From the NCBI GenBank assembly GCA_017506865.1, contig JAFCMP010000517.1:434001-498000 (forward strand): a stretch of DNA of 64,000 nt, given 5' to 3'. Positions 1 through 64,000 of the stretch are shown here, piece after piece; positions within the stretch are counted from its first letter, which is position 1, and every line of letters begins with the position of its first letter. The notes under the pieces are model-generated. The model was not told the DNA's origin, ran no database searches, and worked only from the letters and a program-made list of their open reading frames with translations. Origin of the DNA: Tribonema minus (lineage: Eukaryota; Sar; Xanthophyceae; Tribonematales; Tribonemataceae). The position numbers and the translations under genes are program-made.

Positions 1-1136
1 ACACACACGGCGAGCAGGGCACGAGCCATGTTCGAACGATGTGAGCTGTGCTGTGGTCCCCGATCAACAGCCTAGAGAGAGCGGGGGGTTGAGACTTCTC
101 GAAACCCCCGGACTGTACGATGGTGAGAGACCCAGTTTTCAATGTTTTGCCATTTTCCTTGAAGCCATTGTGTGCCATTCAAGTACATGGTGGCCGCGCC
201 GCCATGCTACAACTGTCATTACCATGTACAGCAAAGCAGCATGCATATGAGCACTGATGGCATCCACAATCAGCAAGCACCAGTCTAACGCACGACCGCT
301 GTGATGACGAAGGTCAAGCACCACCTCGTGCAGAAGTGGTACCGGCAGTCAATCAGGCAGACTAGGAAGCATGTGACAGAGCAGACTAGCATCGTGTGAC
401 AGAGCTGGCGTCATGGCATAGAAGCACGCAGAGCAATCGTGGCATATGTACATGGAGTCTGCGTGGAGCTGGGTGCCCTAAGACAGGTCTGTCTGTGGGG
501 GGGGGGGTCTTGTAGCTTTGATTAGTATCCCTGCTAGTATGTGGGGGACAGTCGCTTGCGGGTGCTTTGCTGGGGGTGATGTGGGGGGCGGGGTGTGGCG
601 TGCAAGCTTTGCATGCTACATCCAAGAGTGAAAACATGGCGACATACCTACAACATGGCATTTCCACAGCCGCAAGTGGAATATAATAAAAGTATATGCA
701 CGCAGGGTGGGCAACATCGTTGAGGTGTGTGCACGGTAACCGACCTGCGCAGCTCAAGAATCTGGTTTCATGTATGCGCCTAGCAGCTGGGCCGTTTTCA
801 AGTACAGCAAGTCCATCAATGCCCATGCACTGCAGTACCTGTATACCTACTGAAGATACTGCATGCTGCACGCAGTCAGCGAAGCTCGTGACACCATGCC
901 AATCACTCCGTAAACACGTTTTCACTCAATTGATAAACCCAAAGCACATGTTGCGCACAGCTGGCATGGATTAGCGTAGGGTATGTGCACCTTTGGCGCG
1001 CGCGCTCAATGCCCTGCAAAATTGGTTCTTGCAGTGCGCACCCACCATCACTACCAGGGCTGGGGGACGCCTGCAATGCTGCATAGTTCTATACGGAACC
1101 TCACTGAATAGCCTGGCCTGTTCTGAATGCACGCAG
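1..1136. other. 3' flank without a recognisable gene
   Basis: This stretch lies downstream of the minus-strand LRR kinase stop. The open frames on both strands are short, overlap each other and show no domain signature. I see no RNA gene here. It probably holds the 3' untranslated region of the kinase and intergenic DNA. Confidence 0.5.
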
Positions 1137-1305
1137 CAGCTGGTGCTGCTGCTGCTGCTGCTGCTGCTGGCGCTGCTGCTGCTGCTCCTGCCGCTGCTGC
1201 CGCCGCCGATGCTGCTACTGCCGCTGCTGCTGCTGCTGATGCTGTTCCTGCCACCGCTGCCGCCGCCGCCGCCGCCGCCGCCACCGCTGCTCCCTGCCCG
1301 CCGCC
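1137..1305. repeat. CTG/CCG triplet-rich low-complexity tract
   Basis: The plus strand is almost pure CTG, CCG and CTC triplets, so every frame is open and yields poly-Leu, poly-Ala or poly-Pro artefacts. It starts 17 bp past the LRR kinase stop codon, on the 3' side, so it is probably in that gene's 3' UTR. Confidence 0.75.
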
Positions 1306-1321
1306 GCTTCCGCAGCCGCCG

Positions 1322-4300
1322 CTACGATGCCACGCGCCAGAAACTCGACATGCGCCGCGACACCTTGACCGCCGGCTCCGCCTGCAGCTCCTGCATGAGC
1401 TCCGCCTCGAGCTGGTTGCCAAGCTCCGCGAAGGAGGGGCGCTCGGAGGGCTTCGGCGCTGAGCACTGCGCGGCGAGGTCCTGCGCGATCCACGCTACGG
1501 CGGGGCCGCCGCGGCGCGCGAGGTCCGCCATGAGCAGGCCGAAGGCGCGCACCTCCACGGCTTCGAAGTGGTAGCCGGGCTCCGGGGTGTAGAGGAAGGC
1601 GCTGCCGAAGTCGCACAGCACGGCGTTGCCGTGCGCGTCTGCAGGAGCGCGGCGGGTGGGGGGGGGGGGGGGGGGGGGGGGTGAGGGGTGTTGTCGATGT
1701 CAGTGATCAGGATGGTGTGGCGAGGCGCGGTGACACTGCGACCAGAGCTTCGAGTTGTCCACCTTCCGCTCAACTGCTCAAGGAGCGGCATGCGCTATCG
1801 CATGGGAAGCCGCTGGCAGTTTACTATTGCAAAGCGCGCGACCGGATGATCACAGACCTCCAGATGGAATTCACCAAGTGTCAGTCATCCGTTCGTGCCC
1901 TGCTCGCGCACGCCACACCAAACATATACCTCTGAGCATAGACGCTACCACTGCCCACACGCGCAAAGGCAACAGAGAGACCCACCTGCGAGCACGTTAT
2001 GCGCGTAAAGGTCGCCGTGTGCAATCCCCAGCGCGTGCAGGTACTCCATAGCGCGCGCTATACCCGCGCCCGCGCGCATCACCGCCTCCGGCGTGAACTG
2101 CGCCCCGTCCGCCCAGCGGCAGCGCAGCACGGAGGTGGAGTTGGGGCGGTCCGCAAGGGGGCGGAACTCGGGGGGCACGAGCTTCATGACGGCGCACGGC
2201 CGCGCCCCACCAATGACCCCCAGGATCTGCCAAGCGGCGTGTGTGTGTGGGGGGGGAGGGGGGGGGGTTAAGCTGAGGCGTGGCTGCTGCACGTATGTTC
2301 AGGTATGAGCGACGTCAGGTGTGTTCAGTGTCGAGAATGAGAGCTTGCGTGTGAGGAGTATTTGTGGGGAGCACAGAGGGTAGCAGATGGGGGACAGGGC
2401 GCGGAAGGGTGTAGCGTACGAGTTTGAGCCAAGTCGTTGCAATCGCTTGTTCAAGTTAGCGGGTGACTGAAAAACGAATCTTAAGACCGTAGAGCTTGTT
2501 TGAAGCGTCAGTTCGACTTCATAAGGCAGCTCTCAGTAGTTGAAGTTTGTATATTATGTCCTGGACCGCATGGGCTGAGTTGAAGTTCTTGCGCTGCAAA
2601 ATTGCTGTTCCAGCATCTGTGGTCTGCAAGAGGAGACCACGCTGTGCCCTTGAAGCGCCGTCTACTTCAGCGTCAGTTACACAATCTCAACTTGAATGGT
2701 CGGTATGTAAGAATCATGAAGTACTGCTATGTAAGTATCATGAAGTACTGCGGCGCCCGCAGCTCATGCAAGCACAATGGTCACAGCAGTGATATCTGAG
2801 AACGTGCAGCCTGATTCCTATAGTCCAATGGCTGGGCAAACTTCAACTAAATGTCACGCCGCGGCGCTGCGTACCTGCAGCAGGGATACGCATACTTCGA
2901 AGTACATACATGCCTATCGTTATACCTACATACCCTACGCCCCCCACACAGTGGTGGAACGGTCATCGCCGTGCATCAAGAGGCATGACAGATGGACAGA
3001 CGGACGAGACAGCCGCGCCTGACGCTTGTAACAGCACGCGGCGTGTCGTTTCAGGCCCGCTGCAGGCATCACGATTCATGCGCGACACGGCCACTTGCCT
3101 TGGTAATGTTGACGTGATCGCACATGCAGCCTATCTCCAGCTCATCCACGGCCCTGCCGTCAGGGCTCAGCTCGCCATTCCACAGCTTCACAGCGACGTC
3201 CTGGCCGTTCATCGTGCTCGTAAATACGCTCCCCGATGCGCCCTCCCCCAGCTGCACAGTTGCCGCCGCACGCGCGCAGGGGGTGGGGGGGTGCATCTGT
3301 TAACACATTGTCATCACGACGTGTGTGCCTGCTGGTGCTATGTTGCAAGATCAATGCATACGCAAGGACTGACGACTGGTGCTGAACAGGACGTGCAGCC
3401 AGCAGAATCTGCAGCGGAATCAGTGAATGGCTTTACGGGCATGTATGCAGAGGGGCTCTCATGATCCAGAGGCACCATTGTCTAAATGTCTGCGTCTATT
3501 GAGGTGCTGAGAGCGTCATGGACCACTTTATTTTCCACGAATGCTGCAACGCAGATCGCACATCAGACGTGCATGTGTCACCATTGATAAATCATATGGC
3601 ACCAAACGCAGGCGCAGTTGGCAAGCAGACGACCAGCCATACAACAGGTTATCTTGAGCACATCCATGAAATTTTGCTACATGGTCAAGTGTTGAAGCTG
3701 CAAAGTGCGATTTATATGGCACCAAATGCAGGCGCAGTCAGCATGCAGTCGACCGGCCGTGCATCAGGTCATGTTGTGCACATTTATAAAAATTTGCTCC
3801 ACGGTCAACAGTTGCAAAGCCACAAAGTGCAACGAACTGCTGGTGTGCTGCCTGGCTGCCTCAAGACCAGGACCCAACTGTCTTGCTTCAATGCGTCATG
3901 CGCAAATGGAGCTACTGCCAGCCATTTGGCGGAGCTTTGGGTGAGTACATGTGTTGGTCAGCTCAATGTCCGCTGCCACGCTGCGTTGTCATATCATCGG
4001 CAGCAGGAGTCAAAGTGTAGTAGAAGTATTCCAAGGGCACCAGACGTCAAATATGCCTGAAATACAGACGAACGTTCCTGTGTGAACTTTCACCATGATT
4101 GTGTCAAACTACGCTGCAAGGAGGGCAAGTACGTACCTATACTTGTGTTGCACGGGTGCACAGCCGCAGATGTGAAAAGCACCGCCTCTTGCCACCAATG
4201 CTGACGGCACCCCTCGTGTTGTACACATGCCAGCATATAGTCAGCAGTGACTTGAGAGCAGCATAGCGCATCAGCAGTGACTTGAGGGTGGCATAGTTTA

Positions 4301-6125
4301 TGCATAGCATTGCATACACGCTTCAACTACAGTACATTGGCGTCAGTCCTTCATACGCAGTTCACATGCAGTTCACACACAGTTCATATGCCGTTCGGAC
4401 TGTATGAATATTCATCGACCGCCGAGCGCATCCGCCTCTCACCTTCTTCCCGAACCTCAAGTCTGTGCGCTTCAAGTTCTCCAGCGACCCCTCCCCCCAC
4501 ATTCCGAGACCAGGGCTCCACAAGCTGCCCGCAAGGCTGAGCCACGCCAGCGATGGCAGACACGTGATCTCCGACGGCACCTCCGAGAGAGATGGGTTCG
4601 CCGCAAGTCTGCGAATGGCAGTCACGTTGCAGGAAACCTCCAATTTCAGCGGCTAGTACACGTGTATGTAGCAAAACAGTGGCATGCCTTTGTTCAGTGG
4701 CAGCGTCATGTATGGTCACTGCTGAACTCAACTGCCTGTTCAAGTGTAGCATGATGCTGGCATGCCTCCGCAACCTGCGGCCAGGTGTGAGCAGTAGTTC
4801 AGTCTCAGGATGCATTGCGCACGTAACTTATCGTTTGTGGATCAAAATGTAGTTTGATCGAGGTTGCGGCCACTGTAGCACCAGCGGACATATGGTGGCT
4901 CCCAAACACACTGTTTCGACGTCCATGGACGGGAGAACACTGGGCCCGCTTGTGGAGAAACGGTACACAGTGGCGTGTTGACTGTGAGCCGTCAGCCCAT
5001 GAACTCTTGAGCTAAAGAATGCCAGCACCAGCCAGAGGCTGCACACAATTATTGAGCCACGCTGTAGAACATTTGCTTATTGACATCAGACCAGATCCTG
5101 GCTGCATAAATAGCCTCACAAAAAGTAGCCTTATCAAGGTGTATTGCAGTTGACGTGCTCACCTACAAAGCTCAAGTGACTCGCATCCCGCCATCTCAAC
5201 AGGCAGGGTCGTGAGGTCGTTGAAGCTGGCCTGTAGCTTCCGCAACCGCTTGCACTGGCCGAGGCTTGCAGGAAGTGCCTGCTCATGCGGCAAACAGGCT
5301 TTATGAGGGCAATCGGTGCGTGCAGGAAGGACCAGTGCGCACGCACGGTACCCCGTGGCAGCGCCGATCTGATTGGTCAACGCTGTGCAAGCCTAAGCAT
5401 CACCGCTTGCACTGTGAGAAGGCCCCTTGAGTTCTCAACAACAACGTGTCGGGCACGCGGCAGCAGGCTATTTTGAAGGAATGGGAGCAACATGAACGGA
5501 CCTTGAGATTGTTTTCTGTCACGTATAGCTCCACCAGGCTCACGCAGCATCCTATGGTGGTCGGCAGCGCCGTCAAGCTGTTGGTCCTCAAGCCCAGCAC
5601 CTCAAGCTGGGTCAAGCGCCCCAAGCTCTCCGGCACAGCTCCAGAAAGCTTGTTGCACATGAGGTTTAGCCTCCTGAGCCTTCTGAGCTTCCCGATGCCC
5701 TGGGGCACCGCCGCCATCTTGTTGTGGCTGAAGTCGAGCTCGGTGAGCCTGTGCAGGCGCAGCACTGCTGACGGGAAAGTCTCCAGCTGGTTCTTGGCCA
5801 TGTTCATACGTGTCAGTCCTCGCAAAGCATCCAGTGCTACGCCCCTCAGGTCTTCATCGCGCAAGCCCAAACCTGGCAGTTGCAGGTCTGTCAATGGGTG
5901 CAACCACGGGAGCATGCGCACCAGCGAACTGCTGCAGGCCTTGGAGAGGCCAGCCTTAGTGTCCACTACCCCATCTTGAGTGCCGGTTCTCTTCTCTGCC
6001 GCATTTGACGCCAGCTTCACAGCGACGGTGAGGCTCGTGACGCAGAGAGCTGCAGAAACAGCGATTGCCGCAGCGTGCACAGCAAGGAGCACAGGGACGG
6101 ATTCCTGCTCCCTCTCCGTCACCAT
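1322..6125 (-). CDS. Membrane-anchored leucine-rich-repeat protein kinase with atypical catalytic loop
   Basis: Six exons join without a frame break: 6125-5502, 5278-5163, 4608-4443, 3251-3099, 2226-1986 and 1638-1322. They give 538 aa. Residues about 10-38 form a hydrophobic helix (signal anchor). Residues about 70-290 carry LRRs of the type L..L.L..N.L..LP. The kinase follows: glycine loop GEGASGSV at about 304-311, lysine in DVAVKLW, catalytic loop HGDLYAHN at 423-430, DFG at 443-445 and a terminal RPSFAEL. The Arg of HRD is Gly and the Lys of DLK is Tyr. The activation segment is very short, with no clear APE. Lys, catalytic Asp, Asn and DFG Asp are all kept, so activity is possible but uncertain. 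The fourth intron has a GC donor (AAG|GCAAGT). The gene is divergent from the receptor kinase at 6308 and a role in signalling is inferred. There is no obvious truncation. Confidence 0.8.
3596..3834. repeat. Diverged tandem repeat, about 120 bp x 2, in an LRR-kinase intron
   Basis: Two units starting near 3596 and 3717 share the order ATATGGCACCAAA-GCAGGCGCAGT, a middle CAGGT block, a TTTGCT-CA-GGTCAA block and a final CAAAGTGC. They are roughly 75-80% alike by eye. The repeat lies in the third intron of the minus-strand LRR kinase (3252-4442). A shorter direct repeat (CAGCAGTGACTTGAG) lies at 4240-4300 in the same intron. Confidence 0.7.
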
Positions 6126-6307
6126 GGCAGAGCTGACTGCCGCTTAACGCGTCTACACCCAGCGCGTCAACTCATGAATCGAACTTCAATCATGCCCGAC
6201 GTATAGGACGAGCGCCAACAAACGCGCGGGGGTACGCCGCGCTATTATGCCGAGCAACTAGCTGTGGTGCGGCGCGGCGCGCTGGAGTAAGGCGTAGCCA
6301 CACTGCC
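6126..6307. promoter_or_regulatory. Shared bidirectional promoter of the kinase pair
   Basis: Only 182 bp separate the initiation codon of the minus-strand LRR kinase (6125) from that of the plus-strand receptor kinase (6308). The interval must contain both 5' UTRs and the core promoters. I see no clear TATA box. Co-regulation of the two receptor-type kinases is inferred from this geometry only. Confidence 0.6.
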
Positions 6308-9300
6308 ATGCAGGCACTGCGTTTACTTTGCGCGGCGCTAGCTCTGGTATCCACCGGCGCTGCCAGGTAAGCCTCCACTCTGGCTGTTTATGTTGCATCG
6401 TCCGGTTGTGGGATCAAGTGCTGCTCGCCATGCCTCCTTTGCCAGCACAAACGCCGACGCAAGCTATACTTAGTCTGTGTTTTGCAGACTCACTTGTGTG
6501 CACGGCTCCTGCTCCCTTGAATTATTTGCTGCACGTGCAACTCGTCATGTGTGCTCCAGTAGGCCGCGCCGTGCCTCGTCAGCTTCGGTGCGTGCCTGCT
6601 TCTCTGCAGCTGCCGGACTCGCTATTGTGCATCATTGAAGAGTATGCCGTCACCTCCTGCGCCGCAGGCGTCGGCGCTGGGAGCAGCAGCTAGTGCGGAA
6701 TTTGGCCAACAAGGGTGAAGACCAGCAGGTGCGAATTTTCCCAACCTTGTTTGATACTGCTCTTGTGCTCCTGTGCTGCGCAATAAGTACGAGAGTTGCA
6801 GAAGTGACTGTGGCTGACGTCCAGCGGTGAAGGCCTTCTGCCCGTTCATTTGCACATTGTTACAAGCGCTTCCGAGATCAGCGATTAAATAGTGCTTTTT
6901 AGTTCGAGCAAGTAATGCTGACTGATTCTGCTGCTGATTTACTGCAGGAACTACGGCAACAGGACCACTCCCAGCTGTTTGCCGGAAGCTACAGGAGCAG
7001 CGGCGATACATTTGCGCTGCGGTCACCAGATCAGCGCCTGGAGCTGCACGTAACTGCACTAAATGGAGTGGCGGCGCTGTGGCTCAAGGATAGCAGTGGC
7101 GAGGAGGACGCAGAGGCAGTGCACGTAGCGGGCGTGGCAGGCGATACTGCATATCTGCAGCTGCGGGTGAGTCTTCACAGTCCGATCGCGCTCACTGGGG
7201 CCCCTGCTGCACGACCTTCACAGAGACCTTCTATGACAGAAGCTTAAGCCCACTGCTCTGGAAGTAGCAGACTACTGCATTTCAATGCGCACACTATGTA
7301 ACTGTTCATTGCATCACAGCAAGCTAAGAAAATAGCACACGCATGGTCTGCTACACCACCAGGTCTTGCATTTGCGCAGCAGAATGCTTCCTGTGGGGGC
7401 CTGATTGTCAGCATCAGGGTACCCTGCCGCTAGTGGATACTTCAAATTGCATCACGGCGTATGGCAAGATGCTGCGCTATGCAGACGTGAGGCCTTTAGC
7501 CAACGCCATGGCCTATGTGTGTGAAGCGCAGAGGCTTTACACACAGCCGTGCTTACCCGCACTTCAACACTTGAAGTGTGCACAGATGAGGACGCGGTGC
7601 TGCGTGAGTCGCACAGCTTCTGCCCCTGTCAGGTGCTTATTTTCAGTAAAGACAGCAAGGAGTGGTCTGGGCTGCCTCGACATGTAGATTATCAGCTGGA
7701 TGTATGATGTACTGCGCTATACACCAAGTCTTGTAAACCAGCACATGCCATTGCCAGTCCAAGCAGGCTCCACTGTCTGCGGTCATGAAGCACTGCATGA
7801 GGCTATGCGTTTGCAGCCGTATACGAGGACTGGAGCCCATGCGATCCGACTTGGGCAGCAGGCGGCATGCATAGAATTGAAGCAGAGAAGGCATTCTCAT
7901 CACAACACAACCAGAGGAGACCAGGTTGCACAAGCACATCTATGAGCGATGTCAACCCATCGTCGTCCAACCCTGTGACTTGTGCTGCAGTGTCTGCACT
8001 AGCGGTCTACTGGGTGCTGGCCATGCAGACTCTATCATGGAATCTGGTTATTAGGCACTGGCTTGTGGCAATGAAGGCTGTACCATGGTCGCATGCGCTT
8101 CAGCAGTGTGTCAGGTCTACCACGGCATGTACTCAGAATAGAGAGCACTTAAGGACAGGCGGTGGTGCTTTCTGAGACGAATGTGAAGTTGTTGAGGCTC
8201 GTGTTGAAGTTGCCAACATCACATCGTGGGCAGACTGCTGCGTTTGAGGAGTAGTGACTCCTTGGGAAACTGCACAAATTGGTTCAAAGAGTGTCCGCAA
8301 CAGGCCACAATGCTTGTGGTAGCAGCATGATGTACTTGCGCTGGCAGGATGTCACAACAAAACTGCAAGCCACGTTTCCAAGTTGCACGGTCCGATCGTC
8401 ATGGATAACCTACGCCAACAAGGCCAAGTGCTTGCTTTGCACGTGGAGGAGTGTGGCGTGGACCTCAATATGCTGAAAGCTCTGCCATTGAGCCTTGTGC
8501 CTATTGATCCCCTGTATTGCAATTCTCTTACCTCCGGTTGCCGTTTTTTGAATCAAGACGCTTGTCAACTTGAAGTATTACTGCACAGCGGCATGCGCAT
8601 GCACATGCATTTAAGCTGCATCTCTCTTACTCTGAAGTACTGTTCTGGAACACCGACGTATCACCATCATCAATCAGGGTTTCATTTTACCGTTTGCACC
8701 GTCTTCCCCAGCTGCCGCTGACTAATGAGCTGGTTGAGTCTTCCAGATGCGGACCACGTTCTTTGCCGTCAGATATGCATCATTTATTTTCAACATGCCT
8801 GAACTTTCCTTTTGTGAACTGCTCTTTGACAGGCACACCAAATATTGAACACGGATGCCCCAACCTCATGTGTTGTATCATTTGCCATCGCCCCCTCCCC
8901 CCCCTTTCGCGTGCAGCGATATGGTCAGCTGGTGCTGACCGATGCGCTAGATGAGTCAGTGGCGGCAGCGCCACAGGCACAGCTATATGGGCTGCTGAGC
9001 AACGGGGATGTTGCCAGCAGATCACGATTTCAGGCGAGTGCTCACACAGTGCTCGATACAACTACACCTTTGACGGCAAGCATTCATATGCACGGATTGC
9101 AGTACATCAGTGGACTCTCAGAGTGCACTGGACAGTACATGGGCTCATGAGGCTGACGACAACGGAATGCGGCAGTGTCAGCAGAATAACAGCTCCATCA
9201 CTCTGCGACGGCGCATCCCGGAACCAAACTTTGCACCTCGCCATCACTGGGTTGACTGTGGCCGTCGAAGACTTCAACTGTGAACTTCTTCAACTTCAAA

Positions 9301-12300
9301 GTTGAGCTTCAAAGCAGCCAGCTTCCTACCTTGATGGCGCATGCATCATTGTAAGCGCCGCTCTCCTTGCGTTGTTCTATGAGCAGAGAAAGCTAAGCTG
9401 CCACATGGATATAGCAATTTATCATGTGCCATAAGCAAGCGTTGTCTCTCCTTGTCTGAGCGCTGCTGCCTCTTGTCTCAATACCTACCCCCCCACAGCA
9501 CGCCAGGGCTCATCTGACGGACGATGGCGACCTCTGCCTGAGGGGACAGTACGCAGCGGTCGACATTGTGTGTCGGCGGTTGGCCAAGAAAAAAAAGAAG
9601 AAGAAGGGTGGAAAAAAGGGGGGTGCGCAAGGGGACACGCCGGCGCCGACGGTGGCGCCAACTCCTGAATTTTCAGGTACGCTTACTGCCCCGTGCTGCT
9701 TCCGGTATGCATCGATTGTGTTTAGTATATTTGCGTCCAGTGAGCGTCGCCAACATGCGATAACCGCAGTACCGGTTTAGCCCTACTACTACAGTAGTTC
9801 TAACCCGAGGAGCAATGTGGCGATGGCGCAACGGACTGCTCGCTCTCCAAGTGCTGCCTGCCATCACAAATACTTCAAGACCTTACTTCAAGTACTTGCA
9901 CGTATCGCCCACTGTAGTGACGCGCCTTCTATGTTTGCTGATGGGCCTTGTTCGGCGTGGACAAATTGAGCGGTTGGCGGTTTCGGCAGCTGCCCAAGCC
10001 AATTCAATACACAGCAATGGTCGCCATGCACACTGCAGACTCACGCGTGGGAGCCCAGTTGAAGTCAAAGAACCCCTGATTATGGCAAATGGGCGTGGGG
10101 AAGGCCTGCAACTTCAACCTCAAGACACAGGCGGATCTGAATCTGAATCACTTCAAGTGTGCTTGAGTGGCGTTACCGTGCCTGTCCGGCAAAACACAAT
10201 GCGAACACTGTTGTTACACCGCGGCGTACAATCTGGGCGGCACTGAAAGCCAGATTGGGCACGTTGGCGACCCCCCTTGGCGGCAGCTTACCTGTTCTCG
10301 CTTTAAGTGCGGTATTGTACTGCTCTTGTACTGACAGATGGGCTTGGCGTTGCGAGGCGAAGCGGGCTCAGACTCAAACGCAAACTTACTGTCCACCCTA
10401 GCCCTGAGGCGGTGCAGTCGCAGCTAGCAGGACAATGCGCCCCCTGTGACTGCTGGCGCTGTAGCAGTGCTCAACTGCCGTAACTGCTGGCGCTGCAGCA
10501 ACCGTGACTGCTGGTGCTGCATCAGTGCTCAACTTTCTGATGTCGTGTCAACGCTCAGCTGGTACTGCGTCACCGCCCGGCCGCTGCTGCTGCACGCGAG
10601 CACGCCTCTCTGCGCCTCGTCGACCTCGCCCCTGTGCCGGTCGGTTCAGCTAGCCATCCATCTTAGGGTTAGCGCCGCATCTCAGCAGAGCCAGTCGCCC
10701 GCAGCTATGCAAGCCGCATGCAGCAGCAGCGACGCATATGTCGCCGCATGCGACCATCAGCACATTCTATTGTTGATCATTTTCTCAAGAGCTCACGCAG
10801 GGCCAGCTGCGCGCGAACAGCTGCCTCTCTACTGCAACACACAGCAACACATGAAGCTGTGTGGGTGTTCGATGCCGAAAAGGGCGTCTGCCCTTGACCC
10901 GATGCTAACCCTAGTTATGCCTCGCCCCACCGCTCAGGGCCACCACAAGACCCGCAGACAGTCGCGCCGACCCCCGCACCCACCGCTGCTGAGACCGCGC
11001 CCCCCACTAAGAAGAAGAAGAAGGGGGGGGATGGCAAACCCAAGCCAGACAAGCCTACGGATCCACCACAAGAGACGGCGGCACCCACTGCGGCTGCCAC
11101 TGGTGACGGTGGAAGTACGTATGTCTCTGCCGTGCTCATGTGCGGCGCCTGTGTTTGTGTGTATGTTTGTAGGAGAGTATGGAAAGCATGCGCGCGGGAT
11201 GCTGTGGGGCAGGGGTTTTTGTTAGTGTTGGGTTTGGCAAACCTTAGGTAATGTGGGGTAGGCAAGTGTACGTGTTCGGCTGTGCGGTGCCCATGCGGCA
11301 GCATCCTCCAAACCTCGGCTGCAGCAGCAAACTGCCACTCTCAAATGCTGTTTGAGGCTGTTACTACTGCGTTCATCATGTCACCATTGTGCACTGCCAG
11401 CGTCATCTCCGACGTACGACGTACCCCAACCGTCTTCCTCCCCGGCACAAACCCCCGCTCCCCCCCCCCTCCAGACCCCCCTAAACCCAAGACGGACGAG
11501 CCGGTCACAGTAGCCCCCACCATCGCTCCCACCGCACCCCCCACCAAGAAGAACAAGAAGCCCAAGCCACCACCAGACCAGACGGACGCGCCCAAAACGC
11601 CGCCGCCAGAGACGCAGGCCCCCACGCCGCCACCGGATATGGCGACGCCTGCACCAACGACTGCGCCGACTGCTGCCGCCACTACGCCTGCCCCTACAGG
11701 TTAGAGGTTGCAGAATTGCAGGGCACGGCAGCGCTCTGTGTGCCTGGTTGTGTGTCGGCACCTACATGTATGTATTGGGAGGGGGGGGAGAGGGGGGGGG
11801 GGAAGAGGAGGGCAGAGTGATTGTGTACTTGTCTATAGGCTGTTGTGGCTGGCTCTGTATGTGTGTGTGTTTATGTGTGTGTGTGTGAACACGAAAGCTA
11901 GCGAGTGTGTATTTGGCGCCGCGTGCATTTTCACATAGGCTTGTCTGTGTGCGGAGTCTGACACTGTACGTGGTCCTCTGTGTGTGTGAGTGACCGCGTG
12001 GTCCATGCGCGAGCATGTATACCATGCATATATGTAGGTGCAAGTATGCCTGGGTAGGCAAGTATCGCGTCTTTGCGTGGGTATCATTGTCCACGCATGT
12101 GTATCATGCATAAGCACTTGCCTATGAGGCGAGAAGACGCGAACTGTCTCCTCGAGGGTATAAAATACCGGCTTGTCTCCATGGACTGCACAACCAACCC
12201 TGACCCTAGGTCTCAACCGCCTGTCTCCATCTTGACAGCGGCAGACACCACACCTGCACCAACGGCCCCCGACACAGCGGCCCCCACTGCAGCAGACACC

Positions 12301-15300
12301 ACACCGGCGCCAACAGCCCCTGACACAGCGGCCCCAACTGCGGCAGTTACACCTGCGCCAACGGCCGCCGAGACCGTGGCGCCGACTGCGGCAGTTACAC
12401 CTGCGCCAACGGCCGCCGAGACCGTCGCGCCGACAGTTGCGGTTCCCGAAACTGCCGCGCCCACGGCGGCGCCGAAGGTAAATCAAATCAGGCAACCATA
12501 TCATAAATGCTGTCATACAAGCAACACCAGCAAGCTGGAAGGGTGGGAAACTCAGGTGGACAGGTTCCAGAACAAAGTGGTGTGATTGATACGATGGAAT
12601 GGGAACGCCACGCCCGTCTCACCAGACGTCTTATTGGTTCGTCAAAAAATGATGCTGGAGGTGTTGGACCAGCTCAAGAACAAAGACAGGATGGCAACTA
12701 GGACCGTATTTGCTTCTGTTGGTACAGAAGGATCGGAAACAGAAGCAATTGATCAACAAGTCAACACACGCATTTGGGCGTGAGTGAAGCTATGGCACCT
12801 TGTTTGTTTAGTGTTTAGCCATCGCGAACTTGTTGAGTTTATTGCGATGCCTCTAGTAGTCTATTTCTGGCTCTGAGTTGATAGCGCATTTTTCAGCTCG
12901 TCCCATGAACGCTTGCTGTGCTCTCTTGGGTTACCCATAAAAGTGGCATGTTGTGACATTACACTATGTCATCTGCTTCTTGCAGGCCTTCGTCCGCCGC
13001 ACTTGCCACTGTTGACGCAGCTAAAATAACGGCTCTGTAGTCCAAAAATACCTTCTACATGTGAAATTTGTGTGGGCTGCAAAAATTTTAGAAATTGAAA
13101 CAGAGTCATGGACTGCAAACCTTATTGTGTTCGCTTGACAGTTTTCATGCTTTGCGCGCTGCTACTGTACCGCCGCATCTGCAGACGACAGCGCCGACTG
13201 CCGCCACACCTGCACCAACGGCCGCCGAAACAGTGGCCCCGACTGCGGCTGTTACACCTGCGCCAACGGCTGCCGAGACCGTCGCGCCAACAGTTGCGGT
13301 TCCCGTAACTGCCGCGCCCACAGCGGCGCCGGAGGTGAGTTCGAGTTAGCGTACCGTGTTATATTCTGTCATATGAGCAAGTTGAGCATATGAGCAACTC
13401 TAGGAAGCTGGAAGAACCACGTTATATTCTATCATTCGAGCAACTTTAGGAAGCTGGAAGAGCAAAGCAGGTAGACAGGGTCCCAAAAAAAGCGGTGTGA
13501 TTGATACGATGGCAAGGCGCGTCTGCGCATATATCTTGTTGGTGCGTTGAGAAAGGAAGTTGGGGTTCTGGACCAGCTCAAGAACAACGACAAACCTGTA
13601 ACTGGGACCGCGATTGTAACTATTGAGACAGTAGTCCCAATGCTGAACAAGTTGACACGCATTTGGGCGTGACCGGAGCTGTGGCAGCTTGATTGCCATT
13701 GCGAACTTGTTTGGTTTTTATTGCGATGCCTGTAGGAGTCTAGTCGTGATTCTGACTTGATGGCGCTTGTTTCAGCGCGTCCCGTGCTCTTTGGCCAAGA
13801 GCATTTGGGGCTTGAATTTCCCATAAAAGCGGCCTGTCGTGACATAAGATGTTGTCTCCCGCTTCTTGCAGGCCTTTGTCTACTGCTGACGCAGCTGAAG
13901 TAATGGTTCGGCAGTCCATTCACATCTTTACTCATACTTTGTGTGTGGGCTGGAAACATCATCGAAATCAATGACAGAGTCATGGACTGCAAACTTCATC
14001 AAATGTACGCGTGACAATCTCGTGCTTTTGCGCGCGCTGCTACTGTACCGCCGCATCCGCAGACGCCTGCTCCCACCAAGGCACCGACACCTGCCCCCAC
14101 GAAAGCCCCCACCCCCGCTCCTACCACGTTGCCCCCCACTCCTGCACCGACGAAAGCGCCCACACGCGCGCCAACGCCCAAGCCTACAGCCGCGCCGGTG
14201 GACACGACGGCGCAGACGGAGGCCTTTGAGAGCATACTCGTGGGGCAGGACGCGTCGCGCTTCACGGCGGAGTACCAGGCGGTGTGGGCCAACACGGTGC
14301 GGACGTTCGCGTCCACGGCCGCGGGGGGCGCCCCGGGCGTGCGCGTGACGCTCACCGACGTCGCCGCGCAGACCGGCGGCGGCCGCAGGTATGTATGCAT
14401 GTGGATGAGGGACTAGAGTGAACGTCAACCAGGGTTTGTGCTTGGCGCGCTTACGGTTGATCGGCGAGCATTGCAAATCAGTCTGACGGTGATGTATCGT
14501 GGTGTGACGATGCATGGGCGTGAGGTGCAGGCGAGCCGTCTTAAAGGCAGCGCTCAGGGGGCATTACATTGTTCGCATGTCATCGCGGAACAGTCAAAAT
14601 ACCTTGAACCTCTTCAACTTCTTCGAGGATAGAGTATGATGCATTCAGTACACCTTGAAGCATATTTCAGGGGTATAAACTACAGTATATGGTCCTCTGA
14701 AGTGGATGCATGCAGGCACGCAAATGCTCGACCAACAGCAGCTTGTGCCCCATGTGCATGCACTTGCACTCACACACTCCTTTACACTGACCCCCCACAT
14801 CCGCACCCCCCTACCTACTCACCCAACACCCAATGCTCCATGCCTGTTGCTCTCTCACACGCAGGCGCAAGCTCCTCCGCGCCGATGCCAGCACCAGCGC
14901 TCAACACCAGTCGCAGCAGCAACAGCGGCAGCGGCATCTGGCGGATGCCAGCACGCGCATCCAGTACGACGTCACCAACATCCCGGGGCCCGCCGCCGCC
15001 GCCGCAGTCTCGCGCCAACTCGTCGCTGCCTCCGCCGATGGCGATCTGCTCACGGCGTTCCGCTCGAACGTGAACGCGTCAGGGCTCAGCGCGACGCCCA
15101 TCACCGCCTCAGCGCTCGTAACTACCGAAGGCGGGACCAGCGCCCCCGACCCCGCGCAAGGGGGGGGCGGGGGGGGGGGAGGGGGGGGCACGAGCCTGCT
15201 GCCGATAATTTTGGGGGTTGTGGGCGGGGTGGCGGCGCTGGTGTTGGCGGCGGTGTCTGTGAAGTGCTACCGGCGGCACAAGCGGCAGACGCAGGGCGGG

Positions 15301-18300
15301 CAGACGGAGCTGCGGAGCGTGTTCAACAGCTCGCGCTGGAGCAGCCTCATGTCCAGAGGTATGTACGCATGTATGCACAGTGTTAACCCTAACCCTAAGT
15401 GTTGGTGTGCCGAACCCTAACCCTATCCCCTAATCCTACGCGGGGTACGCAGCTGGTGTGTCAACGGTGTGACTGCAAGGGCACTGCAGAGCCAGTACGG
15501 CACCTAGCAGCGGGGCCGCCTCAGGTCCAGAGGTAGGCACGTAAGCGCGCATGCAAGAGTAGGTAGCTATTGTGTCAACGGTGTGCTTGCAAGGGTGCTG
15601 CAGAGCGTGTACACAGCTCGCGCTGGGGAAGTCTGAGGTCCAGAGGTACTTCTATGTAGACAGTATGCGCGCATGCGTGCAGCGCAGGTTGCTCATGTGT
15701 CTTGACTACGCCTATGTATCAACTGGCTCTGAGGGGCCCGGGCAGCACTACTGCTGCAGCTACCGCCACAATCATACTTCGAAGTATCATAATTACATAC
15801 TCATCACCATCCGCCGCGACGCGTGCCGCAGCAGGCGCCGCACCCCCCATCGTTGCCTCCATCCCCGACGTCGACTCCGAAGCGCCAACGCAGCCGCCGC
15901 CGCCACCGCAGCAGCAAGCGCCACTTGTCGACAGCCACCCGCAGCTCGCGCGTGCGCCCGCATTCAGCGGCGCCGCCGCAGGCGCAGCAGCCGCCGCCGC
16001 CGCGCCGACGCAGAGTCAGACTCGGTCCGTGTCGGCGCCGAGGGAGTCGGAGTCGGAGTCCCGGTCCACCATGGCGGCGGTGCAGCAGACGGAGTCTGTG
16101 ATGGCGACGATGATAGGGGCGGCGGCGGCGACGACGCGCCCTGCGTGGGAGGGCATGGGGCTGGTCGCGCGCAACCTACCGTGGATCGGCATTGTGTACT
16201 CCATGTGCAGCGACATTGTGGACGCATTTGACCAGCACGGCATCGTCGACGCCAACTGCAAGGAGATTGCGCGCTGGGGGATGGACGTGCAGGTACGCGC
16301 GCGGCGCGCAAATGATGATGCGAAAGTGATACTAGTTGCAGTTGCACTTGCAGTTGCACTAGCCTTGCTTCTGCTGCCCTTGCCTGGTGTGCGCCAAGTG
16401 CTGACGCCAACTACAACTGCAAGGACATTGTGAGCATGGTCTGCGGGTGGTGCGGTGTGTAGGTACTGATGACGACGTCAGTGCTCAACTTCACACCTGC
16501 AGTGTTCGTCATGACTCAGGCGTTTGAGTTGTTGTTTTTGTCGAGGAATTTTATTTTGTGCAGTAGAACTTCAATCGCTCATGTTCAAGTCTAAGTATTT
16601 CAAGACAACTTCAAACCACTCACGCTCAACCTCAACACCCGCGCGGCGCAGGAGCTCCTCCATGCACCTGGAGAACCATGCCGCAGGCCGAGGCGCGCGT
16701 CAACATGGCCATTACAGCATCTTTGCTAACGCATGTAGCAATAACCAGCATTGGGCCCTTGTTTATATCCGCTCCACATTGACATTATGGTCAACCTCAA
16801 CTCACAATCCCTGCTTCTTCCTGCGCACAGGAGCTCCTGCATGTAGTCGGCATGCATCTCGAGATCATGCCACAAGCAGAGGCGCCCGTCAACATGGCCA
16901 TAACTCAATGTAGTCATGCCAACCAATGCACAGCACAAGGTCCATTTCCATGTACACTCAAGATGACGTTTGGCCAACTTCAACTTCAACTGCCTGTAAA
17001 CTTCCGTACCCCCTGCGCAGGAGCTCCTCCACGTCGTGGGTATGCATCTCGAGACCATGCCGCAGGCGGAAGCACGCGTCAACATGGCCCTCATGAAACG
17101 CGCCACAGAGACCCTGGGCCAAGTCCAAGCGCTCGCACACAAGCACCAGCGCAGCAACTTCCTGGTGCAGTTTGCCATGTCGGGGCGCGTTCGCGACCTG
17201 TTGCAGGAAGCTTCAAGGTGTCTGGACAGGGCCTTTGAGGGGCTGCAGCTGGGGGTCAGCACCGCGGGGCTCGCTGTGAGCCTGCGCATCGACCAGAACG
17301 TCAACACGCTGCTGGAGTGAGTCAGTGCTACGCATCATGTGTTGGTCCTTATGTGGAAACAGAATGTCGGTTTGAGCTGCTCAAGCAAGCTAGTCGCTTG
17401 TGCTGGTGGTGTAATTCAGAAGCAGGCAACGCGCTGTACTAGCGAATTGTCGCGCGCGTTGTTGGTGTAAAGCGGTAGCGCGGTATTGCTGCTGGTGCTG
17501 GGAGACCGGTGTGAGCCTAACCCTAACCCTAACCCTGCACGGTCTGTGTGTGTGCGCACATGCCTGCCTGTATGTCTTCGGTGTGTGGATAGGTCGCGTT
17601 GTTGGGTGTAGGCTTTACGTGGGTGCGTTTGCAGGTAACAGGCCGCTACTGGCTATGCGTCCTTGATCTTCACTACTGCTGCTTCAACATAGCGTCGTAG
17701 GCCAAGTCGTGTACGCTGTGCAGCTGTTTACAGGGATTGCTACCCTCTGCAGCATGTCCTTCTCTCCATAAACGCGTGCATACCACCGCCTCCCTTTAGC
17801 CAGAAACATCTCCTAATGCCAAATCCATTGATGGTCACCCCCTCTATCCATCCCCCCTGCGCAGGTCCATGGAGGCCTTCCACGGGCGCCTCAGCAAGAT
17901 CGACGAGCTCCAGGTCAAGCTCAGCACGTTTGGCACCTGTCTGCAGCGCATCGAGACCACGCTCTCCGCCAGCCACTCCTCCTCCAGCTACTCCTCGCAG
18001 AGCACTGCCGCGGCATCACACCCCGCGGCAGCAGCGGCAGCGGCAGCGGCGGCGAGAGCGCCGTCCGCCGCCGCCGCGCTGCCGCCCATCACCGAGGCGG
18101 AGCTGCAGGCGGGCGCGGTGCCCGAGGACAGCCTCGGCACTGAGGTGACGGACGGCAGCTTCTTCACGGAGAGCCTGACGTCGAGCGGCGGCAACAGCGC
18201 AGGGGCGGGGGCGGGGGCGGGGCCGCCGCTGAGCGCTGTGGAGAGCAGCGCCATCACGGGGGCGCTGGAGCGGCTGCAGGTGCGCTAATTAGGGTTAGGG

Positions 18301-21300
18301 CTTAGTGTCAGGAACTGGCAGGATTGTGGGTGGGGGTCAGGGCGCGGGGGGGGGGGGGGGTTGAGTGCATAGGGAGGTCGGGTAGGGGTTAATGCCGGGG
18401 GGGGGGGGGGGGGGGGGGTAGGGTTGGGTGCGCAAGGAGGTCGGGTGCTGGACTCTTAGGGTCAGGGCTCGGTGGTGGGGTGGGGTCAGGGTTGGGGTGG
18501 GGGTTAGGGTTGAGGTGGGGGGTACCTGTTGGGTGTGTAGGGTTTGGGGTGAGTGAGGGGTAGAGTTGGATGTGCGTAGGGGCGTTGGGGTGTGGAGTTG
18601 GCTTTAAGCTTGAGGTGCTCTCTATTGCATCCGCATGCTGCGTTCATCCCGCAGCTCCTCACGTGCGCAGACCCAGAACAGGTGCCGCTGTGAGCACTAA
18701 GTAAGGTACACAAAGCCTCATGATGGGCATTGTGATTGCGCTCATGGTAGCACCGGCGGCTGTCGTAATGGTGACTGCAGACATGTACTGTCATGGCCTA
18801 CACACCATCAGGGCAAAGGACGCGGGTCCAGGCCGTTGCTGATGAGAACGTGAATGTTGAAAGAACCTTGAAGTTTGATGACAATGTCATGTGTTGTCAA
18901 CTTGTGTCGCGCTGCACGCATCGCCGCACGCCTGTGCAACACAGGCCACAGCGTTTATCTGCCGTCATCTCCCATCGCGATTGCCTTGGCAAGGCAAGCG
19001 CAGTGGTGAGAGACAGGCTGTTCCCGCCCAATACAGCAACTGCGTACATCCAGCCACTACGCTCCTCGATGCTCACGCTGCAACCGCAATCATCCCCCAA
19101 GACGCCCATATGGGGGTTTGAGGGGTGCTCCTTTCCGCGTGTGGCGAAGGCGGTGAAACAGCCAGCATGCAACGGCGAAGGCAGTAAAACAGCCAGCACG
19201 GAAGGCGCATCCCCCAAAACCTCCAGATGCGCATCCTGGTAGATGATGGCAGTCGCCTGAATGTCGAAGAGTGCAGTGGCTGGATGTAGGCGGACGCTGT
19301 AGCGGGTGAGGGATAGCGCCTCCCTGGTCGCTGCGCTTGCCTTGCTAACGCAGTCGCAAAGGGAAATGCCTATCCCTTGCCGTCCAGTCAGAATGAAAAA
19401 CCAGGTGGCCTTCCTTCCTGACCTGAACTGTTGTGCAATGTACTGTGTGTTTGTGTCGTATCCCAGGTTCCACCGTCACAAATCAGGAAGACTGCTTCTG
19501 GTCCCATTGGCAGCGGCGCGTTTTCCAAGGTCTACGAAGTCAATTACAGGGGCAGGATATGCGCGGCCAAGGTGAGCATGAGGTTGCTACACTGTGTCAT
19601 GCGGATTAAGATGGCTCCTGCTGTGTTGCTGACGAAGATCGGTTCTGTTGCTAGTGTCGTCATGGCGCGATCTGACTCATTTGTGGTCCAGAAGCGACTT
19701 GCGCATTGGCCATTCAGGAGGCTCCTGCAAAGCTGACATCTTGCATATTCTTTCACATTGTGCGATGTGTTGTTCAAATACACAACAGCCTGTGTATGCA
19801 GGGGTAGTCACCGCGCTGACATCTCGCCAGCCTACCGCTAGTTAGTCAAACCCTAGCCTGGTCCTCCAACCTAGCTCAAGGGCAACTGGCGAAGCATGCT
19901 TGTTTTACTGCATGTCTCAGCGCGCTAGTACTGCCGGTCATGTGTGGCAACTGCCACCAGACTGCCATGGCAGCAAGAAGCACAATGGCAGCAGCTGCTC
20001 GCATTCAGCTACAAACTAGTGTACGGATGGAGACACGTCTCAGCTCACCTGCAGTATACAGGTGTTCATCAGGAGTACATAGCAGTACACACATGCACTC
20101 ACCATTGTAGCTTGCACATTCAACATTCAATACACACACAAACACACACACACACACACACACTTGCCTCCGCGTGTGCTCACCAGCAGTACGCAGCAGC
20201 ACAGCCTTGTGCTGAGCATCATCGCCCACATATACACACACACTCACACCCCTGGCCGGCACAGCAGTACACAAGCGTTCAGCAGCAGTACGCAGCGGTA
20301 CACACACGCGCTGAGCATCACCGCGTGCAATGTTCGCACGCGCAGGTGGTGCACCTGGCCGGCATGACCGCCGAGCAGCTTCAGCGGGTCTACATGCGCT
20401 TCTCGCGCGAGGTCTACATCCTGTCCACGCTGCAGAGTCCGCGCATCGTGCCGCTCTACGCCTGCGCCAGCACCACGGAGGACCTGACGCTGGTGATGCA
20501 GTACATGAGGCGCGGCAGCCTGAACCGCGTGCTGTGCTCAGAGAATGCGTGGCGCGAGGTGACGCCTGAGATGCGCCACAGGCTCCTGTGCGATGTGGCG
20601 CAGGGCATGCAGTACCTGCACGACCGCAACGTCTACCACAGGGACCTCAAGAGGTGACTTGCCAGAGGCTCATATCTGTGTCGCGTGGTTGCATGCAGCG
20701 AGTTCGGCTTCTGCAGCAGGTTGACCACGACACTTGCTTGCGTCTGTGTTGTGGGTTGCACGATGATTGAAAGCTTTTGTTGAAGCACAATCCACCATAC
20801 ATAGCGACAAACATTGTCCAATCACTGATGTTTGAAAGAACGTGCGTTCATACAGTTGCGCGTTGAGCGAGTGTCACTCTTGCTGACCCCTACTACAGTG
20901 ACATGAGTAATTTCATAAGACACACAACCTTGTACTTCAACATGTCCCCCCCTGCGCTCCCTTCATGTCACTCTTGAATTTTGGACCTTGTTATGTGGAG
21001 CCATGCCTACGTCCTACTCACGCCCCCCCTCCCACCCCCCGCACCCCCATTTTGCAGCCACAACGTTCTCCTGACGGACGACTGGCGCGCCGTCCTCACG
21101 GACTTTGGCATGAGCAAGACGTGCAGCGCCATCACCGCCGCCACGCATGCCAAGTCCACCTACGCGGGTGGCACGGTGAGCTGCTGGCGTGCTCGCATCT
21201 GTACCGCTTTGTTTCGTTGTCGGCTTGAATTTGCTGGTGCTTGTTGCCCGTTTCCAGTGATAATGTGCATGTACTCAGCTGCGTAGGGCATAGTTCAACT

Positions 21301-21718
21301 CGTCCATCTCCGTTGACTTGGTGTTGATGTCTCTCTTGCATGCTGTCTCTTGCGCACATGGCAACAGCTCGCGTGGACAGCTCCAGAGGTCTTCAAGCCG
21401 CGCGTCGGCGGCGGCCACCGCAGCAACTTCACCTTCAAGTCCGACGTCTACTCCTACGGCATCGTTGTGTGGGAGGTGCTGGTGGCGGACGCCGCGCGCG
21501 CCGCCCCGCAGGCGCGGCGCTGGATCCAGCAGCAGATGGGCGAGCTCGTGGCGGCGGTGCTGCGCGGCGACCAGCCGCCGCTGCCGGCGGACAGTGTGAG
21601 CGACGCCAACGTCGCGCGCGCCGCGTCGCACGAGGCGCTCATGCGCCGCTGCCTCGCCGCGGAGCCCGAGGCGCGCCCGTCGTTCAGGGAGGCGGTCGCG
21701 GAGCAGGCGGCCATGTGA
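6308..21718 (+). CDS. Lectin-type receptor kinase with Pro/Thr stalk and MLKL/HeLo-like juxtamembrane domain
   Basis: Eighteen exons keep one frame: 6308-6366, 6560-6587, 6948-7166, 8917-9033, 9499-9676, 10938-11114, 11475-11699, 12239-12477, 13185-13334, 14063-14388, 14865-15358, 15832-16292, 17021-17316, 17865-18279, 19467-19571, 20346-20653, 21058-21175, 21368-21718 (1,421 aa). Residues 1-20 are a signal peptide. About 35-165 resemble a bulb-type lectin (LTDDGDLCL, LLSNGD). About 180-510 are Pro/Ala/Thr repeats with Lys clusters. About 512-660 form an alpha/beta ectodomain, perhaps SEA-like. A TM helix spans about 682-706 and is followed by basic residues. About 840-1023 are amphipathic helices resembling the MLKL-type HeLo bundle (family similarity judged by eye). 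The kinase (1129-1421) has GSGAFSKV, AAK, HRDLK, DFG and APE, all canonical, TKL-like. Exon 4 ends in a GC donor. Exon 2 (28 nt) is the least certain. The cytoplasmic helices plus kinase suggest a signalling or death-effector receptor, which is inference. Confidence 0.78.
7167..8916 (+). other. Large intron 3 of the receptor kinase
   Basis: This 1.75-kb intron runs from the donor after LQLR to the acceptor before RYGQLVL. Its open frames are short and carry no domain signature. A C-rich pyrimidine tract precedes the acceptor at 8916. I see no nested gene. Confidence 0.6.
9677..10937 (+). other. Intron 5 of the receptor kinase
   Basis: The phase-1 donor after EFS and the acceptor before the next Pro/Thr exon enclose 1.26 kb. 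One long open frame here (10446-11225) runs from the intron across exon 6 in the wrong frame and is not a gene. No other feature was recognised. Confidence 0.6.
12360..14065 (+). repeat. Tandem exon-plus-intron duplication in the receptor-kinase stalk
   Basis: The end of exon 8 with its downstream intron (12360-13184) is repeated as exon 9 with its intron (13205-14062). The introns share a GTGATTGATACGATGG block (12581 and 13497), GGACCAGCTCAAGAACAA (12667, 13570) and a CTGCTACTGTACCGCCGCATC acceptor block (13161, 14038). The exons share the VTPAPTAAETVAPT unit. The duplication lengthens the extracellular Pro/Thr stalk without changing frame. Confidence 0.8.
15384..15435 (+). repeat. Interstitial telomere-type repeats (CCCTAA)
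   Basis: Two short CCCTAA arrays (15384-15398 and 15413-15435) lie just after the donor of receptor-kinase exon 11, inside the intron. Confidence 0.85.
16652..17085 (+). repeat. Threefold repeat of the 5' edge of receptor-kinase exon 13
   Basis: The first 65-75 nt of exon 13 (true start 17021), with its AG acceptor, occur twice more in the intron at 16652 and 16831. All three read GAGCTCCT at the start and share CGTCAACATGGCC. The upstream copies are diverged, carry shifted or altered codons and have no good donor, so I treat them as exon ghosts, not exons. Confidence 0.82.
17516..17535 (+). repeat. Interstitial telomere-type repeat (CCCTAA)3
   Basis: A perfect CCCTAA array of about 3.5 units lies in the intron after receptor-kinase exon 13. 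Confidence 0.9.
18345..18560 (+). repeat. G-runs and degenerate TTAGGG-like tract downstream of exon 14
   Basis: Starting about 65 bp after the exon 14 donor (18279) there are poly-G runs near 18347-18360 and 18399-18418. They are embedded in GGGTTAGGG/GGGTTGGGGT-like sequence. The tract resembles eroded telomere repeats and could form G-quadruplexes in the intron RNA. Confidence 0.65.
18960..19385. mobile_element. Foldback (MITE-like) element in receptor-kinase intron 14
   Basis: An inverted repeat of about 80 bp is formed by 18978-19063 and the reverse complement of 19275-19355. Both arms contain GGCAAGGCAAGCGCAG and ACATCCAGCCACT. The internal 200 bp carries its own short inverted segments and no coding potential. 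No clear target-site duplication was found, so the class is unknown. Confidence 0.65.
20132..20163. repeat. (CA)n microsatellite
   Basis: An ACACAC tract lies in intron 15 of the receptor kinase. It is embedded in a wider CACA-rich, GCAGTACAC-repeating segment (20040-20330) that runs up to the exon 16 acceptor. Confidence 0.85.
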
Positions 21719-23507
21719 GGCAGCGGCAGCGCTCAGTTGGCGACAGCATGATGATGCTCTGTTGCAGTGGTCAGCGGCGGCGGCGGTGATGGCTGCCGCG
21801 ATGTGTGCAGGGCGGGGGTGTGCTCGCTGCCATCGCGGCCGCGGCGATCGGGGCAGCGTGTGTGCTCACTGCTGTCACAGCGCTCAGCTTTGTTGCAGCG
21901 CTCAGGCAATGTGCTCAGGCGCCCGGGTATCAGTCGGCGTCACTGCGCACAGGTCTAGATGAGACTGGACAACGGAGAGTCCGCTCAAGCCGCTGTGCGC
22001 AACTTCAACTTCCCTATGCAAGGTTCGAGAGAGCACGACTGTGCTGTTGAAGCCTTAGCAGACTCCCTATTTTCCAGATGAACGTTATCCAACATGCCGG
22101 CGCCTTGGCGAAAAAGCGTTCTATACTTTCCCTGGCTACTGAGGACAAGCACCCCGTGCGCCGCAAGCGGTGTGCGGATGCAGTGTGCGGATGCAGCTTG
22201 GCGGCGACGTTTTCGTGCCGCCTCTGCTGCGGAGCAATGCCACAGCAGCTGGGGAGGAGGAGGGGAAGAGGCAAGGGGGGGGGAGGCTCAATGGTCCAAT
22301 GGTTGTCTGTGCCAGACGAGGGTATTTGTGAGGTTGATTTGTAAGTGTCAGATTGCAGGTTGTCCTGGGTATCGCATGAGGCTTTGTGCTCTCATGCTGA
22401 TGCCAACAGGGTGGTGCAACTGGTGCTGGTGCCACATTTGTTGGGCCTGCTGCGTAGTGCTATGTTTACCCAGTGCTTTATGCTGCTTTGCAATTTGCCA
22501 CGGCTCTTTGGCGGGGTCAGTGCTCAAACCAGGACATTTACCTGTGTGGCTTTTGTGAAGATCAAATGCATCCTGCGGAGCTGAGCTTCTGTAACTCTCG
22601 TCTTGTGTGTGCGCAGTGATTCTGCACCTGCTGCTGCCCTCGCACTTTTTCTGCGCGTTTTCTGCGCCGCGTGCTTCGTGTCATGTGCCAAAGTGCTATC
22701 AACTCATTTGTCAAAGTGCCATCACTCAATTGCCACATTTGGCCCTACATAGTGTGTCCATGCGTCTGCTTCGTGCGCATTGATCAGCAGGATTGTGAAC
22801 GCATCGCGGCTGCACGCGATCTCTTCTCGCCATGTCGGTAGCATAATATTACGTCCTGTTCAGCATCACAAATGGCATGATGTGCTTGATTTCTAGCAAG
22901 CAGTCTGCCATCTCTGGCAACGCATGGCCTGCGCGCGCACATGACCTGTTCCACAACCACTTTTTTAAAAACTAAAAGCCCCAAGGGAGGCCAGGTATCC
23001 AGTGTGTTCCTAGGGTTTGCGAGTCAACAGTCCTGGCTGCATGCGCGCAGCTACAAGCTGGTCTCGACCTTGTGTCATGCTACCATGCCGTTGTCAGAGC
23101 TGAACGGCAGTGGCTGTTGCATGTGGTTTAATGCATGCTCTTGTATCGCAGGTGCATCAACTCCAAAGGCACCTGCTTGTGCATTGCAGATATCGAAGTC
23201 ATCAACAACATAGTCATCCAGCATCACATGCTGCCACTCATAAATACAACCATAAGCAAGACACCATCGATGGAGCCAAAATGTGCTATGTGTGCTCCCC
23301 ATTGCGTACATGCACACATTGTGGCCGCAGGCAAACGAAGGGCGGCAGCGGCAACAACGTCCAGGAGACTAGGAACGACTGCACTATTAGTATACATCTA
23401 TCTGCATGCACGCATGCAGGGTGCGTATGTACAGCTATTTTGACATCCGGGCAGCGCCGCCACTGCCGCCACCGCGCACACGCCGCTGAACGCAGCAGCG
23501 CCGCCTG
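21719..23507. other. Intergenic region downstream of the receptor kinase
   Basis: No confident gene is visible between the receptor-kinase stop codon and the minus-strand membrane-protein stop. A short hydrophobic frame (21805-22050, plus) has no supporting context. The first few hundred bases probably hold the receptor-kinase 3' UTR. Confidence 0.5.
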
Positions 23508-23894
23508 TCACCCGTGTATCCCCTGTATGATCCTCTCCGTGAGCGTGTGAGAGCGCTCCCTACTGATCTCCTCTCCTAATTGCTCGTCCGTCAGAGGTGC
23601 GCTCGTGTCCTCTGGGCTCAATCTGCCCAGAGCATCCGCATCGAGATCCAGCACTACCCTGTCAGCAGTATCGCTCTGCACCACCTCCGGCTCCGGCCCC
23701 TCTGGTTCGGACGGAAAGACCGCCAGCTGCCCCTTTTCGCTGAGCACTGCTCCCAGCCCCAGTAGCGAGAACAGCAGCACCGCCATGTATGTTGAGAACT
23801 CGAGTACGGGCATGCGGCCCCAGTAGAGCTCATTGAGAGCGAAGATGACGGCGCCTGCCAGGGCCACCGCTATGGCTGACGCCAGGCGCATCAT
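23508..23894 (-). CDS. Small two-helix membrane protein (hypothetical)
   Basis: The frame gives 128 aa from the Met at 23894. Two hydrophobic helices (about residues 3-23 and 29-53) are separated by a short loop (ELYWGRM). An acidic, Pro/Glu/Asp-rich soluble tail follows and ends near ERIIQGIHG. Just upstream is a C-run followed by GCACAG, which in this genome looks like a splice acceptor. A 5' exon may therefore exist and the true start may lie further upstream. I do not recognise the family. The topology suggests an organelle or endomembrane protein with a cytosolic or lumenal acidic tail. Confidence 0.5.
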   Translation of the reverse strand: MMRLASAIAVALAGAVIFALNELYWGRMPVLEFSTYMAVLLFSLLGLGAVLSEKGQLAVFPSEPEGPEPEVVQSDTADRVVLDLDADALGRLSPEDTSAPLTDEQLGEEISRERSHTLTERIIQGIHG

Positions 23895-24814
23895 GGCAGC
23901 GGCTGACGTGCAGCAGCCTGTGCGCAGCAGCAAGGGGGGGGGGGGCGTGCATCTGTTTGTGTGCAATGATGCCGGGGGACGAGAGACTCAGTTCTAACTC
24001 TGGCTGGTACAAGCTGTGTCAAAACGCATAGTTGATACAACATGACAGCAGAATACTCGAGCAGACGAGCATAGGGCATGAGGAATAATGCACTCGACTC
24101 GGCCTAGTCAAATGTATTTTAGCCTGCAATCGGCCCTTCTTAATCTATTTATAAAACCAATGTAACCAGGCTCTAATTCAGCCAAGGCTGCTGCGACATC
24201 AGCCATTGCTGCATACAAGCAGCGTTCTTAGGCTTCAATTTAGCTGCTTGCAGCAGCAGGAAGCATCGCACCAACGCTGCTGCGCGTGAAGCTGCGTGGC
24301 GCAGCCGCTGCTAACATGAGAATGTGGGACTTTCATGCAGCTCAATGAAGGTCGCCGTTGATCCCCAACAAGAAGAATATGTCCAGTGACCTCAACTATC
24401 GACAAGACGGCTAACGTTTTCGCTACTCGGATACTGTGTAAGACAAAGAAAGGCACCCTGACTGAATTTACATGCGTTGGGTCAGTAGTCAAACGCTTTA
24501 CTCAAACGCTTTTGAAAACGCAGCTTCTCCTGCTGCACAAACACAAACACGCGAAGCAGTACAGATCGCCAGATCGCTCAGGGCACTGTATCAGGCATAT
24601 GCACAGCTTACCTGGCGGACACGCTTAGCTGATGTAGCCTCTCAAGAACTGCCATTCAGAGCAGAGAGCACGCGCTTTACTTCATTAGAACAAAACACTT
24701 CAACTTGAAGTTTGTGATGCAAATCGGTGAGCGTGCAACATGTTTAGATGAGCTTCAACTGCAGCTGAGTGGAAGGGTGGAAAGGTCACGTGTGAAGCAT
24801 CTCTTCTTGAAGCC
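23895..24814. other. Intergenic region without recognised genes
   Basis: Only short frames without domain signatures are present. A perfect palindromic stem built on ACTTCAACTTGAAGT lies at 24697-24712, a member of the dispersed ACTTC/GAAGT motif family seen elsewhere in the window. Confidence 0.45.
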
Positions 24815-24944
24815 GCTGATCACGGCAAACTAGTCACAGGCAAACACGCGAGTCATGCGCCTGCCGTGAGCTTCAAGGTTGAGAGAGGGCCTCACAATAG
24901 GGTGCGGTAGTAGCTGAAGCACTTCCACAGGCCGTGAAGCGCAG

Positions 24945-26486
24945 ATGAGCGATGGTGCCCTCATGTCAGCGCGTGACAGGACTCAAGGCCCGTCGCTGGC
25001 GCAGCAAACTAGGGCGATCATGGCGCAGCTGGCGGAGCTCTTGCAGAAGCTTGAGCAGCAGGAAGAGCAACAGCAGCAGGAGCAACAGCGTCATCAGCAG
25101 CAATGCAAGGCGCAAGAGCAACAGCAGCACGCGATGAGCCTCATGCTGGAGGAGAACCGGCAGCAGCGCACTAAAATTCAGAACTGGAGGATGAGCACGG
25201 TATCGCAGTTCGAGACCTTCAACGGCAAAACGGGCAGCAACAGGAAAGGCTGCGGCAGCTGCAGGAGGTGAACAAGCAGCAGCGAGTCGCGAGCGAGCAG
25301 CAGCAGGGCAGGCTGCGTGAGCTGGAAGAGCAGAACAGGCAGCTCGCAATCGGAAACCAGCAGCGCGCGACGGAGGCTCAGCAGCGGCAGCAACGGCAGG
25401 TAACAAATGGGGTGCGGACGGCGCACGGGGTGAAATTCAGGGCGCCGCAGCATGCGGGCATGCTCGGAGGGGGCGTTCAAGGCTACCGTCAGATTTCGCC
25501 GCTACCGTCCCCGGCAAAACGCAATCCGCAGCCGTCGACAACAGCAACTACCAGCAGCAGTGGCGGCGGCGACGCTCATACAGCGGCCGTCACCGGACTG
25601 GTGAGGGAGGCGCTGACTGCGCCTGGCGCCGGCGAAGGCGACGACGACTGCAGCGGCGATGACCACAACATCCACTCACTGGATGACGACGCCGAAGCAA
25701 ACAGCAGCGTCAGCCAAGAGGAAGCCCAGATCAGTTGTCAAGAAAGCGAGGCGGACAGCACCTACATCGACAGCGACTCCGGCGAGCGTGCTGGCAGCAC
25801 CTGCGACAAGCGTCCGGCGGGCGACGCTGGCAGTGGCGCAAGCAGCGACGCCTGGGACTCCGATAGCAGCAACAGCGTGACGCTGGCGAGAAAGTGCGCG
25901 CGTATCGCCGGTCCCGCGAACGGCATCCCTCGCCGACGTGCAGCACCCGCATCCAGTGCTTCGCGGTTGCCCGCTTCAACTGGCAGCGCTGGAGAAGCAG
26001 CCGGGGGAAGGACAGGGAAGGCGAAGGGCAAAGGGAGTGCCGAGCGTCCACCACCGAAGCAGCAGCGCAAATTGTGCCCGCACGGCAGGCAACGATACTC
26101 CTGCAAGGATTGTGGTGGTGCGGGGATCTGCGAGCACGGCAGACGACGCAGCAGGTGCAAGGACTGTGGCGGTGTGAGTGTATGCAAGCACGGCAGGCAG
26201 CGGTACGCCTGCAGGGACTGTGGGGGGTCGGGCGTTTGCGAGCACAACAGGCAAAAGTACCTTTGCAAGGAGTGTGGTGGCACGGGCGTATGTGAGCACG
26301 GCAGGCTGGTGCAAGGATTGCGGCGGCGGGGGTATATGCGAGCACGGCAGGCAGCGGCACCGGTGCAAGGACTGTGGGGGGTCGGGCATTTGCGAACACA
26401 ACAGGCAGCGGTACCACTGCAGGGAGTGCGGTGGACCGGGGATATGCAACCATGGCAAGCAACGTCGCTACTGCAAAGACTGCTAA
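24945..26486 (+). pseudogene. Coiled-coil / tandem CxH-CxxC repeat protein, copy A (frame-disrupted)
   Basis: The start is the ATG at 24945. Residues 1-75 are a Gln/Glu-rich coiled coil. After about 25175 the coiled coil continues in another frame (25175-26305), through an acidic Ser/Asp-rich segment and a basic Arg/Lys stretch. Tandem 18-residue repeats of the pattern C-x-H-x6-C-x2-C-x5 follow (eight CxH units counting the last part). At 26305/26306 an 8-nt block present in copy B is missing. The final repeats (26306-26486) therefore lie in a third frame, ending CKDC. Cys/His spacing suggests zinc binding. Similar CEHGR..CK.CGG repeats are, as far as I recall, common in algal genomes, with unknown function. 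The first frame change is shared with copy B and so is older than the duplication. The deletion is specific to copy A. Confidence 0.72.
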
Positions 26487-27108
26487 CTTTAACAGCACAG
26501 CAATGCATGAGGACACTTTGGCACCATGCGCTTAATATGTCACTTCTAAACGTGCCACATTGGATTAATGCTTGCTGCAAAGTTTGTGTGGCTTTTTTGT
26601 TCTTTCGCATTTGTCATCAATGTGTTGCCATTGCCTGCGTTTGCTCTGCATGCCTCGCCTGCTTTGACTACCCACACAATCAATCCATTGGCTGTGCAGT
26701 TCCACAGCTTAGCCGCCCTTGCATAGCTGTGGCTGAACTCGCCTAAATTGGTGTGCATGTGCCTAGTTACTAATGGTTCACGATGCCTGCAAGAACAGCA
26801 TACAGTATGCATCATGAGGTAGCTTCTTGCTCAGTCACATGATCGGGTGCACGCATGTATTTGAGGTTTGCAGATGCAATACGACTGCAAACGGCGCCGC
26901 GGTACATGGAGATGCTTCAGCACCACGGTATTGGTCTGTCACTTTTGCATGTGCTGCAATCAGCCGCACAATGCGCAGCCACAACTTGAATGCGAGTTCG
27001 CTGCCGGCAAAGCGCCGCCGACCGTAGACATGTGTGCCTAGGTGTTGTCGATGCAACGCATCTCGGTACCTGTGCTGCAATAATAGTGTCGAGGCAACGC
27101 ATCTCGGT

Positions 27109-27284
27109 ATGTACTTTTATTAATTTCGCTTCGCAAGGGGCGCGAAAAGCCCTCTCTTTGGATGTGCACTCAATGCAACATTCCTTCTCCGAAGAGAGTA
27201 TGTACTTTTCATTAATTCTCGCTCAGGGCGCGAAAAAGCCCAGATGATTGGCATCTAGCTGTAAGGAATCTACATGTCGTATGA
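27109..27284. repeat. Two diverged copies of a ~85-bp dispersed repeat
   Basis: 27109-27195 and 27196-27284 both begin TATGTACTTTT, continue with ATTAATT and reach GGCGCGAAAA-GCCC. The second copy ends with TCTACATGT. A third copy lies in a dynein intron at 54515-54606. The two copies here form the 3' tail of the retrotransposon insertion. Confidence 0.75.
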
Positions 27285-29043
27285 CAGTCTGAAAGTGTCG
27301 CAACGACAACCACTCAAACGCCGCCGCCGCCAAATGGCATCTCGGGGTCCTCCCCTACGTCCTCCTCCATGTGCCCCCCCCCCTGGATTCTGCCATGTGT
27401 GTCATGACACGGCCAGAGTACGCCATGTGGAGCGCTGCCGACAGTGCCGAGCGTAAGCGCGCCAGGGCGATGCCCTTGAGAGCTTTAGGGCGCGCTCCTC
27501 CGGGCACTGACATCCTGCTGGCATACTCCGTCGCCACAGCCTCCAGCAGCTTCCGCCCCTGCTCCCCGATGCTGCCAAATGACCCTATTGCCAAAGTGGC
27601 AAGTTTGTAGCAATTCTGATCATAATGACCAGAATAGTGGGTAGTCTTGGCGTCCTCTTGGTCGCGGCAGCATCGCTCGGGGTCTGCTGCAGTCTTCGCC
27701 GCCCGCGACGCCACCTGTGCCTCGAAGCAGGTAACGTCCACCATGAGCGGTAGGTGGCGTGTCGGGTCGTCGTAGCCGGTCACCGGGAAGGCGTTGGCAG
27801 GCAGCACGATGTCCATCCTGCGACTCCCCGGCGGCCCGGCGGATCCCAGAAGTGGCGTGTAGTCCTCGCCCACCAGTCCCGTTTTGAGGTATTGCCGCAG
27901 CATGCGCTGCGTGGCCCTCTTGACGCTATTGTGGACGATGGTGTCGTGCGCCTTGACGCGTGGCGCTTGACACAGCCGTGCATGCAGGGTGCCGCCCGGC
28001 GACTTCCCGCACAGCTTGCAGCCTGCCGTCTGCTCCTCTACTCCGATGGCGCGTTTGACGGCCAGCTGCCAGGATAGGCCATCGAACGAAGCCGTTGTAG
28101 AGTACATGGGCTCGTTGAGGAATGCCATGCCGATCGAGTGCATGTGGCGCTGCGACCGGAATCGAGCCAGTGCTTGCGTGCGTTGCGTGCCCTGCGGCAG
28201 CTGTTGCAGGTCCGCCTCCACCTTATCTGCAAGCTCGGTAGCGACGGCATCTGCAAGCGCACTCTGATTGGGGCGCTTCAGGCTACACTGCAGCTGCAGA
28301 GCACTGGCGTCAAGTACGCAAGCAGCATCCGCACCAGTGCCACCACCTGCTGTCGGCCGCAGCGGCGGCTGCTGCATAGGTGGTTGCTGCTGCAGTGGCG
28401 TTAGCGCTGGTGGCAGTATATGTTCCAGCTTGTCACCTGTTGCTGCACGTAGAGATGCGGCAGCTGTGGCGATCGTCCGCATGAGGGGCAGGCGCGCCAT
28501 CTGTGCTGCTGCTGCGCCTTGTAGCATTGCTGGTGTGGAACGCGCAGCGCCTGCATTGACGGCGGCCGCTGCTGCGTGCGCTGGTGCTGCAGCTGCGCCG
28601 CCTGCCGTTGCTGCTGCTGCCAGTGGTGTTGCTGCTGCCGCAGGTGTTGGTGCAGCACCTGCCGCATTGGCCGCTGCCACCGCCATTGCCGCTTTCGCAG
28701 CCGGCACGGTTGCGGCGCCGCCTGCCGATGCTGCTCCTGTTGCAGGTGCTGCAGTAGCCCTTAGGCTAGTAGGGCCTGGAGCAGCTGTGTTGCCTATGCC
28801 CGCAGCCGCTGCTGTTGATGCTGCAGTCAGTGATGCCGCCGAGGCCACTTGAGGTGCAACATGCGCTGCCGCTGCTGCAGCAGCCTCTGATGCTGGAGCA
28901 GCTGCTGCTGCCGCCGCTGCTGCTGCCGCCGGAGTAGTTGCGCCGTGCGCCGCCGCTGCTGCTGCCGCTGGTGCCGCCTGTGCTGCCGCCGCGGCCCCTG
29001 ATCCAGCGGCAGCTGCGTCGTGTGTTGCCGGAATGGCTGCACT
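27115..29043 (-). mobile_element. 5'-truncated non-LTR retrotransposon with CCHC and restriction-like endonuclease tail
   Basis: This 1.9-kb insertion splits copy A; copy B (33231-33247) preserves the uninterrupted site. It is flanked by imperfect direct repeats (GGTATGTAC at 27106-27114, GGTACCTGTAC at 29044-29054), read as a target-site duplication. On the minus strand the open frame is still open at the 5' boundary, so the element is truncated within its Ala-rich region and lacks the reverse transcriptase domain. The 3' tail (27115-27284) contains two diverged copies of an ~85-bp repeat and ends with TAATAAAAGTAC. No long poly(A) is present. Confidence 0.75.
27355..28848 (-). CDS. Retrotransposon C-terminal ORF: Ala-rich region, CCHC knuckle, RLE-like domain
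   Basis: The frame is open from the insertion edge (about 29043) to the stop at 27355. The given start is the first usual internal start and has no special support. The first ~130 residues are Ala-rich low complexity. A knuckle C-x2-C-x8-H-x3-C (CKLCGKSPGGTLHARLC) is followed by RRMDIV, about 20 residues, then LMVDVTCFEA and a KTTHYSGHYDQ segment. This order (CCHC, then R/PD...D...K..Y) is the C-terminal arrangement of non-LTR retrotransposons with a restriction-like endonuclease. The assignment is from motif spacing only. No stop interrupts the remaining part, so the insertion looks fairly young. Domestication as a host gene is possible but unsupported. Confidence 0.68.
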   Translation of the reverse strand: MASAASLTAASTAAAAGIGNTAAPGPTSLRATAAPATGAASAGGAATVPAAKAAMAVAAANAAGAAPTPAAAATPLAAAATAGGAAAAPAHAAAAAVNAGAARSTPAMLQGAAAAQMARLPLMRTIATAAASLRAATGDKLEHILPPALTPLQQQPPMQQPPLRPTAGGGTGADAACVLDASALQLQCSLKRPNQSALADAVATELADKVEADLQQLPQGTQRTQALARFRSQRHMHSIGMAFLNEPMYSTTASFDGLSWQLAVKRAIGVEEQTAGCKLCGKSPGGTLHARLCQAPRVKAHDTIVHNSVKRATQRMLRQYLKTGLVGEDYTPLLGSAGPPGSRRMDIVLPANAFPVTGYDDPTRHLPLMVDVTCFEAQVASRAAKTAADPERCCRDQEDAKTTHYSGHYDQNCYKLATLAIGSFGSIGEQGRKLLEAVATEYASRMSVPGGARPKALKGIALARLRSALSAALHMAYSGRVMTHMAESRGGGTWRRT

Positions 29044-29275
29044 GGTACCTGTACGAAATCATGTTGTATGCATATCTTGTGAATGACTCTTTGCGAATCG
29101 ATCGTATGAGATACTACAGTGCCCATCAGTCATACCTGATATTTACTGAACGCCGTAAAAAGAATGAATTTGAGGATCACCATACAGGGGGCACATACCT
29201 ATTGTCATAGTCCCATTGTACATGCATGATCAACATGGGAACAACACCAACGTTACAAAAAGACACCAAGGATTT

Positions 29276-30852
29276 CACTTCAACCTTGAAGTTTCTGGGT
29301 CGTAGGTAGGTAGGTAGGACTAGGACGACGTGCCGTGTGCAGAACGATTTGGCGACTTAGGCCGAGAGGCGCTGGCGGCTGGGGCTTGGGCGAGAACCTA
29401 GGGGACTGGCGAAAACGAGGCTCTTGAATTGACACGTGGACAGGCTCAGAGGGCTTTCACTAGACAGATTCACTGTGACGCGTGTTATTTTGACACGTGT
29501 CGCACGCTCAGCCGGTGACCTCCACTCCTGCCACCGTCATCAGCGCCCACACCGTACAGCAAAGCAGGAAGCAGCTGCAAGCAGGCTACGCGACGTCAGT
29601 GGCAACAGCTATCGTCAAGACCTGGAGCTGCACCTGCAATGTTGACAGGAAGAGCAGTTCAAAGCACCTGACGACGTCGTGCTGGCGCCTTGTTGGCGCC
29701 CGGAATTTCTACTCTGCTGGAGTGCGTTGAAAAGCAGCAGTGCCAGCAGCTCAGGACGTGCTGAAGGTTGGCGCGCGCTCACGGAGTTGTTGGGAGCGTC
29801 AGCCATGCCAGCAGCGCAACAGCAGAGCCGACAGCACCACCAGCAGCAGCAGCAGCACCAGCATCACAGCAGTAACCTCGTACAGAGGCGCTATTATGGG
29901 CTGATGATCGTGGCGCTCACGATTTTGCTACATCTACTCCTCGGGAATGTTGCCCATTAAGCAGGCGACGGGGCTTGTGGCTGGGGCTCGCTTGTGGGAT
30001 CGCCGCCAGCCGCTGCCGCAGCAGCAGCGTCGGCAGCTCAGGATGCACCTATGAAGTGCAGCGCGCTCGGAGCGTCTGCAGTGCTGTGTAGAGGCACTGG
30101 CGCCCGTTGGCGCCCAGGATTGCGATGCCCACTCCTTTAGAATGTTGCCCAGATGCAGAGGACAAAGCTGGGGGCGGAGCGCGCTTGTGGAGATGCAGAG
30201 GACAAAGCTGGGGGCGGAGCGCGCTTGTGGGGTTGCTGCCAGCAACAGCAGCCCTTGGGGCGCTGCTAGCTATTGAAGCGCGCTTGTGGACTCGTTGGCA
30301 GCAGCAGCAGCAGCTGCGCCAGCGGGACCTGCATTCGTTTTGCACCTCATGCAAAAGCACCATCTTGGGGCCTATGGATTATATATAATGGCCCATGATT
30401 GCTACGACCACTCCTGTGGAGTGTTGCCCACATCAGGATGCAGTGGGGGCTGGAGCGCATTACGTTTTGCGCGCTTGCCAGCAGCAGCACGGCAGCTTTT
30501 CCGGACCTACCTGTGAGGGCACATATCGCGGGGGGCTGATGGCGCCTAGAAATGCTGCAATTACAACGACGCTGGAGTGGACCTTGAGCACCGCAAAGCA
30601 GCTGCAACTGCCAGGGAGGGTATGTAGTAGTGGTAGCTGTATTTGGGTGGGGACGAGGTGCACCCTACGTGCGCTGTGAGCCAGTCGCTATATATATACA
30701 TATCGGTATGGTCTATACTGCATATGCTCTGGATGACACCATTTTTTTGGCACCTACATACCACTCTAAGTAGGTAGCATTGAACAATGAAAAAAGTACA
30801 GTAACGCGCGTGCTGAGCCAAAAAAGTACAAAGCGCCCTTAAGGTCTTAAGG
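29276..30852. other. Repeat-rich stretch without a supported gene
   Basis: CAG-rich tracts and degenerate repeats recur at about 29905, 30110, 30390 and 30540, each built around CACTCCT...GAGTGTTGCCCA and GGCGCC...TGCGAT. A perfect 40-bp tandem duplication occupies 30151-30230. No frame carries a recognisable domain. Confidence 0.5.
30151..30230. repeat. Perfect 40-bp tandem duplication
   Basis: Positions 30151-30190 and 30191-30230 are identical (starting AGATGCAGAGGACAAAGCTG, ending GCGCTTGTGG). Confidence 0.95.
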
Positions 30853-31059
30853 CTCGGCACTGTCGGCAGCGCTCCGCATGGCGTACTCTGGCCGTGTGAT
30901 GACACACATGGCAGAATCCAGGGGGGGGGGGCACATGGGGAGGATCTCGAGATGCCATTTGGCGGCGGCGGCGTTTGAGGTTGTCATTGAGACACTTTGC
31001 GGCGTTTGAGGTTGTCATTGAGACACTTTTGAAATTTCAGACTGTCACACGACATGTAG
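30853..31059 (+). mobile_element. 3'-end fragment of the same retrotransposon, opposite orientation
   Basis: This segment is the reverse complement of about 27273-27465, from GGCACTGTCGGCAGCGCTCC to CGACATGTAG. It holds only the last coding residues and start of the 3' UTR. It contains a tandem duplication of the GGCGTTTGAGGTTGTCATTG block (about 30967-31028), present once in the other copy. It is 5'-truncated and dead, and it stops at CATGTAG without the two ~85-bp tail repeats. Confidence 0.8.
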
Positions 31060-31349
31060 TTTCCGCACAGCGAGCTTCAAATTAGAGGCGTGGCTACTCT
31101 CCTATCTCTGCGCAGGCTTCAACGCTCATGAGCCTGGTGAAGTGTTTTTTTTTTCGACATGGAAGTCAATTCAACTGCAAATTGAACTGTAGTACCATCT
31201 TCATACACACAAGAAAAATCCTTGACTGATGAAGTCAGGAGTACGAGATTGAGACTGGCGAGAGGGATGGCAGCTCACGCAAAGTGATTATGCAACACAC
31301 CCATGACGTTCAAAACTTACGGGTGAGTCTGCAAGCTGGAGTGGCGAGT

Positions 31350-33470
31350 CAACTCTTTCATCGGCAAACAGGCGAGTCATCGCTGCACGTGAGCTTCAAG
31401 GTTGAACGCGCAACGAGAGACGCCACTCACAGGTGGGCTAGTAGCTGGAGCACTTTCACGGGCCGTGAAGCGCAGATGAGTGACGGTGCCCTCATGTCAG
31501 CGCGTGACAGGACTCAAGGCCCGTCGCTGGCGCAGCAAACTAGGGCGATCATGGCGCAGCTGGCGGAGCTCTTGCAGAAGCTTGAGCAGCAGGAAGAGCA
31601 ACAGCAGCAGGAGCAACAGCGTCATCAGCAGCAATGCAAGGCGCAAGAGCAACAGCAGCACGCGATGAGCCTCATGCTGGAGGAGAACCGGCAGCAGCGC
31701 ACTAAAATTCAGAACTGGAGGATGAGCACGGTATCGCAGTTCGAGACCTTCAACAGCAAAACGGGCAGCACCAGGAGAGGCTGCGGCAGCTGGAGGACGC
31801 AACCAAAGCCCATGCAGCGGCGGTCACCAAGCTGGTGAGGTGGGCGTCAGCTGCGCGTGGCGCCGGCGGAGGCGACGACGACGGCAGCGGCGACGACCAC
31901 AGCGTCCACTCACTGGACGACGAGACCGAGGCTGACAGCAGCGTCAGCCAAGACGAAGCCGAGAACAGCCATCAAGAAAGCGAGGTGGACACCGATGCTG
32001 GTGGCTCGGACGCCTCCGACAGCACCTACATCGACAGCGACTCCGGAGAACGTGCTGGCAGCACCTGCGACAAGCGTTCGGCGGGCGACGCTGGCAGTGG
32101 CGCAAGCAGCGACGCCTGGGACTCCGATAGCAGCAACAACGTGACGCCAGCGAGGAAGTGCGCACGTATTGCCGGTCCCACAAACGGCATCCCTCGCCGA
32201 CGTGCAGCAGCCGCATCCAGTGCTTCGCGATCGCCCCCCACACCCGGCAGCGCTGGAGACCCAGCCCGGGGAACGACAGGGAAGGCGAAGGGTAAACGGA
32301 GTGCCAAGCGTCCGCACCCGAAGCAGCAGCGCAAATTGTGCCCGCACGGCAGGCAACAATACAGCTGCAAGGACTGTGGCGGTGCGGGGATCTGCGAGCA
32401 CGGCAGGCTCCGGTACTCCTGCAAGGACTGTGGTGGCGCAGGCAATTGTGAGCATGGCAGGCAACGCAGCAGGTGCAAGGACTGTGCCGGCACGGGTTTA
32501 TGCCAGCACGGCAGGGTGCAAAACCAGTGCAAGAAGTGTGGTGGCACGGGCGTATGTGAGCACGGCAGGCTTCGCAGCTGGTGCAAGGATTGCGGCGGCG
32601 GGGGTATATGCGAGCACGGCAGGCAGCGGCACCGGTGCAAGGACTGTGGGGGGTCGGGCATTTGCGAACACAACAGGCAGCGGTACCACTGCAGGGAGTG
32701 TGGTGGGCCGGGCATATGTGACCATGGCAAGCGGCGCAATCGTTGCAACGAATGCACACGGCGCCGTGGTACATAAAGCTGCTTCGGCACCACAGTGTTG
32801 GTCTGTGGCATTTGCATGTGCTATGATCAGCCACTGCCTCTCTGATTTTACAAAGATATGATGCCTGCGTGTTTTAATTGTTGGTGTCTGGACTGCAAGT
32901 GATGATGTCAACATGTCGCCATCGCCTGCGGCTGCTCAAGACGCATCGCCTGCTCAGCTGCACGCAGTGCCCACCCACATGCAGCTGCCCCATCTGCTGT
33001 GCCACCGTCTAGCCTACTAGTACACACCTTGCAGCGTTTTCTGCACATGCATACGTTGGGGTCAGAGTGTGCTGGTTTTGCGCACTGACATCATGGCGCA
33101 CAATGCGCAGCCACGATGCGAGTTCGCTGCCGGCGAAGCGCCGCCGACCATAGACGTGTGCGCCTAGGTGTTGTCAATGCAACGCATCTCGGTACCTGTG
33201 CTGCAATAATAGTGTCGAGGCAACGCATCTCAGTACTTGTACGAAATCGTGTTGTGCACATCTTGGAATGGCTCTTTGCAAAACGACAGCATCAGATACT
33301 ACAGTGTTCATCAGTCATACCTGGTGATTACTGGACGCTGTGAATTCGAGCGAGGATCCGTGAGTGACTCACCATACAGGGCGCAACATATCTACTGCCA
33401 TGGTCCCACTATACCATGTATGATCAACATGGGAACAGCGCCAACCTTACGCGGTGCACCAAGTCTTCGC
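31350..33470 (+). repeat. Copy B of the ~2-kb duplicated unit
   Basis: It is collinear with copy A at both ends (GGCGAGTCAT and GAGCTTCAAGGTTG at the left, ATCAACATGGGAACA at the right) and retains the site into which the retrotransposon inserted in copy A. About 265 bp (32836-33100) sit at a different place relative to copy A. The copies lie about 6.5 kb apart in direct orientation. Confidence 0.78.
31476..32776 (+). pseudogene. Coiled-coil / tandem CxH-CxxC repeat protein, copy B (one internal frame change)
   Basis: Start ATG 31476. The Gln-rich coiled coil (31476 to about 31705) is nearly identical to copy A. It then continues in a different frame (31706-32776) through an acidic Ser/Asp segment with YIDSDSGERAGS, a basic stretch and eight uninterrupted repeats C-x-H-x6-C-x2-C-x5, 18 residues each, ending CNECTRRRGT. 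The downstream half alone would give about 340 aa with all Cys/His in place, so a shorter protein from an internal start is conceivable. An alternative is translational frameshifting or a missed splice. I saw no canonical slippery heptamer and no usable intron at the switch. Zinc binding is inferred from Cys/His spacing and the function is unknown. Confidence 0.6.
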
Positions 33471-33823
33471 TTGGCTAGAGAGCAGCTGCTGTTGCTTGCT
33501 TGAATCGCCTGAGCACTTGCAGGAATGCCCTCAGCATGCATCTCTGGTGACTCATGCAAACGAGCAGATGACATATGGTGCAAGGCAAAACAACAACACC
33601 GTACCCTCTGCGCACACAGCCAGCGCGCGGACCACAAAGCAGGGAGAAACGGTGTATTTGTGATGAGTTCCAACACAATGGCTGCGTCAGCGCGTGCGCA
33701 AACGGCAAAGTATCCCTCTACAGTCCCCCCCCCCTCACCATTTGAAAACTCCCACCTCTAAGCAGCCCCAAGCTACCGCGACAAAATGCAAACCATGTCA
33801 GTGGACACGCCCCGAAGGCCGCT
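33471..33823. other. Intergenic gap
   Basis: No gene is visible. The segment separates copy B from the stop codon of the minus-strand CBM/EF-hand gene and probably contains that gene's 3' UTR. Confidence 0.5.
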
Positions 33824-36800
33824 CTAAATGATGTCGATGCCAGTGTCGGCCTGGTCAAGCTCTGACCACATGTGCATGTATTCGCTGAGCCTGACGGTGG
33901 TCGCCTCGGGCCGCGTGGCATACGTGTGCCGCTCGAGCAGGCCCGCAATCTCGTCTGCGTCCAGGGTGAGGCCCATGCGGTCGAGGACGAGGCCCAGATG
34001 TTCAACTTGAAGTTCGCCCGTCGTCTCGTCGTCAAAGAAGTCAAACGCGTCGCGCGCCTCGCTGACCTGAAATGTGTCACAGTGAGCACAGGTCAAGTTG
34101 GTGAGGTTCGGCATGCAGCGCAGAGGAGACGTCGTGGGCTGTGCAGCCATCTGCTGCATGCATGAAAACACAGTCTTGGCCTGGGGATGTCTGAGCAAGG
34201 AGATGCATACATACATGAATGTGCCCTGTGCGCCATGAGAGCGGCTGAAATGAAATGCTTGTGTTGATTCAACTCTTACTGCAAGTATGTCACGCTGACT
34301 GCAGATTGCTGCACCGAGTACGTGCCAACAACATCAATGATCTGATCAGCTGCGTGCACACTTGTACACTTGAATCCAAGGTGGTTGTCGGCAGTGCGCC
34401 ACTGTACCACTGTACCATGACCCTAAGCACAAGGTGTGTGCCAGTGGATAGAAGTGATACCTAGGGTGCTGCATGATAAACAATATGATAAACAATACAG
34501 CAATGATCACACGCTACAGACTACGTAATGTGGTGCACGTCAATATCGTGCGCATGCTGCGCTGGCAGCATCAGAGCAGCAGTTTTCAACACCAAGGCAT
34601 CAAGTGATACCACGATCGGTTTGCGCCAGATCCCAACACCTAGAACTATCACTTACGGCAGAATGGATGTGCAGCCAACCTCAAAACCCAACTCCAGTTG
34701 ACCGTTATTGCCCATTTGAACACCATACAGCAACTACGTTACTTCGAAGTATTAGCCTTCACCACAGCATACCCGGCACGCCGATACTGACACGCCTCAA
34801 GCTTTCCAGCAATAATCGTTGTGCACAGATAGAGCTGGTGAGATATTTGGCTACCTGCATATTGCCCAGCCCCAGCTTCTCCCCCAGGATGGATGCCTCA
34901 GCCCTCATCACCTGCACTGCCTGCTGCTCCTCCGTGCTGAGCGTCTCAACCTGACAGTGTGGGGTCATGACAAACAGAGACTTTGAGCACATGCAGGCAG
35001 CACCATTCGCAGCTCTGGAAAAAGGACATGCGCACACATTTACTGCACCATGCTGCCGCTGCTGCTGCTGCACAAGTGGCAAGCGTCTGCATGTACAGAG
35101 CAGCTTTCACTGCGCCGCAGCTTGTGCGCTTGAGCGCTTGCACAATGCAGGCACAGGCATCAGTCACAACAAAACCGCGCATGAATTTCGATCCGGATTG
35201 CTTGAAACATGTTGTTGATGGGGTGGCTAGACGATGTTTTGGGCATGAAGTTCAGGGCTTGTGGGAATGCAGTCCACCAGATCACAGAGGCTGGCACACG
35301 GTCGCATGTGCGTTTCCACTAAAGGAGCAACACAAAGAGAAACAGCTTTCTTGACCAAGTGTTATGATACGCCGACCAGGGCACGTCTCTTGGATAATCG
35401 CCAGGGCTTGCACCTGCTTGCCTGCACAACACCACTACAACCACAATTCCCCCTCTCAACGGACACCGTAACCCCCCCAACACACCACGGCACGGTCGCC
35501 TGCCATACTGTTCAACTTGAATCTTCGACTTACTGCTGGAAACTTCAATTTACTGTCAACGGACACCGTAACCCCCCCAACACACCACGGCACGGTCGCC
35601 TGCCATACTGTTCAACTTGAATCTTCGACTTACTGCTGGAAACTTCAATTTACTGTTGCGACTCACCTTGATGTTCTCCGCCACCTTGTCGATGCCCTCG
35701 TCTATCATGCGCTCCAGCTCCTGTGGGTCAAACGTCTCAATCATGCCCTCATACGTCAGCGTCCCGTCCTCGTCCTGGCGGTAGAGCCTGATGTTGCCCG
35801 CGTCGTCCTCCTCGCGAATGTGCGTCACGCGGATGTGGTAGAAGGCGTCATCGGGTCCCATGTCGTACCGGATGCCGTCCGTGACGGTGAAGTCCAGGGT
35901 CTGACCAGCAAAAAATGGGGCAAATGCATGGCGCACGTGGAGGTTCAGCGCTGGCATGCGGGCTCTGTTTCGTAAAAATCTTGAGGTTGAGGTGACGATT
36001 TGGAGGGTGGTGGTGCCTGGAGCGCAGTACGCTGCATTAGGGTTAAGATGAGGGTGAGGGGAACGCGACGTGGTAGGGTTAGGGTTAGGGATGCATCTCC
36101 GCGCGGCGTGCTGCAGTCCCAGGTGAATGCAACAACACATGGACATCGGTGTGAATGAATCGTATTCAAGAGTTCGAGTGTGCCTTGCCCGCCTTGCAGT
36201 GAAAATTGCAGCACCAGCTCAAGTGTAGGCGACGAAGCCTGCACGATGATGAACGGGCCATGATTGTCGACTTGCCCCTGAACTTCTGAAGCATGCACAT
36301 CAGCAGGCATGCATGCTGTCAAGCTACAGGAGTTCAACTTTTTAAAGATTGAGAGGTGGGGTGCACACTTGATCTAGCGACGCACCAACTCTTTTGTGAG
36401 CAGCTGCTAAAGCAGCAGGCAATGCAGAGTTACAGTGATCTGGGATGATGATGCAGTCAGCACTGCAAAGTATAGCAGTTCACACTATCATGACTCAGCT
36501 TGTCATTTGACTTTGTTTTGGATCCTTCGAAAACTGCCACACTCATACATGACCAAACTGGGGCAATGACCTTCTTGCAAATAACTGAACCGAGTTCTCA
36601 AGTCACATATTTTTGCCAATGGGCTAAATTTGCACCCTAGACTCGCTTGATCCAAAAGGGTCAATTATGTTGCAGTTGGATCATGTTACATCACATCCTA
36701 CATCAGCCTCCTGTCGCACTGCTAAGCCAGTCGCAGCGAATCTCACCTTTGCAAAGTTAGGTATGGTGATGGATGCCTTGTAGCGGCCGTCCCGCTGCCG

Positions 36801-37145
36801 CAGCAGAGGCACCATGACAGGGGTCTCCTCGCCATCCCACCCATTGTACCCTCCGCAATAGAACAGTCCCGATTCCTCGCGAAAGAACTCGCGTGGGGGG
36901 GTGTAATGCACCATGATAGTGTCCTCCACACTGAGCTCCTGTGCTGAGTACTCTATGCTGCCGCTGCCCAGCTGTGTCGCAGCAGCTGTCGCAGCTTCCA
37001 TGCGCAAGATCCTGTGGCTCTGTTGTCTCATGTGTTGAGTCGGCGCGTGACGCCTGAGCGCCAGCGCTGGGCGGGCAAAGCTGCAGACATGTTTTGGCTG
37101 CGCTGCGAGCAGCAAGGTGCCACAGGTTGCTCCAAGCACCCTCAT
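33824..37145 (-). CDS. CBM25/53-like starch-binding protein with C-terminal degenerate EF-hand
   Basis: Four exons in phase 0: 37145-36747, 35900-35667, 34950-34855, 34066-33824 (323 aa). The N-terminus is hydrophobic (MRVLGATCGTLLLAA) and followed by CSFARP, loosely like the heterokont plastid signal with Phe after the cleavage site. Residues about 75-165, split by intron 1, read IMVHYTPP, GGYNGWDG, ITIPNFAK, LDFTVTDG and YDMGPDDAFYHI. This is the layout of CBM25/53 starch-binding modules. Residues 250-323 resemble a calmodulin-type EF-hand pair. The loop DDETTGELQVEH has His where Glu is expected at position 12, so calcium binding may be weak. The domain names rest on pattern recognition. 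A glucan-binding, possibly calcium-responsive plastid protein is inferred. The gene is divergent from the gene at 37371. Confidence 0.7.
35457..35656. repeat. Perfect 100-bp tandem duplication in a CBM/EF-hand gene intron
   Basis: Two 100-bp units begin CAACGGACACCGTAACCCCC (35457, 35557) and end TTCAATTTACTGT. They are identical by eye and lie about 10 bp from the donor of exon 2 of the minus-strand gene, within its second intron. Confidence 0.93.
36072..36090 (+). repeat. Interstitial telomere-type repeat (TTAGGG)
   Basis: A TTAGGG array of about three units lies in intron 1 of the CBM/EF-hand gene. Confidence 0.88.
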
Positions 37146-37370
37146 GCTGCACTCGCTAGATTGAAGCCAAGCCCGAGCCTCGAGGATGTTGTTAGCGGTG
37201 ATCTAGATTCTAGTTTTTTCTCCATGGCAACTTGAACTCGAGAACTTTAGCAGGGACAGCACCGGACGCCTCAGGACACAGCCAAAGGAGCATCACAGGT
37301 TTACTTTAGCCTCGGTACTAGCGAGAATCCACCATCAGCCACTTCCGACAAGCATTAACAGAAGTCAAAC
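37146..37370. promoter_or_regulatory. Bidirectional promoter region
   Basis: 225 bp separate the start codon of the minus-strand CBM/EF-hand gene from that of the plus-strand small protein. The interval must serve both genes. No TATA box is evident. Confidence 0.5.
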
Positions 37371-37664
37371 ATGATGTCTGCTCTGGGGCGCACGGCTTCG
37401 GCCGCCATCACTCAGACGTCGCGCCGCAACTACAGAGCCACAACGCTGGTGGCGCGCTGGATGCGTGAGGAGGAGCACATTCAGCACATGGAGCTGGAGA
37501 AGGAGGTGCACGAGCGACATGAGAAGGAGGCGCTGGACGCAGCTAAGAAAATTGCGGATAGTGTGCTCAAGCTGACAGCCAACAAGGACGCCCCCACCAT
37601 AGAGCCGGTTCTGAAGCTGGGCAAGAGGGCCAGAAAGCCGGCCAGGCGCTTCGTCAGCGCTTGA
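37371..37664 (+). CDS. Small basic protein, probably mitochondrial (hypothetical)
   Basis: A single-exon frame of 97 aa with two adjacent start codons (37371, 37374). Residues 1-30 are rich in Ala, Ser, Thr and Arg with no acidic residues, as in a mitochondrial presequence. Residues 31-72 form a charged amphipathic helix (REEEHIQHMELEKEVHERHE, then alternating Lys and Ala). The tail is basic (KRARKPARRF). I do not recognise the family. Length, charge and helix are compatible with a small respiratory-complex or ribosome-associated subunit, but this is only a guess. It is divergent from the CBM/EF-hand gene and is the only intact intron-free gene in the window. Confidence 0.65.
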   Translation: MMSALGRTASAAITQTSRRNYRATTLVARWMREEEHIQHMELEKEVHERHEKEALDAAKKIADSVLKLTANKDAPTIEPVLKLGKRARKPARRFVSA

Positions 37665-38977
37665 TGCGCGGGCAGCAACGGCCGCGTCGGTGAGCGAGGG
37701 ACAAAGACGAAGCGAAGGCGTGCACACGACGACAGGGGTGATCGCTGTAAATATACTGCGATGCAGGAAGTGGTACGTTTCAATGTAGCAGGAATACAAG
37801 CACTATCCTGAGGCTCAGGCCTGCCGAGTGTCGGTGGCAGAGTTGAAGGCGCATGCAAGCTGTGATCTACTCTTGTAAAGGCCAGAAGGTGACCTAGAAG
37901 GGCGCAGCAGTGCGCATGCAGAGTATGCTCCGAGAGCAGGCACCAGGCTGTCACGATCAACAACCCCGCAAAAGTGCATGAGCTCCATACGCACATATCA
38001 CCTGTGCTGTGGGAGAGCTCATAGATGTGCTGAGGAAAAGAGCATCAAGTGACAAGGACGCGGTTTGGGTTTACGTTGAGGATGAAATCTTGCAAAGACA
38101 TGCGATAGCCTGAGGCAGCGCTGCTCTCATATACCATAGGGCAGTGATGGAACGTTAGATGCGGCGTGTGACTGCGTGGACAGATGCGTGCACACTGGCA
38201 CAAGCACATGTGCGACGGTGAATACTTGTGTATCGACCAATGAATGCACAACACAATGGTGTGATCTGTCTAAATACCTCAAAGTATATGGCAGTTTTTG
38301 TTGTGTGTCGACAGTGTCGTTGCTGCAACTGTGATGTTCCTGTAGTGATCATGCCCCCTGTTTATGCCTTTTTATTGGTGCGTGCATCACGCCACTGCGT
38401 AAGCATTTTTTTGTGCATCACCCCATTGTTTTTAAGATGCTCCAGAATCAGCAAGAGCAATGCAAGCATTGATGCTTTGCTTGGGGCGGCAATCATCTCA
38501 TGTCAGCTGTGCGTACATGTTTGATGGCTCATGTTGTTGACATTGGCTTGGCCGATGCATATTTCAAGCTTTCTATCTGATGCACGCAAGCGACTGCAAC
38601 AGCACAGCATTGCATGTGATTTCAGGCAAAAGACCTGAAACAATTTACAGCGCGGACAAATACATGAAACAAATGTCTGCAAATGCATCGAGTTGGGGTA
38701 CCTGCAGAAAAAGACCTGTTCATCAGAGATCTGCTTCCAGAATTTTGCTGCTGCAGTTATCTGCCAACAATCACATTGAGGCTGGTACCTTTTTTTTTTT
38801 TAACCCTTTTGTTCAACTTCAATCAAAGTTCAAAACAGTTTCGCCAACCTCAAACCTGGAAGATCGCGAGGCAGCGTGGCAGAGAGAAGAGAGAGGCAGG
38901 CTGGCTTCTGGGTGGCAGAGGGGCGAGGCTGGCTGTTGCGTGGCCGCGGCAACGGCGATTCCAGCTGAGGGTGCGAA
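37665..38977. other. Intergenic region upstream of kish
   Basis: No gene is recognised in 1.3 kb. The last 200 bp, with a poly-T tract at about 38789-38800, precede the kish start codon and should contain its promoter. Confidence 0.5.
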
Positions 38978-39326
38978 ATGGTGAGTCTGCTTTTTGAACA
39001 ACTTGATCACCTTGCTTGCGCTTGCTCATCGGTGGGTACTGACTTCTTGTGCCTTCGCTCCTTCCTGATCCGCCGTTGCTGCCGCTGAGCAGTCCGCTAT
39101 ATTCGACTTCTCCAGCCTCATCACAGTGCTGTTGCTGCTGATATGTACATGCACGTACCTGCGAGGCTTCAGATCGGGCATCTTTGACAACTCAGCGGAG
39201 CCACACCGGCATACGGGCTTCAAGGGACTGTGCTGGAAGTTCAGCAGAATAGGAGAGCGCATTAGCCCCTACGTAAGCGTATCATGCCTGCTGATGGCTG
39301 TACACATCCTGTTCATAAAGCAATGA
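38978..39326 (+). CDS. kish: Protein kish (TMEM167 family)
   Basis: Exon 1 is only the initiation codon (38978-38980), followed at once by a GTGAGT donor. Exon 2 (39093-39326) adds 77 residues, giving 78 aa against about 72 for animal Kish-A. The sequence shows the family hallmarks: SAIF-F-SL-TV near the N-terminus, a first membrane helix LLLLICTCTY followed by LRG, the central CWKFSRIGERISPYVSV block, and a second helix ending HILFIKQ. Kish is a Golgi/early secretory pathway membrane protein needed for constitutive secretion. The extra residues sit in the loop between the helices (DNSAEPHRHTG). Recognition is strong even though the ATG-only exon makes the start look absent in a simple scan. 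Confidence 0.92.
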
Positions 39327-40764
39327 CGCAAATACACTTGTAAATACTATGGTGCGATCGGTGCTTACGTTTTCTGCTGCATGTGTGCCACTACTGTAGT
39401 ACAGAATCGGGAAACACAGGAGAGTTTGATCCTTGCAGTGTGCATGATGATGGCGGCTGACCTCGTGAACACAGTGCCTGAGCGCATTTGTTTGTTCATC
39501 ATCATTGCTCACTGAGGGCCCTTCGATGCAGTCGACTTGGATGACAGTGACAACGTGTGTGACTGTCGCTGCCCCTGTGATGCAGCATTGGGTGCCCGCT
39601 AGCCGACTACTCACAATCTGGATTTGATTATACAGAGTATTCAGCGCAGTAACTGCCGGCATGCATCAGCTGCACGGCACCATGGTATCATGAGTCCCTC
39701 CCCCCAGTATGTTTACTGGTTTGCGTGCTTTGCTGGATAGCTGCATGGTATGCTGTCAACACCAGGGACTGGATGTGCATCATTGCATTCACTTCCGGTG
39801 GAACGTTAATGCTTCTTTGCACTCTGCTGCTCAACATGCACCGCTGTAGCTGACTAGGGCTGTGTGCTCTGCAAGCTGTATGCTCTTGTCTTGTGCTGCC
39901 GCAATAGTATTGATCAGCCACACTATGTGCTGCCGCAATAGTATTGATGCAGCCGCACAATACCCATATCACATGCGCATCCAATAGCTGGCCGCGCTTG
40001 GAGCCTCTACTGTGGCTTTAATGCATGTAGGCTTCGACTCAGTGTGCATTGGCAGCACGCATGCGATCGAGCACCGAGGCATCGTGCTGTAGAATACCGG
40101 CCACTGAGGGTAGCATCATGAGGTTGACGCAGGCTGACAGCAGCACTGCAATCCCTTCTGGATGCAGCAAGCTTATCATACTTCCAGTACTTTGTATACT
40201 TCCAAGTATGAGCTTGCAGGTAAAGTAGAAGTCGCACCCTCAAGCGTCAACCTGGGCTGCGAATATTGCTGATTGGAACTGTATATGCTGAGATGCGCAG
40301 CACAGATTGTTGCAGACTATATGAGACCCCCTTGACGTGAGTGATAGATACACATCATTCACGCAAACTATCACCGCAGGGACCCCACATTGGGCCAGCG
40401 ATGACGGGCAACGGATGTTGAATGGCATTTGTTTCATGACGCAGAGCTGCAAGCGCCACCGAGCACAGGCAATTGTCCAAGTTCCATACAATAAGCTCAT
40501 GCTTGCAACGCCTGAGGCACAGCAAGACACCCTGGTCGAAGTCAAGCGTTTCGACGTAGAAGTACATGAGAGTTGTCATGGCATTCATACAGTGTAGCCC
40601 AGCTCTATTACCACGGCAGCACAAGTGGGAGCGCCACCCGGCTGCCCTGACTGCCTACCATAGCATACCCGTATACAGCACGTTGGCATCAGCAGCACAT
40701 CCTATGAAGACCCCCTCCATCCCTACCCCTATAAATCATTCAAAACCCTAACATTCCCGCCCCC
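39327..40764. other. Intergenic region between convergent genes
   Basis: Kish and the minus-strand gene ending at 40765 converge here, so both 3' UTRs fall in this 1.4 kb. I see no further gene. Short direct repeats occur at 39897-39960 (TGTGCTGCCGCAATAGTATTGAT). Confidence 0.5.
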
Positions 40765-42419
40765 CTAGCTAAGGAGGTCATCGTCGTCCCCCGACTCCGG
40801 CGACTGCTGGTACAGCTTCTGAATCGCGGCAGCCTTTTCCGCCTTGAGCCTGTCCTCCTCCGCCTTAGCCTTGGCCGCGTCCGCCGCGCGCGCCTCCTGC
40901 CCCAGCAAATCCTCATCCTCACTGTTCGCACCCCCCCCCGTCTGCATCTCGGTAGGTCCGTCGAGCGGCTCGTGCGTTGCGGCAAACTCGGGGTTGTAGC
41001 GGCGCGTCTCCTTGGCGTACTTGTCGCCGGGCCCGACGTTCTCCTCCTTCATGCGCCGCAGCTCGCGCATGAGGTCCTCGTTGTACGCGACCTCGCCCTC
41101 CACCATGTGCTCCTCCGCGTTCTGCGCGCAGCGCGCAAGCATGCAGTCAACACCAGGTTGAGCATCATCTCAGGTATGGGGATGTCGTTGTGCTGCACAA
41201 TGTATGACACTGACCAATTGTGAAGGAAAAAACAAGTCTCAGGCTGCTAAGTTTGAGCATAATCTTATGAGCAATACTCGAGAGCATGCGGTCTTCGTGC
41301 ACGCGACATGTGCTCCTCTGGGTTCTGTCTTGCGCAACGCATGCACGCAGTGAACATGTGATCAGATCAAAACAGTGTGCAGATGTGCATCGTCTGATGG
41401 CAAAAACACCCCCTGCCATATGCTACTTCGCATTGTCAGCCACACCATGTTCAACTTCAATTTTGAATGAGCACGTTACAAGCTGAGCATCACCTCAAAA
41501 TGCGCCGTGCTGGGGCAGCGGCAACAGGTTCTTTCAGGGGTCAGATCAATTGTCGCAATGTGATGAGGACAGCTGCTGTGCTCCATGACCGATGTATACT
41601 CCGCAAGCAGCTCCGCGGAGAACACAGCAGCAAGCGTTGAGCAATGTCCAATCCCAAAAGGGGACAGTCCCAACTTTCCTCAACAGTGGTGGAATGCTAA
41701 CCGTCCATGTGTGAACTCGAGTGAGTACGAAACCATGAAATGCTGGCTCATAGTTGACAGAGAGCGTGCATGTTGCATCATAGAAGCAGTGTGCACGCAC
41801 ACATTCACGCCAGCACCGCCATTGCTGACACCTTCGGACTGCAAGTTGAAGTTCACACCAGAGTGACGCACCTGCTGAAACTTTGTGTTCTCCTCCCTGA
41901 TCCGCTTCCGCTGGGCGTTCATGTCCGTGGCGCTGATAACGGAGCAGCGGTACATTACATACGCCAAAGTGCCTCCGCCAATCAGCGTGGGGCCGAGCTT
42001 GATAGGCTCCTTCTTCTTCTTTGCCACCTCCGATTCCACGGGCTGCTCCACCACTTCCTCATATTTGTCCTCCACCTCCAGGTCACCGCCAAAGAAGTCA
42101 TCGTCCACCTGCCCTCGCGGAACATGGTGGCGTTGGTGAGACAGTGCTTCTCCGTTGCCGTAAGCTGCAAAGAGTTACCCGAGATCATGAGTGTGACATG
42201 AGGTCATCGCCATCACCTCGCGCCAGGGATGCTGAATAGCTTACAGTGCACACGTTGGTCCGCAACTTGGGTGAACTCGGTTGTTGTGAAAATGGATGCT
42301 TGCAAAATACCACCACCGCCGTGTCTTGTGTGCGGAAAACGGACTGTTATGATTAAAGATGCAACAGCCAAGAGGGCCACGGCTGCTCCCAGTACATACG
42401 TGCCATCAATTGTAATCAT
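40765..42419 (-). CDS. One-TM, charged helical protein (hypothetical)
   Basis: Three exons in frame: 42419-42311, 42164-41872 and 41121-40765, giving 252 aa. The start shown is the ATG at 42419. An acceptor-like CACAG lies 10 bp upstream, so a preceding exon is possible, perhaps even the plastid presequence exon at 43105, although phases do not match directly. Residues 7-28 form a hydrophobic helix (LGAAVALLAVASLIITV). An acidic stretch (VDDDFFGGDLEVEDKYEE), a Lys-rich patch and a weak hydrophobic segment (LIGGGTLAYVMY) follow. A long helical region with heptad-like charge comes next and the protein ends GDDDDLLS. The family is not recognised. An exon ghost of the last exon's 5' edge lies in the intron at about 41324. 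Confidence 0.55.
41295..41324 (-). repeat. Ghost copy of the last exon's 5' edge
   Basis: On the minus strand, ACAG followed by AACCCAGAGGAGCACATG resembles the true exon start at 41121 (GCAG followed by AACGCGGAGGAGCACATG). The copy lies 203 bp upstream in the same intron and diverges after about 20 nt. Confidence 0.6.
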
Positions 42420-42631
42420 TGAATCAAACCTGTGCGGAGTGAATCACATGTGACAAAGATTGATACTCTGTTCATGTACTTTGGTCTTGCGAACTGCAAG
42501 GCTATGAGCGCCTGGCGAGTTCAACTGGAAGATACATGTCATACAACGACACGGGCACGCCGGCACATTGCGACTATGCATGCCAATAGCACATTTTGCA
42601 GCAATCAGTGCCGGATGCAGTGGGTCCAACC

Positions 42632-43105
42632 TCAAGAAACATAAGACATGGCTTTTGCAAAAGGTGCCAAACAAACTGAACAAAGATCATGCAGACACAA
42701 ACTTCGCGCACGCAGAGAGGCACCACTCACATCAACAGACCGCTCGACCGTTGCTGCTGGCGCCGCATTCGCCACTGCAGGGCTTCCCATCGCCACCCTT
42801 AGCGCCACTGCCGCCACCACCCCCGCTGTCATCTTGCGAACAGAAGCTGGGACCAGCCTTCGCTTTCGCCCCGGCTGCTGTTGCTGCGGCTGCGCTTGTT
42901 GCTCCTGTTGTGAGCCAAAGATGAATCGCCTGATGGCAGCCCGCTTTCCATTGGGGTTCATCGCCATGACTACACCACCTGCATGAGGTTGCGCACTCTT
43001 GTGTCGAAGGCCATGTGCGGTACTGAGCGAGGGCGGAACAAAGGCCAACACGACGCCTTGGTGCAGCGCCACGAGGCATGCCACCGCTAATACCTGCAGT
43101 CTCAT
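42632..43105 (-). CDS. Plastid-targeted protein, 5' part (hypothetical)
   Basis: Exon 1 runs from the ATG at 43105 to a GTGAGT donor after 42731 (125 codons). Read through, the frame stops at 42632. Residues 1-21 are a signal peptide (MRLQVLAVACLVALHQGVVLA) directly followed by FVPPSL. This A|F-x-P junction matches the heterokont bipartite plastid-targeting motif (family knowledge). A Met/Ala-rich transit-like stretch, a Gln-rich patch, a basic KRRLVPASVRK segment and a hydrophobic Ala-rich helix (VVAAVALRVAMG) with a thylakoid-signal-like ANAAPA follow. The downstream exon was not identified, so the product is unknown. It is divergent from the dynein gene. Confidence 0.6.
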   Translation of the reverse strand: MRLQVLAVACLVALHQGVVLAFVPPSLSTAHGLRHKSAQPHAGGVVMAMNPNGKRAAIRRFIFGSQQEQQAQPQQQQPGRKRRLVPASVRKMTAGVVAAVALRVAMGSPAVANAAPAATVERSVDVSGASLRARSLCLHDLCSVCLAPFAKAMSYVS

Positions 43106-43528
43106 GATCAGCAAGCTCTGGCACACTGCACGGAAGTATCTACTGGCATCCCTTTGGAGGCAGCCACGTGGCCGAATTTCACTGCGACTGTTGGGCATAA
43201 CGGTCGCCTTTGTTTTTTTGCTTCAGCACAAAAGGCTGTGCTTTGCTCGCCAGCGGCACTGTGGTCTACGTCGATTACATGGTAGACCTGTAGAGAGACG
43301 CCAATCACTGGTGGAGAGATAGCTGCATTAGTCGGTGTGCACTAGAGGAATAGCCTCGCGGTCACACCTGTCCTACAATTTTGCCAGTTTGCAATCGAGG
43401 AGTGGCTGTACCGGAGCACGCAAGGCGTATAGCGGGCGGGACCAGCGGTTTGAACAGCGCTCTGCTGTTTGAAAACAAGCGCGGCTGATAGGGGCGCTAC
43501 ATAGGAGCGGATCGCAGCTGCTGCAGCC
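43106..43528. promoter_or_regulatory. Divergent promoter region: plastid protein / dynein
   Basis: 423 bp separate the minus-strand plastid-protein start from the plus-strand dynein start. This is the third head-to-head pair in the window. No specific element was identified. Confidence 0.45.
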
Positions 43529-46500
43529 ATGGGGGACCGCGAGGATGGCGGAAAGCGGATGGACTCTCGGGTTGAGTACATTCGCAACCGCGCCCTCAGC
43601 ACTTTCCCAAAGATGGCGGGGCCTAAGTTTGAGAAGGGCTGGACCGCAGAGGACTCGCAGACGAAACTGCTGGAGTTCCTGGATGGTTCCGACCTCACCA
43701 AGCCCTTCCTGTACTGCCCGGACACCATCCGGCTAGACACGGGCATGCCCAAAAAGCTGCCCAAGGGGAAGTCCCTGGTCTTCATCAAGATCAACGACGG
43801 CAACCCCATCGCCGCCGACAGGATCAGCGCGGAGGTGCTCGCGGTGGAGGTGGGGGGCAGCACCCCCTTTGAGCACGTGGAGCTGATGGCGCAGGAGGTC
43901 TTCCTCCCAGTGCTCAGCAACGGCCCCAACCAGGCGCGGTGGGGCGAGGTGCCCACGCGCGAGATCATGGACAAGTTCTACTCGTTCCTGTCCAGCAGCA
44001 CCATACTGTGCGGCCAGATCCGCGGCGAGACGCGCCTGCCGATGCCGCCCATGGACGTCGGCAGCGGCGCTCAGCAGGGCAAGAACCGCATCTCGCTGCT
44101 GGAGGGGGCCATCATCACCTGGACCAAGCAGATCAAGAGCGTGCTCAAGCAGGACCCGGAGGGGCAGCTCAAGCAGGGCATGCACCCGACGCCGGACGTG
44201 GAGATTGAATTCTGGAAGTCCAAGGCCAGCAACCTCAACTCCATCTTCGAGCAACTTCAAGGGCCGAGCATCCGGCGCGTGCTGCGCGCGCTCGACCAGA
44301 GCAAGAGCACCTACTGCACGACGTTCGCGCGGCTGTGCAAGGAGGTCTTCACGGCGCGGCTCGAGGCGAACGACAACATCAAGTACCTGCGCACGCTCGA
44401 GGACTGGTTCGACAAGCTCAACGGCGAGGCCGATTTCCCGCGCCTGCTGGAGCTGTTCAAGCCCATGATGCACATCATCCTGCTCATCTGGAAGAACAGC
44501 AAGCACTACAACACGCCGGCGCGGCTCGTGGTCCTCATGCGCGAGATCTGCAACTCGCTCATCGCGCAGGCGTGCAAGTACAGCAGCGGCGAGCAGGTCT
44601 TCGCGCTCATCGAACAGGACGACGCCGCCAAGGCCGTGGAGCAGTTGAAGATGACGCTCCTCGTCTGCAGCAGCTTCAAGTCCACATACTTTGACTACAA
44701 GGCGACGGCCAACGCGGAGTGCCCCGCGAACCCCTGGCGCATCCAGAACAACGCGCTGTTCATGCGCCTCGACTCGTTTCTCGAGCGCTGCCACGACATC
44801 CTCGACCTCACGCAGACGATCGTCCAGTTCAGCAAGCTGTCCAAGATCGAGATCGGCGGCACCAAGGGCAGCGCGCTCACGGCGAGCATCAAGCAGATCC
44901 ATGCGGACTTCGAGGGCGCCGTGGGGCGCTTCAAGTGCGTGCCGTACGACATGACGGACGTCGCCGCCAAGCAGTTCGACGACGACTTCTACGCCTTCCA
45001 CTGCACGGTGAAGGAGCTGGAGCACCGCCTCGGCGCCGTCGTCTCGCTCGCGTTCGATGACTGCTCCACCGTCTACGGCCGCTTCAAGCTCCTCGACTCC
45101 TTCGAGGGCCTGCTAGAGCGCCCCATCATACAGGACGAGTTGGAGAAGAAGTACGTGGGGCTGGTCCAGAGCTACGGCGCGGACCTGCGCCTCGTGCAGG
45201 AGCTCTTCCTGCACTACCGCGAGGCGCCGCCGATATCGTGGAACCTGCCGCCGATCGCCGGCGCGCTGGCGTGGTGCCGCGGTCTGGTGGAGCGCATATG
45301 CATACCCATGGGGAAGCTGCAGCAGCTGGATCGGAGCATACTGGACAGGGAGGAGGCCAAGGAGGTGAGCGCTGCTGCAACGCGCGCGCGCGCGCGCGCG
45401 AGCGAGAAGTTGAAGTACATGTTAGGCACACTTCAACTGTGACTCTAGCGGTTGGCAGAGGGCTGTGAGAGGTGACAGTGTAGTGGATGTGGGGTTAGTT
45501 GTGAAAGCGCTAAGGGTACAGGTGCCGTGGGTGTTTTGCGTCAGCTGGGTAGAGGGCTTCTGGTCAAACTAGCACCAAGTAAGCGCGGTGAGAGCATTGG
45601 CAATCCTGCTATTAAGTATAACATAAAGACAGGGCAGCGCCATCGCACTGAGCCAAACAGCATTTCTTTAGCTTGCGCAGCTGTCAAGTGGGGATGCACA
45701 CCACACTCACAAGAGCACACCAAGAGTAACAACGCTGAGCATTGCTGTACGTCATTAGCTGTGTGACGTGCGTCACAGAGTTGCCATCCACATCAGCTTA
45801 GTGCAATGATGAGATCATATCATGTGGCCCAGCTGCATGCAGCTTAAGCAGTGGGCAATGAGCAACACTGCTGGTGACCCATGCAGTGCGGCTTGTCCGT
45901 CCTGTTGCCTACGGCTACCATCACACACGTTACCTGCCGCCTTAGGGCCAGGCCGGTTCACAAAGTGTTGAAACTTCTCGCTGATGTTATATCATGCTGA
46001 GCACTGGAGCATTCCATGTTCAACATATTCCTCATGCTCAGTGCTAGCGCCGCAGTGCTCAGTCCCCTTGAGGAAGCTGTTCGCTGATGTGATGTTATGC
46101 TATATTGAGCATCTGGGCGGCATGCATACTGTGAGCACGCAAAGCCGTGCGCCGCTTGCGCGCACATGTCTCACGTTGTGAATTTTTTTTTTTTTTTTGC
46201 CCATAAGGCATGCGTTCTGTGACACTGACAGTCCCAGAGCAGGGCTCAATCATGAATTATGACATTCTGTTCTGCTAAACACTATGCGCTTATCATGCAA
46301 ACAACCTTGCAGAGCACTGCTGCGTGCTGTGCGCCGTTACCCCCGGAGATCTTTCCGTACAACTACCGACAGATCTGCTTACCATTGGCACAACAGCTGT
46401 ACTTGTTAATATTCATATTACAAGTAAGGATTGACGTTACAGATGGTGAAATCATACTTAAACATGAGTCTCACTGGTGCCACCGTCGCCACTGCCACGC

Positions 46501-49500
46501 GCGCGCGCAGGTGGCCAAGGTGTACAACACCATCATGTCAACGCTCAACGACTACGAATCCCAGAAGATCGAGGAGTGGGGGCGCGACGTCGAGGCCAGC
46601 TCCCAGGCCAAGCTCAAGCTGCCGCTGCTGGTGCGCGACGGGGAGCGTCAACTTCTCAGCGTCAACTTCGACGCCGCGCTGGTGAAGTTGCTGCGCGAGG
46701 TCAAATACTTCCTGCTGCTCAACCTCAACGTCCCGGAGTCCGCGCTGAGGATCTACGACCAGGTGCGCGGCATTGTTCAGCGGTGGTTGTGGCAGTGCTC
46801 AGCAATTGTGTGGTGGCGCTGCTCGTTAATCAAACTGTCGCAGTGCTCGGTGATGGTGGTGGCTGAGCTCAGGGTAATGTGATTGATTGGCGAGGGTCAT
46901 GTAACCCTAACCCTAAACCTAGCTCTACCCTTAAACCTTGGCAGCACTGCGCAGTAAGTCATTGTGGCACACTTCTGCGTGATGGTGGTCGCATTGCTCA
47001 GTAGCGGCTGTGGCATTGCTCCGTGGTGGCATCGATCAGCAATGGTGGTGATGGCACTGCTCACCAATAATCGTCGCACCGCTCAGTGATGATGGTGGCG
47101 TTGCTCAGCAACGGTGTGAGGCGGCGCTGTCCATTGATGCACGACACGCGCGCTGCGATCATTGCCCCAGTGCTTAGCTGAGCGCTGCTGACACCACGCC
47201 AATGTATGCATGTATGTATGCTGTGGCCCGCCCGAGCGGCAGCACGCAACACTGGTGCCACAACTGCAGCAGCTCAGTGTAGCGGAGCACACTGGTTGAT
47301 GCCACACGCCATGTATATGATTACACCGTGCAAACAACACGCCACGTGCGATGTGATCGTGGCCCCAGTGGCCTCTAGCTGAGCACTGCTGACAATACGC
47401 GGCGTATGTATCCATGTATGTATGTATATATGCCTTGCAGGTGGAGACATTCCGGCGCTGGACGGGCAACCTTGAACTGGTCGTCAACATCAACAACGAG
47501 GTGCTGCAGGAGCTGCTGCCCGTGGAGAAGCCGCTGGTGCGGCCGTACCTGGACAAGTTTGACAAGGCCGTGGCGCAGGGCGTGGGGCAGCTGAGCTGGC
47601 GCAGCGACGGCGCCGCCATCGAGGAGTTCATCGCTGCGTGCACGGAGCAGGTCGGTTGCGCGCCGTGTGGTAATGGCGGTACTGTAATGTCAGGCGGTAA
47701 TGGCGGTAATGTCAGGCAGTGTATGTCTGATTCGGCTGTTGATTTCATTATTCGGTGTTTATTGCCGTGCGCACGGAGCAGGCCACAGGCGCGTAACGCA
47801 ATGAGTTGGCGTCAGCGGAGCGCTTTGATTCGGCCCTAACCCTAACCCTATGCCAGGTTTGAGTGGGATGCTAGGGGTAGCGTAGCGGCGCGGTGGAGCA
47901 TTGCGCTGCTGGTGCAGTTTTGCTGCTAAGTTCATCGTCGCATGCAAGCAGGTTAGGATTGCGGCGCGCTGATTTAACAGGCAGCCAGGCTTAGAGTAGA
48001 GCGCAGGACTAGCGTAGCTGTACCTCTTGCCGCCAGAGCACGCGACGCTGTTGTTGCGCGCATCGGAACCTGCACGTGCACATTTGCCCAGACCCTTCTT
48101 TCACTGACCTAACCCTAGCCCTAACCCTTGCCTGCACCCTAACCCTAATCCATGCTGGGGGGCGCACCCATCCTCACCTCAGCCCTGACCCGCCACTAGC
48201 CCTAACCCTAACCCTCTTCATGGCCTGTGCGAGGCATGCTTTGCGGACAACCCTAATCCTAGCCCTACCTCTAGCCCTGACTTACCCTAACCCTGACCGT
48301 TGCTGTTACTGGCAGGTGCGTGGCGTGCACGAGGTGGCGCACTGCATAACACTCAACCCTAACCCTAGCCCTTCACTGACCCTAACCCTAACTGCTGTTG
48401 GTACCGGCAGATGTGCGGCGTGCACGAAGTCGCGCGCTGCATGAAGCGCAACCCTAACCCTACATAACCCTTGACTGACCCTAGCCCTACCCCTTGTTAC
48501 TGGCAGGTGCGCGGCGTGCACGAGGTCGCGCGCTGCATGAAGGCCAACCTGGCCGACGTCCAGCGCGTTCTCAAGACGTGGGACGAGCCGCTCATGGAGC
48601 GCAAGCCCAAGCCCGTGGATCGCGACGAGTTTGAGCGCGGCCTCAAGAACTGCCGCACCGCGCGCTACGCCGCCATCAAGGAGGGCGGGCGCGAGATTCA
48701 CAACATGCTCAAGGAGACCAACAAGGTCTTGCGCTGCAGGTGCGTGTGTGTTTGCGGGGGAAGAAAGGGGGGGGGGGGGGGGGGGGCGCAATGCTGGCAG
48801 CAGCCTTGAAGGTAGCCTGAAACTGTAAGTTCTGTCACTTCAACTCCTGCCTTTCCCTTCTATCTGTGATGAACTATATGTGTAAATGTCGAAGCGAAGC
48901 AGCTGCTCTTAAAGCTAAAGGCATAGACTGCAATGACAAGAAGTGACGCCCCCCCCCTCCCCCTCCCCCTCCCCGCCGCCCCCCCCCCGCCTCCGCCGCG
49001 CGCGCAGCAACGCATCCCCCGACTGGCGCGCCTACGTGGACTTTGTCAACAATGTCGTGGTCGACGGCCTGGCCAAGTGCGTCTCCGGCTCCCTCGCCTT
49101 CCTCCTGGACCAGATCGACGCCGACGCCATGCGCCGCGCCGGCCTCCTGCCCATGCTGGAGATCAAGATGGAGCTGAGCGATGAGGACGTGGTGTTCACG
49201 CCAGAGGTCGGCACGCCGCCGCCGGGGGGGGGGCGCGGCGGCGGCGGCGGCAAGAGCGTGCGCGAGCTCGTGCACGGCTGGGTGGGCGGGTTTCTGCAGG
49301 TGGGCGGTTGCGCGGGGGGGGGGGGGGGGGCAGATGCGGCAGTGCTCAGGGGGGGGGGGGCTTGAAGGGTGATGCTGCGTATCAGTGGCTAGGGCTAGGG
49401 TGCATGCGTGCGACAGCTGGGGTGCTTGCATGCGGTAGCAGCAGTAGGGCTGGCGCTGCCAAGAGGTTGTTAGGGTCGGGTTTAGCACTGCCGACATGGC

Positions 49501-52500
49501 TAAGGCCGGGCTCAGGTCTCAGCATGAACCTTAGTTGTATGCGCCTGTTTCTGGCTCACGGTTGCATACTACTGGCACACAATGCCAATACTCACAATGT
49601 GGTGACCTCAACCCCCCCCCCCCCCCCCCCCCCCCTGCGTGCACACCCAGGTGGCCAACCTGTTCAAGCGGCTGGACAACGAGGGCTCGTACCTGCGCGA
49701 GATGACCAGCGACGTCGCCGTGCAGTCCCTGCTGGCGCAGCTCAACGACGCGCTCGCAGACAGCGAGGCCGCCGCCGACACGCTGCGCGCCGCGTACGAC
49801 AAGTACTCCTTCCTGTGGCGCACGCCCATGGAGTCGCACTTCGCGGCGTTCTGCGAGGACGCCGTCGTCGAGACGGCGCTCGGCCAGCGCCTCACCGACA
49901 CGCGCAAGTTCGAGGAGGCGATCCGCAAGTACGAGGGCGTGCAGGCGGCGGTGAAGAGGCTCGCTTCGCCGCAGGACGTGGGCTGGCTGCGCATCAACGT
50001 CACGCCCATGAAGCAGGCGCTGCTCACGTGGAGCGCCAAGTGGGCGCACGTCTTCACCTCGCACCTGCAGCGCACGCTCGTGGAGAAGCTCAGCGCGCTG
50101 GACAGGTGAGCCGCGGAGCGATGCTGCGTGCCTCGCACGTGTCAGTGCTCAGTATTAATGTTGTGTCAGTGCTCAGCGCTATGGTTGTAGCGTGTTTGCC
50201 TTGCACCCACGCTCGTGGAGAAGCTCAGCGCGCTCGACAGGTGAGCGCTGCTGCTGCCTCGCGCGCAACAGTTGTTTTCAGTGATGATGTTGTGTCAGTG
50301 CTCAGCTGGTGGTGACGTGTTCGCGTCGCGCCGCACTCGTCTCAAGCCAACCCTAACCCTTACCCTCAGTCCAGAAGCTCAGCGCGCTCGACAGGTGAAC
50401 ATTGAGCGTTGCTGCCTGTGTGGGTGAGCTCAGCGCTGCGGTGATGACGTGACAGTGCTCAGAGCCAGGGCGTCCCCCTCTTGCGGCCTTCTTGGTGATT
50501 CATCCGTGATCGTTGATGATCGACTTATGAATTTATGATTGACTGAAGGTTCATGGCGTTGTGGAGGGTCAGGCGGCGCTCATGCTGGCTATGGACAACC
50601 ATACCCATTGAATCCATGAACATCAATTAATGATCCATTACTATACTGCTGATTTGAATGAATTCCAGGTTTGTGGCATCAACGTCGCGCGGCCTCGACG
50701 CCGAAGTCGCAGAGGGCGCCGAGGGCAAGGTCGCGCCCATGCTGGTGTTGCGCAACCATACCCAATTCAATTCATGAATGTTGACGAATGATCGGTACAC
50801 GTACTGCTGTCGTGAATGAATTTCAGGTTTGTGGCGTCAACGTCGCGCGGCCTCGACGCCGAAGTCGTAGAGGGCGCGGAGGGCAAGGCCGCGCTGATGC
50901 TGGTGATGCGCAACCATACCCATTACAATTCATGAATGTTGATTAATGATCCGTCAATATACACGTACTGCTGTCGTGAAACAATTCCAGGTTTGTGGCG
51001 TCAACGTCGCGCGGCCTCGATGCTGAAGTCGTAGAGGGCGCCGAGGGCAAGGCCGCGTTGATGCTGGTGATGCGCGACATTGCCGACGTGCGCAAGGCCA
51101 TGGACTCCACGCAGGAGATGTTTGAGCCGCTGCGCCAGACGGTCGTCCTGCTCAAGCAGCACGGCGTAGACGTCACCGGGGTCATGGTCGGGGAGGGGAC
51201 GCCGCGCGAGGTCCAGGTGCGTGCGCATGTGCATACATGAATGTATGTCCACAACATGTAGTATATACTTGAATGAAGTATACTTCAATGAAGTACATGA
51301 CGGCGTGGACGTCACCGGGGTCGTAGTTGGGGAGGGGACGCCGCGCGAGGTCCAGGTGCGCGCGCATTATGCAGTGCATGTGCATACATGCATGGTCAGG
51401 GTGAGGGTGAGGGTTAGGGTTAGAGTTAGGTTAGGATTAACACTTCAGTGAAGTATATGAGGTGTACAACAGTGTGTGCTTTGACATGTGGCAAAGACGT
51501 AGAGTGTGTCCGGAGCAGGTGGTGTTTCGGTGCGTAATTGATGTTGCGGGGTTGTTAGCGACGGCGGGAGGGGCTGGCCCAATGAATAGACTGGCAGTTG
51601 AAGTGTAATGTAGTGGACTGTGCAGTTGAAGTGCGAGGGGGCAGGGGACGCCGCGCGAAAAGTCTGGATGCACATGTGTAGATCTGAAGTTGAAGTGTGA
51701 CCTTTGTACAATGAGGTCACCAGCATGCAGCATGAAGATCTGCTGCCAGCGCTCTGTGACTTGTTCGATGTGCGCGTATGTCTATCAAAAGTTTGCAGTA
51801 TCGCATACGGTTGTGCGCAGCCGTGTACAATGAGGTAGGTAGGTAGGTAGGTAGGTAGGTAGGTAGGTGCGTACCTCCTGAGCACTGCTGCGCGCCCTGA
51901 CATAACATGCGCTATTATGTTGCCTTGCCGCACTGGCGGTACAAGAATACAGGGCCACCTGTTGTGGCATCTGGTGTGGAAGTTGTTTTATGAATAGTAA
52001 TCCCTCGACTTCAACTTGACTTACAGCCTTCAGGTACATGATCATCACTTCTTGTAGTCCCGTTGCATCCCACACAGTCAAGTTCATATATGCATCATTA
52101 TTTGTTACAACGTTACAACTTGCTCAACTTACACGATTGTGCCTCATCGCTCTTATGCACAGGACTACCTGGAAGAGGCCCCCATGGCGTGGGACGCACT
52201 CGTGAAAAAGACCTTCCGCAAGAAGGAGGAGATCCTGCCCCTGCAAATGGCGGAGGTCGATGCCCTCAAGGTCGAGCTCGAGTCCTTCTACCTGAGCATG
52301 CGCGAGTTCCGAAGCGCGTTCCGTTCGGAGGCGCCGTTTGCGTTCAGCGGCACCATCGAGGAGGCCTACGCGCGCATGGAGATGCACGCCCTCAAGCTCG
52401 TAGAGAAGGAGGCGCAGGTGAGGTTGAGCGCTGCTGCTGCTGAGCACTGCTGCTCCCTGCTGCTGCGCCTGCTGCTGCTGCTGGTGCCGCTGCTGCTGTT

Positions 52501-55500
52501 GAGCGTCGCTGATTGATAGTGGTGAGCGCGGTAAAGATGCGCACGCTCGCGCGCGCCGAGAAGAACGTGTGGGTGCTGAGCAGTGCTGCCGCTGTTTGCT
52601 GAGCGATGCTGCACGTGCTCGACAGCATTGAGAGGTGACGAGCACTGCTGCCGAGCACTGCTGCTGATGATGATGTCCCTAAATGTGCTGAGCAGGGGTG
52701 GGTTTGGAGCAGTCTGTGGGACAGAGTAGCGCGTTCGTGATCTCCCTGCGAAGGCCGATCTACTTTGAGTCTAGGCGCTCAGGCATATGCAGAGGGGGTC
52801 TCGGCAGGTGCTGAGCAATGCCTTGTCTAGCTAGAGGCTAGCATTTGCATATTTGCGATCGTATTGCATGCTGTTATTGGTTTGAGCACACCGCCACTGC
52901 CTGCCTGGTTGAAGTTGAAGCAAGCTGATACAATGATGGTCAGTTGGTGGAGTGCATCACGAAACGACACTGAGCTGCCTGGCTGAAGCAAGCTCATGCA
53001 TCCACCTATGAGTGCATCACGTGATGACGCTGGATTTGAATAACCCCTTTGCCCTGCGAGACCAGCAGGCGCCCAAGCAGGGATGCAATGGCTCAACAAC
53101 ACTTTAAGTAAAGGCAAAGTAAACAAGAACTCAAATGAAGCCGCATATGCGCACTTGTGTGTGTCTCCTCAGGTGCGGCGCTACAACGAGCTGGAAGACC
53201 TGTTTGAGCTGCAGATGAGCAAGTACCCCGAGACGCGTGAGACGCGTGAGGAGCTGCGCCTGCTCAAGGCGCTCTGGGACTTCAAGGCCATGCTCGCTAG
53301 CGTCTACGCCAGCTGGCGCACTGCACTCTGGACGCAGGTGAGCATCCCTGGGGTTAGGATTAGGGCTAGGGTTAAGGGGAGGTTTTGAAAGTCGTATCGC
53401 AACATTTGGCGGAGTGTTGCTGGAGTGAGCAGAGCTGGCCCTAACATCGGCGTTGTATGCATCTCACAGATTTCAAACAGAGTCGCACGCGCACGGAGTG
53501 CTATGAAGATGGCACATGTAGGGTTAGGATTAAAGTGAGGATCAGCACCTACATGTAGGATTAGGGTTAGGGTTAGTGTTCTCACCTACAAACCGGACCC
53601 ATGCCCTGTGTCAGAGCTAGGGCAAAATTAGGGAGCAGAGTTATGCTTGGTTGGGACCTCATAAAGTGCATTGAGATGTCAGAGGTGCACGCTGCATCAC
53701 CGCCGCCAGTGCCAGGTGCTGAATGTGAATACTTTTGAAGTAGAAGAATGTTAGTTCTACTCAACGATTTTAGTAGTAAACAATACGTCATACACGTCTC
53801 ATGCACTCACGCGCGTGCAGGTGGACACGGAGGCCCTGGACGATGCGAACAAGCACGTGCTTAACCACCTGTTCCTCTACTTTGAATTGTTTGCTTTTCT
53901 GCTGATTGTACAGCACATCATACACGTCTCCTGTATGCACGCGCGCACGCGCACGCGCAGGTGGACACGGAGGCTCTGGACGACAATAACAAGCACAAAC
54001 TTCACCAGCTTTACCTGTACTTGGAATCATTTGTTACTCTGCTGATTGTGCAACAAATCACACACATCTCATGTATGCACATGTGCAGGTGGACACGGAG
54101 GCCCTGGACGACGAGAACAAGCACATGCTCAAGCAGCTGCGCAAGCACGGCAGCGACGCCGCCGTCGTCAAGGGCTGGCAGGTCTACCGCGACATCGAGG
54201 AGATGATCAAGGATATGGCCATCGTCCTGCCGCTCGTCAACGACCTCCACAGCCCCGCCATGCGCGACAGGCACTGGCAGAGCCTGGCCAAGGTCTGCCA
54301 CGTGCGCGCCGTGGATCCCAACGACCCCAAGTTTGCGCTTGATGACATGATGGCGCTGCACCTGCACCGGCACGTGGAGGACGTGAGCGAGGTGGTGGAG
54401 ACGGCGCAGAAGGAGCTGAAGATTGAGAACAAGCTGAGCATCATCGAGGCCGCATGGGCCAAGCTCTCGCTGGACTACGTCCCCCACAAGGTATGTGTGT
54501 ATGCAGGGCTATTTGTACTTTTCATTTACTTCGAAGTATTCTCGCTCAGGGCGCGAAAAAGCCCCGACGGTGGATGTCCAGCTTGCAACCAGTATCTACA
54601 TGTGTCTTTGTGAACACCTTGGAGATGTATCGATGCGCATTTCCAATAACTTCCAAACGACATCGCCATACGGCATAGTATATTTGCACTTCACATTCGC
54701 TGTTTCATACGGTGAGTGCACTGGTTGAGAGCTGCGCTGTCGGATCAGCTCCGACTGCACTAGCTCTCCGATAAGTTATGTAGGCACCCACTGTATTGTC
54801 GCTCGGTGAGCATGCTGCGATGGGAGCTGCTGAAAGCGGTGGGTAACACTGGAGCATGCAGTGTGGCGCTGCATTGTAACGAGAGAGCGCCGTCTATTAG
54901 CATTGCTGAGGCCATACCATGATTAGCGTCACCACTGCTCTGTTGCGAACATACCCTGGACATGGAATGTATGGCGTGCGCGAAGTCCTAACCCTAACCC
55001 TAACGCTAAGTGACGACGAGCCGCATAGTCAGCGTAAATAAATGTTGAAGTATAGTGCTTTGAGGTATGGAATATGTATACTCACCTGGCATATGCTGCT
55101 GCGACTTGAAGTCTTGGTCCGGACACGCCCGGTGCTCAGCCTCCCAGCGGCCTGACCATGACGCTGCTTGCTTTTCCCTAATGAACGGCTGCGCACATGT
55201 ATAAGGCGAGTATTCATGTGCAATGAACATCATTAATGTATGTACAACGAACATCATGTATGTACAAGAGCGTGTACACCAATGCGGCCCGCTGTGCATC
55301 GCATCAGCTTCCCACCTCACTCTGTAACTGTCAACCTGTAACTGTAATCGCTGTGCCCCCAGGACACCGAGATGTCAGTCGTCAAGCCCTCCGAGGAGCT
55401 CGTAGAGAGCCTCGAAGCGCACCAGATGGAGCTTCAAACCATGGTCGGCATGGGCAAATTTGTCGACTTCTTCAGAAACCGCGTCAACCACTGGCAGTCC

Positions 55501-58500
55501 ACCCTCGGCAACCTGGAAGAGGTTCTCAAGCTGTGGGTCAACGTGTCGCGCGCGTGGGCTTCGCTGGAGAGCATCTTCCTGGCGTCCGCGGACATTAGGA
55601 GTCAGCTGCCCGATGACACGAAGCGCTTCGAGGGCATCGACTCCGAGTTCAAGGAGCTCATGAAGGAGGCCATCGGTGAGTGCAACTTCAAGTTGAAGTT
55701 TTGTTTTCCTGGTCCAGCTGCTGTTGTCTACAGTATGTACTTGGAAGTTTGGCATGTGTTGGCCTGTACTTGCCAGCGTTTTGAGTGACAAGGGGCGGGA
55801 TGCACCGGGCGCGGTGAGATTGTTGCACTGGCAGTGACAGCGCTCCCGTTGTGGTGTCAGGGCAGGTGGACTATGCAACTTGCCTCCAGTCCATATGGTA
55901 CGGGCATGGTGGTATGCAGTAAAATTGCAAGTCTGAGTGCAGAATGAAGCGCCAATAGAATCAACAAGCTCTTGAAAACTGTTATACGATCAACAGTTGG
56001 CCGAATGGTGTGCACTGTTTTTCAGCATTCACATGCATTGCCTGTTGCTTCACATTTGGCTTGCTGGCTCTTGCTTGTTGTGCACGAAACCTGCACCAAA
56101 TAACAAACCATGCGTAAAAATCGGCGCGTCTGCACACACGGCCCCCAAATTAGGATGCTTCTATACGTCAAAGTATAATACACTTGATGTCTACTCAAAG
56201 TTGCCAAGGACTGAAGGTTGGCCTGTGCTTCAGCATCAACACCTGCTGCATACTGCTGCCGCTGACCCACATGACTTCACAACACAATACCACACACATA
56301 CATATGCAGGCGTCCCCAACGCCGTTGAGGCATGCAGCGTGGAGGGCCGTGCGGATGGCCTCAAGTATGATGCTAGAAACATAGAAGTACATCAAAAACC
56401 CAACAACTCTCAAAACAGCTATGAACTGAAGGTTAATGCCCGCCTCAGTAACGACACCTGTTGCATGCGCTGCCGCTGACACACATGACATTGCATTTGA
56501 ACAAGACACTCTACATACCTACCATCGCAACTGCAGGCGTCCCCAATGCCGTTGAAGCATGCAGTGTGGAAGGCCGCGCAGAGGGCCTGAAGTCCTGCAT
56601 GCAGCGCCTGGAGATGTGCCAGAAGTCCCTCAACGAGTACTTGGACATGAAGAAGAAGATCTTCCCGCGCTTCTACTTTGTGTCCAACGTGGCACTGCTC
56701 GACATGTTGGCCAACGGCACCAACCCACCCAAGATCATGCCATATCTCGGCGACTGCTACGACTCGCTGGCAAACTTGACGTTTGTCAAGGGCGCGGAGG
56801 GCGAGGCCGACAGGTATGTATGTATGTATGCTTGTCAACTGACTAGTCACAGGGAAAAATGATACCCCACAACGGGGGTTCATTAGGCAAAGACCATTGA
56901 GGCAGGCATCTGCAGTATGAATGACATTACACAAATGCTTGGGGTACTGCAGGTTAGGGTTAGGGTTAGGAGTCAGACGTCAAGGTGCGCGCGTGCTGTG
57001 ACCGTGCGGCTGCAATGGCATGCTGTCAGACCTGACATTTGTTCTGCTGCACAGCAGGCGAGCCCGCCAGGTATGTACGTATGCGTTTTTTTGCGCTGAG
57101 CACTGATACTGCCCGCTCGCTTGGCGCGCAGCACCAAGACGGTGGACAATATGTTTTCTGAGGACTTCAGACGCATGAGCACAGCAGTTACGGTTAATTT
57201 TAAGTACAACACCTCCTCCCGCTACTGATGCTGAGCACTGTTGCCCTTCTGCTGCGCAGCACTAAGACGGTGGACAAGATGGTGGCCAAGGACCGCGAGG
57301 TCGTCCCCCTGTGCACCCCCTTCACCATGGAGGGCGAAGTCGAGGGCTACCTCAACCGCCTAACAGACATCATGGTGCTGACATTGAAGCAGAAGCTCAA
57401 CGACGGCATCGACACCGCGGTGAACTGGGAGGTGGAGAAGCCGCGGCACGTGTGGCTGTTTGACTACCCTGCTCAGGTGGTTTTGACGGGTACGCAGATC
57501 TACTGGACGGAGGAGACGGAGGCCGCGCTGGAGGAGTTTGAGGGGGGGCAGGAGGACGCCGTCAAGCGCTACCTCGGTACGTATGTCTGGTAAAAATAAC
57601 TGTGGTTGGGGGGGGGGGGGGGGGTGCATGTGCATGTAGGGGGGTAAGCAGTGCCTCAGTAGTATTGTGCAGCAGACTGTGGGCGAGTTTGTCGAAGTGT
57701 GATTGGTGATGCCTCGAGGCTGGCCAGTGTGATTAAGTACACATGGTACACATATGTGCGTGTGCTGCACAGGTATCGTGAGGCAGGGCAGCAGCATTGC
57801 GCAAATTCCAACACCTTCAGTACACAAAACCTCACAGCACCCCCACTTGTATTCTCCCCCCCCTCTTCCCCCTCCTCTGCAGGCGTGTGCAATACGCGGC
57901 TGAACCACCTGATCGACCTCGTCCTGGGCGAGCTCACGTCCGCGGACCGCTGCAAGATCATCTCGCTCATCACGCTGGACGTGCACGCGCGCGACGTCGT
58001 GCAGAAGCTCATCGACGACAAGACGGAGGGCCCCGCCGCCTTCCTCTGGCAGCAGCAGCTGCGCTTCTACTGGGCGCAGCCGACGCTTGACGTCGACATC
58101 CGCATCACCGACTTCCGCTGCAAGTACTTCTATGAGTGGATCGGCAACACGGGGCGCCTCGTCATCACCCCCCTCACGGATCGCTGCTACATCACGCTGA
58201 CCATGGGGCTGCGGCTGTTCCTGGGAGGCGCGCCCGCGGGGCCCGCCGGCACGGGCAAGACCGAGACCACCAAGGTATGTACGGCAGGCGCTTGTGGGCA
58301 TATCGGGAAACTTGGTAGAACATATTTTGCGGGTGCGTGTTGGTGTGTTGTTGGGAGCGTGTCTGTATTTCAAGGTGTTAGGCACGTGGTGATTGTGAGT
58401 GCTGAGACCGTCGGGGCACGGCGCTTGCACTTAATGGTGGCATGTTGAAACAGAGTAATTTGTTGATGCGGTACAGAGCGTGTACAGTAGTGTACAGCAG

Positions 58501-61500
58501 TTGATACCAGGAGCAGCTATGTGTGCGCAGCACTTGCGAGAGGCCAGAACGCACGCGACTGCGACTCTTTATACCACCCCTTATCTCACTTGTTGCACTC
58601 ACTCTCTGCCCATTCTTGATGACCCCCTGCACACCTCATCTGCCGCGCGAAAAGTGGAGAACTGCAAAACGTCACACTGCCCCCTACCTGTATGTACCAC
58701 AAACTCATCCCTATCTACTGCCGGTGCCTATTGTCGTTGCCGCAATCACCCAGGATCTGGCGCGCGCGCTGGCCCTGCCCTGCTACGTCTTCAACTGCTC
58801 CGACCAGATGAACTACCAGACCATGGCGGACATCTTCCGCGGCCTCGCGCAGACGGGCGCGTGGGGCTGCTTTGATGAGTTCAATCGCATCCCTATTGAG
58901 GTGCTGTCGGTGGTGGCCACACAGGTCAAGACGGTACAGGACGCCATCGTCAAGTTTTCGGTGTGCGCCAACAGGGAGCCGGAGTACCAGTCGCGGCCGG
59001 CGGGCACGCCGCCGTGCAAGGTACGTAGGTATCGCATACGCTTGCAAGTCTGCTATGGGAGGCATCTACGGACACGTGCAAGGTATGCTGGTGTGTCAGT
59101 AAGGTAGGCCTTGCAAGGTATGTAGGTATTGCACTTGGTCGGGGGTATGCCAAGGTATGTATGGTTATGACATGCGAGTACGGAGGTAGGTAGTGCGCTC
59201 GCGCACGGATTGAGCAGGACACGGCAAAGCCTCTCTGACTCTTGAGGAAAATGACCTCTTGCCCGTGAACATTGCACTGCTGTATGTAGTGCTCTCACGT
59301 ATACATATGAGCTGGCAATAAATCACAGCCTCCCTGACTGTTGGTGACAAGAAATTTTCCCACCAACATTGCAACAACTGGTGGGCGCACGTGTTTAGGT
59401 TTGTTGGCTGGTGTCGCTCGAACATGCATCGTCTCCAAGGCTGCATGCCCGCACTCTTTTTTGTTTTTACGCACACGCGCACAGCCGCTGAGCACACTGC
59501 ATGCGCCCAGTGACAAATTGCAGGTTGCCCACGTCACCTCAGGCAACTTCAATACGCATCGCCCTCATACCAGTTGAGGTTGCTCAACGCGAAGTTATGT
59601 CACTGCAACTGCAGGTGGGCACATTTGACTTCTGCGGCGACCTGATCAGCCTCATCCCGACGTGCGGCTTCTTCATCACCATGAACCCCGGCTACGCGGG
59701 CCGCACCGAGCTGCCTGAGAACCTCAAGGCAAGTGCTACTTAAAGTACGCAGGTGCTGATGTGTCTGCTTGTGTGACATGCGTGTTGCCGTGAGGATGGC
59801 TTTTGAGCTGCCTGCGAAGCGTGGCATGGCTTTTGAAGTTCTGTTGGCATACATTTGGCTCAGAATGACTTTTATGTGATTGAGCATGCGACTCGAACAG
59901 CAGCAGGACTAGCAACTTGCTGTAATGTCACGCTGCGAAGATGTCTCGGCCACGGAAGTGGTTGATACGTCACCATGCTCCATAGCCTGTTGGGCCATGT
60001 GGGACAGTGACACACAGCCCTTGTTCTAAACCCTAACCCCAACCCTAGTCCCTCGCCACCATACACTTCCTTCTAGAATGTAGCCATGAACCTTGAGCCG
60101 GCCCTGACCGCCGCTGACTCCTCTCTCCCCTGTGACTCTGACTGCGACTCTACCCACCGCCAGGCCCTGTTCCGCTCGTGCGCCATGATCCGGCCCGACC
60201 TCAAGCCCATATGCGAGAACATGCTCATGTCGGAGGGCTTCCAGAAGGCGCGCACGCTCGCCATCAAGTTCGTCACCCTCTACCAGCTCTCCAGCGAGCT
60301 CCTCAGCAAGCAGTTCCACTACGACTGGGGGCTGCGCGCCGTAAAGTCAGTGCTCAGAGTCGCGGGAATGTTGAAGCGCGGCGAACCTCAACTTGACGAG
60401 GCGCAGATCCTCATGCGCGCGTTGCGAGACTTCAACACCCCCAAGATCCCCGCGCACGACACGGCCATCTTCCTGCGGCTCATCGCTGACTTGTTTATGG
60501 GTTTGGAGGTGCCGACGAAGGTCAATGAGGCGCTCAAAGCCAAGTGCGCGCGCGCCGCGCAGACGCTGGGGTTCCAGCGCGACGACACCTTCCTCAACAA
60601 GACCGTGCAGTTCCAGGTAATGTGGTGTACTCTGTGTGTGTTGTCAAGACCGTGCAGTTTTCCAGGTACTGAGGTGTGCTCTGTGTGTGTGTCTGATCAG
60701 TGCTGCGTTGGCTGCCGCTGCATGTGGAACACAAACTGCTTATTAGCCTGGTTTAAGATAGTGAGCCTGCCCTCGACACAACAGGACCCAGTTGTCCTTG
60801 CTACTGTGTGCTGCTGATTGCTGTGCAGCTGATTGTTCCGATGCGTACTGCATCATTCTTTGGACGGGAGTGCCACCCCCGCAGCCCCCAGCGCCCACTT
60901 GCAGCATCGCTCAACGCGTGTGTACTGCACGTGTACCGCACGTGTACTGCATGTGAACCCCCCAGGAACTGCTGGACGTCAGGCACTCCGTCATGCTGCT
61001 GGGCCCCGCGGGCTGTGCCAAGACCACCATATGGCGCACGCTCGCGGCAGCGCACAACCTGGACAAGGCCAAGAAGACGTGCGTTCACGAGACCGTCAAC
61101 CCCAAGAGTGTGTCCGGCGATGAGCTCTATGGCTACATGACCCTCAGTAAGGTGAGTAGAGGCTAGTTGGCGATAGGACAGGTGGTTGAATATGGGGGTA
61201 GGGTTGGGGGTGTGCAGGCGGGCATGTTCGATGGCGGCATAGATGGGTGAAGATGTCAGCCAGTGGACTGGCGGGCATGGAAACCATTGTGAAAGGTGCA
61301 AATGCACCATGTCAGTTGAGCTCTACCGTCTTGTCTATAATTAAGGACACTGGACGGCTTTTTTGTAGGTTTTAACGCCAGAACCAAAACACAGGACACC
61401 CTTTTAATTGCTGCATCAAAAAGATGTCCACCCCGTATTCAATTGCTTCAACAATAAGATGTTCACCCCTCTTTGTGTGCCACACAGTCCAATTACTATG

Positions 61501-64000
61501 TTCACGCCGTGTTCAGAGCAAAGCTGAACTTGCTCGTGGTGCTGGAGCTGGGCTAGGCGGTGCTGCTGTACGTTGCTGCATGACTGGCTCGAAGCCTAAT
61601 AGACTCTGTTTACCAGCTTTGACCACTGTTCAATGGATACATGTAGCACTTTGGTACTTCGAAGGCTGTTGCGGCACGCGGACCCTGACAAAACTGGCGA
61701 TCGGGCGCGAGACGTTTTTTTGCGGCTCCACTGTTTCGTGAGAGAGCGAGCGATAATCATCCCTGAAGAAGAACGTAGCGCATCGAAGTCGATCTTCGTG
61801 CTCTTCTTAAAATGCGTCCACCCCTTTTAATCAGCTGCGCGAAAAGGACGTCCACCCCCCCTTTTTACGCGGAAACAAAAAAGCCGTCCAGTGTCCTTGA
61901 TTATAGACAAGACGGTACGGCTGCATTGTCCTCAGAAAAGGGAGCGGAGGGGGCAGAGGTCTTTGGCGGTGTGTCTGGTGGGTTGAGGTTGGGGGTACTA
62001 GTAGGGACGGGGGGGGGGGTATGGGGGTGTGAGGGCCTGAGTGCAGGCAGGCTTCATTCCTAACGGCATGCAGAGGTTGGGATGTCAGCGAATTGAAGGC
62101 TCTAAAATCAATGCTGCATTAAGATTGTGTACTGCACATGCATTGTTTGTCGGTAGGCTGTGTAGAGCTCGGTGCGCACAAATCAATTCCACTGCGCGTG
62201 CAACTGCGCGCCACTCCCTTTGTATGGACACATGAAAGCTGTGCTGTCATCGTTTTGAAGCAGTTCATGCTTGGGATAACAGCTCCCAACCCCAATGCAT
62301 TGTTGCTGTAGCAGGCGTGTGGCTATGATGCTACCCTGCGCACACGCACTTATGCGCCACTGTTTTGACGTACAGCAGACCAGCACGCCAGGGCCTGGCC
62401 AGTCATTGCACCCTGCACTGCCTCCACTTCTGCAGCAAACTCTACCGCATGTGTCGTCTTGCGCTGTGATTTACAAGTAATTTCATGAAGAAATACCATT
62501 CCTTGTGAAATGTGCAGTTGGGGCGAGTAGCCCTGGCCCCTAAAAACCACCCCACCTAAAAGCATTCAGTAGTAAAGCGCCCTGATAAAAGCCAGGCTGC
62601 ACACAATGTATGTGCACATGCCAATGCGAGTACATGCGTGCACTCAACTGGACTGCCGTGTACTCGTGTGGACGTGCGCAGGACTGGAAGGATGGCGTGC
62701 TGAGCATCATCATGCGCGGCATGTCCAAAAACTTCAGCGACCAGGGGTTCTACGAGTACCAGACGTACAAGTGGGTGGTCTTGGATGGCGACATCGACGC
62801 GGTGTGGATCGAGTCCATGAACACTGTCATGGACGACAACAAGGTCAGTAAAGCTGGTACTGACCGCAGACTGGCCTGCAGAGTTGGTGCTTCGGTCGCA
62901 CCTGTAGGTATGTATGTATGCATTTTTTAATGTAGCCTCAAATGAAGGCATATCAGCTTGAGGCTGCAGTCACAGCAGAGCTCAAAGCATCCCTTGCACC
63001 AAAAGCGGGCAGCATTCGCAAGTGGTCATTTTGTGCCTGCCATGTGTGAAGCGCTGCAAGGAGGGCTGGAAAAATCAAGCAGGAGGAAGCGGTTGTATAG
63101 TGACATTCAACGGAAACCAACCTTGGCACTTCAAGTGTCACTTAAAGTGTCACTTCAAGTATGATTTGAAGGCGATTTAAAAGTCACCGTGCGTCTGTGT
63201 TCCTGGTCACACTACAACAGTAATCTCTACTCAAGTGCAGTGTGTGCAAGATCGCGCCAGAAGACATGTGTCAAAACCAAGCTATCCCAAGTCACGCCCA
63301 CAAAATTACATTGGTGCCATTTGTGTTTACCTAGTGCATATCCAAGGAGCATACACCAAGACTCAGGGTCTGCTGCGGCATGCCTACATACCCCTGCTGT
63401 TACCGTACGCTTCAGTCCTCAACGCCTGCCCTATATCTTTGCACGCGCCCGCAGGTGCTGACGCTGGTCTCCAACAAGTGCATGTACCGCACTGCTGCTG
63501 CTACCGTACACTCCGAACCTCAACGCCTGCCCCTAGTCCGCCAACCCTGCGCGCAGGTGCTGTCGCTGGTGTCCAATAAGTGCATGTACCCCTCTGCTGC
63601 TGCGGCATGTGCGCTTTAACCCTCAACGCCTGCCCCTATTCCGCCTCACCTGCGCGCAGGTGCTGACGTTGGTGTCAAACGAGCGCGTGCCGCTGAGCGA
63701 CGCCATGCGCATGGTCTTTGAGATCAACTCCCTCAAGAACGCCACGCCCGCCACTGTCTCGCGTGCGGGCATCCTCTTCATCAATGAGTCCGACGTCGGC
63801 TGGCGCCCCTTCGTGGAGAGCTGGGCCGCCAAGCGCGAGGACGCCGCGGAACGCGCCGCGCTCCTGGGACTGTTCTCCAAGTACGTTGACGCCACCAGCA
63901 TGCTCGTGCGCAAGGGCTACAAGGAGGTGACGCCGCTGCGCGTCCTCAACAAGGTCTGCACGATCGTGTACCTCCTGGAGGGGCTGCTAGAGGGGGTAGC
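43529..64000 (+). CDS. Axonemal outer-arm dynein heavy chain, beta type (5' part, truncated by window)
   Basis: Twenty exons keep frame for about 2,382 aa: 43529-45364, 46511-46762, 47441-47650, 48507-48739, 49008-49299, 49651-50105, 50991-51216, 52163-52417, 53173-53337, 54089-54490, 55363-55675, 56537-56813, 57260-57576, 57883-58274, 58754-59020, 59615-59728, 60164-60616, 60966-61151, 62682-62843, 63660-64000 onward. Exon 1 (612 aa) is the N-terminal tail; [11 protein letters not shown] and [11 protein letters not shown] resemble the beta class (DNAH9/11/17, Chlamydomonas ODA4). The linker includes [13 protein letters not shown] and [12 protein letters not shown]1 has Walker A GPAGTGKT (1864-1871) and Walker B CFDEFNR (about 1915-1920). 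AAA2 has GPAGCAKT (2166-2173), lacking the third Gly, and Walker B VVLDGDID (about 2247-2254). Intron 16 has a GC donor. The window ends after YLLEGLLEG. The protein is the ATP-driven motor of the flagellar outer arm. Confidence 0.93.
45365..46510 (+). other. Dynein intron 1
   Basis: A 1.15-kb intron starting with a (GC)n-rich donor side and containing a poly-T run at about 46183-46198. No gene or transposon was recognised. Confidence 0.6.
48105..48490 (+). repeat. CCCTAA-rich tract interleaved with exon-4 ghosts
   Basis: CCCTAA/CCCTAG units fill much of dynein intron 3 before exon 4. They separate two ghost copies of the exon 4 start. They are mixed with CCCTGACC variants, so the arrays are degenerate. 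Confidence 0.85.
48316..48550 (+). repeat. Threefold repeat of dynein exon 4 start (about 95-bp units)
   Basis: GGCAG followed by GTGCGTGGCGTGCACGAGGT occurs at 48316, in variant form at 48411, and as the true exon at 48507. Spacing is 95 and 96 bp. Each ghost runs about 40 nt into exon sequence (to the CysMet of RCM) and then turns into CCCTAA repeats. Confidence 0.88.
50208..50394 (+). repeat. Two ghosts of the dynein exon 6 3' edge
   Basis: The exon 6 end with its donor (GAGAAGCTCAGCGCGCTGGA, then CAG|GTGAGC at 50105) recurs at 50208-50240 and 50373-50394, each followed by a GTGAGC/GTGAAC donor-like sequence. Confidence 0.85.
50669..51085 (+). repeat. Threefold ~160-bp tandem repeat spanning the start of dynein exon 7
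   Basis: Units start at 50669, 50827 and 50991 (true exon). Each has TTCCAG or TTTCAG, then GTTTGTGGC-TCAACGTCGCG and about 85 nt of exon-like sequence to ATGCGCAACC. About 75 nt of intron-like sequence with ACGTACTGCTGTCGTGAA follow. A copy of the exon 7 3' edge lies at 51300-51356. Confidence 0.92.
51404..51435 (+). repeat. Interstitial TTAGGG-type array
   Basis: GGTGAGGGTTAGGGTTAGAG-type sequence in dynein intron 7. Confidence 0.8.
51833..51868. repeat. (GTAG)n microsatellite
   Basis: About nine GTAG units in dynein intron 7. Confidence 0.92.
53519..53580 (+). repeat. TTAGGG-type arrays in dynein intron 9
   Basis: Two short arrays (about 53519-53532 and 53561-53580) of GTTAGGGTTAGGG type. 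A further degenerate one lies just after the exon 9 donor (53350-53372). Confidence 0.8.
53821..54125 (+). repeat. Threefold repeat of dynein exon 10 start
   Basis: GTGGACACGGAGGC-CTGGAC follows a GCAG acceptor at 53821, 53961 and 54089; the last is the true exon. Spacing is 140 and 128 bp. Ghosts share about 36 nt of exon, then CACCTGTTCCTCTACTTTGA-like sequence and a common CTGCTGATTGT...CACATCTCATGTATGCAC acceptor block. Confidence 0.9.
54515..54606. repeat. Solo copy of the ~85-bp dispersed repeat in dynein intron 10
   Basis: TTGTACTTTTCATT, TTCTCGCTCAGGGCGCGAAA and TCTACATGT match 27196-27284. Compared with that copy it carries an extra palindrome, TACTTCGAAGTA, at 54527-54538. It lies 25 bp after the exon 10 donor. 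Confidence 0.82.
54987..55004 (+). repeat. Interstitial CCCTAA array in dynein intron 10
   Basis: Three CCCTAA units (CCTAACCCTAACCCTAAC). Confidence 0.88.
56310..56590 (+). repeat. Twofold repeat of dynein exon 12 start
   Basis: A ghost at 56310-56370 (after CATATGCAG) repeats the exon 12 start (56537) with GCGTCCCCAA-GCCGTTGA-GCATGCAG, 227 bp upstream. An upstream CTGCTGCCGCTGACCCACAT block is repeated as well (56255, 56469). Confidence 0.9.
56953..56970 (+). repeat. Interstitial TTAGGG array in dynein intron 12
   Basis: GGTTAGGGTTAGGGTTAGG, three units. Confidence 0.88.
57132..57300 (+). repeat. Twofold repeat of dynein exon 13 start
   Basis: GCGCAG then CACCAAGACGGTGGACAATA at 57132 repeats the true exon start at 57260 (CACTAAGACGGTGGACAAGA), 128 bp apart. 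A shared TGAGCACTG block precedes both. Confidence 0.85.
60024..60046 (+). repeat. Degenerate CCCTAA array in dynein intron 16
   Basis: AAACCCTAACCCCAACCCTA. Confidence 0.75.
60644..60690 (+). repeat. Ghost of the dynein exon 17 3' edge
   Basis: CAAGACCGTGCAGTTTTCCAG followed by GTACTGAGGTGTGCTCTGTG repeats the true exon 17 end and donor at 60598-60640, about 43 bp downstream. Confidence 0.8.
61152..62681 (+). other. Dynein intron 18
   Basis: This is the largest dynein intron seen (1.5 kb). It contains the TA-flanked MITE. The remainder shows no coding potential. Confidence 0.65.
61326..61915. mobile_element. Tc1/mariner-like MITE with ~39-bp terminal inverted repeats
   Basis: Both ends read CCGTCTTGTCTATAATYAAG and continue into GACACTGGACGGCTTTTTTG, with one mismatch over 39 bp. 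The 590-bp element is flanked by TA on both sides (61324-61325, 61916-61917), the target duplication of the Tc1/mariner superfamily. Subterminal blocks GTCCACCCC/TTTTAAT-GCTGC recur near both ends. There is no transposase, so it is non-autonomous. It sits in dynein intron 18. Confidence 0.88.
63455..63700 (+). repeat. Threefold repeat of dynein exon 20 start (about 103-bp units)
   Basis: CGCAG then GTGCTG-CG-TGGT-TC-AA occurs at 63455, 63557 and 63660 (true exon), spaced 102 and 103 bp. Ghosts read AAGTGCATGTACC where the exon reads GAGCGCGTGCCGC. The intron part CCTCAACGCCTGCCCCTA is repeated too. Confidence 0.92.

Follow-up and report, generated by a model that had tools for sequence, protein, structure and literature searches.

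A candidate algal receptor kinase with a helical module probably related to the MLKL N-terminal domain

MLKL-type bundles are known from effector proteins of animals, plants and fungi. Animal MLKL comprises a four-helix bundle, a brace and a kinase fold. The protein is soluble with the bundle at its N-terminus, and its pseudokinase releases the bundle. One source (PMC10951266) likewise gives the kinase domain of animal MLKL as a pseudokinase, and describes wheat Pm13 as a four-helix MLKL_NTD joined to a kinase with catalytic residues. HeLo or MLKL bundles are known from animals, fungi and plants, according to two reviews (PMC9950082, PMC10197012). Transmembrane TKL receptor-like kinases, with a signal peptide, a transmembrane (TM) helix and a cytoplasmic TKL kinase, exist in oomycetes, as described in PMC3019232. 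Among the open-licence literature matches listed, judged by their titles and the starts of their abstracts, none described an MLKL_N module in a transmembrane receptor.

Gene model and receptor parts

A gene of 18 exons (6308-21718, + strand) was modelled in the window, which is the whole stretch of 64,000 nucleotides that was analysed. The model begins with an ATG at 6308, ends with a TGA stop whose last base is 21718, and encodes 1433 amino acids with zero internal stops, in agreement with the single frame proposed in the first-pass annotation. Sixteen introns were of the GT-AG type and one (intron 4) was GC-AG; the longest extended up to 1.75 kb. Exons 1-10 were placed using splice sites and open frames alone. 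As modelled, the gene contains the parts of a receptor kinase (signal peptide, ectodomain, one TM helix, cytoplasmic kinase), in the order signal peptide, ectodomain, Pro/Thr stalk, TM helix, linker, helical module, linker and TKL-type kinase (Table 1). The signal peptide, Pro/Thr stalk and TM helix proposed earlier were read again from the sequence of the model, and the amphipathic helices of exons 12-14 were retained, with the module now placed at residues ~867-1034 instead of 840-1023. Two tandem partial copies of exon 13, with a 190-bp period, were seen upstream of that exon in intron 12 (16677..16904, +).

Table 1. Features of the modelled gene, with positions in the window.
Feature	Position	Strand	Basis
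Exon 1: start codon and signal peptide (MQALRLLCAALALVSTGAA), residues 1-19	6308..6366	+	hydrophobic N-terminus read from sequence
Exons 2-5: N-terminal ectodomain, residues about 20-211 (~190), no known family	6668..9676	+	splice model; Pfam, PDB and genome searches
Exons 5-10: stalk, first Lys-rich, later Pro/Thr/Ala-rich (APT repeats)	9600..14210	+	sequence, splice model
Exons 10-11: juxtamembrane ectodomain and poly-Gly; SEA-like by eye only	14211..15195	+	no Pfam match above cut-off
TM helix LLPIILGVVGGVAALVLAAVSV, residues about 695-716, basic stretch next	15196..15261	+	mean hydropathy 2.52
Exon 11 end and exon 12: cytoplasmic linker, low-complexity, ~150 residues	15262..16184	+	splice model
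Exon 12 end: putative helix 1 of the module and first part of helix 2 (residues 867-902)	16185..16292	+	splice model, Pfam MLKL_N match
Exon 13: putative helices 3 and 4, preceded by the remainder of helix 2 (residues 903-1001)	17021..17316	+	splice model, Pfam MLKL_N match
Exon 14 start: brace-like helix (to residue ~1034)	17865..17964	+	splice model, paralogue comparison
Exon 14 remainder: Ser/Ala/acidic linker toward kinase	17965..18279	+	splice model
Exons 15-18: TKL-type protein kinase	19467..21718	+	Pfam, PDB, motifs

Lectin-like repeats had also been proposed for the ectodomain. Searches of the ectodomain returned 0 Pfam families at E<=1, two rows of PDB sequences at E 0.5-0.8, neither of them a lectin, and self matches only in its own genome at E<=1. 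The lectin reading gained no support from these sequence searches and was set aside. Since neither this label nor exons 1-10 gained support, the earlier observation as a whole was partly confirmed.

The kinase (residues 1140-1433) matched Pfam PK_Tyr_Ser-Thr at E 1.5e-44. The catalytic Lys (19569-19571), HRD (about 20637-20645), DFG (21101-21109) and APE (21380-21388) motifs were all kept; the kinase should therefore be active. After one EGFR construct, whose score was the sum of two stretches, the best PDB matches included CTR1, RIPK2, TNNI3K, B-raf and IRAK4. Judged by these nearest PDB members, the kinase belongs to the TKL group.

Paralogous loci and kinship of the module

The module was used to search its own assembly (158 Mb, 554 contigs; target on C514), and six further module-bearing loci were found (C224a, C224b, C516a, C516b, C517 and C12). 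At all of these except C12 (5/6), kinase exons came after the module exons and their order agreed, which, on the sequences compared, exceeds chance. Both borders of exon 13 matched in place and phase in 5/5 paralogues carrying kinase exons. Some kinase exon borders varied; C224b and C517 were without an intron before the glycine loop, and both have a single exon that runs from the last module helix across the linker to the glycine loop of the kinase. At C12, a single open exon (L024:6448-8883) spans the ectodomain, stalk, TM helix and module start. A TM-like helix with basic residues was detected upstream of the module at five of the six loci, using a first scan and then a looser one; at C517 it was found by neither. 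The exons joining TM to module lay outside the gene models at C224 and C516. Sequence similar to the brace-like helix was present in C224a, C224b and C517 and was not found for C516a and C516b. The N-lobe of the C224a kinase looks damaged.

The target, C224a, C224b, C517, C516a and C516b were combined into alignment A1. Leave-one-out module profiles recovered both module exons in 6/6 of these loci, and the full module profile recovered both in C12. Among paralogues, with the target left out, dN/dS was 0.12-0.30 for the module (five comparisons) and 0.155-0.16 for the kinase (three comparisons), values that indicate purifying selection on the module. From the shared exons, kept borders, profile recovery and low dN/dS it follows that the module is coding, conserved and part of this receptor family.

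The target module matched Pfam MLKL_N (PF22215) over profile positions 16-110 with 20.7 bits (E=0.00032), relative to a curated cut-off of 27 bits. With the kinase attached, the match was 18.8 bits (E=0.0012). The cut-off was reached by 0/7 receptor modules scanned, target included, and E<0.01 by the target alone (1/7). At E<=10, three of the six A1 members matched MLKL_N: the target, C224b (E ~0.04) and C516a (0.03-0.04), the latter two in nearly the register of the target. The Pfam scan gave no MLKL_N match for the C516b, C224a, C517 and C12 modules. SesA, an N-terminal domain of the fungal NLR type, was also matched by C516a and C516b (E 0.02-0.05), as were unrelated families with comparable E values. 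The C12 module matched the unrelated DUF1840 at E 0.0024, presumably spuriously, so an E of this size is not proof. The module matched 0 NCBIfam families, and a PF22215 search of the host genome listed 10 places, 0 of them receptor loci.

A further alignment, A2, comprised six MLKL_N sequences (C7/C159 counted once, C379, C533, C103, C71 and a weak match at C159:18083). Against PDB, the first seven rows of the A2 profile were all MLKL (E 1.3e-14 to 7.4e-13); the eighth was an unrelated chain (E 7.3e-5). Profile-profile comparison of A1 with A2 gave 89% (E=2.1e-6, 124 columns), and a second set including C12 (A3) gave 89% (E=2.3e-6). The scores of A1 and A3 against A2 were 43.0 and 42.8, whereas none of 300 block shuffles (50 x three block sizes x two queries) exceeded 31.5; under other settings, 33.0 was obtained versus a maximum of 16.6 in 120 shuffles. 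In a single-sequence test, which fails to tell most A2 members from helical decoys, 1/6 A2 MLKL_N proteins scored above all 30 decoys. The A2 profile detected 1/7 module-bearing receptor loci, namely the target, weakly (E 0.029). The A1 profile returned 27 PDB rows at E<=10, 25 of them exportin/CRM1 (E 0.04-0.06), with MLKL absent; the kinship between module and MLKL therefore runs through the A2 step. Viral contigs searched with A1 gave 16 stretches fitting a pattern, none confirmed.

By its profile similarity, which spans the domain and exceeds the controls, the module counts as a distant member of the MLKL_N superfamily. It is probably a distant relative of the MLKL N-terminal domain, and a four-helix fold is predicted. 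The MLKL/HeLo-like bundle of the first-pass annotation is partly supported: the Pfam E of the target, the match to A2 above 300/300 shuffles and the match of A2 to MLKL speak for it, whereas the score below cut-off and the isolation of the target among the seven receptor modules at E<0.01 speak against it. A fold search was made with exon 13 alone, for which AlphaFold2 gave long helices at modest confidence (pLDDT 65.7, pTM 0.56). Foldseek returned no match at E<=0.001, and the fold searches gave generic helical matches, with no MLKL among the best 50 rows of each. Support for the bundle is real though not conclusive.

Module arrangements, proposed working and rival explanations

Six genomic places scored above the Pfam cut-off for MLKL_N (the near-duplicates C7 and C159, C379, C533, C103 and C71). 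Pfam kinase matches followed the MLKL_N domain in C379 (1.2e-44), C103 (2.1e-10) and C533 (8.9e-5, below cut-off). C7/C159 gave no Pfam kinase match after MLKL_N and had a glycine-loop-like stretch by eye only; in C71, ARM-like repeats followed. A TM-like helix was not found within 1500 bases upstream of the six places, farther exons being possible. The C379 kinase was ~34% identical to that of the target. Five arrangements were seen in the genome: receptors with module and kinase, a receptor with kinase only, receptors with module only, MLKL_N with kinase, and MLKL_N with ARM-like repeats. The first comprises the target, C516a, C516b and C224b, together with C224a (damaged N-lobe) and C517 (TM not found).

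The kinase-only receptor, C72, has a Pro/Thr stalk, an Ala-rich TM-like helix by eye (mean hydropathy 1.98) and a kinase 51-63% identical, in pieces, to that of the target. The module was not found there by module profile search, so such a kinase may work without the module. C12 holds two tandem receptor copies with the module; in the second, a TM was recognised by eye and the module matched at E=2e-4. No kinase was found downstream, searched to C12:359000; carriage of the module by these receptors suggests that it has a role of its own. In a kinase tree, C224b, C517 and C516 grouped together with support of 100/99, separately from the target and C72. The tree omits C224a, C12 and the partial kinases of C533, C103 and C7/C159, and its rows for C224b, C517, C516a and C516b are without one short exon that was not found. 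The tree is unrooted within the six receptors, and either loss of the module from C72 or its original absence there would therefore fit. This natural set (module and kinase, kinase alone, module alone) allows the contribution of each part to be tested.

What was observed directly is the arrangement of the modelled gene, kinase motifs that are intact, a module conserved under selection and the presence of possible partners. We assign a probability of roughly 0.5 to the following reading: the protein would be a single-pass receptor kinase in which membrane and kinase are separated by a four-helix module, a distant MLKL_N (HeLo-type) domain, that is gated by clustering and recruits MLKL_N proteins. 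Ligand binding, gating, recruitment and outcome we infer as follows. A ligand or contact would cluster the ectodomains, and the clustered kinases would phosphorylate one another or the linkers. Phosphorylation would free the module for self-association at the membrane, where it might recruit other MLKL_N proteins, such as the MLKL_N kinases of the same genome in which no TM was found; a response of defence or death would follow. The module is at least as likely to be an oligomerising adaptor as a killing effector. The charge of the module (15 K+R and 17 D+E over 175 residues, near neutral) decides nothing, because most A2 members are equally near neutral.

A possible though doubtful alternative leaves death pathways out: the module would be a juxtamembrane helical coil through which the receptor dimerises and the kinase is held or released. 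The module occupies the position of juxtamembrane regulators in other receptor kinases, its MLKL_N support is modest, and exon 13 alone modelled by AlphaFold2 yields generic helical matches. Such a regulatory spacer sits less well with a profile match to MLKL_N proteins over ~125 columns that exceeds 300/300 shuffles, with C12 receptors that carry the module where a kinase was not found, and with a C72 kinase receptor in which the module was not found. It is improbable that the bundle, once activated, acts on the membrane directly by inserting and making it permeable, like MLKL or HET-S. Distant MLKL_N kinship, a module already sited at the membrane and other MLKL_N proteins encoded by the genome would suit such an executioner; the bundle, however, is internal with no free N-terminus, and the catalytic motifs of the kinase are kept. 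These same two features speak against an animal-type MLKL mechanism taken over unchanged.

A misjoining of two neighbouring genes, a kinase-less receptor and a module-kinase gene, is very improbable. The model was built from genomic sequence and has long introns (up to 1.75 kb), and the C12 receptors show no downstream kinase. Against this, the single open exon of C12 holds both the TM and the module start, single exons of C224b and C517 hold the last module helix with the kinase loop, and the intron phases fit. Returning to the clustering-gated receptor, the fusion hints that one protein unites a surface receptor with a module of the death or adaptor type. If true, sensing at the cell surface would thereby connect directly to a death or immunity module. 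A wider reading, speculative and rather unlikely, is that surface receptors carry their own necroptosis-type executioner or executioner-recruiting bundle, with sensing, kinase switch and death module in one polypeptide, and that the module has been shuffled among receptor kinases, kinase-less receptors, MLKL_N kinases and ARM-repeat proteins.

The host genome gave 83 light-harvesting (LHC) exon matches, indicating a photosynthetic organism, and no match to a nuclear RuBisCO small subunit (RbcS). Together with general knowledge of plastids, this suggests a plastid of the red lineage; a green alga was rejected because nuclear RbcS was without a match, whereas the closest light-harvesting chains in PDB did not discriminate between groups. 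If the proposed reading is true, a further eukaryotic branch, represented by an alga whose plastid is probably of the red lineage, would join those with an MLKL-type death or immunity module.

Comparison with known systems

The C72 receptor kinase of the same genome shares with the target a stalk, a TM-like helix and a related kinase, and differs in that the module was not found. Oomycete TKL receptor-like kinases likewise have a signal peptide, a TM and a cytoplasmic TKL kinase; unlike in the target, an MLKL_N module is not described in the accessible part of the source (PMC3019232). The MLKL_N kinases of the same genome (C379, C103, C533; C7/C159 by eye) resemble the target in having an MLKL_N domain followed by kinase sequence, but a TM was not found in them and their MLKL_N lies above the Pfam cut-off. 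Wheat Pm13 and plant MLKL_NTD/DUF1221 kinases also combine a four-helix MLKL_NTD with a kinase. In these plant proteins the MLKL_NTD is N-terminal and the kinase C-terminal, and, unlike for the target, a receptor ectodomain is not described in the available text (PMC10951266). Animal MLKL shares sequence kinship with the A2 proteins. It differs from the target, in which a signal peptide, a TM and a linker precede the bundle, and in which Lys, HRD, DFG and APE are kept where animal MLKL has a pseudokinase.

The helical module and MLKL_N in other gene contexts

A paralogue of the receptor kinase that also carries the MLKL_N-like helical module (C224a; C224:886001-906000) was found to have a frame broken at the glycine loop of its kinase, from which a stretch around the C-helix also seems to be absent. 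Unlike this kinase part, the module exons are still conserved. From its sequence, this copy may be either a pseudokinase or a young pseudogene. On a further contig (C71:94501-97830), a single 620-aa open frame matched MLKL_N (2.5e-7) together with ARM-like repeats (1e-11) in Pfam, and no kinase match was obtained for this frame in the same search.

Repeats around exon 13

Part of the exon 13 start, within the module, is repeated in three copies that are 83-87% alike, with the two upstream copies located in intron 12. Exon duplication is a possible origin of this repeat.

Features of the window
Feature	Position	Strand	Detail
Leucine-rich-repeat gene	5403-6143	-	Pfam LRR_8, 1.1e-15
Exon 13 start-part repeat, three copies	16677-16715, 16825-16904, 17015-17094		190-bp period
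Open frame, signal-peptide-like start then AFVPP	42635-43222	-	
Dynein heavy chain, DHC_N1	43505-45439	+	Pfam 3.8e-136
Dynein heavy chain, AAA_6	60077-60814	+	Pfam 2.3e-49

In intron 14 (window 18280-18560), G occurs in long runs and there are stretches resembling GGGTTAGGG; CCCTAA repeats were also read in introns 11 and 13.

Neighbouring genes

The leucine-rich-repeat gene and the receptor are arranged head to head, their likely starts being <200 bases apart, and possibly share one promoter. Downstream of the receptor, the DHC_N1 and AAA_6 matches indicate what is probably a long dynein gene. The minus-strand open frame matched no Pfam family at E<=0.01; its signal-peptide-like start with AFVPP behind it is similar to plastid-targeting presequences of red-lineage algae.
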